From Capsaspora owczarzaki ATCC 30864 (lineage: Eukaryota; Opisthokonta; Filasterea): 64,000 nucleotides of DNA. Position numbers and translations under genes: made by a program. Positions 1-64,000 of the stretch are shown in pieces. The notes beneath the pieces were generated by a model that ran no database searches, had not been told where the DNA came from, and was given only the letters and a program-made list of their open reading frames with translations. The stretch is taken from positions 558,001 through 622,000 of the forward strand of contig NW_011887295.1 in NCBI RefSeq assembly GCF_000151315.2, in the 5' to 3' direction. How positions within the stretch are numbered: the first letter of the stretch is position 1; every line of letters starts with the position of its first letter.

Positions 1-481
1 CGGTTTCGGGGAACTCGAACATGATGACTGGGATGTCGAGGTAGTTTGCCATCTTGTTCATGCGGTAGCCATACGCGCCGTTTGCGAGCACGAGGAACTT
101 GCCGCCCTTGCGTGGGAGGGCGGTCTGGATGACGGCCTCCACTGCGAACGAGCCCGAGCCCTGGATGAGGACGGACGTAAAGTCCTTGGTGGAGACGCCA
201 GCGAGCTGGACGAGCTGGGTACGAATGTCCTTGACCGTGTCCATGAAGAGGCGATCGCGCGAGCCCAGATCGCGCAGGGCGGCCTGCTTTGTGGTGAGCG
301 AGACGCCCAGCGGTCCCGGAGTGAAGAGCGGCTTGTCCTTGGCCAGCTCAAAGCCCAGGAACTTTGCCGGGAAGTTTGCGGCGGCCTCGGCGTCGGTGGG
401 GATGCCTGCAATGCGATCGGCCAAGACGGTGTGCTTTGCGGAGGTTCCTGCAGCATCAGCGGCAGCGAGTATTTCGACCAT
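1..481 (-). CDS. phnW: 2-aminoethylphosphonate--pyruvate transaminase (PhnW), N-terminal part, cut by window edge
   Basis: The minus strand from the ATG at 481 encodes about 160 residues that read off the left edge. They match the start of the PhnW family of PLP class V aminotransferases: the LFTPGPL segment near residue 51 is followed by LIQGSGSFAVEA and LVLANGAYGYRMNKMA, the substrate- and cofactor-site region conserved in this family. PhnW transfers the amino group of 2-aminoethylphosphonate to pyruvate, giving phosphonoacetaldehyde and alanine. The PLP lysine lies beyond the window. Within the exon a CTGCAG 3' splice site ends at 448, so the first 34 bases may be used only by a short (cytosolic) form; a longer form could splice from the exon at 1815-1944. 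Related alanine-glyoxylate aminotransferases are the main alternative, but the motif spelling favours PhnW. Confidence 0.85.
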   Translation of the reverse strand, partial: MVEILAAADAAGTSAKHTVLADRIAGIPTDAEAAANFPAKFLGFELAKDKPLFTPGPLGVSLTTKQAALRDLGSRDRLFMDTVKDIRTQLVQLAGVSTKDFTSVLIQGSGSFAVEAVIQTALPRKGGKFLVLANGAYGYRMNKMANYLDIPVIMFEFPET

Positions 482-1814
482 TGTGTTTCAGGGTAGTAGT
501 AAAAGTATACAAATAGTAGTAATAGGAAATAGTAAATAAGGAAGAGTGAGGTTGTGTGGTGTGATTATCAAAAAAAGCAGCGTGACAAAACAAACCCAAC
601 AAAAAGGGAAGTGACAAATGTCAGGTGAGGGATCAAAACACAAGGTCAATAATGTGAGAGAGAGAGTGAGAGAGAGAGGGCGTTGCATTGTGGGAGATTG
701 ATGATGAAGCGAGAGATTGAGAAGAGAGAGAAGAGAGAGAAGAGAGAGACTGAAAAAGTGCTGGGTTGTCGGAACTGGGAATCAAAGATGGACAACACAG
801 CTGACAAAACGGTAAATCGACAACGAGGTCAGTCCTTGTGTTGTTATTGGTTGAGGAGCGGGAGGAGGGGGGGGGGAGAAACTTGCGTGTCAATGATGAT
901 GATGGGGTGCTTCGTTGGATGATGCGGATGATGTGGAAAGTGATTCAAGTTGAAGCGGATTGCCGCAAAAAAAAAAAGAGAAGAACGAGGTCAACACAAA
1001 AGCCGCAACACATTCAAAGGCATTGGAAACGAAAGGGAAGATGAGATCGAAGGAGATGGGATTGAAGGAAGGAGATGGGATGGAAGAGTGATGGATGGAA
1101 GTGATCCGGAGTGAACGAGGAGCGCATGAGCCACAGAGGCAGCCATCAGCCATCAGCCATCAGCCATCAGCCACAAGATCAAGAACGACCGCAACTGACC
1201 ACTTGCAATGCTCGCACCATGTGTGGATGAGTGAGTGAAATGTGAGAGAGTGGCGAGTGTGTGTGAGTATGCTTTGGTTGCTGCTCTCGATCAGTTCCGG
1301 CAGCAGCGATGGATGCTTGAATCATGATCAGAGCTATGGTTGTGTTGTTTTGTACATGTTGTGGAATCGTTGAAAATGGATCATTGCATGGTGCTTCCGT
1401 TTTGTGAATGCTTCTCTATTGCATCGAAGCTCCAATGCAAACCTCATTCACACGAGCCAACTCCTCCCTCAGAGTGCGCCTGGCTCTCCCTGCCTGGCTC
1501 TCCCTGCCGTGTTTTGACAATCCATGCCACTGAGGCCACATTACAGCGGTTCCCCTGCATTTGCGAGCAAAGAGCGTGTTCGGCGCGTCAAACTCCATAT
1601 TCTCGCACGTACTCTCGTACTCTCACACTCTTCACTCACTCTGACTCGATTCCTTGACGAGCGTCTGATCTCAAGCAAGCGACTGAGCGACCAGAGTGAA
1701 CAACGCAGGCCCATTCGCCGTCGGGGGAAATGAGTGGGATGGATCGCTCGCCCAGCTCCACAACAACCAAAATGCTATGGATGGGTGAAGAGAGGGGCTG
1801 ATGGGGACGCTCAC
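448..1814 (-). other. Putative long intron / alternative promoter region of the PhnW gene
   Basis: No coding signal is visible on either strand. On the minus strand the region is pyrimidine-rich and low in complexity (CTCTCTC runs near 655-770, A/T tracts near 965-980). A short tandem repeat of a CATCAGC heptamer sits at about 1143-1172. It is either the first intron of a long PhnW transcript or the promoter and 5' UTR of a short one. Confidence 0.4.
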
Positions 1815-1944
1815 CTGATTTAGCAGCAGCAACAGCAACAGCAGCACCGCGAGCAGAGAATGCGCGGGTCGCAGTGGTGGACGCGATCGCAGTCGCTGTA
1901 GTCGTGGCACTGGCGGCAGCGCGAGAGGCAATTCGACCGAGCAT
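1815..1944 (-). CDS. Candidate mitochondrial-presequence first exon for the PhnW gene
   Basis: On the minus strand, ATG at 1944 opens 43 codons rich in Ala, Arg, Ser and Thr with no acidic residue (starts MLGRIASRAAAS, later ATRAFSARGA). This is the composition of a mitochondrial targeting presequence, including an RAF-S-type cleavage region. The frame ends at a good donor, TCAG|GTGAGC, in phase 1. The only in-phase acceptor I found downstream is CTGCAG|GA at 447, inside the PhnW reading frame, giving a clean Ser-Gly junction and a mitochondrial PhnW. The implied intron (448-1814, 1,367 nt) is longer than most here, so alternative first exons giving mitochondrial and cytosolic forms are likely. 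It could instead belong to another, unseen gene. Confidence 0.5.
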
Positions 1945-2615
1945 TGTTTGGATTCGTCTGAGAAACGGGGAGAGAGGGGGGAGAGGTAAATTAAAGAAGT
2001 GAGCAAAATTGTTTGGACTTTGATTCATTCAATTTGAGGTGGAGCGTTAAAGCATGCACTGGATGGACGACTGGATGGATGGAAAGGACAAAAGCTCAGA
2101 ATTCCCAGTTGAATTTGCCTTGCCTGTTGGCTAAGCGAAAAGGGGCAAAAAGTGCATGTATCATGAAACAGCTTGACAATTGGACTCCCATTTGCAGATA
2201 ACGCAAGCAAAGCCTCGCAGAAGCTCAGCAGACAGAGCAGACTGGCAAACCTGTCAAAAACACCAACCTCGTCCCTCTCGTCCAGCCAATGCTCAGCAAA
2301 CCAAAGAGCACTTTTAAAATTCGCAAGCTTCTTAGCAAACTGTTCGGCAAGCATCAGCTGCGCGATGAATGTTCTACTGTTTCTGGGCTGAGCGTGACCA
2401 CAGGTCCAAAGCCGCTGCATCCAAAGTCCTGCGTAGAGCGTGCTACAGTAGTCCTTCTTGTGTATCCAAGTGCGATGAATTATGCATGTTGGTCTTGCTT
2501 TTGTCCAATATCCAGTACTGTCTTACCATACAAATCTCAATCTCAGTCCATCTCAGTTCCAGGCTCCCCGAACTTCACACACTCTTTGTAACTTTGTAAC
2601 AAAGCCTTGCGGCAA
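1945..2615. promoter_or_regulatory. Divergent intergenic region between PhnW and SLC38-type genes
   Basis: About 670 bp between two head-to-head start codons. No coding potential is seen, and the position implies it carries both promoters. I could not identify a TATA box or a named factor site with confidence. Confidence 0.4.
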
Positions 2616-4514
2616 ATGGCATCGTCGTACCAGCCACTGCGCAATTCAGCCAGCGGCACGTCCATGGCATACTCCTCCACCGAGAGCACCGGCGCTGGGT
2701 ATGGCGGGTACGGATCGCGGGACTACGGCGTCGGGCGCATGGGCTACGACGGTTCGGCGCGCAGCCACAGTCCGCCCGACTACTACCACGACACGGCGGC
2801 GGCGGCGGCGCACGGTCGCAGTGGTGGCAGTGGCTACGAGGACACCAAGGCACACCCAATCAACGACAATGACGGCGCAGATGCACCGCTGCTGGGCTCC
2901 TCGCAGCAAGAGGAGCACGTCCGAAGCTCGTCCTTTGCAGGCGCCTCCTTCAACATGGTGAGCCTTGCAACCTTTTGAGACATTCGAGACCATTGAAGTG
3001 AAGGGTCTGTCCTTGACTTGAGGCTGGGAACGAAAAAAGGCGACCCCTTGGCTTTGGCTTTGGATGCAGAATACGTCCCAAAGGTTCCAATGCAACAATC
3101 TATTTGAATGGATTGTCGCTTACGTCCCTCATCACTCAACAGAAAAAAAGCTCACCATGACACCTTGAGCTTGTACTGAAATTGCTTGTTGTTAACTGAT
3201 TGTGTTGGTTTTTTTGACCTATCGACTTGTCTCACTCAGATGACTGCGATTATGGGATCGGGCATTCTCGGACTCGCCTACGCGATGCGCTACTCGGGCA
3301 TTGTTCCGTTTACGATTCTGATGGTGTTCATGGCCGGGTGCGGATTGTATGCCATCCATATGCTGCTCACACTGTGCACACACACCGGAATCAACACGTA
3401 CGAGGGGCTTGGCGTCAAGGCGTTCGGGCGCGTTGGCAAGATTGCCGTGTCAACGTCCATTCTGATTCAGAACATTGGCGCCACGACAAGCTACCTCGTC
3501 ATTGCGGGAGATCTTCTTCCCGACCTCATGCGTGTCTTTACGTCCGAGAATGACAACTCGAAAACGCCCTTCTACGTCGATCGCAACTTTCTCTTGTGCA
3601 TTATTGCCGCGACAGTCGTCTTCCCGCTCACCTCGCTACGTCGGATTGGTCTGCTGGCATACACGAGCACCATTTCTGTCATCTTCATGGCCATGATGAC
3701 GTTTGTCGTTGTTGCCAAACGCGACCACATTTCCTGCCCGCTGCCTGGCAACGAGACCGACTCGTCGGCGTTCGCCACCATCACCGCACCGCCACCACCG
3801 CCGACGACTGCGCTCCCTGCACTGTACTATGCCACGGACAACTCAACCACGTCCGACTCGTGCACGGCCGAACTGTTTGCCTTTTCGACCAACTTTTTCT
3901 TTGTGTTGCCCACCATGGCCTTCTCGTTTGTCTGCCACACTGCGCTGCTGCCCATCTATGCCGAGCTCAAAAAGCCAACGCAGGCTCGCATGCAGGCAGT
4001 GTCCAACGTTGCCGTTATGACTTGCTTTTCCCTGTACTTTATTGCTGGACTCTTTGGCTATCTGACCTTCTACCAATCGGTGGATAGCGACCTGCTCAAA
4101 TCGTACTCCTTCCAGCGCGAAGACGTGTTGGTTTGTGTCGTGCGCACGGCCTTCGTCTTGGCTGTCATCCTGACTGCACCCGGCGTGTACTTCCCGGCTC
4201 GCAAAACAATCATGCTGTTCTTCTTCCCAAACAGGCCGTTCAGCTGGTTCCTGCACTACGCCGTCACCATCTTCCTGGTTGGCTTTACCCTCGTGCTAGC
4301 TCTCTTTGTCCCAGACATTAAGAACGTGTTTGGACTTGCCGGCGCGACCTCATCGGTTTCGCTCATGTTTGTGCTGCCATCGCTCTTCTTCATTCGGATA
4401 CTGCCTGGCGCCTACCTCTCTCGAACCAAGCTGCCAGCTGTCATCATGAGCATCTTGGGTGTTTTGATTGGCCTGACTTGTGTTGGAGGAGTGATTGCGT
4501 CTTGGCTTGTATGA
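2616..4514 (+). CDS. SLC38-type (AAAP family) amino-acid transporter
   Basis: Two exons, 2616-2957 and 3240-4514, join in phase 0 (donor GTGAGC, acceptor CACTCAG) to give about 538 residues. The cytosolic N-terminus (about 110 residues) is Ser/Gly/Tyr-rich, with an acidic stretch before the membrane. The first membrane helix carries IMGSGILGLAYAM, the signature of sodium-coupled neutral amino-acid transporters and vacuolar AVT transporters. About ten further hydrophobic helices follow. A long loop after the fifth or sixth helix holds Pro/Thr runs and N-x-S/T glycosylation sites, as in SLC38 proteins. The exon junction falls just before the first helix. Substrate and membrane (plasma or lysosomal) cannot be told from sequence. 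The start was chosen at the ATG of MASSYQPL, the first in the frame. Confidence 0.88.
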
Positions 4515-4638
4515 AAGCAAATAAGACTCTTTTGTGTTGATGTCACGGAGCTGTAGATTCCCACAATGAAGAGCATCACTGCCATTCGTCACAACGACAC
4601 AAGGAAAGCAACAAAAACAAACCGAAATCATCACTGTT

Positions 4639-4865
4639 CTATACAACAGACTGCTTGTAACTTGACGTGTCTGCAATTGCAACTCCGCACATGGAGCAAA
4701 TGCCTCGCTTGTACGCGCAAGTCTGGCAGTACTTGTGGTGCGGCATGTGGCACGTTTGCTTACATGTCAAGCACTTTTCAAACTTTTGATACGGTGTGTA
4801 TCTGAAGCGAGAGAAGGTTTTTGGTTGACGAAAAGTGAGTAACTGTTTTGGTGCGTTCTCTGCTC

Positions 4866-4903
<38 letters not shown>

Positions 4904-5498
4904 ACGAGTGCACATGCAGCAAGTAGCTCATACTTTGCTTTCGACAAGAGCTTGTTGTCGGCTACCCGGACCTTGCTTGACTGGCCCGTCACTGTTAACA
5001 AGAAGGAAGAACGACAGCAGTTTTGTTCGTGAAAACAGTGCTCAAAGCTCTCCAGCTCCCTCACAATCTCAACACTGCGTTATCATCACTCGGTTGAGTT
5101 ATACGACATTCGAGCGTTGTGCAATCGTAACGCCGAACAGCTCGTCAAGTCTTCGCTACAGTCGGGTGAACAGCGACGGACGGTGGCGAGTGGTAGTTTC
5201 CCGACCGCCACACCGCTTCAGCACGACCTACTCTCTTGATCTGTATAGACTTACACTTGGATGTCTTGTTCTTGAATGGATCGGTCGTTGGCAGCGCTCG
5301 TTGCTTGGCCTCGCCTGTAACAGACGTCCACAGCGTCAGTGAGCACTGGCACTCCTCATCCTCCTTCTTCTCCTCATCCTCATCCTCCTTGTTCTACCCC
5401 CAATTCTAGTGAGAAGCAGGGAGCAGCGGCCCGCGATCAGCCGGTTTGACTGCAGCGAGCGCGACTCGTTCACGGAACTTACAAGCTTTGCACACCAT
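4639..5498 (-). CDS. CRIPT: CRIPT, cysteine-rich PDZ-binding protein, four exons
   Basis: Minus-strand exons 5483-5498, 5255-5314, 4934-4991 and 4639-4801 join in phase to 98 residues; human CRIPT has 101. The protein begins MVCKACEAK and ends CAYKRGICSMCG then DTSSYKQSVV, matching the CxxC pairs and the C-terminal PDZ ligand region of the family. The middle segment NKLLSKAKYTPY is close to plant and animal CRIPT. The paired cysteines bind zinc. The family is known for PDZ-domain binding at synapses and, more generally, for association with the minor spliceosome. The first exon codes for only five complete codons, so it is easily missed. The third intron holds a 36-base A tract (T on the sense strand). 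The promoter and first exon are duplicated at 9123-9369. Confidence 0.93.
4867..4902. repeat. Poly-A tract (36 bp) in CRIPT intron 3
   Basis: An uninterrupted A run on the plus strand, which is poly-T on the CRIPT sense strand, inside the last intron. Confidence 0.95.
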
Positions 5499-5606
5499 TT
5501 CTGAGCGAATTAGATGTGATTTGCGAAAACTAACAGAGTAAAATAGAAGAGTGACTGAACAAGGAACAAGTGAAGCGCACAGTAATGGACAGTAGCGTTG
5601 GTGCCC
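5375..5606 (-). repeat. Direct repeat copy A: CRIPT promoter, exon 1 and start of intron 1
   Basis: This segment matches 9123-9369 in the same orientation along its length, with scattered substitutions and small indels. The longest identical block I see is 31 bases (5476-5506 against 9235-9265), which spans CRIPT exon 1 and its donor site. Copy A belongs to the complete CRIPT gene. Confidence 0.85.
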
Positions 5607-5741
5607 GCGCTCGACGAAATTTATTCTCTCAACTCAATCTCGGACGAGTTGAGAGAATAATTTTGAAGAACTGAACAACTCCTACATGCCAGCTTTGGAC
5701 TATTACTTCATTCTTTTCTCTGAACAGAACAGCACCTGAGC
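5499..5741. promoter_or_regulatory. Shared divergent promoter region, CRIPT and the Crinkler-like gene
   Basis: The two start codons lie head to head, 243 bp apart. The CRIPT-proximal half (to about 5606) is duplicated at 9258-9369, whereas the half next to the Crinkler-like gene is unique and holds a perfect inverted repeat. Confidence 0.5.
5621..5660. repeat. Perfect 15-bp inverted repeat with 10-base loop
   Basis: Arms at 5621-5635 (TTATTCTCTCAACTC) and 5646-5660 are exact reverse complements, separated by 5636-5645. A weaker A/T match extends the stem. It sits 80 bp upstream of the Crinkler-like start codon and just past the end of the duplicated CRIPT segment. It could be a cruciform, a palindromic factor site or an element end. 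Confidence 0.85.
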
Positions 5742-8945
<3,204 letters not shown>

Positions 8946-9001
8946 TGCATCCCCTTCTCCTTTGCCCTAACGATGAAGAAATGGATAAATAGTCCTGTCA
9001 T

Positions 9002-9007
9002 AATAAA
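9002..9007 (+). terminator. Poly(A) signal AATAAA downstream of the Crinkler-like gene
   Basis: A canonical hexamer lies 57 bases after the stop codon and is followed by a T-rich then G-rich stretch, the usual layout of a cleavage site. Confidence 0.6.
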
Positions 9008-9122
9008 ATATTAACTTTTTTTTTCGGGGGGGTGAAATTGTGTATTCAAGAATGAAACACAATCTCAGAAGCAAAACGCAGGAAAACTAATGAAAGTATA
9101 GTCTCTGCTCCTCTTTCACAAA

Positions 9123-9369
9123 TTATCCTCATCATCAGCATCCTTGTTCTCCCCCAGTTCTAGTGAGAGCAAAGAGCAGCAGTGCGGTGCGCGATGAGCC
9201 GGTTTTGACTGCCGCCCGCGCGACTCGTTTTCGAAACTTACAAGCTTTGCACACCATTTCTGAGCAAAGTAGATGTGATTTGGAAAACTGACAGAGTAAA
9301 ATAGAAGAGTGACTGAGCAAGTAACAAGGAACAAGTGGAGCGCACAGTAATGGACAGGAACGTGGTGCT
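9123..9369 (-). repeat. Direct repeat copy B: orphan copy of CRIPT promoter and exon 1
   Basis: Matches copy A (5375-5606). It includes an intact copy of CRIPT exon 1 at 9242-9257 with its GTAAGT donor, but no CRIPT exons 2-4 follow; the Crinkler-like gene lies there instead. It is either a dead fragment or an alternative CRIPT first exon whose transcript would have to splice over the Crinkler-like gene. Confidence 0.8.
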
Positions 9370-9845
9370 TTTGCACAGCGTCCAAGCAAGCAAAGTGGCA
9401 TTGTGGACAGCGCCAAACACAGCACGATTGTTCATGAAAGAGCAAATGACATGTTGTGATCTGAATAAGATTGTATTCGTCGATCAAAAGACAATCACTG
9501 GCTGGTCTGAGAAACGGAGCAAAAGCAACGCTCCAGCCCGGCAAACAGAAGGCAGGATGTCCGCATTGAGCAGCCTGGACCGTGTATATGTATGTGCGCT
9601 GAGCCATATCAATCAGAATGATGGATGAACTGCACTTGATGCATTGACGAGCTCAAACAGCGTAGAATGTTGGCCTCGGCTCGAGCAGAGAGTTCTCGAC
9701 GCGCAACCTGGAGTCCTCAACCATGAGTTTGACTCGCTCATGAGTGTCTTGGTTTCAGGGATGGCTTGTAATATCAGTATTATTGTTGGCTATTGGCTTT
9801 GGCTTATGGCTCTGTGGCTTCTGGCTCTTTGACCATGTTTGCTCT
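9370..9845. other. Intergenic stretch, no gene seen
   Basis: Open frames here are short and lack family resemblance or matched splice sites. I see nothing I can support. Confidence 0.5.
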
Positions 9846-10149
9846 TCACTGGTCTGTTTTCAATGGTGGAAACTGGTACAGCCCGCGCTCCTCTTCCACT
9901 GCGCGACGACGACGATCCCAGTAGGGATGCTCGTTGATAAACCTATGCACATACGGGAACGTCTGGAGTCGCAGCAGGGTCAGAAGCAGCACAAGAAAGA
10001 GTGAGCCACAAAGCCACGCGCCAGTCTCCACTCAGCGCAAGGAAGCCACACAGTCACAGGGAGGGGGCAAGCAGGTCTCTTACAAAGTGTGGGAGAGCCA
10101 GGTTGACTACAACAATTCCAACAAACTGAGCCAGTCGACGAGTGCGCAT
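9846..10149 (-). CDS. Small single-pass membrane protein (60 aa), two exons, unrecognised
   Basis: Minus-strand exons 10084-10149 and 9846-9962 join in phase 0 (donor TTT|GTAAGAG, acceptor CTCCAG) across a 121-nt intron. The protein begins MRTRRLAQFVGIVVVNLALP, a short basic head followed by one hydrophobic helix. It continues with a Tyr/Arg/Glu-rich tail containing INEHPYWDRRRRAVEEERG. This build (positive N-terminus, one helix, charged tail) is common among small mitochondrial inner-membrane proteins such as assembly factors of complexes III and IV. I cannot name the family. A CTTTATAG box lies 14 bases upstream of the ATG. The gene lies 181 bp downstream of the BEACH gene on the same strand. 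The model rests on splice sites and composition only. Confidence 0.5.
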
Positions 10150-10330
10150 TCGCAGAGAAGCTATAAAGTGAAATGAAAGACTGAATCCAATGGAAGCACT
10201 TGTACTGTATGCTGATCAAACAAGAAAACAATAAAACATTCAAATTACATTAATGAAATCAATTTACAAAACAAAAAGGAACGTGGTGCTAATGGTGGTG
10301 GTGGTGGGTCAGGCTGCAATCGCATGAAAG

Positions 10331-13300
10331 TTAGTCCTGCTGCTCTTGTTGTTGTTGTTGCCCTTGTTGTTGCTGCTCTTGATCTTGCTCTTGTTGCTGT
10401 TGTTGTTGTTGTTGTTGTTGTTGTTGCTGCTGTTGTTGCTGCTGCTGTTGTTGCTGCTGCTGCTGTTGCTGAAGCAGCTGATGCGCGGCCGCCGCAGCCA
10501 CCTGCTGCTGAACGACAAAGCTGGGCGTGGCAGACGTCGAGCGAACAGAGAACGCAGACCGATGCTTGTGAGGACGCGTCCACAAAATGACGCGCCCGGT
10601 TTCATCGCCGACGTAGAGCTCACTGGCGTCGCTGGAGAAACTCAGGCTGAGCACTGGCTGGGGCTCACCAGGCGGCGTGAGCGTCATGGTGTGCGTCAAA
10701 TCCCACATGCTGTACAGGTTGATGTACCCATTGTCGAGTCCCGCAGCAAGGACGTTGACCACGGATCCTTCGGTGACGGAAGAAAGGGCAGTGCACAGAA
10801 CTTTGCGTGTGCAAGTGGTCAGCGCCGCAAGCGTGCCGTTCGCCGTCCAAAGTCGAATGACGCTGCCGACGGAATTGGAGACTGGGTTTGCCGAGGCCAT
10901 GCTGGAGCGGACGCGGTGCGGGGACAAGGAGGCGTGGTGCTTGCCAAGACCAAACGCACCACCACCACCAGCGCTCGCGGATGCGGCCATTGTAGCGGCA
11001 GCGGCCGAAACCGCGGCCGACCCAGGCAGGAAGGAAGAAGCGTGGTGGTGGCCGTGACCTGCAGTGGACAGTCCAGATGAAGAAGAAGAAGAAGAAGAAG
11101 AAGAAGAGGTGGTTGACGGTCCTTCGCACACGGTGACAATGTCGCCCAAGCACGAACTGACCGCCACGCAAATGACGGTGCCCTCGTGACCGCGCAATGA
11201 CAGCACGTGGCGCAGTCGGTTCAAGTCCCAAACAGACACAGTTCTGTCGTGACTGCCACTGACAATCACGCTAAAAGGACGCGACACGGCCAGACAGGTG
11301 ATGGCTTGCGAATGGCCGTGGAGAGACACGGGCTGCGTCAGGTCCATCCGCTTGCTGGTCTCGCGCACCGCCTTCCAGACAACAAGGACACTCGAAGTGC
11401 CGCCAGTGACGAGAATGCGGCCGTCCGGCGGCGCGACACAGCAGGTGACCTCATCGTCGTGCAAGAGCTCGACGCTCGAGACGACACGATGGCTTTCCAG
11501 GGAGCAAACACGCAGCGTTCGATCCCAATGGCCCCAGCTGACATAGTAGTGACGAGACTTGTCGCCACGCACCAACGTGCGACACGGCCCGAGGGCGGTA
11601 AAGCTGCCGTCGTAGGCCTCTACTTGCTGCACGGGATCGCCAAGGGTGCGCTCCCATGTTACGGAAGGCGCATTGCGCGGATCGACGGCAAACCAGATGG
11701 TGTCGTACAGTGAGACCATGTATGCCGACATGTGTGGCGGCAACTGCTGTCCCGCCACAATCGACGAGCTCTTGCGCTGGTGCGGCTTTTCTGCGCCTGA
11801 CCTCGCGCTGGGGTTGGTGTTGGAGCTGGAGAACGCCGACGAGCCGCCAGACACTGCAGCCGAGGTCATTCCTGCGGCTGCACGGTGGCGCACCACACTC
11901 GAATGGAGGATGTTTGCGTGTGGGTGTGCTCGCGTCAGTGCAGGCTGAACAAGCTGCGCCGCGGGAGAGTCGTGTTGCATAAACGCTCCCACATCCCCGA
12001 CAATTCCTGCGGGATGCTGGCTGACCTCCATCGGCACGCGCGGAAGGACGACGGTGCCAGTGTGCTCAACCATGACAGGGAGATACACGTGTCTAGACGC
12101 CGTGGTGGGCGACGAGCTGAACGACGGCGCAGCCAAGTTCGCGTTGGTGGCAGGGGTGGGAGCCACGGCCACAGAGAGGGGAGGCGGTGGCGGCGCCGTG
12201 ACGGTGCGCGTCGGATGGGACTTGTTGACAATTCGCTTTGGAGTCTGTCCATAGCTGCGAATCTGGGCGATGGTTGCCTGGCGCTGCAGCCGATCCTGAA
12301 TGTTGTCAACGTCAACCGCACCCTCGTAAGTCAAGGGATGGAAGAGATTGTGGGCCTTCCGCGCGGCCTCGCCGGTTTGCTTGCTTCCGAAAATCAGGTC
12401 AATCCACAGGTGTAGGTTCTCGGACACGTACTTGGACTCGAGCGCTTGGCGATGCAACAGAATAAACCGTCGTGGATCACCTTTTGCCCACGGTGGGAGC
12501 TGCACGTGGTGGACGGGCACATTGTCTTGCTTCAACCCCAAATCGAGCGAGTTCATGTTGATGAGGAATTCGGGAAGGAAAAAGAATTCAGGAATGAGCT
12601 CCTTGACGTCAGAGCTCGACAAGGCAGACGAGAGCTTCCATGTTTGGGCAATCGAGTGGAAGGTGCGGTCTGGAATGTCAAATTTGCCGCCTTGGAATTC
12701 AACAAAGTACTGCGTGAAGGGCTCCAGACGCACCAGAAAGTGCAGCACCGAACCAATGTTGGAGTAGTGCGAGCCGTAATGGTAGGGCTGGTCGTCGCCC
12801 ATATCCGAGATGCTTTCGTACTTTTCGAGGAACTTTTTAAACCGTTCTGGGTTTTGCGCGCCCATGGGCTTTGACAAGTCGCGGAAGGTGGCGGGGTTGG
12901 TCAGGTCGAGCTCATCAGACGAGTAATCGGCCAAGACAAACGGCAACACTGGGTACTGGGTGAGATCGTTGAAGGAACGGCCGGCCAGCGTGTTGAGATG
13001 CATCAAGTACTCAAAGTTGCTCATCTGGCCCGAAGACCACTTTTCGCGAATCGACTTGCGCAAAAGGCTGCCGCCCACCTCGTCTTCGTAGTTGACAAAA
13101 TGTGGCAAGTCCATCGCCATGAGGCGCTCGAATAGCTCGTTTCGGTACTTGGTCGACTGGAAGGCGAGCAGGAAGGTTTTGCCGTTGACCAGGAAGATTT
13201 CCAACGCATTGTTCTTGAGCAAGTAGCGACGCTTGTGGATTTTCTCAATGTCCTCGAGCAAGAAGCTGACAATGTGCGTTCCGCGGTTTTTCCAAGGGCG

Positions 13301-16300
13301 GAATTGGCGCACGGTCGCCTGCTTTCGGCGAGGTTGACTCGCGGAAGAGCCGGCAGCAGCGCCGTCGCCCAACGCACCAGCACTTGCTGCCTCCAACCCT
13401 ACTGGCTGCGCATTGACGGGTGGGCTCGTCACCGAGTCATACACGTGCAGCGACTTTGCGCCGGCACTCGGGGCATCGTCCAAATCTTCGTCAAAGGCAG
13501 CCGCGCCAGAGGGAGACTCCATGAAAAAGACATTGTCCGTCCCGACAAGCAGATCGCCGTGGTAGCGCTTGAAAGGCGTAATGCGCATGGCTTGGAACGA
13601 GAGCACAATGCGTTCGTCAGGCGGCGGGTTTTGCGCAACATCGGCCGCCGTCAGATTGCTCAACCCCGTGCTCACAAGTGCATCGGCCTCTTCGAACAAG
13701 CCCGATAGGGCGTCGACAGTAGACTCGAGTGCAGCAGTCAGCAGAGTCATTGGCGCCGTGGGGGTCTGGGCCTGGGCGGCGCTGTTGGACACCACTGCAC
13801 CCGCATCTCCGGAGGCTGCGCCATTGCTGCCAGAAGCCGGCGGGAACAACACCGCAGCAGCAGACCGTACAGGCGGCGGGTAGTCAATCTGGCGAGAAGA
13901 GTACTTGAGACGGCGACGCATGCGGTTGGGTCCTTCTGTCGGGTCGAGCTGCCAAACAATCGTTTCCGGCAAGTCACACCACACGGCCCGCTCTTGAGTG
14001 ACCTCTTTGATGAGAGACTTCCACACGCGTTGGAGGGTGCGTTCCGTTTCAATAATGCGCCTGAGGCGGGCAAGCTCGGCCTTCTGCTGCTCGCCGAGCA
14101 GCGCCAATGCCGTGGAGGTGACTTGCATGGCATCCGCTCTGCTCGTTCGCTTGGCTTTGAGTATCTGCGACTCAAAGCGCGACTTGGCAGTCATGTTTTC
14201 GGTGCGCCAGTTGATCATCGTTGTCGCTTCCTGCTCTTTCCAAGTCCGCACTTCCTTCTCGCCGTTGGGGAGGAATTCGACGTGGAAGCGCGGTGGCGCA
14301 AACGACGACTTGCCCCAATCAATCCATTCTTTGACAAGATTTCGATGCTGCGCAAGAGACGCCGCAATGCGGCTAGCAGCGTCCACAATTTCTGCCCGAG
14401 TCGCCGCGTCGTTCGCGTTCTTGACAATGTCGTGAAGATGCCACATCATCAGCAGCACGGGCCGAGCTTCGGACGGGAAGTTTGTAATGGTCGTAAAGGT
14501 GTCGAGCAGTTGGACCAATGTGGCCTCGCGCTGAGACTGGACCTGCTGAGGCGAAAGCAAGAAGACAACCAAACGGCTCAGCTGCGACTGGATGGCAACT
14601 TGGGCAGCAAACACTGGGAGAAACTCGGCAGCGTGTGTGCCACCCGGCCGCATGGAGGAAAGGAAGGTCGCTATGGAAGCAGATCCCGACGGACTGGCGG
14701 TGCCCAGAGAGGCCGCTTTGTTGTCGCCGCTGCCTTGGTTGGCGCCGCCGGCAGCACTACTGTTGCTCGTGGCAAAAATGCCATTCATAATGCCAAATAC
14801 ATCGCGAATAAAGTCAAACTGGGCCTCTTGGAAGACAACTGGACCAGAGAAGGGCGTTCCAGCAACCGCGCTGGGAGGGACAGCAGCAGTCTGGGCAGCA
14901 GTCTGCGCGATGGCGGTTTCGCCGTAGAGAATGTGATCTACCGCCAGCGCACAAACAGACACGAAATTGGTAATCAAGTGGTCGTGACGACCAAAGTCGT
15001 CAGAGCTCACGTTGTGATAGAAAAAGTCCACCGTCTCCTGAAGGATGGTGCGTTTGAGCGACTGCACTTGAACGAGCGTCAACCCCGTCGTAAAGTAGAC
15101 TTGAGGCGCACTCGTGGAGGACGAAGCATTGGGAGTAGGACGCTGCAGCTTGGAAATGGCAATCAGCACCTCGTCTAAAAGAGGAAATTGATCGACGTTG
15201 CGGCAGGCGGCGGCGACAATGGCTCTGAAAAAGTCGACGACATCGCACATCATGGCAACGCCAGTCGCCTCAGGAATGGCCGTCACGACAGCCGGGATGG
15301 AAGAGGTTGAGCCTGAGCTACTCGTCGTCATGGAGGTCGCCCGCGCAAAGGACGCCCGCCCTGGGACGAACGATGGCTGCGAAGCAGCTCGGGCCGGGGC
15401 TACGGACTTTGGCGTTGCCGTCACGCCTTCGCCCACAACGGCTGGCAGCTGGGCAGACGCAACAGGGCCAAAGGTCAAGCGCACCAACGGCTGCTCGGCC
15501 CCGGAAATGCTAAAGCACACGTCCAACATGTGGGCGTCATTCACCAAACTCGTCTCGACAATCAACGGCGGAACCGATGGTTGTGGGAACTCGTAAGTCA
15601 TGGACTGTGAGTCACTGACTGTGCCGATTGCTGCCTCTGCGCTGGTGTCCAGGACGGAGGTAGGTGCCTCCTTGTCGTCTTCGAGAATGGGGGAAAATCT
15701 CGCAGACGACGGCAACGCCGCATCTTCCGTCTCGCCATCGGCGTGTGCGTGAATATGTTGCTGGATGAGCAGCATCATGGTGTGCGCGTGCATGCCCGAG
15801 ACGACAGTTTCGAGGAGGCCGGCCAGCGTCTCGATCAAGCCCTGTTCAAGCATCTGGCGCTGCAAGTCGGTTCGCTCGACAAATAGATCGCGCAAGCTCA
15901 GCAAGACGCTACGCCAGAGGGTGGGAGCGCCCACTGCGTTCTCAATCAGAGAAAGCAGGACACCCAGCATGAGCGGCTGCGAGTTCTGCTGCAGCTCTTT
16001 GGTGTGGGATTGGCTGCCGCCGTAAGCACTGCCGCTCGTGATACTACCCGAAGAATTGGTGTTGGTCGAGGTAGAAGTGATGGTTCCTGCGGCGGACAGC
16101 AAGGAGGGAGTTGCGGACGGTGCCATGTTGGGTGTGAAACCAGCGGACGTGCCCGAAGCGAGGGATGCAGTGGATGACATGTTCAGCGCACGCTCATTCC
16201 CCGCGGCACCACCGTGGTATCGAGGTGCCTGAGGGAACTGATGCACAGGTTGTGGGTGTGTCCAAACTCCAGGCGAGGCAAGACCAAACATGGTCGAGAA

Positions 16301-19300
16301 CGTCGATGAGGAGGAATCGGGCGGCGGGGTTGCAGGGGCGCTCGATGACAGATCGTCCTCTCGTCCCAAGCCAGCATCGGCCAGCTGTGAGTCATCGAAC
16401 GACGCGCTGTCGACGTGACCGCGGTGAAAGCTCAAGGGAAGACCTGCACCGGGCAAAACGGCGGGAGCCGAGGCAGGCTGAGAGTTGTTGGAAGACATGA
16501 ATCGCGACTGGTACAGCCCAGCCGGACCAAGCAACATGGTAAACAGGACTGCAAAGAGCTGATCGTTCACATCGTGGTGCTTGAGCTGGTTGGCCAGCAG
16601 GTGGGAACCATTCATGCGGAGGAAACGGGATCGTAGTGGCACGCCCCCTCGCCGCAAGAGTAAGTGCAAAATTTTCAGCAGCGCAATTCGCGTTTCAATG
16701 GATTCGTGGTTGAGCAAGGCGAGAAGCACATCGAGCTTGAACTGATTGGCAAACTGCTCCACCACCGCGTCGGACTTTCGAACAAGCATGGAAAGCAGCA
16801 TGTCAAGAGTCCCGACACGCGCGGAAGCCATTGCCACATCTTGCTTGTCGTGCAGCACTTCAATGGAAGCGGTGTGCGGTAGCATGAACGCCTGGACGGA
16901 GCTATCCTGTCGGACGGTGGGGTACAGGTGGGGTGAAGCCGGGGAGGCGCCAACAGACGCCAAAGACTCGCTCGAGTTTGACTGAGAGAGCGAGCTGGCA
17001 GAAGTAGACGGAGACAGCGACGTTGTGGCCAAACTTGTCGTAGCTGCACCGAACGCAATCTCTGGGATTGGCGCTCCAGCACGCACAGGCGATGAAAGCA
17101 GCCGCCGGCGATTGGTTGGCCGCGGGCTTGTCGAGCGTGTCGAGCTCAGCGTGGGTGTTGCTCCAGATTCAGGAACAGGAGCAGCAGGGGAAGTGGTTGA
17201 AGCTGCGACCTCGCTGCTGCTGGAAGCGGCTGCAGCCATTGCCGCAGACCTGCGTGAGGCAAGATATGACGCTGATGATGCTGCGGACGCACTGCCGCTG
17301 CGAACAGGAGCGGCGGGCTGTGGAGCATTCAGCGTCGCCGCAGGGTTGGCCGTTGCAGCGCCACCCACGGTGGAACTGGTATTGCTACTGCTGGTGCCGG
17401 CGGCTGAGGCGGAGGACGAGACCGACAGGGTCGGGCCAGAGGAGGCGGCCGTGACCGATTCTGCTGTCGGGTGAGAGGCCACCAAAAAGCCCAAAATGTC
17501 TTGAAACTCGTTCGCTTCCCGCGAGGGCGCAGGCATGATGCTGGCAAGCATCTCGACGAGCGCGCTGGCGACGCCGCTGGGCAGACGATCAAAGTCATGA
17601 AACAAGGCGAGCAAGCGCTCGAGGGCATTCGCGCTGCGAAACTGCAAGAGATTAAACTCGCGGAACAGGTTATCAGCCGAAACGAGATCAGCCAAGCGAC
17701 GGGCGAGCGTCTCCTGGACGAGGATTGGAGCACGATGCCAGATTCGCCAGTCGAGCAGCATGTGGGCAAGAGCTTGCGGGTTTTTGACAATTCCGATTGG
17801 CAATGTGTTGAATGGCACTTGACTGGCAGGTTCCGCGCGCAAGCGTGGCTCCAAACCTGGCCGAAGCGCAGAGTACGGCGCGGGCGACGCGGTAGGAGAC
17901 GGATGTTGGTCGTACTCGCCCGACTGGTGCGCAAGCCCAGTGCAAACTGCATCAAATGTCACGCGAAGCATCTCCAGGCCCAGCTGGCAGCGCGTGGTGC
18001 GCATAAACTTGCCGAGCAGCTGGTAGCCACTCAGCTTGTCCATCTGGGCGCGGTTTTGTGGATGATGTTCGAGCAAGGCGAACAGGACACGCATTGCACT
18101 GCACTGGAGAGCCTCCACGGGAGGCGCTTTGGCAAGAAGATGAATGAAAATGCTGACGCCGCCCACGTCAAAGACAGCCTCCTTGAGATCGCGCCGAGTG
18201 CACACGACAGCAGGAGGTAGAACTCGCACGGCGACGGGGACAAGCAAACGATCGCCATCGTTGGCAAGCGATGCTGGCATCGAGCCGGCCGTAGCAGCAA
18301 CCATGGTGGCCGGAGTTGTGACATCAGCCGCGGCGACGCCGCCACTCGATCGAGAAGGAACTGCATTTGGCAGCTGCCCTGTGGCCAGCGTAGCCACGGT
18401 GGTTGTCAGCGACGCAGCCGCCACGCTGGAAAGGGCAGCAGCAATTCCAAGCGAGGAGGCTGTGGCAGCGGCCGTCATTGTACCGTCTCCAGCGACAGCC
18501 GCCCCACCAGAGGCAGAGACAATCTGCTGCAACGCAGAGCTAGCTCCAATAATGGTTGTGGGCACGGTGGCTCCTGAGGCAGCAGCCGCAATTGCGCCGT
18601 CCAAGCCTTCAAGAGCAGCTGCTCCGCTGGTGGTCGTTGTGGCAGCGGCGGTTGCTGCCGCCACTTGCGCGACAGCCACGGTGAGATTCGAGGTGGGTGC
18701 GCTCACTGTTTGAATGACGTACGAGCCACGAGGCAAGTACATGAAGGCAATGCGCTCTTGAATGTGAAGCAAACTGGAAGAGGTTTGCAGGGTCAACTCT
18801 GGGAGCGTTCGCGCACGAATATTCTGCTCATTGATGAGCTCGTGGGTAAAAAACGACGCAGGATCTGCTACAAAGCTGCCGCTGTAATTGGGACCCAGAA
18901 CAAACAGTGACCAGACTTCGGCGGCCTGGAACAGATGGTCCTCCAAAACCAGGACATGGCCCAACTGCCAGGAGTGGATTGGCACATCGCCGGTCAGTGC
19001 ACAAACATCCCGTGGACCGCTCGACGCGGCTGTTGCAGCAGACCCGGAGGAGGGAGGAGCGTGATGGTCGCTGGAAGACGGCGCCACCGTCTGGCTGACA
19101 TTGAAGGTAATGTGCGGCGCAAACGGCACATTGGAGGTGGCCAAATATGGGAAGCGAGCTTCTCCAGCAAAGGTGCCGTCCACCCACAGCAAGACCTTGC
19201 CGTTCTTATCCTTCCGCCCAGAGCGACGGGCATGCGACACGGCAATGTGGTGCCACTTTCCGAGGGAAATGGTGGCTTCGTGGAAGGTGGCGACATCGCC

Positions 19301-20736
19301 AGCGCTGTTCTTGAGCATAAAGTGTCCTCCGGCTTCGATGAGCATGGAAATGTGGCCCACAGGAGTCGTCATGGACATGACATGCACGGCGCCCTCGGTG
19401 AGCACCTCAGTGCCTTGCCGCCAGTCTGCATTGGAGACGGAGGGCCCGGGTGCATCCGTTGTTGGCGCAAACCCTCCAGACTGCACCAAGCCGGGGGAAG
19501 GGAGTGCAGAGGACGCCTGTTGCTGCATTCGCGAGACAAAGAGCACGGGCGCGGACTTGACGTTGGCAAAGTCAACGGGCAGCGTGTACGACACCACGCG
19601 CAACCACAAGGACGCGCAAAAGCCTTTCGATGACGAGCTGAACAGCGTTCCTTCACGCAGCGTAAAGTTGAGGGCCGCAGTGCGGTCGCGCTGGGTGTGC
19701 TGAAAGTCAATGTAGTGGGCAGGTGCGGGGCGGTCGCGTTTGGCAATGCTGCACAGCGTGTCGGTTAGCGACTGTGGGTAGCGAGGATGGCGCAAAAGCT
19801 CGAGGAACTTGCGCAAGGCGAGCTTTGACATTGAGTAGCGAGCCAGCAGGCAGATGACCTCGAGAACCAAGAGTTGAATGCGAATGAGGTCGTTGAGCAG
19901 AACTGGTCCCAGCAGATCGATAATGACAGGAATGATGCCATAGGCGCAGAGCGTGGCGCGATTCGCAATGTTGGAGCGAATGACCAAAATAATGGCAGTC
20001 CAAGCGTAGACGCACGTGTCGTCCACATTTCCAATGTCCAGCTCGTCATCAGAGCTCCCGACGAGAGGGGTGCTGCTACTGGCACTGCCAGCTTGGGTTG
20101 TTGGCGTATCCACGTTCGCGCCATGCTGAGTGGGTGGAGTGAGGGTGGACGCAAATAGATCTGCAGACAAGGTGCGCTGGTATGCCGCGTAATAGTGGTG
20201 ATCCGGGGCGGGTTCGGTCGCCGACACAGGGAAGCGAACGCGATGATCGCGGTCTGCGTGGGTTAACAACAGCACGAGCAACTCGATCGCCTCGGCGTTT
20301 TGAACGAGCATGGATGCCTGACAGTGCCCGCACTTGTCTTGGAGACTGCGCGACGCGTGGGCAATTCGCCCATTGCCAATCAAGGAGAGCGTCGTTCGCG
20401 GAGCAAGAATGCCACTGTTGGGAAGAAGGTATGGAGGCACTTGAGGCGACGGGTGTCGCGCGCACGACGCCGGCCACGGGTGCAGCACGGCAAGCTCAAG
20501 CAGAGTGTCGACGAGGTCCATGCCGTAGCACGAGTTGATCAATCCCGTGGCCGCCAGTGGCTCAAACAGGGAGGAAAAGCGGACTCGTTCGCGAAAATAG
20601 GTCTGATTGTGCGCCGAGTGGCTCATGGAGACTGCAATCGTCTGCAATAGTCGTCGGAGCAGCACAAAGACGGCATGGAGCAGTCGCGCGTGCTGCAAGC
20701 AATCCGTTCCGTTGGAAGAAGTGGCAGCAGACGGTG

Positions 20737-20773
<37 letters not shown>

Positions 20774-23482
20774 CTGGGACGTATCATTGCCGGCTGATGA
20801 CAGCACCTGCCCCATCGTCGAAACAACTTGGACTGCCCATTCGTAAGCGGCGGCAGACACGACAAACGGCTGCTTGGCCGGCTCGTTCCGCGCCATGATG
20901 CGGCTAAGTGATTCGAGAATGGCACCGAGCATGTCGACGTTTGCGTTGGACACAAAGTCGCTGGGACGATGACTTGCGCCTCGGAACACAGACCAAAGGT
21001 CTGGGATGATATTCCATGGAACAGCAAATTGAGTGACCCCTAGCACCTCAATGACGGAAAGAACGGCGCGTCGAAGCAGCGGATTGGGCAACAGCTGGTA
21101 GAGACGCGACAAGCCGTTCAATTGGTGAAACTCGGACTGGTTGTGCGTATTTTCGGTAATAAGCGCCCGAATCGTGTACAATACTTGGAGCGTAATCCCG
21201 TGCAAGACGAGGGATTGGACCGAAGCGGAATCGGTGGCGCGCAAGGGAGAGGCAGAGATGATGGCGGCGCGGCGTGCCTCGCTCCAAATCGAGGGGTCGG
21301 GCGAGCGATTGGACGGGTGCTCGCCAGTGATTGGCAGCAGCGGTGCTTTGAGAAGCTGGATGGTTAGCTCGAGCTCGCGCGCATTGCCGAGCTCCGATCC
21401 GAACGCCAATTCCGCCGGCGCACAGAGAAACTGGGAGAGAATGGGAATTGCGGCTGCGTCTCGCAGGGAATCGCGAAATCGCTCCGAGCGTCGCATTTCG
21501 GTGAGCATGTGCCGAGCCACGAGCAGAACTGCGTGTGGCGAGGGGCCGACCAGAAGGCTGCAATACTCGCGCAGTTCTTCGCTGAGTCTGTAGCCATCGG
21601 CCAGGAGCATCGATAGCAGATGGAGGGTGCCGGATTGGACTGTCTCGTGCCTTTCGTGGAATCGGCTCAGTAGATGCGAAACCATGTGGGTGGAGTGCAA
21701 GCGAGCAAAGTTGAGCGAGTTTTCCGCCAGAAGCGCGTGGATGGCTTGGATGACCTTGCGCTGCGTGCTGAGGTACGGGCTCGAGTCGTACAGCGCCAAC
21801 AACACCTTGACTGTCTCGACATTGCAAACCTCAATGCCAAGCCGCGAGCGCGAGGCCGGAATGAGCGAGGACTCGACATGAATGAAGGTGCCGACCGTGA
21901 CAAAGCGGAGCATGTGCTCGATGAGCTCTGCGACATTTTGCTCAGAGCCGTGCACATCGACCTGAAACAGAATGTGTCGCAGCGTCGCATAGCCACCTCC
22001 GGCTGAAAACTCATTCAGGAGGACGGGCGACAAGAGGAAGGACCCTTGAATGACAAACATGACTGCTTCACAGGCCTCCAGGGCAAGCGTCGGGTGCATG
22101 GTGCCCGAGTCGGTCAGAAGCCGAAGCAAAAAGGCCAGCAGGCCACTCTCAAACAGCACCTGCAGGTCTTCGAGCGTTGTTGACATGGAATCGGCGAGGG
22201 TGCAGCACAGCCGCAAGTTGCATCGCAACCAGGTGAGATAGAGGACCTCTTGCGGCAGCAGTGCTGGGCTAGGCGCGTGAACTAGATTTGGCTGGATGCG
22301 AGAAGTGGCGGAAGCAGCAGCTGAGGTGGCACCATCAGATTCAGATGGCCCTGGTGATCGAGATGACGTTGGCGAGGTGAATGCTGAGGTGAACAACCGC
22401 CGACCACCAAGGCCGACCGCATAGAGCAGATGGACGAGTCGACCCGAAGCAAGAATCTCACGGCACGTGTCGGCGCCCGAGATGGCGAGATTGCCCAGAA
22501 TCTGTGCGTACAACAGTGAAAGACTGGTGGGGGAGTGGAGCAGATGCGGTCGCGTTTCGAGTTCCGCCGGAATCAGCTTTGCCAGTCCCCGGGGAAGGTA
22601 CGACTCGGAGCTGCGGTGATCGTACGAGATGACTGGTAAGGTCGGAAAGTCTACACCGAGCGGTGTGAGGAGGGCAGCGGCGGCAGTGGTTGTCGTCGTT
22701 GGATGAAGCGGGTCATGGACGTCCCGCCGGTCCGATGCGCCATCCCTGCCCGTAGGAGTGGCAGCCGGCGCGGCCAAGTCTTCCGAGGCAGGCCAGTTTG
22801 AGGTGACTTCCATCAGTGCCATGAGCAGCACAGGCAATCCTTGGAGGTGCCGGCAATTCCGTGCCTATTGCCAAAATGCACGCACGCACATGAGTCACAA
22901 ACACATACATCCAAGTTAGAACATCCAGTGAGCATGAGTGATTCAATTGAGGTGTGGTTGAGAAGGTGATGTTTGGGGGGGGTGGAGGTCAGCTGAATGT
23001 GAGTGACTGGATCCGAAGTGGACAATTCCAGCCCTGACTGAAGGGTGAAGATGTATGTCTCCAGAGCCAGGCAACCTACCTCGCGTGTGAGACGCTCAAT
23101 CTCGAGCAGGAGAGCGAGTCCGCGGCCGCTGTGTGAGACGCCCAAGGTGTAGTGCAGCAGTGGCTGGAGCGCCTGAATGTCGCTGCGTCGGGCATAGGAC
23201 GAGGAAGACGACCCTGCGGTTGGTCCGTTCCCCTCCGCGCCGTCCATGGCAGGGTGGCCAAACTCTGGTGCCAATGATGATGATGATAATGATGATGATG
23301 TGGTGCTGTCGTGCTGGTGATGGTGAGACTGAGCTGAAATCGCAGCCGCCAAAGCCACCATTCCATCGCTGCTGCTACTGCTGCTGCTGCCGTCCCAATC
23401 GGCGAGCGGCACGACGACGCCTGCCCTGTAAGCAGACGGCACAGACGACGATGGAGCGATGGTGGTCGACGACGACGAGACC

Positions 23483-23527
<45 letters not shown>

Positions 23528-23691
23528 TGTTGCTGCGATTGTCGGGCATGGACTGCAAAGCAGATGTCGGTCGTGTCTGCGACAAACTGCCAGACGGCGA
23601 GGCGCGTTGTCTCTGCATCTGAGGACGCGCGCGTCGTTGAGAACGCAGGAGGCGCTGCCCACGCGTGTGGCAGTCGCGAGCTCGCGTCCAT
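10331..23691 (-). CDS. WDFY3: WDFY3/ALFY-type BEACH-WD40 protein, about 4,381 aa
   Basis: Exon 1 (23080-23691) and a single 12,534-nt exon 2 (10331-22864) join in phase 0 (GAG|GTAGGT, acceptor CAATAG). From the N-terminus: a poly-Q and poly-Ser region; a long armadillo-like helical part; a concanavalin/LamG-like domain at about residues 1260-1525; a PH-BEACH domain at about 3290-3455; a BEACH domain at about 3460-3760 with NFEYLMHLNTLAGRSFND and FRDLSKPMGAQ; WD40 repeats at about 3920-4310 (for example SGSHDRTVSVWDL); and a poly-Q tail. The BEACH part is closest to WDFY3, which scaffolds selective autophagy of protein aggregates. The C-terminal FYVE finger of WDFY3 is absent, as in WDFY4. The start is the first ATG after a poly-T leader with no acceptor, so no earlier coding exon is evident. 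Confidence 0.9.
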
Positions 23692-23711
23692 CGCAAAACC
23701 AAAACCAAAAC

Positions 23712-23755
<44 letters not shown>

Positions 23756-23902
23756 CAAGAACGCTCGATTTTTGCGCGGGAAAAAGAAAAGAAACAATAA
23801 TAAAAAACTAAGAACTGGCAACGCGACCAAAAACTCAGATTCAAACTCAAATTCAAATTCAAACAGAACCAGAAACAGAAACAGAAACAGAAAACAGTAA
23901 GA
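23692..23902. promoter_or_regulatory. Bidirectional promoter between the BEACH gene and NTA1, with poly-A tract
   Basis: Only 211 bp separate the two divergent start codons. It holds an A tract at about 23713-23752 and a short array of TCAAAT and CAGAAA units (23835-23895). Poly(dA:dT) tracts of this kind exclude nucleosomes in many promoters. Confidence 0.45.
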
Positions 23903-25238
23903 ATGAAAACGGGTCGAGTTCAGTCCTTGTTTGGTTGTCCGTGCATTGAGAAAACAATGGCCAAAACGACAATCAGCATTGCGTGCTGCCAGTTTGCGCC
24001 CGAGCTGGCCGAGCCAACCAAGAACGCTGCCAAGGCCACGCAACTGATCTCCAGGTTTGGTGCCACAGGGGGGACAAAGGGGGCTGGAGAGCGACTGGTG
24101 CCGCTGATCGTACACACTGACCAACCCCCTTCCCCATGCAATGCGTTCGACGTATTCAAACTCACATCCAACCCATACAAACGCATAGCCTCAAGCCCGG
24201 CCAGGTCCAGTTCTTGATCTTGCCCGAGATGGCATTCTCAGGTTGGTGGTGCCCTGCTGTTTGGCAATGTGAACAAGGATCTGAGTGGCTGAGCATCGTC
24301 ACCAATCACTCACTCACTCTACTCGTGCAAAAAAAAAAAAAAAATCAACGCGTAGGATATGCATTTCGAAGCAAAGAACACATTGAGCCCTTCCTCGAGG
24401 ACGCAGAAACCGGTCTGACAGTCACTTGGGCGCGCGAGACGGCAATCCGCCTGCAATGCCATGTCGTTGTCGGCTATCCACGACGTGATAAAGGTGCGAC
24501 AGCCTCATCATCATTGTTAGAGTCGTTTGGCATGATGGCGACACCAAAGCCACGTCTCTGGTTTTATTGACGGATTGGCAACCTGGTTTTCTGGTTTTCA
24601 CAGAGTCTGAGACCAATTTCAACAGCTGTTGTGTGGTCGATGCGAAAGGAACATTGCTTCTAACCTACGACAAGCACTTCTTGTATGAAACCGACGAAAC
24701 ATGGGCCAAGGAAGGCGCTGGCTTTACCACCATTGAAATCCCCGAGATTGGCAAGGTACAGGTGCAAAAGCACTCGCTGTTCAAGTGTCAATGTTCCACA
24801 CTCACCATCCTCTTCCCTCCCCCGCCCCTCGCTTTCACAACAAAACAATCGCGCTTGCTTATTCTGGGGTTGATCTAGGTCGGATTCGGCATTTGCATGG
24901 ACATCAACCCGTACAAATTCACCGCTCCTTGGGAAGCATTCGAGTTTGCCAATTACCACGTTGCGGCCAACACCCGACTGCTGCTGATGCCAATGGCGTG
25001 GCTCGACTCAGAAACTCGCTCAAACAATGTCTACAATCTCCCCAACTACTGGGCATCGCGCCTCACGCCGTTGATTGGAAAGCCGTGTGTCGTGGTTACC
25101 TGCAATCGGACAGGCGGCGAAGGTTCTGTGCAGTACGCAGGGTGCTCATGTGTGGTGTCGCTGCAAAAACCAGTGCTGATTAGCCAGCTGAACAAGAAGC
25201 AGGAGAATGTGTTGGTGACTGAAGTAGAGCTCCCATGA
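23903..25238 (+). CDS. NTA1: Protein N-terminal Asn/Gln amidohydrolase (NTA1-type nitrilase)
   Basis: Five exons, 23903-24054, 24189-24241, 24356-24493, 24604-24755 and 24879-25238, give 284 residues. The nitrilase catalytic triad is visible: Glu in LPEMAFSGY (about residue 63), Lys in TYDKHFLYETDETWA (about 138) and Cys in VGFGICMDINPYKF (about 171). The DETWA and WAxE segments and PFLEDAETGLTVTWARETA are typical of fungal Nta1, which deamidates N-terminal Asn and Gln to start Arg/N-degron degradation; animals use the unrelated NTAN1 and NTAQ1. A second ATG at 23957 has a better context and would remove 18 residues, so the start is uncertain. Yeast Nta1 is longer (457 aa). The gene is divergent from the BEACH gene and ends 93 bp before the next gene. 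Confidence 0.85.
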
Positions 25239-25331
25239 AGGATTGAGTTTGTTGTTCGCATCAATAGATTTGACCATTTCCTGTTGAATTTGTGTTGTCA
25301 GTCCATCTTTTGTGCTATTGCTTTGGTCAGC

Positions 25332-25955
<624 letters not shown>

Positions 25956-26130
25956 TCGTACCCCCATACACACACATACACACAAACACACGATTTTTTG
26001 ATTCCTTGAATGACACCCTCGAATCACTGTACAAGAGTCCCACATCCTTTCATTACCCACCAAGCGCGCCCCGCTTTTCCGAATGTCATGAATTTCGTCT
26101 ATTTTCGTACAATTACAACATCCATCCATT

Positions 26131-27045
26131 TCACCGCGCAAATGGACTCGATGGAACGTATATTTGCAAGAGCTCTTCGGCCTGCCGGCGATAGTAGGTG
26201 CCTTTGACCTCGTCCTTGGGAATCCCGTCGCCGGTCAAGTACATCCGACTGGCGTTGATGCAGGCGTATGGATGTCCGTATTCGCACCCTCGAAGAGAGT
26301 ACTCTAGGGCCTTGGGAAGGTTTTGGAGCTCCTTGTTCGCTGGAGGGAGCGGGGGACGTGTTGCGGGAGGCGTCTCGCCTGGTTTTAGCTTTGGCGGAGC
26401 CGGTGGAACAACGCCGCCCAGCAGATAAAAGCTCGACAAGTTGTAGCATGCGTTGGTGTATAGCAACTGATCGCACGCCTTCAGAAACAAGCGCTCTGCA
26501 ACGTCGAGATCGGCGGGGCACCCAACGCCGCGCTGGAACATCATGGCAGCGTTGTTGCACCCTTCCGCCGATCCGAGCTCGCACGCGCGTCGAAATCTGG
26601 CCAACGCGCGCACGGAATCGCGCGCAACGCCTATCAATTCAGATTTCAAATTGTGTTTTAAGAGTCGTGTGTGGGTTTTTTGAGTTCTCCAAAAGTCAAT
26701 AATAATGGAAGCAGAGGGAATGGATTGAAACGAAACCTCACCTTCGCCGTCGAATGCGAGGACGCCCGATCGGAAGCAGCTCTTTGCGTTGTGCCGTGTG
26801 AGGCAGTTGGCTTCGTAGAGCTCGGCTGCTGCCTTTGGGTTGCGGTGGACGCCGTAGATGAACTCGGCGAGCTCGTGGCAGCCGGTCGTCTTCCTGAGCA
26901 CGTAGCAGTCGTCCACGAGCAGCTTGTACATGTTCTCAAAGAAGACGCGCGCAGCTACATCCTTGTCGGGAGTACTGCTCTGATTCTGATTCTGCTTCTG
27001 ATGATTCGTAGTATGGGCTGCGTCATCGCTCCCACCTCCAGGCAT
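26131..27045 (-). CDS. COA7: COA7, Sel1-repeat cytochrome c oxidase assembly factor
   Basis: Exons 26742-27045 and 26131-26630 join in phase 1 (GAAG|GTGAGG, acceptor TTGATAG) to give 267 residues; the 111-nt intron is also open in frame, so it could be mistaken for coding. Sel1-like helical repeats rich in Cys are visible (ACELGSAEGCNNAAMMFQRG; ACYNLSSFYLLGG; ACINASRMYLTGDGI). The last repeat is near-identical in layout to animal COA7, a heme-binding factor of the mitochondrial intermembrane space needed for complex IV assembly, with disulphide-linked Cys pairs. A Pro/Lys-rich insert (about residues 180-215) separates repeats and is not in the human protein. The N-terminus is Gln/Asn-rich and shows no clear presequence, as expected for a disulphide-relay client. 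Confidence 0.9.
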   Translation of the reverse strand: MPGGGSDDAAHTTNHQKQNQNQSSTPDKDVAARVFFENMYKLLVDDCYVLRKTTGCHELAEFIYGVHRNPKAAAELYEANCLTRHNAKSCFRSGVLAFDGEGEVSFQSIPSASIIIDFWRTQKTHTRLLKHNLKSELIGVARDSVRALARFRRACELGSAEGCNNAAMMFQRGVGCPADLDVAERLFLKACDQLLYTNACYNLSSFYLLGGVVPPAPPKLKPGETPPATRPPLPPANKELQNLPKALEYSLRGCEYGHPYACINASRMYLTGDGIPKDEVKGTYYRRQAEELLQIYVPSSPFAR

Positions 27046-27367
27046 TCTGTGAAACGGAAGAGCGGCCGAGCGATCAGACCGGAAAGCAAAAGACTGCAGG
27101 CCTTTCCCTTACAATAGACTGGATTTTGGGGGAGGGAGGATTTTGTACAAGTAGCAATTGCAAGGAAGACTACGGATTGACGCAGCAAGTCCAACACTGC
27201 CCTGTGTGAATAGCAGCAGAAAGCGGTCAAATCTCAGTGACCAAGTCAAATGCAGATGCAATCGTTTATGCTGTCCACATATGAAAGTACCTCTCATAAT
27301 CTCACTTTTTTTAACTCATTCGTTCAGTCTTTGCTTTTCGTCGCTTTTTCTGAGAGAGTTCCCCCCA
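27046..27367. promoter_or_regulatory. Divergent region between COA7 and FAF2
   Basis: About 320 bp between head-to-head start codons with no coding signal. The FAF2 side is pyrimidine-rich. Confidence 0.4.
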
Positions 27368-30300
27368 ATGGATACCACAGAGGCCTCCTCGTCATCTTCT
27401 TCTGCTTCTGCTGATGCTGCTGCTGCATCGTCGTCTTCGGCAGCTGGATCTTCAGCGCCCGGCACGGACGAAGATCGCTCGCAACTGATTGCACAGCTGC
27501 AGGTACGCCTTGACCACGAGTCGAGAGAGATAGAGAGAGAGACCAGAGTCGAGAGAGAGAGAGAGTGCTGACGTTGTTCTTGACTGACTGGACTGGACTT
27601 GACTTGACCACTACCTCCACTACGACCACCACCGCCACGCCGCAATCCTCACTGCGATAGTCCATTACAAACATGGAGAGCACCGACCAGTGCCGCTTCC
27701 TGCTCGAGGCGCACGATTGGAACTTGCAGGTACAGTCAACTTGGCTGTGTTTTTGTCGCCTTTTGCATTGGGCGTTTCGTTTCGCTCGATGCAAGGTGTC
27801 CATTCCTGCGAATGCAAGCTTGGTCAACGACACAACATGCTTGTGGTGGTGGCCTGTGTGCTTATGCGAGAACGCGGGAACAAGCGAGTAGTTGAAGTGG
27901 TGCTCAACTCTTTTTTCACTACTGGCTGTTGCGCCTGCACAGACGGCAATTGTCACTGCGCTGAGCATGCAAGATGAAGGCGATCGTCATCAGACTCGTG
28001 GTAGTGCTCGGTATGTTTGGTAGCTGAGGAACCCATGCCCGGAACTTGCGCAAGCTCACTGTTGTGCTTGATGCATTCTACGACAGATTTGCGGAGGATT
28101 TGGGCGTACAGCCAAACTATCAGCCAAGCCGAAGGACACCCCGCGCGGCAGAACCTGCATTTGCACGAACACTAGCAAACCATCAAGTTGCAGAAGCTCC
28201 GGTGTGTAACAACATGACATGTCTGACGCGCAAGGGTTTCTGTTTGACTCACCGATGTGTGGCACTTGGTCGCGTTTTCATGGGGTTTGTTTTCTTTGTC
28301 CGTGTGGTGTGGATCTGGGACTTTGGTTTGAGCAGGCGGATGCAGGGCGAGCTGGCTGGCTTCGGGTTGGACCACTGGCAACAATTTACGATTACTGTTG
28401 GACGGTCGTTTCTACATTGAGTAAGGAGTTCAGACTGAGAGCTGAGTGATGTGATAGACACTGTTGTCTGAGCGGTGTGCTGACTCGTATTGATCCATCT
28501 CTTCTGTAAACCCCTCCCAATTCACTGTGGATAGCGAGCTGGATTCCGATTCGTGAGTTTCGCTACCATTGTTCACCCCGTTTGTGCTTGCCATTCCAGC
28601 TTTGATTTCTCTCACTTTTTTTTCTCTCCTTGTTGCTCATTCCACAGCGAGCTGGATCCCGTCAATGGTTGGGCTCACCAGTCCAGGTTGGTTTTTATTT
28701 GGGATCGTTTGTTTGTTTTTTTTTGTTTGCCTTTCTCCTCGTCGTGTTGCTGAGCATTACTCAACTTGTGGTCGCCTCCCTTCTTTGACTGAATTACTGC
28801 TCCTTACAACTAACTCTGGAAACAACAGTCGTCGATCCGCTTGCAGATGTGACGGCATTGGAACGCGAAATCGACGAACGGTTTGGCCGCTCTCATCCCG
28901 GCTTTTTCCAAGGCAGTTATCGCGAAGTGAGCTCCCCTTTTGAGTTTTTCTCCTTTTTGTGGTTTGAAACTGCTCGTGGCTGGAATGGGGTGACGCGAGC
29001 CTTCGCTTACTTGGCATTTCTTCGGTACAATTGATTCATCAAGGCTTCCAACCACAGCAAGCGAGAGCTCAAGTTTTTGCTAGTTTATCTGCATTCCCCA
29101 TCCCACTACTTGACCGAGAACTTTTGTCGGTACGAGATGCAACCTCTCCTTTGCTCGCAATTTCGATGTCCTGAATCTGTGTATTGATTGGTTTTGCTGG
29201 TGTGTGTGTGTTTGACTGAATTCTCTCATTTGTTTGTTTATCCGACAGTGGGGTGCTGACGTCGACTGCGTTTACGGACTTTGTCAACGAAAACTTTGTC
29301 TTTTGGGCGGGCTCCGTTCGCACGGCAGAAGCGTTCGATGTTGCCACGCTCCTTCGAACTGTGAACTACCCATTCCTCGGAGTTGTTGTTCCCCTTCACG
29401 GCCAAATGGTCCTCGTTCACCGTATCGAAGGTACACTGCTCAAACTGAATAACTGGCTCCACCAAATTCGTTGTGAGCTTGAGCACTAACGAACACACTC
29501 TCCGATCGTTTTGGGGTGTTTTTGGCAGGCGTTTTGCCGACTGAGACCGTTATCACCCAACTTCAGACCGCCATCGATGCCCACGGCGCCGAGCTTATCG
29601 TCGCCCGCAACGAGCGACAGGAGCGGGCGCAATCGCAGCTCTTGCGGGACGAACAAGACGCGGCCTACCAGCAGTCGCTTGCTGCAGACCAGGAGAAGGC
29701 GCGTCGTCGACAAGCTGAGCAGGAGCGTCTGCGTGCCCAAGAAGAAGCAGAGGCCCAGCAGGCTCGCGCCGAAGAGGAGGCGATTGTGGTAGGAGAAAAC
29801 TCGTTTTTGACCAAAAAAAAATGCCTCGTTCTTGGTCGTGATTCTTATCTATGTCTGTGTGTTCGCGCTTGTTGTCGTCTGTCATTCCCGTTTGTTGGAT
29901 GCGTCTAGGCTCGTGAACGCGCTCGCGAAGACAAGAAGCGAGTGCTCGCAGCCGAGCCCGCGCCAAACACCCCTGGCACGACGCGCATTGTGCTTCAATT
30001 ACCCACAGGCAGTCGCTTGGAGCGTCGCTTTTATGTTGACGACACTCTTCAGGTGAGTGCAGTACTGTGAAATGGGTTGGCGAATGCAATTCTTTGTTGT
30101 TCGGGGGACAAGTGTTGCATCGAGACGCTGGGTTTGCCTTTTATGTTTTTTTTTTGTTGTGTTTTTTCGACCTTTGCTCCCATTGGAACCTGCTCGGTGT
30201 GGGGGATTGGTTGGCAATTGGTCATTGGTGGACTTGTTGCGTGATGGGACGGTGGAAACTCCGTGACATGTGCCATTGGAAGAAACGCGACACTTTTGCG

Positions 30301-30705
30301 TTTGTTATTCGACGTTGTACCTCCCTCGCAACCCAACAACATGTCTCCTCTCTCACAGCCCAACAACTACAACAACAGCAACATGTCTTTTGGGTGAACG
30401 GACGACCAACACGATTCAAACAAACGAGTCTGGGGTTGTTCCTCCCTGACTTCACACCATTTTTTCACTTCCGTCTTGTCCTTTGTCCTTTGACAACTCT
30501 AACTCTGCTTGCGCTTTTCCATGGCTCTTTTGTTTGTTTCGAGCAGCTGGTGCACGACTTTGTCGACACCCAAAACACGGGCCTCACAAACTACAACCTC
30601 GTTGTGCGACACCCCGTGCGCACCATCACCGACCTCTCGACGACACTAGCTCAGGAGAAGCTCGTCCCTAACGCGTTGCTCCTCGTCCAGAACCTGGATG
30701 CGTGA
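27368..30705 (+). CDS. FAF2: FAF2 (UBXD8): UBA, hairpin, UAS and UBX domains
   Basis: Twelve exons: 27368-27502, 27661-27729, 27943-28010, 28087-28201, 28336-28420, 28648-28686, 28829-28926, 29044-29129, 29249-29430, 29529-29788, 29909-30052 and 30547-30705, giving 479 residues (human 445). The order is a Ser/Ala-rich head; a UBA domain with DQCRFLLEAHDWNLQ; a membrane hairpin coded across exons 5-6 (IYDYCWTVVSTL); a UAS thioredoxin-like domain (GRSHPGFFQGSY, then KRELKFLLVYLHS); a long charged coiled coil; and a C-terminal UBX domain (TRIVLQLPTGSRLERRFYV). FAF2 sits on ER and lipid droplets and recruits p97/VCP for ER-associated degradation. An 18-nt possible microexon at 28535-28552 duplicates the start of exon 6. 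The Ala/Ser head before the UBA is longer than in animals. Confidence 0.93.
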
Positions 30706-33700
30706 TGAGTCTTCCGATTTCCGTCTTTCTTTTTTCTTCTTTTTTTCTTTTTTCCTTTTTTTGTTTTATTTGCGTTTCGGATTTTTTTTTTCATTTTTTT
30801 TTCTTTTTGTTATTTCCTTTCTTTATCATTCCCTTTATTCCCTTTTTCCCCTTCTGTTTCACTTTTTTTTTCACTCTCTCCTCTTGCGCAGTTGCTTGCT
30901 ACCGGTGTGCTCGTGTTTGTCGCTGTCCCGCTTGCTGCTTGGCGAGTATGTTTGCTGTCGTTGCGTTCTCGTTGCGCAAAATCCGCATGATCGCTGTGGC
31001 CCGTCGAACACGCCCTATGTAATACACGAACAGTCGAAACCGCGCGAGGTTGGGTTTCATTATGTTATTATTGCTGTGATAAACAATCACGGGGACGGGG
31101 ATTGGCAGCAAATCAAATCAACAATCAGAAGCAACAAATTAGCATTGCGTTCTCACTCCCGTCCGTCACCGTCGTTCGCGCGATGCCGCCCTGTGGGGGA
31201 ATATTGTACGTTGTCGCTCCGTCGGAACGCCACAAGTGCTGTTTGAGGGGGTTTGGGCGAGCAGCTCGCGCTTTTTGCCATGCGGTTTCTATTTCTCCTA
31301 ATTTGCGATTGAACGTGTTCGGGCTGACTCCCGCATCGAGCGCATCGCCCGTCGGCTTTTGCCGCTGCGATTCGAGCGAGCGTTCACCTTTTTGTTTTGT
31401 GCGATTGCTTCTCTTTTTTGTGTGTGTGTCGGCTATTTGCAACGCCAGACTGCCGTTTGTAAAAGGAGCGGCAAACCTGCTCTCTGCCGGGTTCGCACTT
31501 GGACTCTGGTCAGTTTTCCTTTTTTTCCTTTTTTTTTTTTTTTTTTTTTTTTTCTTTCCTCGCCTTGGTACGTTTGCCCCTTTTTATCGGATCAGGATGT
31601 GCTTTCTGCACCCTGAAACCTGCTGCGTTCTTGCCTGAGGCACAAACCGCTGAGTATGTCGCACACCCCTCTGCGTCCATGTCCGGGGCGGGTCGGCGAG
31701 GCAGTTGAGAACACGAAACAAAAACTGGGGCACGGAGACTTGATTACGGTTGGTGCAAAACGACACATGTCTCTGCAGCAGCGTTGCTTGGGGCCAAGAA
31801 GTGTCTGGTGAAGGGGATGGCGGCGGCGGTGGTGGTAATGGATGTTGCTGCATAGCAATTTCTGGGTGTCACATCCTGCTGTCGGATTTCCAGCCGGTTG
31901 AGACCCCAAGACGCAGCGGCAGCAACAACAGCCCGTGTTTCATGTTTGCCGCATGATGTTTTTGTTTACTTTTGCTGCAAATCGCGCCCACACGACCAAC
32001 GCCCGATCGATCTCCCAGCCCCTCTCTTTCTCGCAAACACCAAAAACATGCGCGAAAGCATCGGCGATCACGCTCAGAGTCAAAGCGGGGGGTGGAGGAG
32101 GCATGTGGCGGGCCGGGCCGTCTTAAAACGGCGCGGCGACACGGCAAATCGTGGTTCCAACAAAAAGAATGGAATGGTCGGAGAGGTGAGAGGTTTGCAG
32201 TTTGGGACAGTGTAGCAGTGGTGATGATGCCTCACCCCAGCACTCCCGCTCATACCAACGAATAGTGTTGATGATGTTCAGAACGACGACTTTTTCTCTT
32301 TTGTGTTTTGTTTTTGCTTTTTGCTTTTTCTGGCTGTGCTCCAAAACCCACCACCACCACCACCACCACCACCCGTCTCAATTGCTCAATTGCCTTTTTG
32401 AACATGTTTACAAGCTCAATTAGCGCGTTGAGTGGTGAAGGTTGGCAAGATTTTGAATGAGAGCAGCAGCGATTGATTACCGCCATGATTTTATGGATGC
32501 TGAGCGGTGACAAACCCCATGCCCTTTCCATTCATTCCATCGCACGCGTACCCAATTTTGTGGGCATGCCACGAACACGGCACAGACAATCGACACATCT
32601 GGTTGACAGCTTATGCGGATTCTTTGACGTTTTGCGAGCTGTTGCTATTTGGCTTTTGTTGACTTGAGTTATTGGCTGCATGCCGATGTTTTCGTTTCGT
32701 TTTGTTGTTTTGCCCCTGATTTTTTTCGACTTTCGCCGCTATTTTGCAATGACGTTCATGTTGCTTTGGGAGGTGATGCACGTTGTCGGGCAAAGGAGCA
32801 GAGTGGCCAGCAAGCGGAGAAGCGCATTTCGCCGAATGGACTGCGGGATAATTTTTTGGCTCACTTTTTTCGAAAATCGGCCGAATGAAAACCCGCGCGT
32901 GCAGTTTGCCAACAACACGCTCATCGAAGCAACCAATAACAACAATTGTTCAAAAAACAAAACATACAAAAACAAATTCAAAAAATACAAAACCACACAG
33001 AATCGAATTCGAAAAGTGCCTTTTTCTTCTTTTTTTTTTTTTTCTTTTCTTTCTGTGCTTGTTCCCGCTCTGACTCGCCTTGTTTTTGTGTGTTTTTGTG
33101 TGTTTTTTTGTGGTTTCGGTTTGTGTCTTATGCTGTTTCCTGTGGTCGATTTTTCCCTTTCTGGTCCCACCCACCCCCTCTTCCTGATTTTTCGCACTTG
33201 GCTCCTTCTCGTGTTCGCTCTCCATATCCCCGGCCTTTTGTTTATTGTGTTCTTTGGATAAACCTGTTTTTTGATTACACCTTGACGACTTTTTTTTTTC
33301 TTGTCGAGTTTTTTTTTTGTGTGTGATACTTCTGCTTGCTCGGGTGATTCACACACTCCTTCCCTCCGCTCGACCAAATCGCATTGTAGCTGCTTGTTCT
33401 TCTCCTGCTTTTCAATGTTGTTTTCGTCCGTCATTAGTCCTGCATACCGTTTGTCTCTGAATTCTCACTTTGTGTTGTGCGTGTGTTATTGGTTTGTTGA
33501 TTTTTTGTTTTTTTGTTGTTTTTTGTGTTTTTTGTTTTCTTCCCGATCTCGGTCTTTGCCCCGTCCTCGCTCGCGCCTACCATCGCTCGTTTATCGCATT
33601 GCAATGCATGGTCATGATCATCATCGTACTCGGCGGTTTTCACCGTGGTTGTCATTTTTTTTTCTATCGTTTTCATTTCATTTCGTGATTATCGTTGGCT

Positions 33701-34196
33701 CGCGCCCTTTTGTGTACTCTATCCCTCGACTAATCGATCGGATTGCCGTTGATTTTTTTTTTTTTATCTCCATTCAATCTTTTGATTCGTGATCTCAGGT
33801 GTTAAACCACTTTAGTCTTCTTTTTTTTTTTTTTTTTTCCTTTCTTTTTTTTTCCTTTCTTTTTTTTTCCCCCTTTTTCTCTTTTTCTGCCCACACGACA
33901 GAAGAGCGGCACGTCATTTTTCGTGTTTCACGCGCAACCACGCAACGATAGTCACCCAACACTCCAGCGACGGATTTACGGCTCGCAACTCGGCAACAAC
34001 CGTCATTTTAGTCGATAATCTTGGCCAAGCAGGATTTTTTTTATCCCTGTTTTTCCTTTTTTTTTTTTTTTCCTTTTTTTTTTTCTTTTTTTTTTTCTTT
34101 TTTTTTTCGTTAATTTTTTTTTTCTTGTCTCCCGTCCCTCTGGTTCGCTACACTTTGTAGTGCAACACCATTTTCTTAGACTCCTCTTTTTGTGAG
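30706..34196. other. Long T-rich region without a supported gene, upstream of the Q-rich transcription factor
   Basis: About 3.5 kb with no open frame that looks coding on either strand. T-rich tracts recur on the plus strand (30725-30875, 31515-31556, 33030-33055, 33815-33870, 34050-34120). The region may hold 5' UTR exons, introns or distal control elements of the gene at 34197, whose intergenic space is far longer than any other here. I could not delimit exons. Confidence 0.4.
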
Positions 34197-37100
34197 ATGC
34201 TACAGCAGCAACAACACCAGCAACAGCTGCACTTTGAGATGATGCACTCGTACCAGCCTCAGCAGACCTCTGGGTTTTACCTGACTCCTCAACAGCTGCA
34301 TGTCCATCACCAGCATCACCTGCAGCAGCAGCAACAGCAACAGCAGCACCAACAGCACCAACAGCAACAACAACAGCAGCTTCATCCCCTACTACAGCAG
34401 CAACCACCGCAAGGAATGACTCTGTTGTATGCAGGAGCAGCCACGAGCGAGGTGCGCGCGCCGTTTCCTTCGTTCCCAGCAACAACCTCGGTTCAAACAG
34501 CGGTGTCCTCCCCCACACTCTACCCGTCGTCTGGCGCGTCGATGCCACCGACGACAATGGCAATTTCCCAGCAGCACTTGCAGCAGCAGCAGCAGCAGCA
34601 GATGGCCTTTGTGCAGATGCAGCAGCCGCAGATGAGTGCGCAATATCAAAGCGCGTCGACTTTAACACCCTTCTCCCACCAGCAGCAGCAGCAGCATCAG
34701 CAGCAGCAGGCGTCGTACCAGCACCCCCACGCCACCACGACGGGCGTGAGTGGCAGCACGACAAGCAGCAGCGTGTCTGGGATGGGCTATGGCGGCCACG
34801 GTGCCGCTGCTCAGCCTGTTGCGGTGGGCTCGGGCGTGGTCCATTTTCACGCGCTCGCTTCGCCTTTTTTCGCTGCTTCTTCCTCCACACCCGCGTCGTC
34901 CGCTTCCTCCTCCTCCTCCTCCTCATCTTCCTCTTCTTCTTCCTCTTCGTCCTCGTCTTCATCAGTGATGTCCTCCTTCTCCTATGCCGTCCACCCTCAA
35001 CAACAGCAGCAGCAGCAGCAGCAAGCGCCTGCTTTGCATGTGGCCCATCAGCACTCGCACCAAAATGCCCCTTCTTTGAGCGCCGTGCCAGCAACGACCA
35101 TGCAGACCGACCCTTCGTCCTCCTCCTCGTCCTCGTCCTCATCGACTGCTGCAATGAGCACCTCGTTGATGCACGCGAACGCATCCCCGATGGTGGCCAC
35201 AGCAGGCAGCAGCAGCAGCAGCAGCACAACCAACATCATTGGAGCAAATCGCGGTTTCAACATGCAAAACAACCACCAATCCGCAGAATACTCACCCGGC
35301 TACAGCAACGTACATCCTCCCACCACAACAGGCTCATTGGCATTTTCAGCGTCCCCTTCTATTTCTGCATCATCGAACGGGGTCCAGTATCAGCAGCAGC
35401 AGCAGCAGCAGCAGCAGCAAGTGTTTGTGAGTGAAAGTGCGATGCGTCATACACCTGCAAATATTATCCGCCCAATCCAGCACGTTCTCCCACAGCTTGG
35501 CCAAACCCAAACACATTATCTGCAAGAATTCCATCAACAATATCAACAACCGCAGCAGCAGCAGCAACAACAACAACAGCAACAACATCAACATCAACAA
35601 CAACAGCCATACCATCCATGGAATCAACTTGTGGTGATGCACGAGCAACCGCACGACGCCAACGCAACCGCCCCCGCCCTCGCCGGCGCAATGATCACTG
35701 GCATGGGTGTTGGTGCTGTTGTTCACGGCGCTGGTGTTGGTGCGGGTACTGCGCGGTCTCAGAACGAGGCTGGAGGAACAACGGCATTGGCAACACCTCC
35801 TCCTCTGACGCATCATCTCTACGCGCCCAACTCTCACCACCACCACCACCCCCACCACCACCACCCCTCCTCCTCCGCGCACTTGCAGGGTGTCTCTGTG
35901 TCTGCTTCCTCTGCACAGCCATCCCTGAGCCACGGTGCTGCGCCGGGCCCGGCAGAGTGCGAAATCCCAACCACGGCCGCATTTTCATTTTCAGGCCATC
36001 GGCGGCAATCGGACACACCTTCAGGCGGTTACACCCTCAGCTGGCACGGCTCGCGCGCGCGCACGCCAACGCCCGCCTCGCCAAACCCAGCTGCTTCTGC
36101 TGTTGCTGTTGCGACTGTCACCCCCGCAACCATACTTGGCATGCACACTGCCCAGCAGCAGAATTATGGCGGCCACCAAGCCCAAGCGGACGCACACCAA
36201 CGGATGAATCAGCAGCATCCCGACCTCGCTTCTTCTGTTGCCCCTGCCGCCGCTCCCGTCGTTGCCATGGTCGAAGCAACAACACAAGCAACAGCAGCAG
36301 CTACAGACGACCATGCTGCTGCTGCTGCTACGTCCAGCGCGCCAGGCGCCCGCATGCCACTCGGCCGATCCATCTCGCACCAACCCCCGCCGCCACTCGA
36401 AATCCCGCAAAACACTTTGAGCTCGTCATTGAGCGCCATGCGATGCCTGTCGGATGGCTCGCTGCCCATGACTGCAGGAGTCAAGCCGCCAAACTACCAC
36501 TTGTACCGCGAGCTCTCGCCGCCCATGTCTGCGATCGGATCCTGCTCGTCCTCGGCGGCATCCATGACTGGTGTGTTTGCAGACGGTGGTGCATTGGATG
36601 CTCCCCAGCCCATCATCCCACAGCGTCGCCACTCGAGCGCATCGCCTTCTGTCACCACAACGACCCCTGCGTCGCTGATCGCCCCTGCAAACCCCCCGAT
36701 TCGACTCTTCCAGCTGTCGGTCATTGCTGGCAACTTTGGCGAGCTGTCCTTCCTGCCGTCCTTCCCCTTTGCCGACGGCTTGGAGCTGAGCATTGTGGCC
36801 GTGTCTGGCCGGAAGGTTGTCGAGTCGCTCATGTCGCCGCCGCTTCGCCGCAAGCGTTCAGACCATGCCACCATCTATCCAGGCACCGTCCTGTGGACGG
36901 TTCGCTTTGTTGCGCGCACCAACACGTCCGTGCCGAAAACGGATGCAATGCACGACGAGTACGACTTGGTCGTCACGCGATGCCGCAGCTGCACCAAGGC
37001 AATGGACGGCTCGTGCACGGGCGAGTTTGCCTTCATTGGCAAGCCTTCCAACCAAAAGTCCTTCCGCGGCACTCGCCTCAAGCATGGCAGCTTTGTGCCT

Positions 37101-37979
37101 GCCGTTGACAACCTCGGCTTCCGCTGCACCTGCACCTCGAGCGTCCGCAAGGGACACCATCGCACCGAGTTTTTCGCCTGGTCGTACAATGGTGTGCTTA
37201 TTAGCGAGCCGTTCTCTGTCAAGGGCCGCCCAACCGGTCTCAAGAAGAATGCTACCAAGATGCGAGAAAGCATCGGAAGCGAGTCCCGCCTCAACAGCCA
37301 AAGCTGCAGCAGCGAGGACGAAGAGGAAGACGAGGACGAGCAAGGCGAGGAGACGGACGAAGGTTCGCCCATGATGGCATCCGATGTGATTGTTCAGCAG
37401 CAGCAGCAGCAGCTCCACCAGCAGCAGCAGATCCGCCGCTTGAGCACCAGCTCGACCTTGTCTTCCATCCACGAAACGTCGTCCGCGTGCGCCATGTCGA
37501 TTGCTAATTCAACGACGCCTTCCGCTGCATGCTCGCCTCGCCTGGACAGCTGGCAGCACCCACCCGCGCAGCCCATCTCGCTTTTCAACACGACGCGTCG
37601 CCGCCACAGCGCCAATGCTGCTCTCGCGCTTTCTGGTGGCCCGGCCATTCGCTCGCCGCTTCTGCAGCAGCACGACGGCGCGCCACCGTCGCCCCGCATG
37701 GACTACAACCATTCCCCGCGCCTCCAGCCGGGCCAGCTGCAGGCACCTTGCCCGCCGCACAACAATGAAGCCGACACGTACGCTTCCTTTGTCATGTCTC
37801 AGCATCAAGTGGAGCATTGGCTCGCCAAGCCGTTCGACCGCGAAGCTGCTGATTGCCCTCCCACCTTGGCCTTGTCCACGGACGCTGGCGGCAAAGCACA
37901 CTCGCCACCTTCGCTTTACATTTCGCGCGAGTCTGAACTTGAAGCCGCCTCAATTCTCGGTGGACTTGGCATGCAGTAA
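34197..37979 (+). CDS. Large Gln/Ser-rich putative transcription factor with an unrecognised Cys-containing domain
   Basis: A single open exon of 1,260 codons. The first 830 residues are low in complexity: poly-Q, poly-S, poly-H and poly-A runs, as in activation domains. Residues about 836-1025 form a compact, non-repetitive domain starting FQLSVIAGNFGELSF. It contains VVTRCRSCTKAMDGSC (cysteines near 929-940), FRGTRLKHGSFVPAVD, FRCTCTSSVRKG and ISEPFSVKGRPTGLKK. The alternation of hydrophobic residues suggests a beta-sandwich, and the VVTRC then C-x-C layout recalls, weakly, Rel/p53-like DNA-binding folds. A basic segment (GLKKNATKMR) and an acidic run (EDEEEDEDEQGEE) follow, then another Gln/Ser region. 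I do not recognise the family. The ATG follows a T-rich leader with no stop-free extension, so it is probably the start unless an upstream exon is spliced on. Confidence 0.75.
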   Translation: MLQQQQHQQQLHFEMMHSYQPQQTSGFYLTPQQLHVHHQHHLQQQQQQQQHQQHQQQQQQQLHPLLQQQPPQGMTLLYAGAATSEVRAPFPSFPATTSVQTAVSSPTLYPSSGASMPPTTMAISQQHLQQQQQQQMAFVQMQQPQMSAQYQSASTLTPFSHQQQQQHQQQQASYQHPHATTTGVSGSTTSSSVSGMGYGGHGAAAQPVAVGSGVVHFHALASPFFAASSSTPASSASSSSSSSSSSSSSSSSSSSSVMSSFSYAVHPQQQQQQQQQAPALHVAHQHSHQNAPSLSAVPATTMQTDPSSSSSSSSSSTAAMSTSLMHANASPMVATAGSSSSSSTTNIIGANRGFNMQNNHQSAEYSPGYSNVHPPTTTGSLAFSASPSISASSNGVQYQQQQQQQQQQVFVSESAMRHTPANIIRPIQHVLPQLGQTQTHYLQEFHQQYQQPQQQQQQQQQQQHQHQQQQPYHPWNQLVVMHEQPHDANATAPALAGAMITGMGVGAVVHGAGVGAGTARSQNEAGGTTALATPPPLTHHLYAPNSHHHHHPHHHHPSSSAHLQGVSVSASSAQPSLSHGAAPGPAECEIPTTAAFSFSGHRRQSDTPSGGYTLSWHGSRARTPTPASPNPAASAVAVATVTPATILGMHTAQQQNYGGHQAQADAHQRMNQQHPDLASSVAPAAAPVVAMVEATTQATAAATDDHAAAAATSSAPGARMPLGRSISHQPPPPLEIPQNTLSSSLSAMRCLSDGSLPMTAGVKPPNYHLYRELSPPMSAIGSCSSSAASMTGVFADGGALDAPQPIIPQRRHSSASPSVTTTTPASLIAPANPPIRLFQLSVIAGNFGELSFLPSFPFADGLELSIVAVSGRKVVESLMSPPLRRKRSDHATIYPGTVLWTVRFVARTNTSVPKTDAMHDEYDLVVTRCRSCTKAMDGSCTGEFAFIGKPSNQKSFRGTRLKHGSFVPAVDNLGFRCTCTSSVRKGHHRTEFFAWSYNGVLISEPFSVKGRPTGLKKNATKMRESIGSESRLNSQSCSSEDEEEDEDEQGEETDEGSPMMASDVIVQQQQQQLHQQQQIRRLSTSSTLSSIHETSSACAMSIANSTTPSAACSPRLDSWQHPPAQPISLFNTTRRRHSANAALALSGGPAIRSPLLQQHDGAPPSPRMDYNHSPRLQPGQLQAPCPPHNNEADTYASFVMSQHQVEHWLAKPFDREAADCPPTLALSTDAGGKAHSPPSLYISRESELEAASILGGLGMQ

Positions 37980-38164
37980 CTCTCTGTATCCCACTCTCTG
38001 TATTCCGCATGCGATGTTGGATACTTGTGTATTTTTTTTTCAGCCTTCCCCCCCCCCCGTTGTTCAATGTTAGTTTTGTTTCCCTCTTGTGTAAAGTCGC
38101 TTGCTGTATTTTGATACAGCGTTGTCTCTTCCTCTCAATTCCCCCCCCCCAACTTCAGGCGAGT

Positions 38165-38170
38165 AATAAA
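38165..38170 (+). terminator. Poly(A) signal AATAAA of the Q-rich transcription factor gene
   Basis: A canonical hexamer lies 186 bases after the stop codon, followed by a T-rich stretch. The opposite-strand DDAH gene ends 100 bp further on (convergent pair). Confidence 0.55.
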
Positions 38171-38269
38171 GATTACTTTTTGTTTCAACTACGTTCGACC
38201 AACACCTCTTCCAAACACGATGCATGGTACAACAAAAACAAAAACCAAGAACCATGGACTGACCGCGGT

Positions 38270-39440
38270 TTATTTCACAGGCTTGCGGATTAGCAGCGAA
38301 CAACAAGTCAGAGCGCCATCGGCTTTGGCACCCTCGCTGTTCTCCACCCGCACGATGGTGATGGCGGCAGAAAGGCGGTCGCAGAGCAATTGCTCGGACG
38401 CAGCGCAGCCAGAGGGTACCAGCAGCGTGTTACCAGCTCGCACAACGTTGGCGGCTGCGGCTTCGGGCACAACAATGCCCGTGTACGTGAATTTCGAAAG
38501 CTGCCTGATTGTCTCGAATGCAGCCAGTCCCGCTCTGCAAAGTCAAAGTCAAACGAGCACCAACTCGATCAGACTCAAGTAGCACAACACATGCATCACA
38601 TTGGTGGCAATTTCTGGCTTGGACAATCGCCGGCGACTGACCGATTGTTTGCAACGACCAGCACATCGGTATCGGCAAAGGTGACAACGCTCTTGAGATG
38701 CAGGCCCTCGATGACAGAGACGCCGTACACTGGGACGCCGAGAACCTCAAACGTGCTCTTTAGCACTTCGAGACCGGCGGCATTGGTTCGCTTTGAGAGT
38801 CCGACAAACAGCTCGCGACCAGTGAATAGAACATCTCCACCGTCCGTCAGAGCATCAGGATTCACTGCAGACATGTCGACGATAGTCAGTCCGAGGCCAG
38901 ACAAGACGTCCCGAACCGGCCTGGTCTCTGGTCGCCGCGATGGGGCGCCAGGCTGGGTAATGACAGCGGTCGCTCCAATGACAACCGCCGTGTCCTGGTC
39001 CCAACCAACAGCACACATGCACACACACCCCGTTGGCCATAGCAATGATCAATGCATGTGAGCGCTCGATATCAGGACAAAGGACAAAGACAACGCACGC
39101 ACGCAAATCCCAGCACTCACTTCAATGAACATGCAGTCCGGGCATGCCTCGTCCGCAGCCACCTCCAGCACTGTCGGAAGGATGCCCTTGAGTGTTTGGA
39201 CGTAACGATCGTGCTGTTCCTTTGCCTGTGAATTTCCAGGACGCCAACACAAAAGCAAAGAGTTTGAGTATTGTTTGCCAATTCTCGTTCCGTCCGCTTT
39301 GATCTCAACAAGCAGCAGCAGCAGCAGCAGCAGCAGACCTTGGCAACGTCAATGGCATGCTCGGGTTCGTCCATGCGCAATGCCTCAAAGAACGAGGATG
39401 GAACTCTGCGCACCACCGCCAAGTCGCAATGCTCTGTCAT
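38270..39440 (-). CDS. DDAH: Dimethylarginine dimethylaminohydrolase (DDAH)
   Basis: Exons 39339-39440, 39121-39225, 38642-38994 and 38270-38534 give 274 residues (human DDAH1 285). Key motifs are present: GAPSRRPETRPVRD, DGGDVLFTGRELFVGLSKRT (substrate loop), the catalytic His in EGLHLKS and the catalytic Cys in the C-terminal ALTCCSLL. The enzyme hydrolyses asymmetric dimethylarginine to citrulline and dimethylamine, linking arginine-methylation turnover to nitric-oxide control in animals. The ATG lies three bases after TTACAG and a poly-T tract, which looks like a 3' splice site, so an untranslated or short upstream exon may exist. Intron 1 carries a CTG/CAG repeat at its donor side (39310-39336). 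The gene is divergent from the PX-domain gene. Confidence 0.92.
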
Positions 39441-39647
39441 CTTCTGTAACAAAAAAAAAAAAAAAAAAAAACTGAGACTGAAGAACTAAGAACAGGTTTC
39501 GACGGTTGGCGGTTTTGCTTTCGCTGCTCAGTGCAACAAAACAAAGCACAGCCTCAGAGCAATAGTGCTGCAATACTGACCTAAAATTCGTAGTGTGATG
39601 CGAAATCGCTCTCTGAGCAGTCACTTTCCCAATACAAAAACTCAACC
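39441..39647. promoter_or_regulatory. Divergent promoter region, DDAH and PX-domain gene
   Basis: 207 bp between start codons, with a 20-base A tract at about 39451-39470. No named site was recognised. Confidence 0.4.
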
Positions 39648-42600
39648 ATGGTCGGATGGATGATCCATGTCGCCACTGTTGGCCTCATGCGCAATCCTGA
39701 TGGCAAAGAGTACATGGCAAGTTGTGACTCGTCTTGTCTGGCTAGCTGTCTGTCTGTCTGTCTGTGCTGCCGTGCATTGGAGATATGGCGGGGACGGTGA
39801 GGGGCAAAGCAGCCGAGCAAAAGCACCCGCCAAAGAGGACCTCCGCTCCTCAACCCATCCCAAGCACAAGCACAAGCACAAGCACAGGACATTTGGAAAC
39901 ACTTGGATCTGATCGCTTTGCAGATCCGAGTAGACGCGCTGGCCTTGTGGATTGCTCTATGGATTGCACTCTGCCGCTCACTCACTCGGTCTCTGTCTCG
40001 GTCTCTGGCTTCGCTTTGACTCACTCCTGCATCCTTGCGCGCGTTCATAGTTGTACTCGCTCACGATCGTCAATGAAGCGGACAAGGTTTCGTACACGGT
40101 CACGCGCCGATACAGTGAGCTGCTCGCTCTGCACGAATGGGTAACCCAATCTCTCACCGTCTCCTTTGAGCTACTGCTTCTTGCTTCAGCAAACTCATTT
40201 ACTGGTCTTATTCATGGACGTCTGCATGTACACGTGTGTATTCCAACACCTCCATCTAGATCCGGGCAACCTTTCCGACTGAAACCCACCTGCTGCCATT
40301 CCCGGCAAAGAAATCGTTCGGTCTGACAACGAACAAATCGGCAAAGTTTACGGAAGATCGCCGGCTCGCTCTTGAGCACTATCTCAAGTCGCTGTTTACC
40401 ATTGAGACGGTGGTCAACCATGTTGGCTTCCGAGATCGTCTGCAAATGACACATGAGGTATTTTTTGGCACAGTTTCCATATTGCTGGCATTTTGTGTTG
40501 TTCCGGTCTGTTTCCAACCACTCCATCTGCGTGTGTACTCTCTCGCGCTCTCTCTCTCTCTCTCTCGCTCTCTCTCGCTCTCTCTCTCTTTCTACTCAGA
40601 TGATTCTCTACCGCACCATGTCTGTCTGTCCCAAGTGCTGCATTCTGGACAAGAAAGGTATGCTGCTGTTGCTGAATTTCTGCACTTTCGACATTGTCAC
40701 TGCTGTTGTTCTCCTCTCATCGGCAATGTTGGCTCTTTCAGGGCTTGTTTGGACCAACGCTGTTGTCAAGCAAAGCCACCATACAGTCCACCTCGTGATT
40801 GGGTGAGCTTCTGAGTTGGTAATTGGTTGGGGGGGTTTTTTGCTGTTGCTAACTCCTCTTGTTTTACAGATGCACACTCCATGGATCGTTTACCCTCGAG
40901 TACAGTGCCAATGCCGATCATTTTAAGCGAGTGCGTACAGGATGGTAGAGATGGAGGGTGTGGATTGGCTTTTCTGACTCGCATTCCAACCTCATCAGGC
41001 CTTGATTCACTCTCTGCCTCGGAGCCCCACAGAATCCCTGCATGGGTTTATTGGTAAGAACAAGTGATTGTTGTACTACTATGGTGACAAGATCGCCGAC
41101 AACCAACAAACGCTGACTGGTTTGTTTGTGTGTTTTTGTGTTTTTTTGTTGTTTTGTTTTTTTGTTTGTTTTTTGTTTTGTTTTTTTGTTGCCTTGATCT
41201 TCCAGGTGACATTGAAAACATACAACAAGCCAAAAAGGCCATTCAGCTGTCCACTTCGTCGAAGAATTTACCGTCCATGATCGAGTTGTCCGTCTTTGAT
41301 GGAGAGCAACCTGTTTCCGACGACGATCTTCGCCAGCAAATTATCTTGCTTACATCCAGCTTTCCTCCTTCGCGTCAGGTACGTGGTAGACATCTCATTG
41401 ATCCATTGAACCGAGGAAAGTGGCAAAAGTGTTGAACTCAATTATTGAATTCAAAAAATCCTTTGCCCTGCTCCAGTTTGTGCTCAAAGTCAAGGGCGAG
41501 CTGGCTGCAGACATGGAACTTCTCAATGAAAAGGTCTTGTTTGTTGAGCGCACAGCTCCAACACAACCAGCCCCGCTTCTCCTCGATGTCTCTTTCGAGC
41601 GGTTGATGCTGCTCATCCGACTGCCAGACTCGTGCCTTCTCAATCGACGCATCTACCCTTGCATCAAGTCAGTCACTATTTGGCATGATATTGGACTTGC
41701 TCTGCTTTTGCTCACTTTTTTTTGTTTTTCTGCCTTGTTTGTTCAGATATTACATTCCCAAGGGCATGGAATCGGAAGTTGAAGGCGAAATCAACTCTGC
41801 GCTCGAAGAACTTGAGGTCAGTTCGGTGTCACTGAGTCGGGGAACCGGTTTCCTCTCCCAGCAATGCTCACCTCATTGTTGCTCTGATTTGCAGCAAGAA
41901 ATCACTGGCATTCAAGTCATGATTGACATCTGCGTCGAGCGGCCCTTCCCAGTCCTGACAAACATTATTGCCAATCTCCGCGAAAAGAGCTCGATGGTTC
42001 GCGTCGTAAACATTTCCATGGAGCGGCCTCCGCGAGAGATTATTGCCAACGTTGCGCTCAAGTGAGTGTTTATGAGTTGGGAAATCTGTCTCCATACCCC
42101 AATTGTGCTCACGCTTCCTTTGGGTATCTGTTTGTGTTTGCTTTGCAGCCCTGCGCCTGTTCAAGGAACTGTTGACATTAGCGAATTGTTAACAAATATC
42201 GAGGAAGACACTCGTAAAGACATTGTGGTTGAAGGTAAAAAAAACCTGAGTTTGACCTGCTCCGTTCGCCGCGAGCAACATCTGACGAGACACACAAAAA
42301 AAAAAAAAAAAAAATCCCTTCCTTCATGAAATGCAGAGTTCTTCCCGACAACCATGCTTATTACCCTGGAACCGCTCCTGTCATTGATGGGATGGGGCAA
42401 GTACATGCTCCGACCATCTCCAAGCTATGGGTAAGTGGTTGCATTCGTTGTCCTTGCTTCCGGCCTGTCATTGTTTGTCTCACCCCGCTCCCCCCCGAAC
42501 AACCGCAATCCAGATTTGCAACCGTCCTTCTCAACACAGACACGCTGAGATCGGTGCCGATTTCGCGTCTGATGGATGTGGACAAGTTCTACGAGTCGAT

Positions 42601-43058
42601 CGCCTCGCTGCTTCCCCAGCTCAGCGCCAACCAGGCAGATATCGGTATTCTGCTTGGTACCAAACTGCGCAAGGTACGTATCCGTTGCCAATACTTTCGA
42701 ATGGCGCGGGTGTGAGCTGGACTGGGCAGCCAAACCTTTTTCTTTCTTTTTTTTCTTTTTTTTTTGGTAACTTCCGTTTCTTTCCTTTCCATCCTAGATT
42801 CTCAAGACTTGCGCACGACCTGGCCAGCCAGATCTATTCACCGTCTTTGCGAACGACCAAGAGGCGACCTTCCTTTCGCGGTCGCAGGTGTGGATTGTGC
42901 ACCGAGAAATCGACTTTGGCGCGCTCGACCTGCAATACGTTGTGCGACCGTGTGTGCTGACCAAGCTGGCTCGCCAGCTCTGGAAGTCATTTTCAGCAAC
43001 TGATGCTGACAGTGCGAGTGCCTCTTCTGCGTCAGCCTCGTCCGCGCCGGCAAACTAA
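39648..43058 (+). CDS. PX domain fused to a radical-SAM-like (Tes/MJ0619-like) region lacking the cluster cysteines
   Basis: Fifteen exons: 39648-39716, 40051-40140, 40260-40457, 40600-40657, 40742-40802, 40870-40930, 40999-41053, 41206-41378, 41477-41667, 41747-41816, 41895-42061, 42149-42234, 42337-42430, 42514-42673 and 42798-43058. They close in frame to 597 residues. Residues 1-119 are a PX domain: TVTRRYSELLALHEW (Arg42/Arg43), PFPAKKSFG, and the long helix RRLALEHYLKSLF. PX domains bind phosphoinositides on endosomes. The rest begins YRTMSVCPKC (Cys129/132), then CTLHGSF (Cys160, His163), as in the N-terminus of archaeal MJ0619/tetraether-synthase radical-SAM proteins. It continues with IELSVFDGEQPVSDDDL, resembling the TGGEP region, and a C-terminal part with GWGKYMLRP and RLMDVDKFYE. 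The CxxxCxxC motif is missing, so any enzyme function is doubtful. Intron 1 has a GC donor. The family link is by eye. Confidence 0.8.
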
Positions 43059-43155
43059 GAACGCGCGGATTTCATGTTTAGGATTTGTGTGTGTGTGTGT
43101 GTGTGTGCTAGGAGTGCCTGAATTGTGCTCCATTCAAAGATTAATGTTCGTGTAT

Positions 43156-43771
43156 TCAAGCTGAAGGTGTTTCAGACTGTGGTGGTTGTGGGTCGTCGTC
43201 ATTTCCGTGGAGCTGAGGATGTGAGCAAACGAGGTGGCAGAATGAGCTAACGCAGCTCCAACAACCACGACCAAAATCCAACAAGCAAAATAACACCCCT
43301 TACAATGGCTGCTACTTCGATGGCATGCAATGCACGCATCATGTCGGCTTGTGCGGTTGGCGGCGTCTCCAGGTTCCAAAGCGTAAACTCTCGGAACTGC
43401 CCAGCAACGTCCAGCGTGCGAGCCTCTTGGTCGGTCAGTGCAGGGCGGCTTTCCCGCAACAACGCGCCAACAAGCCCAGAGGGCACTTGTGCTGTGATGC
43501 CTGCAAGCTGTCGACCACGGAACTTGGCTGCATGCACTGTGCACAAAACGGGGCGACGGGATCAGTACCGAAGTTTCCCGCCAAAAACCTTCGTCCTTAC
43601 CGCCATCTTCCAATCAAGTCCCCCCGTCCTTATTTTACCTCCGCTGGCGGTGTCTGACTCGACCAAAAAGTAGGACGAAATATTTGCCGGGCCATTGTGG
43701 TCGATCGAGCACGGCAGCGAGTGCATTGCGAGCTGCGCAGCTCGTGTGTTGTGTTCGACGGTGATTTCCAT
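43156..43771 (-). CDS. RNASEH2C: Ribonuclease H2 subunit C
   Basis: Exons 43639-43771, 43304-43536 and 43156-43212 join in phase to 140 residues (human 164). The family signature is clear: LAMHSLPCSIDHNGPANISS near residues 14-33, then AAKFRGRQLAG and VPSGLVGALL, and near the end FREFTLWNLETPP. This subunit pairs with RNASEH2B to hold the catalytic A subunit; the complex removes ribonucleotides from DNA and resolves RNA:DNA hybrids in the nucleus. The last exon codes for 18 acidic and Pro-rich residues. The 3' end is 97 bp from the convergent PX-domain gene, and the 5' end is 176 bp from the divergent TDP-43-like gene. Confidence 0.92.
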
Positions 43772-43947
43772 TTGATTGAAAAGTGACTGCGATCTGCGAT
43801 AGATAGAGTGCTTCCTATTTCCACTGTACAATGGAAACCCGGATTTGAACTCTGATCTGCAATGAATGCTTGTTCCATCGTTGCAATGCATTTTCCATAC
43901 AAAACTCAACGCTTCATTCACTCCTTCTTTTCCTTTTCCCTTTCGCA
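43772..43947. promoter_or_regulatory. 176-bp bidirectional promoter, RNASEH2C and the TDP-43-like/CCHC gene
   Basis: Two divergent start codons are separated by only 176 bp, so both transcripts must start inside it or within each other's leaders. Both encode nucleic-acid-handling proteins. Confidence 0.45.
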
Positions 43948-46900
43948 ATGTCTGCTGCTACAGTGCTCGTTCGCGATGACGCGCCCACCGCCGACGCCAC
44001 CGCCGAGCCCGTCGCCATCGCTCTCGAGTCTGACGGAACGCTCCTTCTGACCAAGCTCGCCGAGCGCTTTGCCGGTGCCACTGGTCTTCGGTCAGTGTGT
44101 GCTCTGCTGCCTTTCCAACGTCTTCCCGTCGTTTTCCTTCAACCCCCACAATGCTTCAACCCACTCCTCCTCCAGCCATCGCCTCACTTTCACCATCGCC
44201 AACGCAAGCACGCACTCTACTCAACTCTCGTCCAACTCGGCATTTTGGGCGCTGTGCCGTTGGTGGCTGGTTTGTCAGCAATCGCGATCTTACTTTTTTT
44301 TTTCTTTTTTTTTTTGAATGGTTGCTGGCTTTGGGCTTTGACACGCTGGTTTGTGTAGATTCCACCCTGAGGACGCCCCCGACACCTTCAAGACTGTGCG
44401 CCTGGAGAACGGCGCCTTGCACGCACCCGAAGGCGCTGCCTGGAAGCCCGTCTTCTTTGTCGTTCGCGCTGAATCGACTCCCGCTGTCGCTGCCGCCGCC
44501 GCCGCCGCTGCTGCTGCTGCTACTACTACTACTGCTGCTGCTGCTGCTCCTGCGACTGCTACTACCACCACTGCTGATGCATCGTCCAACGGCGCCGCTT
44601 CTGGTACGTGGTGCCACTGTTGTCATTCCCCAAGCCTCGATCGTCACTGACGCTGACATCCCCGTTGTTTGTGATTGTAATTGCGTACAGATGGCAGTGC
44701 TGGTGGCGTCAAGCGCAAGGCGGAGGATGAAGCTGATGACGGTCCTCGCAAGAAGGAGAACTGCTACAAGTGTGGCGGTGAGGCGTTCGGGCTATTCTCG
44801 TGAATGCGCACTGCCTACCTATCCGTAACTCTCACCATCATCCATTTTTGCGCGCTTTGATAGGCTTTGGTCACATCCAGGACTTTTGCCCTTCCCCTTC
44901 CGGCTCGATCGATATGGAGGGCGCTGTTGAATGCCACCTTTGCAAGGGCAAGGGCCACGTCAAGATGCGCTGCCCTAACAGTGTCCCCAGCAATGTCTGC
45001 TATCTGTGCCAAATGCCTGGCCACTTTGCTCGGTACGTTCACCCCATGTCTGCTACTTCAACGCCTTTTTTTTTTTGTTTTTGTTTTTGCTCACTCTCCT
45101 AATTTCCTCGTTTAATTCACTTCACCTCGGCTTGATTAGCGAGTGCCCGCGCGGTCGCGGTATGTAAATCTCACACTCTTCTTGTCGCTCGGGTGATGTT
45201 GGGCCGTTGTGTGCTTGTGTTTGCAGAGCGAATCCTCCGCTGGTTAGGTTTGGTTGTTGGTTTTTTTGGTTTGGTGCCTGTCCTCTTTGGAAGCCGTACT
45301 GCACCAGCGATATGTCTGCTTGTTATTGTGAAATCTGGTTTGGTTTGGTTGTGAATCTGGTTTGGTCTTTGAAGGACCAAATCGACGCTCCTCGTCCTTT
45401 TCTTTTTCCTCCCCCTTCTGCCTCTTTTGGTTGTGCAGAGCGCAGGTGATATTTGGATGAGACGCGCCAGGCCTGTCTGGGATGGAACAGAGACGCGAGA
45501 GTGCTGACGGGCGAGCATGGGCGGCTGATGATTTTGGATGCGAGAGTGACCAGGTTCTGAGCTGCTGAAAGGCGCGGATGGTGGGTTGTGTGTGCGTGTG
45601 TGTGTGCGTATTTCGTGTGTGTGTTGTGTAATGTGACTCTGTGTCAACGCGCGAGTGTTTGATTTGCAGCGAACGATTCACATTCGTGTTTGAAATTTGC
45701 GCTCACTTGTTGTTCTTGTTTTGTTGTTCGATTTGGGCATGACCAGCAGTCCATCGCTCTCCGTTTCTCTGTTCCGTTCCCAGCCGGTCTGGAGTGGCGC
45801 TTCCGGGTGTCCCGAGCTGCTTCTTGCGATGCACTTAGCTTTCCTTCTTTTTCCATCATTCTCGATCTTCATCTCGCGCCCATCTCCATCTCTCTCGATT
45901 GTTAGCTTTTGGCACTAACTCTTGTGAATCATTGATCTCTGGGCTTGTTCCACGTTTTGGACTTTTGGGCTGGCGCAGATCCCTACGGGTTGAAGTGAGT
46001 AGTCTATTGAACTTGTTTGTCGAGCTTGCCGCTCTTTGCCGCCCAATACTTACCATATTTTGCTCTGCGGTCCTTGGACATAGTCGCGCCCCCTTCGGCG
46101 GTGATTCACGTCTGTGCTATCGGTAAGCCTCGTTTGCACACCTGGGCCGATTTGTCTTTTTGGAACCAACAAACTAACCCTTCTCTTTTTTTTTTTTTTC
46201 GTTCGTGTTCCAGTTGCCAACAGCCCGGCCATCTCTCGGCCAACTGCCCCCGCGTTGCTCGTGGCGAGCAGTCTCTGAGCTCGTGCTACAAGTGCGGCCA
46301 GGAGGTAAGTTTGACCATGGAGCGTGCTTTTCAAGAAGAACCCTTCCGAGGTACTAGCCACCGTTGTCCCCGTGTTGTCTGTTCTTGTTCTGGTTGTTTC
46401 ATTCCAACCTTTAGGGCCACATTGCCAAGGATTGCAATGTTTGCTACCACTGCAAGAAGACTGGTCACGTCGCAGCCAGCTGCCCCGACCGCCCTCCGGG
46501 TGCTCCTTTCTCTGATCGCCGAGACCGCGATCGTCCCTACGACAGCCGTGGCTACGACAGTCGCACCGCCAGCGGCTATGGCAGCGGCTACGGCGGCTAC
46601 GACCGCGGCTATGATCGTGGCTACGACGACCGCGACCGTGATTCGCGTGGCGGTTACGGCGCTCCCCCGCCCAGCCGCAGCTACGGCGGTGGCTCTGGCT
46701 ACAGCTCTGGCGGCTACGGGTCTGGCTACGGTAGCTCCTCTGGCAGCTACGGTGGCGGCTACGGCAGCTCGACCGGCTATGGCAGCGCTGCTGTTGGCTA
46801 TGGCAGCAGCTCTGGCTACGGCTCGTCCGCAAGCGGCTATGGTGCTCCCTCCAGTGGCTATGGCGCGCCCTCGAGCGGCTATGGTAGCAGCTCCCAGGGC

Positions 46901-47137
46901 TCGTCCCAGTACGGCTCCGGCTATGGCGGCTATGGTCAGGCAGGCAGCTCGTACGGCTCCAGCTCGAGCGGCTACTCTGCCCCTGCGTCTGGCAGTGGCT
47001 ACGGCGCCGGCGCTGCTCCTAGCAGCGGCTATGGTGCTCAGGGTGGCGCTGGTGCTGCTCCGTACACGAGTGGGTACGGCTCGGCTCCCTCCTCGCAACC
47101 AGGCGGCTATTCCAACCAAACATACACGCGCCGTTAA
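43948..47137 (+). CDS. TDP-43-type N-terminal domain + six CCHC zinc knuckles + YG/S-rich prion-like tail
   Basis: Nine exons, 43948-44090, 44359-44603, 44691-44777, 44864-45032, 45140-45159, 45979-45994, 46084-46122, 46214-46304 and 46415-47137, close in frame to 510 residues. Residues about 17-86 follow the TDP-43 N-terminal oligomerisation domain: [22 protein letters not shown], then [16 protein letters not shown] and VFFVVRA. An Ala/Thr-rich linker leads to [10 protein letters not shown], placed like the TDP-43 nuclear signal KRKMDE. Six C-x2-C-x4-H-x4-C knuckles follow (for example [14 protein letters not shown] and [14 protein letters not shown]), as in CNBP/Gis2. The last 200 residues are RG- then YG/S-rich repeats ([20 protein letters not shown]), ending YTRR. 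TDP-43's two RRMs are absent. A role in RNA granules and RNA binding is inferred. Exons 5 and 6 are only 20 and 16 nt, separated by an 819-nt intron. Confidence 0.87.
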
Positions 47138-47374
47138 ATTGTTAAATGGAAGTGCTTGGTGTTGTGGTTTGCGTGGTTGGGGTTTTTTTGTTCCGTTGGG
47201 TCGATGTGTGGCCGCTCCGATTAAAATTTAGTTTGTTGAAATCGCGTAGCTGCTGTTCACTGAGCCATTGTTGGTTTTGATTATTTGGGTTGTTTAGGAA
47301 AATGCAAGTGACAGCTTTTTCAGTTTAATTTTTTTTTCTTGTTTTGTTTTGTATTACACGACAATACGTTACAC

Positions 47375-49081
47375 TTAGTTCAGCAACCACACTCCCAGCC
47401 GATTTATTATTAGCATGCCTTCGTTCGCGTATGGCACCAACTGGCTCGAGGGCAGCATGATCTGGCCGATGAAATCCGCTTCAGACATGTCCGTGGGTAA
47501 CTCTACACTCAAGCTGGTCAATCCCGCTTCGTGCACGTGTCGCGTCCCAAAAGCAATGGGATGCGTGGACTGTTGCGTGGCGATCAGGGAGAGGTTGGAG
47601 CGCGTTGGACTGACAACACAAGTTTCGTGATGTAGCGAGCGGTAGAACGCAGTAGTGGCAGCTCCTCCAACCTGCGGTTGCAGGGGTTCTGTTCGTTCCA
47701 ACACGACAAGCAGGGCCAGTTCTTGCGGAACGGAATAGGCCGCGTCCGCCGACAAGGTGCAGTCATCGACGTTGATTGCATGTGCGCGCATTGCGGCCCT
47801 GGAGGCGACGCGGTGCGACATCATCCATTTCGCAGAGAACGCAGAGTTGTCCTGTACCGAGCTCGCAACAGGCAGAACGTCGCCAGCAAAGGACAGCCAC
47901 AGGAGCGCGGCGTCCATGGGGTGCAAGGCTTCGTCGCCCGACCGCCAAGCAAACGCGCCAATGTGAAAGGGAGGCGATTCAGCACTCGGTTCTACGGAAG
48001 TTGGTGTCATCGCCGAGGCAAAGTGATCCAAAAAGAAGGACAGGTGGCTCGTGACAACCCAGTCAGCCGCCCGTCGCTCGAGAGCACGGCGCAGGTCAAT
48101 GCTGAAGAATGTGCGGTGGAGATTGTCCACGGCATACAGCATGTCATCGACAATGGTGAACGATGCGGGATACGCGATGGGAAGGGAGCCGAGGACAAGA
48201 TGACCCAGACCGGTCGCTGGAAGGAGTGTTTGCGGCAGCGAAATGACAGACACAGTGGCGAGATCGAGGACCTGCAGCTCTGTCTGGTATTGCAAGTGAT
48301 TGAGGAGATGCGGCAGCATTACAACATAGCGGCCGCGGAAGAGCTGCATCTGTCGTTCGTACGCCAGCCGCGCGCCCGTCGCGCAGTTCAGAATAAAACA
48401 TTGTCCCGTGTCCAGCTGCCACAGTCGTATGGTATTGTAGCATCTGCCCCAGTTTCGACCCGGGTACGCTGCGATTGCTGCAAAGCGATCTTCCGGGTGA
48501 GGAGCCGGATTGGCAGGCTCCACCAAATGGCGGTCGCGCGACTCGAACGCAACATTGCCGCCGACCATGAGAATGGAATTGAGCGCAGGAACAAACACGT
48601 AGTTTGAGTGCATGGCAATCATCGATAGCGTGCTGCATGGCTGGAGTCGCGCTGCGTTTCGCTGCCACCAATGTGAGCCTCTCAGATTTGCACTCGCATG
48701 ACTTGTACTCGAGTCTGCAAGCGTCGCCGTTCCGGTCGTACTTCCAGAATTATTACCATTCGATGCAGTAGTAGTGGTAGTCGTCGTAGTGGTAGTCGTC
48801 GTAGCTGCAAAGGCAACCGTCGCCTCGGGTGCAAGGAGCAGCGGTGCCAACTGCAATCCGCCCTTGCGCAGCAGCCGGTCGTTGAATCTGCGCGCACGGT
48901 CTGCGCGAACCGTCCTGCCAGCAACCTGCCAGGCACGCGCCACACGCTCGCATGCAATGATATCCGAGAAGGACGCGAGGTGGCTCAGCACAATCACAAG
49001 CAACTCGTGCGGCAGCGTCAGAGCACCCGCTTCTTCAGCTTGTTCTTGTGCTTGTTGCTGGTCTTGTCCCTCGTCACTCAT
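47375..49081 (-). CDS. F-box protein, likely SCF substrate adaptor
   Basis: A single exon of 568 codons from the ATG at 49081. After a Gln/Glu-rich head, residues about 22-60 form an F-box: LTLPHELLVIVLSHL, then SDIIACERVARAWQVAG. F-boxes bind SKP1 in SCF ubiquitin ligases. The remainder (about 500 residues) alternates short hydrophobic strands and polar loops, with segments such as YNTIRLWQLDTGQCFILN and FSIDLRRAL suggesting a degenerate beta-propeller, but I cannot assign WD40 or Kelch repeats. An in-frame ATG at 49225 would add 48 mostly Ser/Thr/Lys residues; I chose the downstream ATG because its acidic MSDEG start is more typical and the extension looks like leader sequence. A poly-Thr run lies near residue 90. 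It is divergent from the thioesterase gene. Confidence 0.75.
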   Translation of the reverse strand: MSDEGQDQQQAQEQAEEAGALTLPHELLVIVLSHLASFSDIIACERVARAWQVAGRTVRADRARRFNDRLLRKGGLQLAPLLLAPEATVAFAATTTTTTTTTTTTASNGNNSGSTTGTATLADSSTSHASANLRGSHWWQRNAARLQPCSTLSMIAMHSNYVFVPALNSILMVGGNVAFESRDRHLVEPANPAPHPEDRFAAIAAYPGRNWGRCYNTIRLWQLDTGQCFILNCATGARLAYERQMQLFRGRYVVMLPHLLNHLQYQTELQVLDLATVSVISLPQTLLPATGLGHLVLGSLPIAYPASFTIVDDMLYAVDNLHRTFFSIDLRRALERRAADWVVTSHLSFFLDHFASAMTPTSVEPSAESPPFHIGAFAWRSGDEALHPMDAALLWLSFAGDVLPVASSVQDNSAFSAKWMMSHRVASRAAMRAHAINVDDCTLSADAAYSVPQELALLVVLERTEPLQPQVGGAATTAFYRSLHHETCVVSPTRSNLSLIATQQSTHPIAFGTRHVHEAGLTSLSVELPTDMSEADFIGQIMLPSSQLVPYANEGMLIINRLGVWLLN

Positions 49082-49307
49082 TTTGCTGGGTGGTGAGTAC
49101 TTGGCTTTTTTTGAGCCTTTTTTTGTTGTACTGTTAGTGTTTGTGTTTACTTGGCTGAGCAACGTTGAGAACTCATTTGATGACTGAGGTGAGACTTTGC
49201 TGAGCAACAGTACGGCATTGTGCATTTTGGCGCTGTTTCATCACTGCATCATCTGTATTCGAGACACTCTTCCTTTGTTGACGAATATCGCTCGGATTTG
49301 CTCATAG

Positions 49308-50928
49308 ATGCTGGCGCTGAGCTGGGTGGCTGCTCAGATTCTGCCATCTTGCGCCAAAGCGGACCCGCCATCCTCGTCCTCGCCGTCACCGTCACCGTCG
49401 CGATCACTGTCGTCAAGCCAGGCACAGCATAAGCCTGCAGTGGCGGCGGCGGGCGCTCAGCAGCAGTCTGCGCCAACCCCGCTCGAGCCGCTCGCTGTCG
49501 AGGACACGATTGTCGTGCGTTTCCACCCTTCCTCTCTCCTCGTTGGCGTTCTGGTTGTTTGCGTTCTGGTTGAATGCGCGCTCATTCCATATCCATATGG
49601 CTGCTTTTTGGGGTGAGTGATGAGGGCTGGCTAACCCCCCGTTCGTTTGTTGACTCTGCTCGCAGGTCGTCGCTGAGATTGTGCTGCCGTCGCACGCTGA
49701 TACTCGCGGAGTCTGCTTTGGTGGCCAGATTCTGTCGTGGATTGATCTGACTGCTGGTATTGCCGCCAAAAAGCTCGCGCGCGGACCGTGCGTCACAGCG
49801 AGCGTCGATTCAGTCCAGTTCCTCAAGCCGAGCGTTGTCGGAGACGTCATCATCCTGTCCGCGATGGTCAACCGCACATTTAATACGAGCATGGAGATTG
49901 GCGTTCGTGTCGAGACAGAGTCCATGCGGTCGGGAGAACGCAAGTACTGCTGCTCGGCGTACCTGACGTTTGTCTCGATCGATGCGCAAGGCCGGCCGGC
50001 GCCAGTGCGCCAAGTGATTCCACAGAGTGCAGACGAGAGCAGACGATACTCGCATGCTCAGCTTCGTCGACAGCAGCGTCTTGAGCGACGCTCTCGAGGA
50101 GAAGTGATCATTCCGCTGGAATGGAACTGCTTTGACGACGGGCACCAACTCAGCAAGAGTCTCCTTCCAGCCAACGAGCTCGACCAGGTGCCCAGACGCT
50201 ATGCCAAGCAGACTCTTGCGCATATGACGCAGGTCGTGCTTCCAGGCAATGCAAACACAGTCGGAGGTAAAAGCAAGAAAGCGTTGTGGAGTTTGTTGGG
50301 GGGTTTTGGGGGTTTTGGGGTTTTTGGGGTTTTTTGTGGTTGCTTGTCTGCTCGTTCATGGAAAGGGGTCGTGATGCATCGGAATGGATTCTAACTTGCG
50401 TCGATGCAATGGATCTTCCATTTGTCCCATCTTCTAGTCACGTTCGGAGGCGATATTATGGCCTGGATTGAGCGTTGCGCGTACATCTCCGCCAGTCGGC
50501 TGTGCCGCAACGTGCACCTGCTGTCGGCCTCTGTCGATAGTTTGCACTTCCTCAATCCCACGCGCGTCGGTGATATTGTCTACATCACGTCGATGGTGAC
50601 GGCAGCATTCACTTCGAGCATCGAGGTACTGATTTCAGTCTACGGTGAAAACCCGCTGACTGGCGACATTAAGCATTGCAACGATGCCTTCATGACTCTT
50701 GTGACTGTCGACGAGTCCGGTGTGCCGCTGCGCATCAGCAACAAGTTTACACCAGAGAGTGAGACCGAGTTGGCGCGGCAACGCGACTCTATCGCTCGCC
50801 GCGAACTTCGTCTTCGAGCTCGACAGAAGCTTCGTCGAAACAGCAACGAGTCCATCCAGCAGCAGATACTGCATGTCCGCCGACGGAGTAGCGACAGCAA
50901 TGGCCTTTCCGCTGCGCCAGTTCAGTAG
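49308..50928 (+). CDS. Acyl-CoA thioesterase with two hot-dog domains (ACOT11/12-like)
   Basis: Exons 49308-49514, 49666-50266 and 50438-50928 give 432 residues. The N-terminus is hydrophobic then Ser/Pro-rich and could target mitochondria. Hot-dog 1 holds VLPSHADTRGVCFGGQILSW and ASVDSVQFLKPSVVGDVI; hot-dog 2 holds VTFGGDIMAWIERCAYISA and ASVDSLHFLNPTRVGDIV. Each has the central helix and the Gly-Asp turn of the ACOT family, which hydrolyses acyl-CoA to free acid and CoA. The motif with catalytic-type Asn/Asp-x-GG differs between the two halves, suggesting one active and one structural site, as in ACOT7 and ACOT12. A basic linker (RRQQRLERRSRG) separates them. There is no START domain, so it differs from ACOT11 and ACOT12. 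The donor choice at 49514 (GTGCGT) over 49511 is a judgement that changes one Val. Confidence 0.87.
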
Positions 50929-51736
50929 CCAGCGGTTGATTTGTTGTTGGCTTTCTGCTAATCATGTTGGCAGCCTGTGTTTAATTTATTGTTCAGTGTG
51001 AATTGAAGTCAATCTGAGTTAAGGCTGCGGATTCTGGCACCGCAGTAACTCAGGGACAGGCTTTTGTGGGTACATTCGGCAGGTCAAGTTTGCTCGTGTT
51101 TTTGACTCTGCTCGCTGTCCCCATCGTCCTCGTATTTACTTGCAACTTTGTAGAAATATAGTTTTGAGTTTTTCCTTTCAGTCAAAGTGGAGTCGATGCG
51201 AGGGGGACGAGATGTTGAGGTCATTGGCGTTTTGTGGAGTTTTTCGATGCGAGATTGACACTCGTCGTCCTTAGAGTTTGGTTGTGTTTGATCAAAATGT
51301 ACATTTCTGTGTTTGTTTCTCTGTAAATATTGAGTTGTTGTGTGTATTGTGTGCATCTGGGGCACTGCTGCGACAAGGAGCCGACTGCATTGTTTAGGTT
51401 TGAATGGGGCTGTTTGCTTGGTCAGAATTTTGACGTTTTTCATCATCGACTTTGCTCCCGGGACCATCAGGACCCCTTTTGACGATACACATAGACGCAA
51501 ATTCACTGCTATAACTATATTCCATCAACAGCGGGACTGTACCCTCAGGATTGACCCCGCACGGCGACGAAAACGAACAATCTCGTTTTTTTCGAGCTGT
51601 CTCCAGTGCCAAACGCAGCGACCATCCAGTGATTCCCGACATCCCTCGTTTCAATCATGTCGACCAATGCATTTCCAAGTCACAATCCGAATCCGAATCC
51701 GAATCCGAGTCACTCCTTATTTTCCAATCGTATTCA
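50929..51736. other. Intergenic region upstream of PSMC1, no gene seen
   Basis: About 800 bp, A/T-rich with no supported coding frame. A short TCCGAA hexamer repeat (51687-51709) lies just before the PSMC1 start codon. It presumably holds the thioesterase 3' UTR and the PSMC1 promoter and leader. Confidence 0.4.
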
Positions 51737-53881
51737 ATGGTAATTCATCCTTTGCAATGGTTTTCCATTGACAATCCATCGGTCATAGCTTTTTTTTTTT
51801 TTTTTTTTTGCGTTCTAACGTCGTCGTGTTTCTGCTGCGCGTTTCTGTTCAATCACCTCATTCACCAACAGGGTCAAGGACAGTCAGGACTCGGCGGCGG
51901 TCTCAACGGCCACGCCGCACAGGGCTCTGGACGCAACCAGAACGATGACAAGGTAAAGAAAAGCCAGAAAAAAAAAAAAAAAAAAAAAAATCTGGAAGCT
52001 ATGTTCAGTGTTGCTGTAGCTGTTTGTGAGTTTGGGGTCCCCTCGCGTTCTACTCGCAATGAAGCGAAACAGAGGACTCCCGTTCGCGTGTCGAGTCTGC
52101 AAACATCGATCGCACAAACCAAAACCAAAACCAAAACCAAAACCAAAAAAAAAAAAAAAAAGAAAGAAAAAAAAAAGCAAGAATCGCGAATCGCGAAAGT
52201 TTTTTTTTTTCTTTCCGTTTCGTTGTCCTCTTTTTTTTTCCTCATTGCAGTCGAGCTCGACTCACAGTGCGCTGGATCTGATTGCGTTCTGACAGGACAA
52301 GAAGAAGAAAAAGTACGAGCCGCCGGCGCCAACGACGATCGGCAAGCGCAAGAAGAAGCGCGGACCCGAGTCGACCAACCGACTTCCTGCAGTCGTCCCG
52401 CACACCAAGTGCCGGTTGCGTCTCCTCAAGTTGGAGCGCATCAAGGACTACTTGCTCATGGACGAAGAGTTTATCCTCAACCAGGAGCGTCTCAAGCCTC
52501 AGGAAGAGAAGAATCAGGTCCGGATCTGAGAAGAATGGGAGAGGAGAGGAGGCTTTCTAGCCAATCGCCGTTTACTCACACACACACACACACTCGTCAT
52601 CTCTTACAGGAAGAGCGAGTCAAAGTCGACGAGCTTCGCGGCTCGCCAATGCTTGTCGGCACGCTTGAGGAGATCATTGACGACTCACACGCGATCGTCT
52701 CATCCGCAATCGGACCCGAGTTTTATGTCACCATCATGTCGTTCGTTGACAAGGACCAGTTGGAACCCGGCTGCACCGTTTTGCTGCACAATAAGCTCAA
52801 CTCTGTCATTGGTGTTCTTGCTGATGACGCCGACCCCATGGTCAACGTTATGAAGATTGAGAAGGCGCCGCGCGAGACGTACGCCGACATTGGTGGTCTT
52901 GATTCGCAAATTCAGGAGATCAAAGAGTCTGTCGAGCTTCCCTTGACACATCCCGAGCTGTACGAAGAAATGGGCATCAAGCCGCCAAAAGGCGTCATCC
53001 TGTACGGTCCTCCTGGCACCGGCAAGACACTGCTCGCCAAGGCCGTCGCCAACCAAACATCTGCCACCTTTTTGCGCGTCGTCGGCTCGGAGCTCATCCA
53101 AAAATACCTTGGTGACGGTCCCAAGCTCGTTCGTGAGCTCTTCCGTGTCGCCGAAGAGCACGCACCTTCCATTGTCTTTATTGACGAAATTGATGCCGTG
53201 GGTACCAAGCGTTACGACTCAAACTCTGGCGGCGAGCGCGAAATCCAACGCACCATGCTCGAGCTGCTCAACCAATTGGACGGTTTCGACACTCGAGGCG
53301 ACGTCAAGGTCATTATGGCGACAAACCGTATCGATTCACTCGATCCTGCTCTGATTCGTCCAGGTATGTCGGTTCTTTGTTTGTCTCTGCTTTTTCTGTT
53401 GCTCTGCTTTTTCTGTTGCTCTCTTGATGGCTGCATTGCAGCAAGGCGGTGCTTTGACTCGAGCTCATTGTTTGTTGTGATTTCTCTCCTCTCCCACAGG
53501 CCGTATTGATCGCAAGATTGAATTCCCATTGCCAGACGAAAAGACCAAGCGTCGCATCTTCTCCATTCACACTGGCCGCATGACTTTGAATGCGGACGTC
53601 ACATTTGAAGAGCTCATCTCTGCCAAGGACGATTTGTCTGGCGCTGACATCAAGGTAATACTTTGGATCTGTTTTTTTTTTTTTGTTTTTTTTTTGTTTG
53701 TTGTTTGACTTTGGCTGCGACTAACCTCTTGGGACTTTTTGGACAGGCTATCTGCACTGAAGCTGGTCTCCTGGCTCTTCGTGAGCGACGTATGAAGGTT
53801 ACGCTGGAGGACTTCCGCAAGTCGAAGGAGAATGTGCTTTACCGAAAGAACGAGGGACACCCAGAGGGCTTGTACCTCTAA
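51737..53881 (+). CDS. PSMC1: 26S proteasome regulatory ATPase Rpt2 (PSMC1)
   Basis: Exons 51737-51739, 51872-51952, 52296-52517, 52610-53363, 53500-53654 and 53747-53881 give 449 residues (human 440). Coding exon 1 is only the ATG; exon 2 then starts with Gly-Gln, restoring the MGQ N-terminus that is myristoylated in Rpt2. A Lys-rich segment [12 protein letters not shown], a coiled coil and OB domain follow. The AAA+ core has Walker A GPPGTGKT (about residue 235), Walker B FIDEIDA (about 291) and the [14 protein letters not shown] arginine-finger region. The tail ends GLYL, fitting the HbYX-type docking end. The protein unfolds substrates and opens the 20S gate. Introns 1 and 2 hold long T and A tracts, respectively. 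Near-identity to animal PSMC1 makes this the surest call in the window. Confidence 0.97.
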
Positions 53882-54070
53882 GGGTTTCTCCTGTTCTGTT
53901 TGTTCGTTGCACTCGATTCCTATCTTCCTCTCCCCTTTTCCCCCTTTCTCGGCCACTTGCGTGCGCTTTGTAAACAAAGAAATGATGAAAACCAACACGC
54001 ACAACTTGCACATTTTGACGGTATTACTTTCTGTCGTTAATCATTTAGATCTACAGTACAATGCAACAGA

Positions 54071-55165
54071 TCAGTCGCTGTCGCTGTCGCCGCCCTTTTC
54101 GTCGTTCTTTCCGGCTTTCTTCGGACCCACTCGATCGGCCTTGCGTGAGTGTGTTTTCAGCTTGGAGTCGGAAAACTTGTGCTTGTCCTTGCGTGACATG
54201 GACTTTTTGTTGCGGCAGCCTTCGCCACCCTCCCAGTACCGGGTGGATGTATCGGCCGTCAAGGCTTTGCCGCAGCTGCATGGCTTGTGTGCCGCAAAGT
54301 TTTGTTCCTTGGAGCAAAAGCCGCAAATCATGCGGGTGGCCCATTGCGGATGATGACCGTCCGGCGTGTTCTCGTTGTGGCAAATGTCGCACGCGAACGC
54401 TCGACCACAGCACGGGAATCGCACCCAACGGTAGGACTTCTTGTAGTGGGCACACGTTCCAAAGTCCGGCAAGGGAGAGCCGGGTTTGATGTTGGGATCC
54501 TTGACGGGGCGCGGACGCTTGGAGGTGAGCAGTCGCTTGCCCATGTTGGTCACGCCAGAGGCAGACTTGCCGCCAGTCGCGTCATTGCTGGTTCCAGCAG
54601 CGTCGCTGCCTTCCAAGTGCCGAACAAACGTGATGCTCGTCAACGCGACGGACATGCTTTCGTGGCAGTGGCGGCAGGGATGCGTGCGCGTTTCGCCGAG
54701 CACGAACGGGGACTGTCGAATGGTCGACTCGTTCATGCAAGCGAGGCATTGGAAGGTGACCTCAGAATCGTGCGAAACGACGTCCACGGCAGAGCAGCCC
54801 GCCATTTCGAGGTAGCCGAGTGCGGGCGATGCTGCGTGCACGATGGCTGGCCGAAGATGCACGCTGAATGCCGACCGACACCGCTCACATTCACCTGCCG
54901 GCGAGGAGAGTGGTCGCAGTTTGATGTCGAGGCTGGCCTTGCATCGGGAGCACTGTAAACTCAGATGCAGCAGCTCGACGCGCAAGAGGGCAATGTTGGT
55001 CATCTGCAAGCTTGTCAGCCGAACTTCCGTGCCTTTCGGCGCCGCAGCAGCAGCCATGGCCGAGAGTTGTGGCATGGCCGACGCGAACTCGTCTGTTTGG
55101 TCCTCGCCCGATTCCGCATTGTCCTCGCCAGAGTCTGCTGCATCGTCGCTCACGTCATCCAAATT

Positions 55166-55199
<34 letters not shown>

Positions 55200-57043
55200 T
55201 CGCTGTCCACGCCGGCAAAGACGTCGTTCGAGTTGAATCGCTCTTGTTCGGGCGGCTTGGATGTGGCAGTCACCTTTGCAGCGTTTGAACCAGACGAAAT
55301 CGCGTTGCTGGCAACGGATGCAGCACCCGCGTTACTGTTACTGGGTCCGTTGTTGATTGTGCGAGGAGGGGTTGGTTCGGCTGCGGCTTCTTCAGAGCCA
55401 TAGACTTTGGTTCTCAGCTCTGTGGCACTCACGAATTTCAGCGTCTTCTGAATCTCGTCATCGCGCCGCATTTGGCGTCCGGCCTCGACAAACAGGCGCT
55501 CGAGGTTCTTGTCCAGCCACTTGAGAAACGGGCGAATCATGAGCAACGGTGTCTGAGACTGCACGTCAGGCGCGGCACCCGATGCAGGCTGCACAAACTT
55601 GCTTGAGAGCACGAGTTGGTGTTGCTCCGCAATCGGCGCAACCAGCAGCCGATTCAGAAATCCGACAAAACGCTCGGGCATGGTCTGGGTGGGCAGCGCC
55701 GTAATTGCAGGCGGCAAAAGAGGATACCGAGGACCAAGCGCCACCTGCAAACGGATTGCATCAACCTCAAACGGCCAATCGGGGTCGGTCGGCACCACAT
55801 CAAACGTGATGGTGGCGACTGGTGTCGTGCTCGAAACCTCGTCTGGTTGCAGCTGCGCCGAAGTGAAGCGACGCTTGAGCGCAGTCAGTTCTGCTGCGCG
55901 CAGCTGTTGCAACTGCACATCGAAGAGTGCAGCGACTGTGATGGTAGGCGGCGGGGCTGGAGCTGCTGTTTGGGGGTTTTCGGGGGTGGCAGGTGCCTTT
56001 GATGCCGTCATGCTGCTGCTGCTGCTGGGAACGGCGGCGGTCGCAGAAGTCGCGGCGGAGCGCTTGGACAGGTTTTGGCGCCGAGATTTCTGGCTGGAGG
56101 CAGGCTCCTCGGAAGCTGCTGCCGTGGCGGCCTTGGCCTCTTGTTCCCCAGCAGCCTGCTCGGGCGTGGGATGTCGAAAGCGGCAGTTGGCACCAGAAGC
56201 GCACTCACCCTGACGGAAGAATCGGCAAACGGGTAGAGTGGACGCGCGTTGTTCTCGCGAAGGTCGAGTGCCGGCCGCAGAGCCAGTCGGAGCTTGGGCT
56301 GACGCACTAGCTGCTGCAGTGGTAGAGTTCCTGCCGTTGTGTGCTGCCGTGGAGGAAGACGAAGCAGGAGAAGATGCTGCAACTGAGACTGTCGCAGGCA
56401 TTTGATGCGAAAAGGCACAAGCTGCTCCGCTCATGCATCCAGCCGGCGTCAGGAAGAACTGACAAACTGGAGAGTGTGACTGCGACGATGCAGCGGCGGG
56501 ATGTGGCGAAGAGCTCGAAGAAGCAGAAGCGGCAACGGCAGCTTGGTTTCGATTGTTGTGGTTGGCTCGGCCGGGTTTGGTGTGCTCCGGAGCTCGTTGG
56601 TGTGCAGCTGCACCCTTCGACGCCTGGTCGTTGCCTCGGCCTTGCCTGTGACTCGATCGATGTGCGTTGTCCGTGCTTGAGTTCACGCTCGGTGCCGCAA
56701 CGGAGGATTCCTGGTTGGCTCCGCTGGCAGACGCTCCCTGCTGCGCACGCTTGCCTCCGCCACGCTTGGATCCACCTGGCGAGCTGGAGCTCGGCGATGA
56801 CTGCTGGGCAGCAGCAGCGCGGGACGACAAAGTGTCTGGTGCTGGACTCGCGCGATCGCGTCCGGTTTCCGTCATCAGCAGCGATTGCTCAATCGCTTCA
56901 GCCAGGACTGCCGAGGGACTGCTGGTCGCAGCACGCTCGCCGGTCACAGCAGCAACTGCACCGCGCTTGCTGGGCGATGGGGTAGCACTGGCTTTGCGTT
57001 GGCGGCGCGATCCCGGACTGTCCACCGCGACGTCGTCCGCCAT
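54071..57043 (-). CDS. CCCH + RWD + CHY zinc-finger protein
   Basis: A single exon of 990 codons from the ATG at 57043 (MADDVAVD). Domains in order: a disordered Ser/Ala/Arg head; CCCH finger 1 at about residues 191-211 (CQFFLTPAGCMSGAACAFSH); CCCH finger 2 at about 273-292 (CRFFRQGECASGANCRFRH); an RWD-like domain at about 380-520 (FEVDAIRLQVALGPRYPLLP, then PERFVGFLNRLL); an acidic Asp/Ser run near 611-632; Cys-pair ribbons; and a CHY finger at about 864-935 (CAHYKKSYRWVRFPCCGRAF, then MICGFCSKEQ). CHY fingers occur in RCHY1 and Hot13; CCCH fingers usually bind RNA and RWD domains mediate protein contacts. No RING is present. A link to RNA decay or ubiquitin pathways is inference. It is convergent with PSMC1. 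An in-frame ATG 60 bases upstream is possible but less likely. Confidence 0.9.
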
Positions 57044-57413
57044 GTTGAGTTTGGGTCTTTTGGTCTGAGCAAAAGATAGATGGACTGACTTATGACTCAA
57101 CACAAGGATCCGGCTTCAAATGACAAGTATCGATCAATAGAACAATCAAGAACGAATGTGCAACTCTCTTGGGCAACGAAAAACAAACAAAAAAAAAAGT
57201 ATCAGCTTTGGTCATAAACAACGATTGCAAAAACTCAAACACCACAAGCACAAACATCTCAGGCAATACAGTATCATCGATTCAGTTTTTCCTCCTCAGT
57301 TGATTGGGAAGGCAAAAGAAAGGGTCCTTGCGAGAGGAAACAGAGCGCCAAAAAAAACACCGTTCAAGCCAAACAATCAACACACACAAAAACCTCATCA
57401 AAAAGCAAGCAGC
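57044..57413. other. Intergenic, no gene seen (ACBD3 3' side to CHY gene 5' side)
   Basis: 370 bp of A/C-rich DNA on the plus strand, with several short A runs. The two minus-strand genes are in tandem, so it holds the ACBD3 3' UTR and the CHY-gene promoter. Confidence 0.4.
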
Positions 57414-59435
57414 TCACGCATATAATGGCTGCGTGTACAGCCGGAAATAAAGAGTCTTGGAACGAAATACGGAGAACGAGTTGTCGAATTTGAATAAATA
57501 CACGCCGGGGAGATCAGTCGTATGCGCACCGCGCACGACTTGCAGGTTGGACTCTGATCGCAGCGTTGGCAAGATGGGTGTGACTGCCGTGTGGGAGAAC
57601 GAGTTGGTCTCGAACGTGACGCCAAAGCCAATGTCGTAGGATTCGGTCGCAAACTCCCAGGTGGTGTGCCATTTCTTGGGAACCGGGGGAGGGACGTCGG
57701 ATCCGTTGGAGGAGTTGGCCGCATCCGCAGGGGCGATGGTCGACACAACAGCATTGCCATTGACGGCCGAGGGCGAGGGCGTGGAAGGTGCATCGCTACC
57801 GACCGTCAGCCGAACGGTGGCAGTCTCGCCTCGACCAATCACGAGGACGGAATCTGGGTCGCCTCGGACAGCCTCAACGAAGCGCTGGTGCGCAGCCAGC
57901 TTTTCGCCAGCCGCATCCAACGTCTCTGCAGTCTGATGCGCATGATCATGGACTAGGTCATGCGAGTGTGCGTGCTCGCCGTCGTGCGAGTGTCCGTGGT
58001 GGTCGCCGTCGTGGGAATGTCCGTGATGGCCTGAAGCCTGTTGTGAAGGATGTGGGTGTGAGTATTGTTGCTGCTGTTGTTGCTGCTGTTGTAATTGCTG
58101 TTGCTTTAGTTGTTGTTGCTGCAATTCGGCTTGCTGTTGCTGCAGCTGTTCAAGGCGCTGTTGCTGTCGCACGGCCTCCTCTCGCTTCAGACGCTCCTCC
58201 TCTTGTTGACGAGCAAGCTCGCGGGCCTCTGCCTCTGCCTGCTCTCGCGCTTTCCGCTCCTCTTCGACCTTGGCGGCGATCGCCTCAGTGACAAACTGCG
58301 TCCACGAGTCGGAGTCTGCCAGAATCTGAATGACGCCTGCCATGGCCTCCTCTCGCGAGATGTTGCCCAGGGCTTGCCATGCATTTCTGTAGAAGAGTGG
58401 ACCACATCGGGAAAGAGGAAAATCAGTACGGGAAGGCAGACGACGAGCAAAACGCCCGACAAAAGTCAAAACCAGACAGCATTCGCCACAGAATGCTTTG
58501 ATTGATCCTAGCCTTCAAATTACCTCTGATCTTTGCCGACGAAATCGAAAAAGCCAACGTCGGGCATCTTCTCGGGGGCGTATGTGCCGTGCTGGACTTG
58601 CTTTCTGTATGCAAACAGCGCGTTTTTCTCGGCATACGGCAGCGCGACAAGGAAGGATTGGCTATCTACAAAAACAAGACAAACACGAAAAACAATAATT
58701 GAGTAAGATTCAGATGCAGAACGACAGCATGAAATGACGACCACCGAAGCAAAATGAAGCGTTCAATACAAGTGCATTGAAGAATCAAAAAAAAAAAAAA
58801 AAAAAAAAAAAAAGGCCCTGTAGTGAATGCGTGGCAAACTGGATCTCCAACGCAAGTTGCTCGCCTCTTTCCCAAACACAGACCACCCAACGCGCGAGCT
58901 GTAACCCAGACACAAAAGCGAGGGCGATGACAGAGGCACCGGCCGAGGCACTGGTCTCGTTGCGCTCGTGATGCGGAAACGGCAGCAAAGAAGCACGAGT
59001 GCCAGAGACTGGAACTGAACGAACAGAACAGCCGCGCGTTTCGACTCCACAACGACCCGGAGTACGTTATCACACTACGCGAGATGTACCAGCAAGCAAA
59101 GCAATGGCGCAAAATCGGGACTCGACGCGTCGCCAGCACAGTCCGAAGGCGCTCGGCTCGCCTTTTCAAATCCGCGTCCTATCAAAAAGCCCAGCCAAAA
59201 CGGTTTTTCCCGTTTTTTTTTTTTTTTTTTTCTTTTGTGTTTGGTACACAGACTTACTTTGACGCAGGAACTGCAACGCAAGGCCGTAGACCTCGACGAG
59301 CGGGCGGCCGTACTTCTGAGGACCACCTTCGCTGGCAGTGGTGGCGGAGGACGGGGCGGACGGGGTCGCTTTGCCGCCGATGGGCAGTGCCTGAGCGCTG
59401 GATGCACTCTCCTCTCCCGCCATCTCAGCAGCCAT
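57414..59435 (-). CDS. ACBD3: ACBD3 (GCP60): acyl-CoA-binding, charged coiled-coil and GOLD domains
   Basis: Exons 59258-59435, 58524-58665 and 57414-58386 give 430 residues (human 528). The acyl-CoA-binding domain spans about residues 45-135 (LVEVYGLALQFLR, then MPDVGFFDFVGKDQR and AWQALGNISREEAM). A Glu/Arg/Gln-rich coiled coil follows with a poly-Q stretch, then a His-rich segment (GHHGHSHDGDHHGHSHDGE). The GOLD domain runs to the end (WEFATESYDIGFGVTFE, GVYLLKFDNS-like GVYLFKFDNSFSVFRS). ACBD3 is a Golgi scaffold that binds giantin, PI4KB and TBC1D22 through its GOLD and Q domains. The first intron (592 nt) has a 25-base A tract and, on the opposite strand, an open frame with coding-like composition. 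ATG 59435 was chosen as the first in the frame; it has a second Met four codons on. Confidence 0.93.
58970..59209 (+). other. Coding-like open stretch on the opposite strand inside ACBD3 intron 1
   Basis: On the plus strand a frame reads DAETAAKKHECQRLELNEQN, continuing with DPEYVITLREMYQQAKQWRK. It has G/C-ending codons and a soluble, helix-like composition, unlike the surrounding intron. It lacks a convincing start: a short ATG frame at 58927 (MTEAPAEALV) is in another phase and ends at 58968-58970. No splice junctions were found. It may be a fragment of a former nested gene or chance. Confidence 0.25.
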
Positions 59436-59851
59436 CCGACGGTCCACCAAGCAACTAGAGCAAGCTAAATGGGGGAAAAATAAAGCACTGAATGAAGAAA
59501 AAAAAAAAAGAGGGAGAGAAAAAAAAGAGAAATGAGAGTCGATAGAATTGGATCTGAACGGAGCAACGATTGGGGCATTGAATGAATGGAAAGTTTCGGC
59601 CTTTTGACGAACCAGTGTGATGGAACGCTGTGTTTGGCGTTGATTTCCAACGGCGAGCGGTCTTCTTGCTTGATCGCTGCTGCTGCTGATGACAGTGGAC
59701 CCCGGTGTGGTTTTTTCATTTGTTTCCTTACTCGTTTTTCAGTCACTCTTACTTTTTTTTGTTTTTCTTGCCTTCTTTCGTTTTCTTTGTTCCTTTTGTT
59801 ATTCCCGAGTTCTTTGATTCAGCTTCACTTTGAGGGGTTGTTCTGGACACG
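59436..59851. promoter_or_regulatory. Divergent promoter region, ACBD3 and SUDS3
   Basis: About 416 bp between start codons, with no coding signal beyond short open stretches. The SUDS3 side is T-rich. Confidence 0.4.
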
Positions 59852-60059
59852 ATGAGCGAAGTCGTTGCAGAGCGCGCCGCTCAGGCAATGGCGATCGACG
59901 AAGACACTGCTGCGGCTTCCTTCTCGGAGAGCGACGCTGGTACAGAACACTCCCCTCACGTCGCTTCACTCGAGCCATCGTCTTTCTCTGTCGGCTTCTC
60001 TTCTCATGATGGGTCCCCCCACAAGCACTGTGCAGAGTGCGACTGCTCGAACGCTCAAT

Positions 60060-60092
<33 letters not shown>

Positions 60093-60111
60093 GTGTGTGT
60101 GTGAGAGCAAA

Positions 60112-60154
<43 letters not shown>

Positions 60155-60346
60155 GAGTTGAATTTAACGGGCGTTCCTCCCAAAGTCGGACTGAGCGAGA
60201 GGACGCTTGGTCGAGCCTGCGACGGTGGCTGTTTGCGGTTGATTTCATGCTCGATGAAACGCAGGCGAGTGGCTGGCGTGACGCGGGCGATGCTGGGAGA
60301 GAGAGAGAGAGAGAGAGAGAGCGGGGACTCTACCTTGCAAAACGCC

Positions 60347-60377
<31 letters not shown>

Positions 60378-62376
60378 TGACCTTCTTTTTTGTTTTCTGG
60401 TTGGCATTGCTAGCAAGCGGAAGAGGCAACGAGAGAGCCAAAGAGAGAGAGAGACAGCGCGTCGGAGGGGGGGGGGGTCGTTTGCTCGTGTCCAACAAAG
60501 GCCCCCCCCCGCTTCTTGGACGAATGCAGGCTGGCACTGGACTGCGCGGGGAACGACATCGCCGCTCTCACACAAAACGGCTTTTTGGATTGTTCATGTG
60601 TTCCAGCCGCCTTTTTTTTTTTTTTTTTTTTTTTTTTCCCGACGTCTCCACTCATCATGTTGCGACATTTCCCTCCTTGCTCCTGACAGACGACGACGAC
60701 ACAGAAGACGACCCCGTCGGCGACAAGCGCAAGAAGGACCTGCTGCTCGAGAACATGGCGCGCATCGAGCGCGAGTTTGCCGACCTGCGTGATCGGTGAG
60801 TTTTTGTGATGCTTTTGAAGTTTTTGAGCCTTTTTGGTTGCATGCGCGACTCTAACTTGTGAACATTGCTCAAACCCTGGCGCACGAAAAAACTCAATCG
60901 CAGCTTGTACCAAGAAAAGCTCGGCCAGCTGAACAAGGAGCTCGAATTGCTCAACAGCGGTAATCGATTTGCTTTCCTTCCTTCCTGCACTGATTCGACG
61001 CCGATTGGTTGATTTGTTGGTCCGATGGGCTGGTCTCGCTCACTTTGTCACAACAATCTGCTTTTTTTGTCGTGTGTCACAGACGAACATCCTGATTTTC
61101 AAAAGCAGGCCGCCATGCTGGAGCGTAAAAAGACAGACCGCTTGACCACAATTGAGCTGTACCGAAAACTGCAATTAGAAAACATTCAGCACCAGCACGC
61201 CTTCGAAAAGCGGGAAATCGAGAACGAGTATCAGGTAATGACGGGTGACACTTTGTGTTTGTGCTTTTTTTTTTTTTTTCGAAGATCGATCCTGACTGTT
61301 TTGCGCGCTTTGCCGTTCCTGCTGAAACGCTAGACCAAACGCGGTGAAATCCGAGATGACATTCTGGGATCGCTGCAAGACAAACGCAAGAAACTCGAAG
61401 AAGACAAGAACGCCATGGACTTGGCAAGCGAGCTAGAAACACGCGCCATGGCCACACGCAAGCTGCGACGACGCGTCGAGGCGGTCAAGGAGCCCGGCGT
61501 GACCCAGATTGAAAAGAAGCGCAAGAATGCCACAGCTACTGGACCCCCGATCGTGCACCTGCTCGACGACGGCGAAATCAACGACGATTTGAACGCCATT
61601 CGACGAGTGACCCAGAAAAACCATGCAGGCGGCAATCCCGGCGCCCTTCCTCCCGGCATGGCTGGACCACCGACTGTGATGGGTCAGCAGCACCCTGGGA
61701 TGATGTTCATGGGCTATCCACCCGGTGGGATGGGCATGCCGATGGGCGCTCATCCAGGCATGCCGATGGGAATGCCAGGTGCTGGCCCTGGCGGCGTGGG
61801 AGGCGCTGTTTTGCCTCCGGGTGTGGGTGTTCCCGTTGGTGCCCCACCCGGCATGGGCTATGGCATGAACCCGGCACAAGCTATGCCGCCTGCCGGTATG
61901 ATGGGTGGCCGACGAAAGGATGGTGCGTTTGGGCCTGGCTCAAAGCAAGGTGCGTCCATATCGCAAGATGCAGTCGTTTTTTTTTCGCTGTTGGGCTGTT
62001 GGGCTGTTGCACTGTTGCTCACTTTTTTCGGGGAGGGGGATTTTTCTGCAGGCGAGGTGGAGGTCTATGTCGCCAACAATCAGCTCGTGGTCAACGAAGA
62101 GCCGTTCGAGAAAGGGCAAGTCATCTGGGTCGATCCTCGGGATAATACCGAAGTATACTCTGGTGTGATTGCAAGCATTACTCAACAAGAGGTAACCACC
62201 AAACCTAGTCACTCGTCGAAATGTTTGACCACTCGTTTTTCTTTTTCGATCAACTGCATGCTTACACCACTTGTACCGTTCTCTGATAGATCTGGGTGCG
62301 TCGTCCCGATAATACCAAGTCAAAAATTTATTTGAATCTGCTTCGGACAGGGCGCTGCGCCATTCAGCGTGGTTGA
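59852..62376 (+). CDS. SUDS3: SUDS3/Sds3-family subunit of the SIN3 histone deacetylase complex
   Basis: Exons 59852-59939, 60690-60795, 60904-60959, 61083-61234, 61334-61949, 62052-62191 and 62290-62376 give 414 residues (human 328). An acidic head (DDDDTEDDP) leads into a long Sds3 coiled coil (RIEREFADLRDRLYQEKLGQ; EKREIENEYQTKRGEIRDDI) and MATRKLRRRVEAVKEPG, as in SUDS3 (MTRKLRRR). A Gly/Pro/Met-rich linker of about 110 residues follows, which animals lack. A C-terminal Tudor-like fold ends with IWVRRPDNTKSKIYLNLLR, matching the SUDS3 [20 protein letters not shown] end. Sds3 holds HDAC1 and SIN3 together in the nucleus. The 750-nt first intron is packed with GA repeats and homopolymers. 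The GPM-rich linker could be a phase-separating or SIN3-binding insert; that is inference. Confidence 0.9.
60060..60375. repeat. Microsatellite and homopolymer cluster in SUDS3 intron 1
   Basis: GA-rich runs at about 60060-60092 and 60298-60321, a T tract at about 60117-60153 and an A tract at about 60347-60375. A further T tract lies at 60612-60637 and G/C runs near 60469-60511. Confidence 0.9.
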
Positions 62377-62752
62377 TCTGTCACCGTGTGTCTGCAGTTT
62401 TTTGTTTTTGTCGTTGCTCTACGCTTGGTTGAAACTTGTGGGTTGATGTTGTGGCCAATTAAAGTACTGCACTTCCCCAGACAACAGGCAAGGAAATACA
62501 CAGGGAGGGAGAGAGAGAGTGTGAGAAAAAAGAAAATCGTAGTTGTGGTAAATCAATCGTCCTTAATTTTTGGCTTCTATACACAGACAATTCAGCCTCA
62601 CGACACACTTGAAAACTCCTTCAAGAGGGTGCGAGAGACAATCAACGTGCTTGCAACACGCGGGGGGGGGGAGAGGGAGAGAGAGAGATAAGAGGAGTAG
62701 AAGAGAAACAAACAAAACAAATGGAGATGTAACTTGAAGCAAAACTTGTCAA
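62377..62752. other. Convergent 3' intergenic region, no gene seen
   Basis: Lies between the 3' ends of SUDS3 and the acidic-tailed gene. It contains ATTAAAG (62459) as a possible weak poly(A) signal, GA-rich microsatellite (62507-62518, 62672-62688) and a G run, but no coding signal. Confidence 0.4.
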
Positions 62753-63233
62753 TCACCATTGACCCTCGTCATCGGCTGGCATCTCCATTGGCGAAAGTGG
62801 CTCCTCTACAAAATCAGCGTCCTTTGGCATGTCCATATCGGCAAAGGGGTCTAAAAGGGGCAAACGAGCAATGATGAGTGGAATGTCCTTGAAACAAAGG
62901 CTTCCTGTTCTCGCTTGTCACCTACCGAAATCTGCAAGCGCGTCTACATCGAGTGAACTGGATAATGAAGATGATGTAACTAGTGTCGTGGACGCCCCCG
63001 CACGTCGTTGCGGCTGCGGCATGGCGCGAAAATATGAATCAAATCCTAAATCGTACGGTTCGTATGGCAGATCTGTTGTGTTGCGTCCGAAATATTCAAA
63101 AGTGAGAGCAAAGTCCGTCCAAGGGCATCCAACGCAGCCTCCCCCCCCCCGCAATCAGCAAACACGAGGACCTGCATGATTCCAATGCAAACAATAGAAG
63201 GCAAAGAAGACCAAAAACGCAATGCAAGGTCAA

Positions 63234-63268
<35 letters not shown>

Positions 63269-63783
63269 AAACCCCAACTGGAGCAGTTTGTTTCACCTTC
63301 CATTGGCGGCGCCATGTACTCGCGCTCAATGAGCTCTTCCCGCGGGTGTCGCGCTGCCGCCGCTGCTGTTTGCATGAGCGGTGCGCCCATGAACAGCGAC
63401 GGCCGTGCGCCTGCGCTCTTGTTGCTGTGCTTGGCGGATGCCGGGTTTGTCGATGCTTTGAAACCGTTTTGAGCGTTTGAAACATTGCCAAACACCGTAC
63501 GAGGCCCTGCGCTGCCTCCGCCGCCGCTACCGCCGCCGCCGCCCATCTGCTTGGCCACGGGGAAGCCAGATCCAAGCATCCCACTGCCACCGGCATTGCC
63601 AAGCCGCGAGGACGCCGACGCCGACGACGACTTGCTCGGCAGCAGCCCGCCACCCAGCATTGCCGGTGCCATGGGGTTCTCCCCTTGCTGTTGCTGCAGC
63701 ATCACAGCCTCAGGCGCGGCTCGGCTCATATGGCTTCCAAATCCGCCGCTATGGGCACTGCTACCGAACGGCCTTCGCGACAT
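62753..63783 (-). CDS. Unrecognised protein with disordered Gly/Ser head and acidic tail (265 aa)
   Basis: Exons 63297-63783, 62926-63138 and 62753-62850 close in frame to 265 residues. The head is Ser/Gly/Ala-rich with a poly-Gly run. A likely conserved core spans the exon junction: HPREELIEREYMAPPM, then WTDFALTFEYFGRN and LPYEPYDLGFDSYF. The tail is acidic (DPFADMDMPKDADF, EEPLSPMEMPADDEGQW). Basic head plus acidic tail recalls securin-like or transcription-cofactor proteins, but no named motif is present and I do not recognise it. The acceptor of exon 2 lies directly after a run of ten G (63141-63150 as C on the plus strand); a better-looking acceptor at 63172 would end translation after a few codons. 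The first intron carries a roughly 30-base T tract on the sense strand. Confidence 0.6.
63239..63267. repeat. Poly-A tract in intron 1 of the acidic-tailed gene
   Basis: An uninterrupted A run, T on the gene's sense strand, lying just 3' of the first donor site. Confidence 0.92.
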
Positions 63784-64000
63784 TCGAAATTTCAAAAAAC
63801 AAGTTACGTCTCCGTCAAACACGCTTTGAATCGAAGTTTGTCAGATTGCTAACGGGGAAAGGCAACAAAAAGAGTGGATGCAACTGATGAAACTAACTAC
63901 AGTAGATCTGGAGGCTCAGACAACGATGAATGGATGAGGATCCAACCAGCACCACGGACAATCAAAATCATGGCTCTGAGACTTGGTGCCCCCACTCTCA

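Follow-up and report, generated by a model that had tools for sequence, protein, structure and literature searches.

Among the closest described systems is TDP-43 (TARDBP) of animals, which has an N-terminal domain (NTD) followed by two basic clusters, RRMs and a low-complexity C-terminal tail. Arrays of zinc knuckles of the form C-x2-C-x4-H-x4-C are found in CNBP (ZNF9), Gis2 and Byr3, which carry about seven; to our knowledge these proteins have neither a TDP-43_N domain nor any other folded domain, and we know of no such NTD in AIR1 or AIR2. The FET proteins (FUS, EWS and TAF15) combine an RRM and a RanBP2-type zinc finger with a low-complexity region of the SYGQ type. For TDP-43, self-assembly through the NTD is reported to be needed for its splicing work and to counter pathological aggregation in human cells (PMC5491494, PMC5830921).

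The window, that is, the whole stretch of 64,000 nucleotides of Capsaspora owczarzaki DNA that was analysed, contains a gene (43948–47137, + strand) whose product resembles each of these systems in part. The window protein shares with TDP-43 the NTD, the two basic clusters after it and a low-complexity C-terminal tail, but it has six CCHC knuckles and a tail of YG/S repeats; since RRMs are absent, it is not a TDP-43. Its knuckles follow the CNBP pattern and weakly match those of AIR2 (PDB 2lli, E 1.5e-5), but in contrast to CNBP, Gis2 and Byr3 there are six, in a 3+3 arrangement of shared spacing, and they are accompanied by TDP-43_N. The YG/S-rich region recalls FET proteins, but it is C-terminal, poor in Q and contains one RGG, with no RRM or RanBP2 finger beside it; the window protein is not a FET protein.

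Gene model and domains of the window protein

The gene model was rebuilt as nine exons separated by eight GT-AG introns, with a CDS of 1533 nt encoding 510 residues and a single stop at its end, which agrees with the original prediction that all nine exons close in phase. Exon 1 (43948–44090) supplies the start codon and the first half of the TDP-43_N domain, while exon 2 (44359–44603) supplies the second half and an Ala/Thr-rich spacer; the domain as delimited by Pfam (residues 16–83, 43993 to 44464) spans intron 1. Exon 3 (44691–44777) encodes the basic clusters KRK (residues 137–139) and RKK (149–151) and the start of knuckle 1, exon 4 (44864–45032) the remainder of knuckle 1, knuckle 2 and most of knuckle 3, and exon 5 (45140–45159) the final Cys of knuckle 3. 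Exon 6 (45979–45994) and exon 7 (46084–46122) encode the linker that leads on to knuckle 4, whose first Cys is also in exon 7. The remainder of knuckle 4 and the start of knuckle 5 lie in exon 8 (46214–46304), and exon 9 (46415–47137) contains the rest of knuckle 5, knuckle 6 (46442–46483), the G/S/Y-rich tail (from 46493) and the stop codon. All exons are on the + strand.

Exon 6, at 16 nt, is uncertain: it is skipped in eight in-frame models, while 63, including the one chosen, place some exon there, and the alternatives alter solely the stretch joining knuckle 3 to knuckle 4. This uncertainty is what could be said for an exon model that fuses two neighbouring genes. However, of the eight exon junctions five interrupt motifs (GLRF, CGGFGH, AREC, CYRC and QEGHI) whose alignment with relatives has no gap at the junction, and in those relatives, described below, NTD and knuckles are encoded in one reading frame as a single protein. 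The earlier statement that two genes had not been joined is supported, and a two-gene artefact, now very improbable, was rejected on the single reading frame of the relatives.

The NTD was recognised by Pfam (PF18694, TDP-43_N; cut-off 27.1 bits) both in the whole protein (44 bits, E 2.1e-11) and in residues 1–90 alone (48.7 bits, E 7.1e-13); the profile match is significant and bears out the TDP-43-type domain first proposed from the letters. A sequence search of the PDB returned eight distinct chains at E ≤ 1, every one of them TDP-43 (E 2e-10 to 2e-8); solved NTDs of human TDP-43 matched at E 2e-10. Over the aligned part, the NTD is 39% identical to that of human TDP-43 and 40% identical to that of a snail TDP-43 (P0008).

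Six C-x2-C-x4-H-x4-C knuckles lie at residues 154, 182, 204, 238, 264 and 280, which Pfam counted as five stretches. No RRM family was matched in the window protein at E ≤ 1, so the description of knuckles standing in place of RRMs was correct, and no RanBP2 finger appeared in the Pfam list at the same threshold. The original prediction also placed the KRK at the same spacing as in TDP-43, and this was wrong: KRK follows the end of the NTD match (residue 83) by 53 residues, against a gap of 4 residues between NTD and basic cluster in the snail protein. The two are alike only in the distance between their two basic clusters, which is 9 residues here and 10 in the snail.

The tail covers residues 297–510 (214 residues) and consists of 28% G, 23.8% S, 14.5% Y and 2.8% Q. 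It contains 21 YG dipeptides; 2000 shuffles gave 8.7 on average and never more than 15. The earlier comparison with FET tails holds for the tyrosines, 23 of 31 being in a [GS]Y[GS] context, but not for the low Q content or the single RGG. Tandem repeats of 21 and 33 nt occur within the tail, and would be in keeping with its recent growth.

Relatives with the same domain order

A search with the knuckles alone (residues 140–300, leaving the NTD out of the query) recovered four proteins from 39 candidates. Two of these, P0001 and P0003, proved to have TDP-43_N above the cut-off (79.9 and 76.5 bits); P0002 had the second half of the domain at 23.5 bits, below 27.1, and P0004, a fungal knuckle protein, had none. 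P0002 may begin with an unspliced segment or be truncated at its start. A profile built from the window protein and P0001–P0003 gave at least six matches, a lower bound because scoring was confined to the 8000 candidates with most words in common, and added P0005, P0006, P0007 and P0008; P0002, although a query row of the profile, was absent from the matches listed. Both P0005 (81.1 bits) and P0006 (70.8 bits) have an NTD and knuckles, while P0008 is the snail TDP-43, with NTD and RRMs. Weighing against the observation, a search with residues 1–90 alone found no relatives at E ≤ 1 among 531 candidates.

P0001, P0003, P0005 and P0006 have a common order of NTD, basic cluster, three knuckles, a linker rich in Gly or Pro and three further knuckles. 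The knuckle spacing is 14-8-20-12-2 in the window protein, 13-8-69-11-2 in P0001, 14-8-67-12-2 in P0002, 14-8-45-12-2 in P0003, 13-8-51-22-2 in P0005 and 14-8-43-13-2 in P0006. Thus a pattern of TDP-43_N, basic cluster and knuckles spaced 13/14-8-linker-11 to 22-2 fits the window protein, P0001, P0003, P0005 and P0006, and P0002 also, with half an NTD. In each of these six proteins knuckle 1 is closely preceded by a basic cluster, and the knuckle blocks of the window protein are 53–66% identical to those of P0001, P0002, P0003, P0005 and P0006. Given this common spacing, NTD-CCHC looks like a conserved protein family, rather than a one-off fusion. The proposal of an independent assembly, taken as a joining of three modules in this organism only, is not supported, as the same order occurs in P0001, P0003, P0005 and P0006, and P0002 has half an NTD; the search for that order elsewhere, which had been suggested alongside it, was successful in the same four proteins.

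Two features set the window protein apart. The linker between the knuckle trios is 20 residues long, compared with 43 to 69 in the five relatives, where it is Gly-rich (Pro/Gly-rich in P0006); and the protein continues for 217 residues past knuckle 6, where the relatives end after 4 to 11. Among the proteins compared, only here does the low-complexity segment form a long C-terminal YG tail. Only the short linker and this long tail seem peculiar to the gene.

NCBIfam gave no useful match for four of the relatives, and viral contigs yielded no relatives, only 23 pattern stretches. The literature searches made found no description of an NTD-CCHC family, although public Pfam annotation of the relatives already marks both domains. 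P0007, from the red alga Rhodella violacea, resembles the window protein in its knuckle spacing, having 3+3 knuckles at 8-(138)-10-2 around a long G/Q/Y-rich linker, with blocks 41% and 48% identical to those of the window protein, but differs in lacking an NTD by Pfam; its start appears to be out of frame at knuckle 1, which leaves that absence unproven. The knuckle part may predate its union with the NTD by far, unless the out-of-frame start of P0007 hides an NTD.

Interface charges and a putative mechanism

In human TDP-43, the head-to-tail contacts of the NTD are reported to involve Glu14, Glu17 and Glu21 against Arg52 and Arg55 (PMC5491494). Across the window protein, P0001, P0003, P0005 and P0006, charge was kept at these positions in 24 of 25 cells; the four relatives each retained five of five and the window protein four, Ala replacing Glu17. 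Other charged positions from residue 14 onwards kept their charge in 21 of 30, a difference (Fisher p = 0.013) that is indicative only, given a small test on related rows with P0002 left out. The window protein also has Arg at the position of Gln34 and Lys at that of Arg52. By the alignment used, Ser48 corresponds to Ala, which is uncertain because an insertion adjoins this position. Human E17R is reported to lose most splicing activity (PMC5830921), and E17A/E21A to abolish oligomers (PMC5491494); by analogy, loss of the Glu17 equivalent means that the window protein may associate weakly.

The sequence shows which domains are present and in what order; that the protein self-associates, enters the nucleus, binds RNA and takes part in RNA processing is inferred. 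Our favoured reading, held at a probability of roughly 0.6, is that the gene encodes a nuclear zinc-knuckle RNA-binding protein, assembled through its NTD, which would work like TDP-43 without being TDP-43. The NTD would associate head to tail, as in TDP-43, and align copies of the protein; the aligned copies would let many knuckles bind one single-stranded RNA jointly. The basic clusters would carry the protein into the nucleus, and the YG/S-rich tail might contribute weak contacts that favour condensates. Its role in RNA processing would then parallel that of TDP-43, with an oligomerising scaffold holding RNA readers and knuckles replacing RRMs.

The same data could describe a single-stranded nucleic-acid chaperone like CNBP/Gis2 or AIR, perhaps cytoplasmic or acting on DNA, whose NTD simply dimerises or binds a partner and forms no polymer. 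The knuckles are indeed the larger and better conserved part (53–66% identity, compared with 21–36% for the NTD), their weak match is to AIR2, and the Glu17 equivalent has been lost from the window protein. Conversely, all five interface positions keep their charge in four relatives, and the basic cluster precedes knuckle 1 in every one of the six proteins; we consider a chaperone of this kind rather unlikely. A natural family that retains the NTD and its interface charges, but reads nucleic acid through zinc knuckles, would show the oligomerising scaffold to be a module in itself. The NTD-CCHC family opens two questions to experiment, namely the contribution of the NTD where RRMs are lacking and the time at which the TDP-43 architecture appeared; plasmid transfection of Capsaspora is in print (PMC6001378).

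Origin of the domain and the genomic setting

The NTD of the window protein is no closer to those of its knuckle-bearing relatives (21–36% identity) than to those of TDP-43 (39–40%). Since these values fail to set the two groups apart, the NTD alone cannot tell which is the older. One doubtful possibility is that the TDP-43 oligomerisation domain began in a premetazoan zinc-knuckle RNA-binding protein and that shuffling onto an RRM pair gave animal TDP-43; if true, an ancient scaffold has been combined with exchangeable RNA readers. An equally tentative alternative is that a free-standing NTD gave rise to NTD-CCHC and NTD-RRM in two separate joinings, in which case the likeness to TDP-43 would say little about common function. 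This would suit NTD identities that do not separate the two architectures; moreover, plant TDP43 orthologs are reported to carry an RRM at the place of the metazoan NTD (PMC9676014), so an RRM pair need not come with this NTD. However, the NTD-only and profile searches turned up no free-standing NTD, though neither was set up for that purpose, and independent joining concerns origin, so the TDP-43-like mechanism is compatible with it.

The genome (27,456,641 bases on 29 contigs) gave six T-box and two Runt matches, in keeping with the Runx and T-box genes reported for Capsaspora owczarzaki (PMC6001378). The search for TDP-43 in it went exon by exon. PF18694 detected only exon 1 of the TDP-43_N/knuckle gene, at 25.8 bits and below cut-off, and missed the second NTD exon of the same gene. 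The snail TDP-43 query matched 23 places, exon 1 among them, the best RRM place scoring 28.5 bits at 30% identity; it disclosed no convincing TDP-43 RRM pair in the genome. Two RRM places were searched back against the PDB and rejected as TDP-43: L040 preferred PABP (101.6 bits, TDP-43 61.0) and L043 preferred hnRNP A1 (55.5 bits, TDP-43 25.1). Neither a separate canonical TDP-43, for which the original prediction had proposed looking, nor another TDP-43_N was found. A canonical TDP-43 is likely to be absent, which is unproved because the search proceeded by exon, one NTD exon was missed and the back-search covered two RRM places. Nor was a second copy of the gene found with P0001 as query, which matched seven places, three in this gene and the rest at 18.9 bits or less.

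These searches also noted multiple knuckles in another open frame of the genome (C2:456509–456679), and two RRM-pair loci with equal scores and opposite orientation, about 56 kb apart (C14:132191–132688, − strand, and C14:188418–188915, + strand; L018, L019, L038 and L039), looking like an inverted duplication.

Elsewhere in the window, an open frame of 1260 residues (34197–37979, +) had no Pfam match at E ≤ 0.001. A frame of 1010 residues (54071–57103, −) matched Torus and a CCCH zinc finger around residue 300, with a CHY zinc finger around residue 900, and is either an unusual domain pairing or two genes. Downstream of the TDP-43_N/knuckle gene, and tail to tail with it, lies an F-box-like frame of 620 residues (47375–49237, −; 26.6 bits, cut-off 24.3). 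The longest of these frames (10331–22837, −) extends for 12.5 kb and 4168 residues with matches to BEACH (397.9 bits), PH_BEACH and WD40, and is predicted to be a neurobeachin-type giant gene without an in-frame stop.
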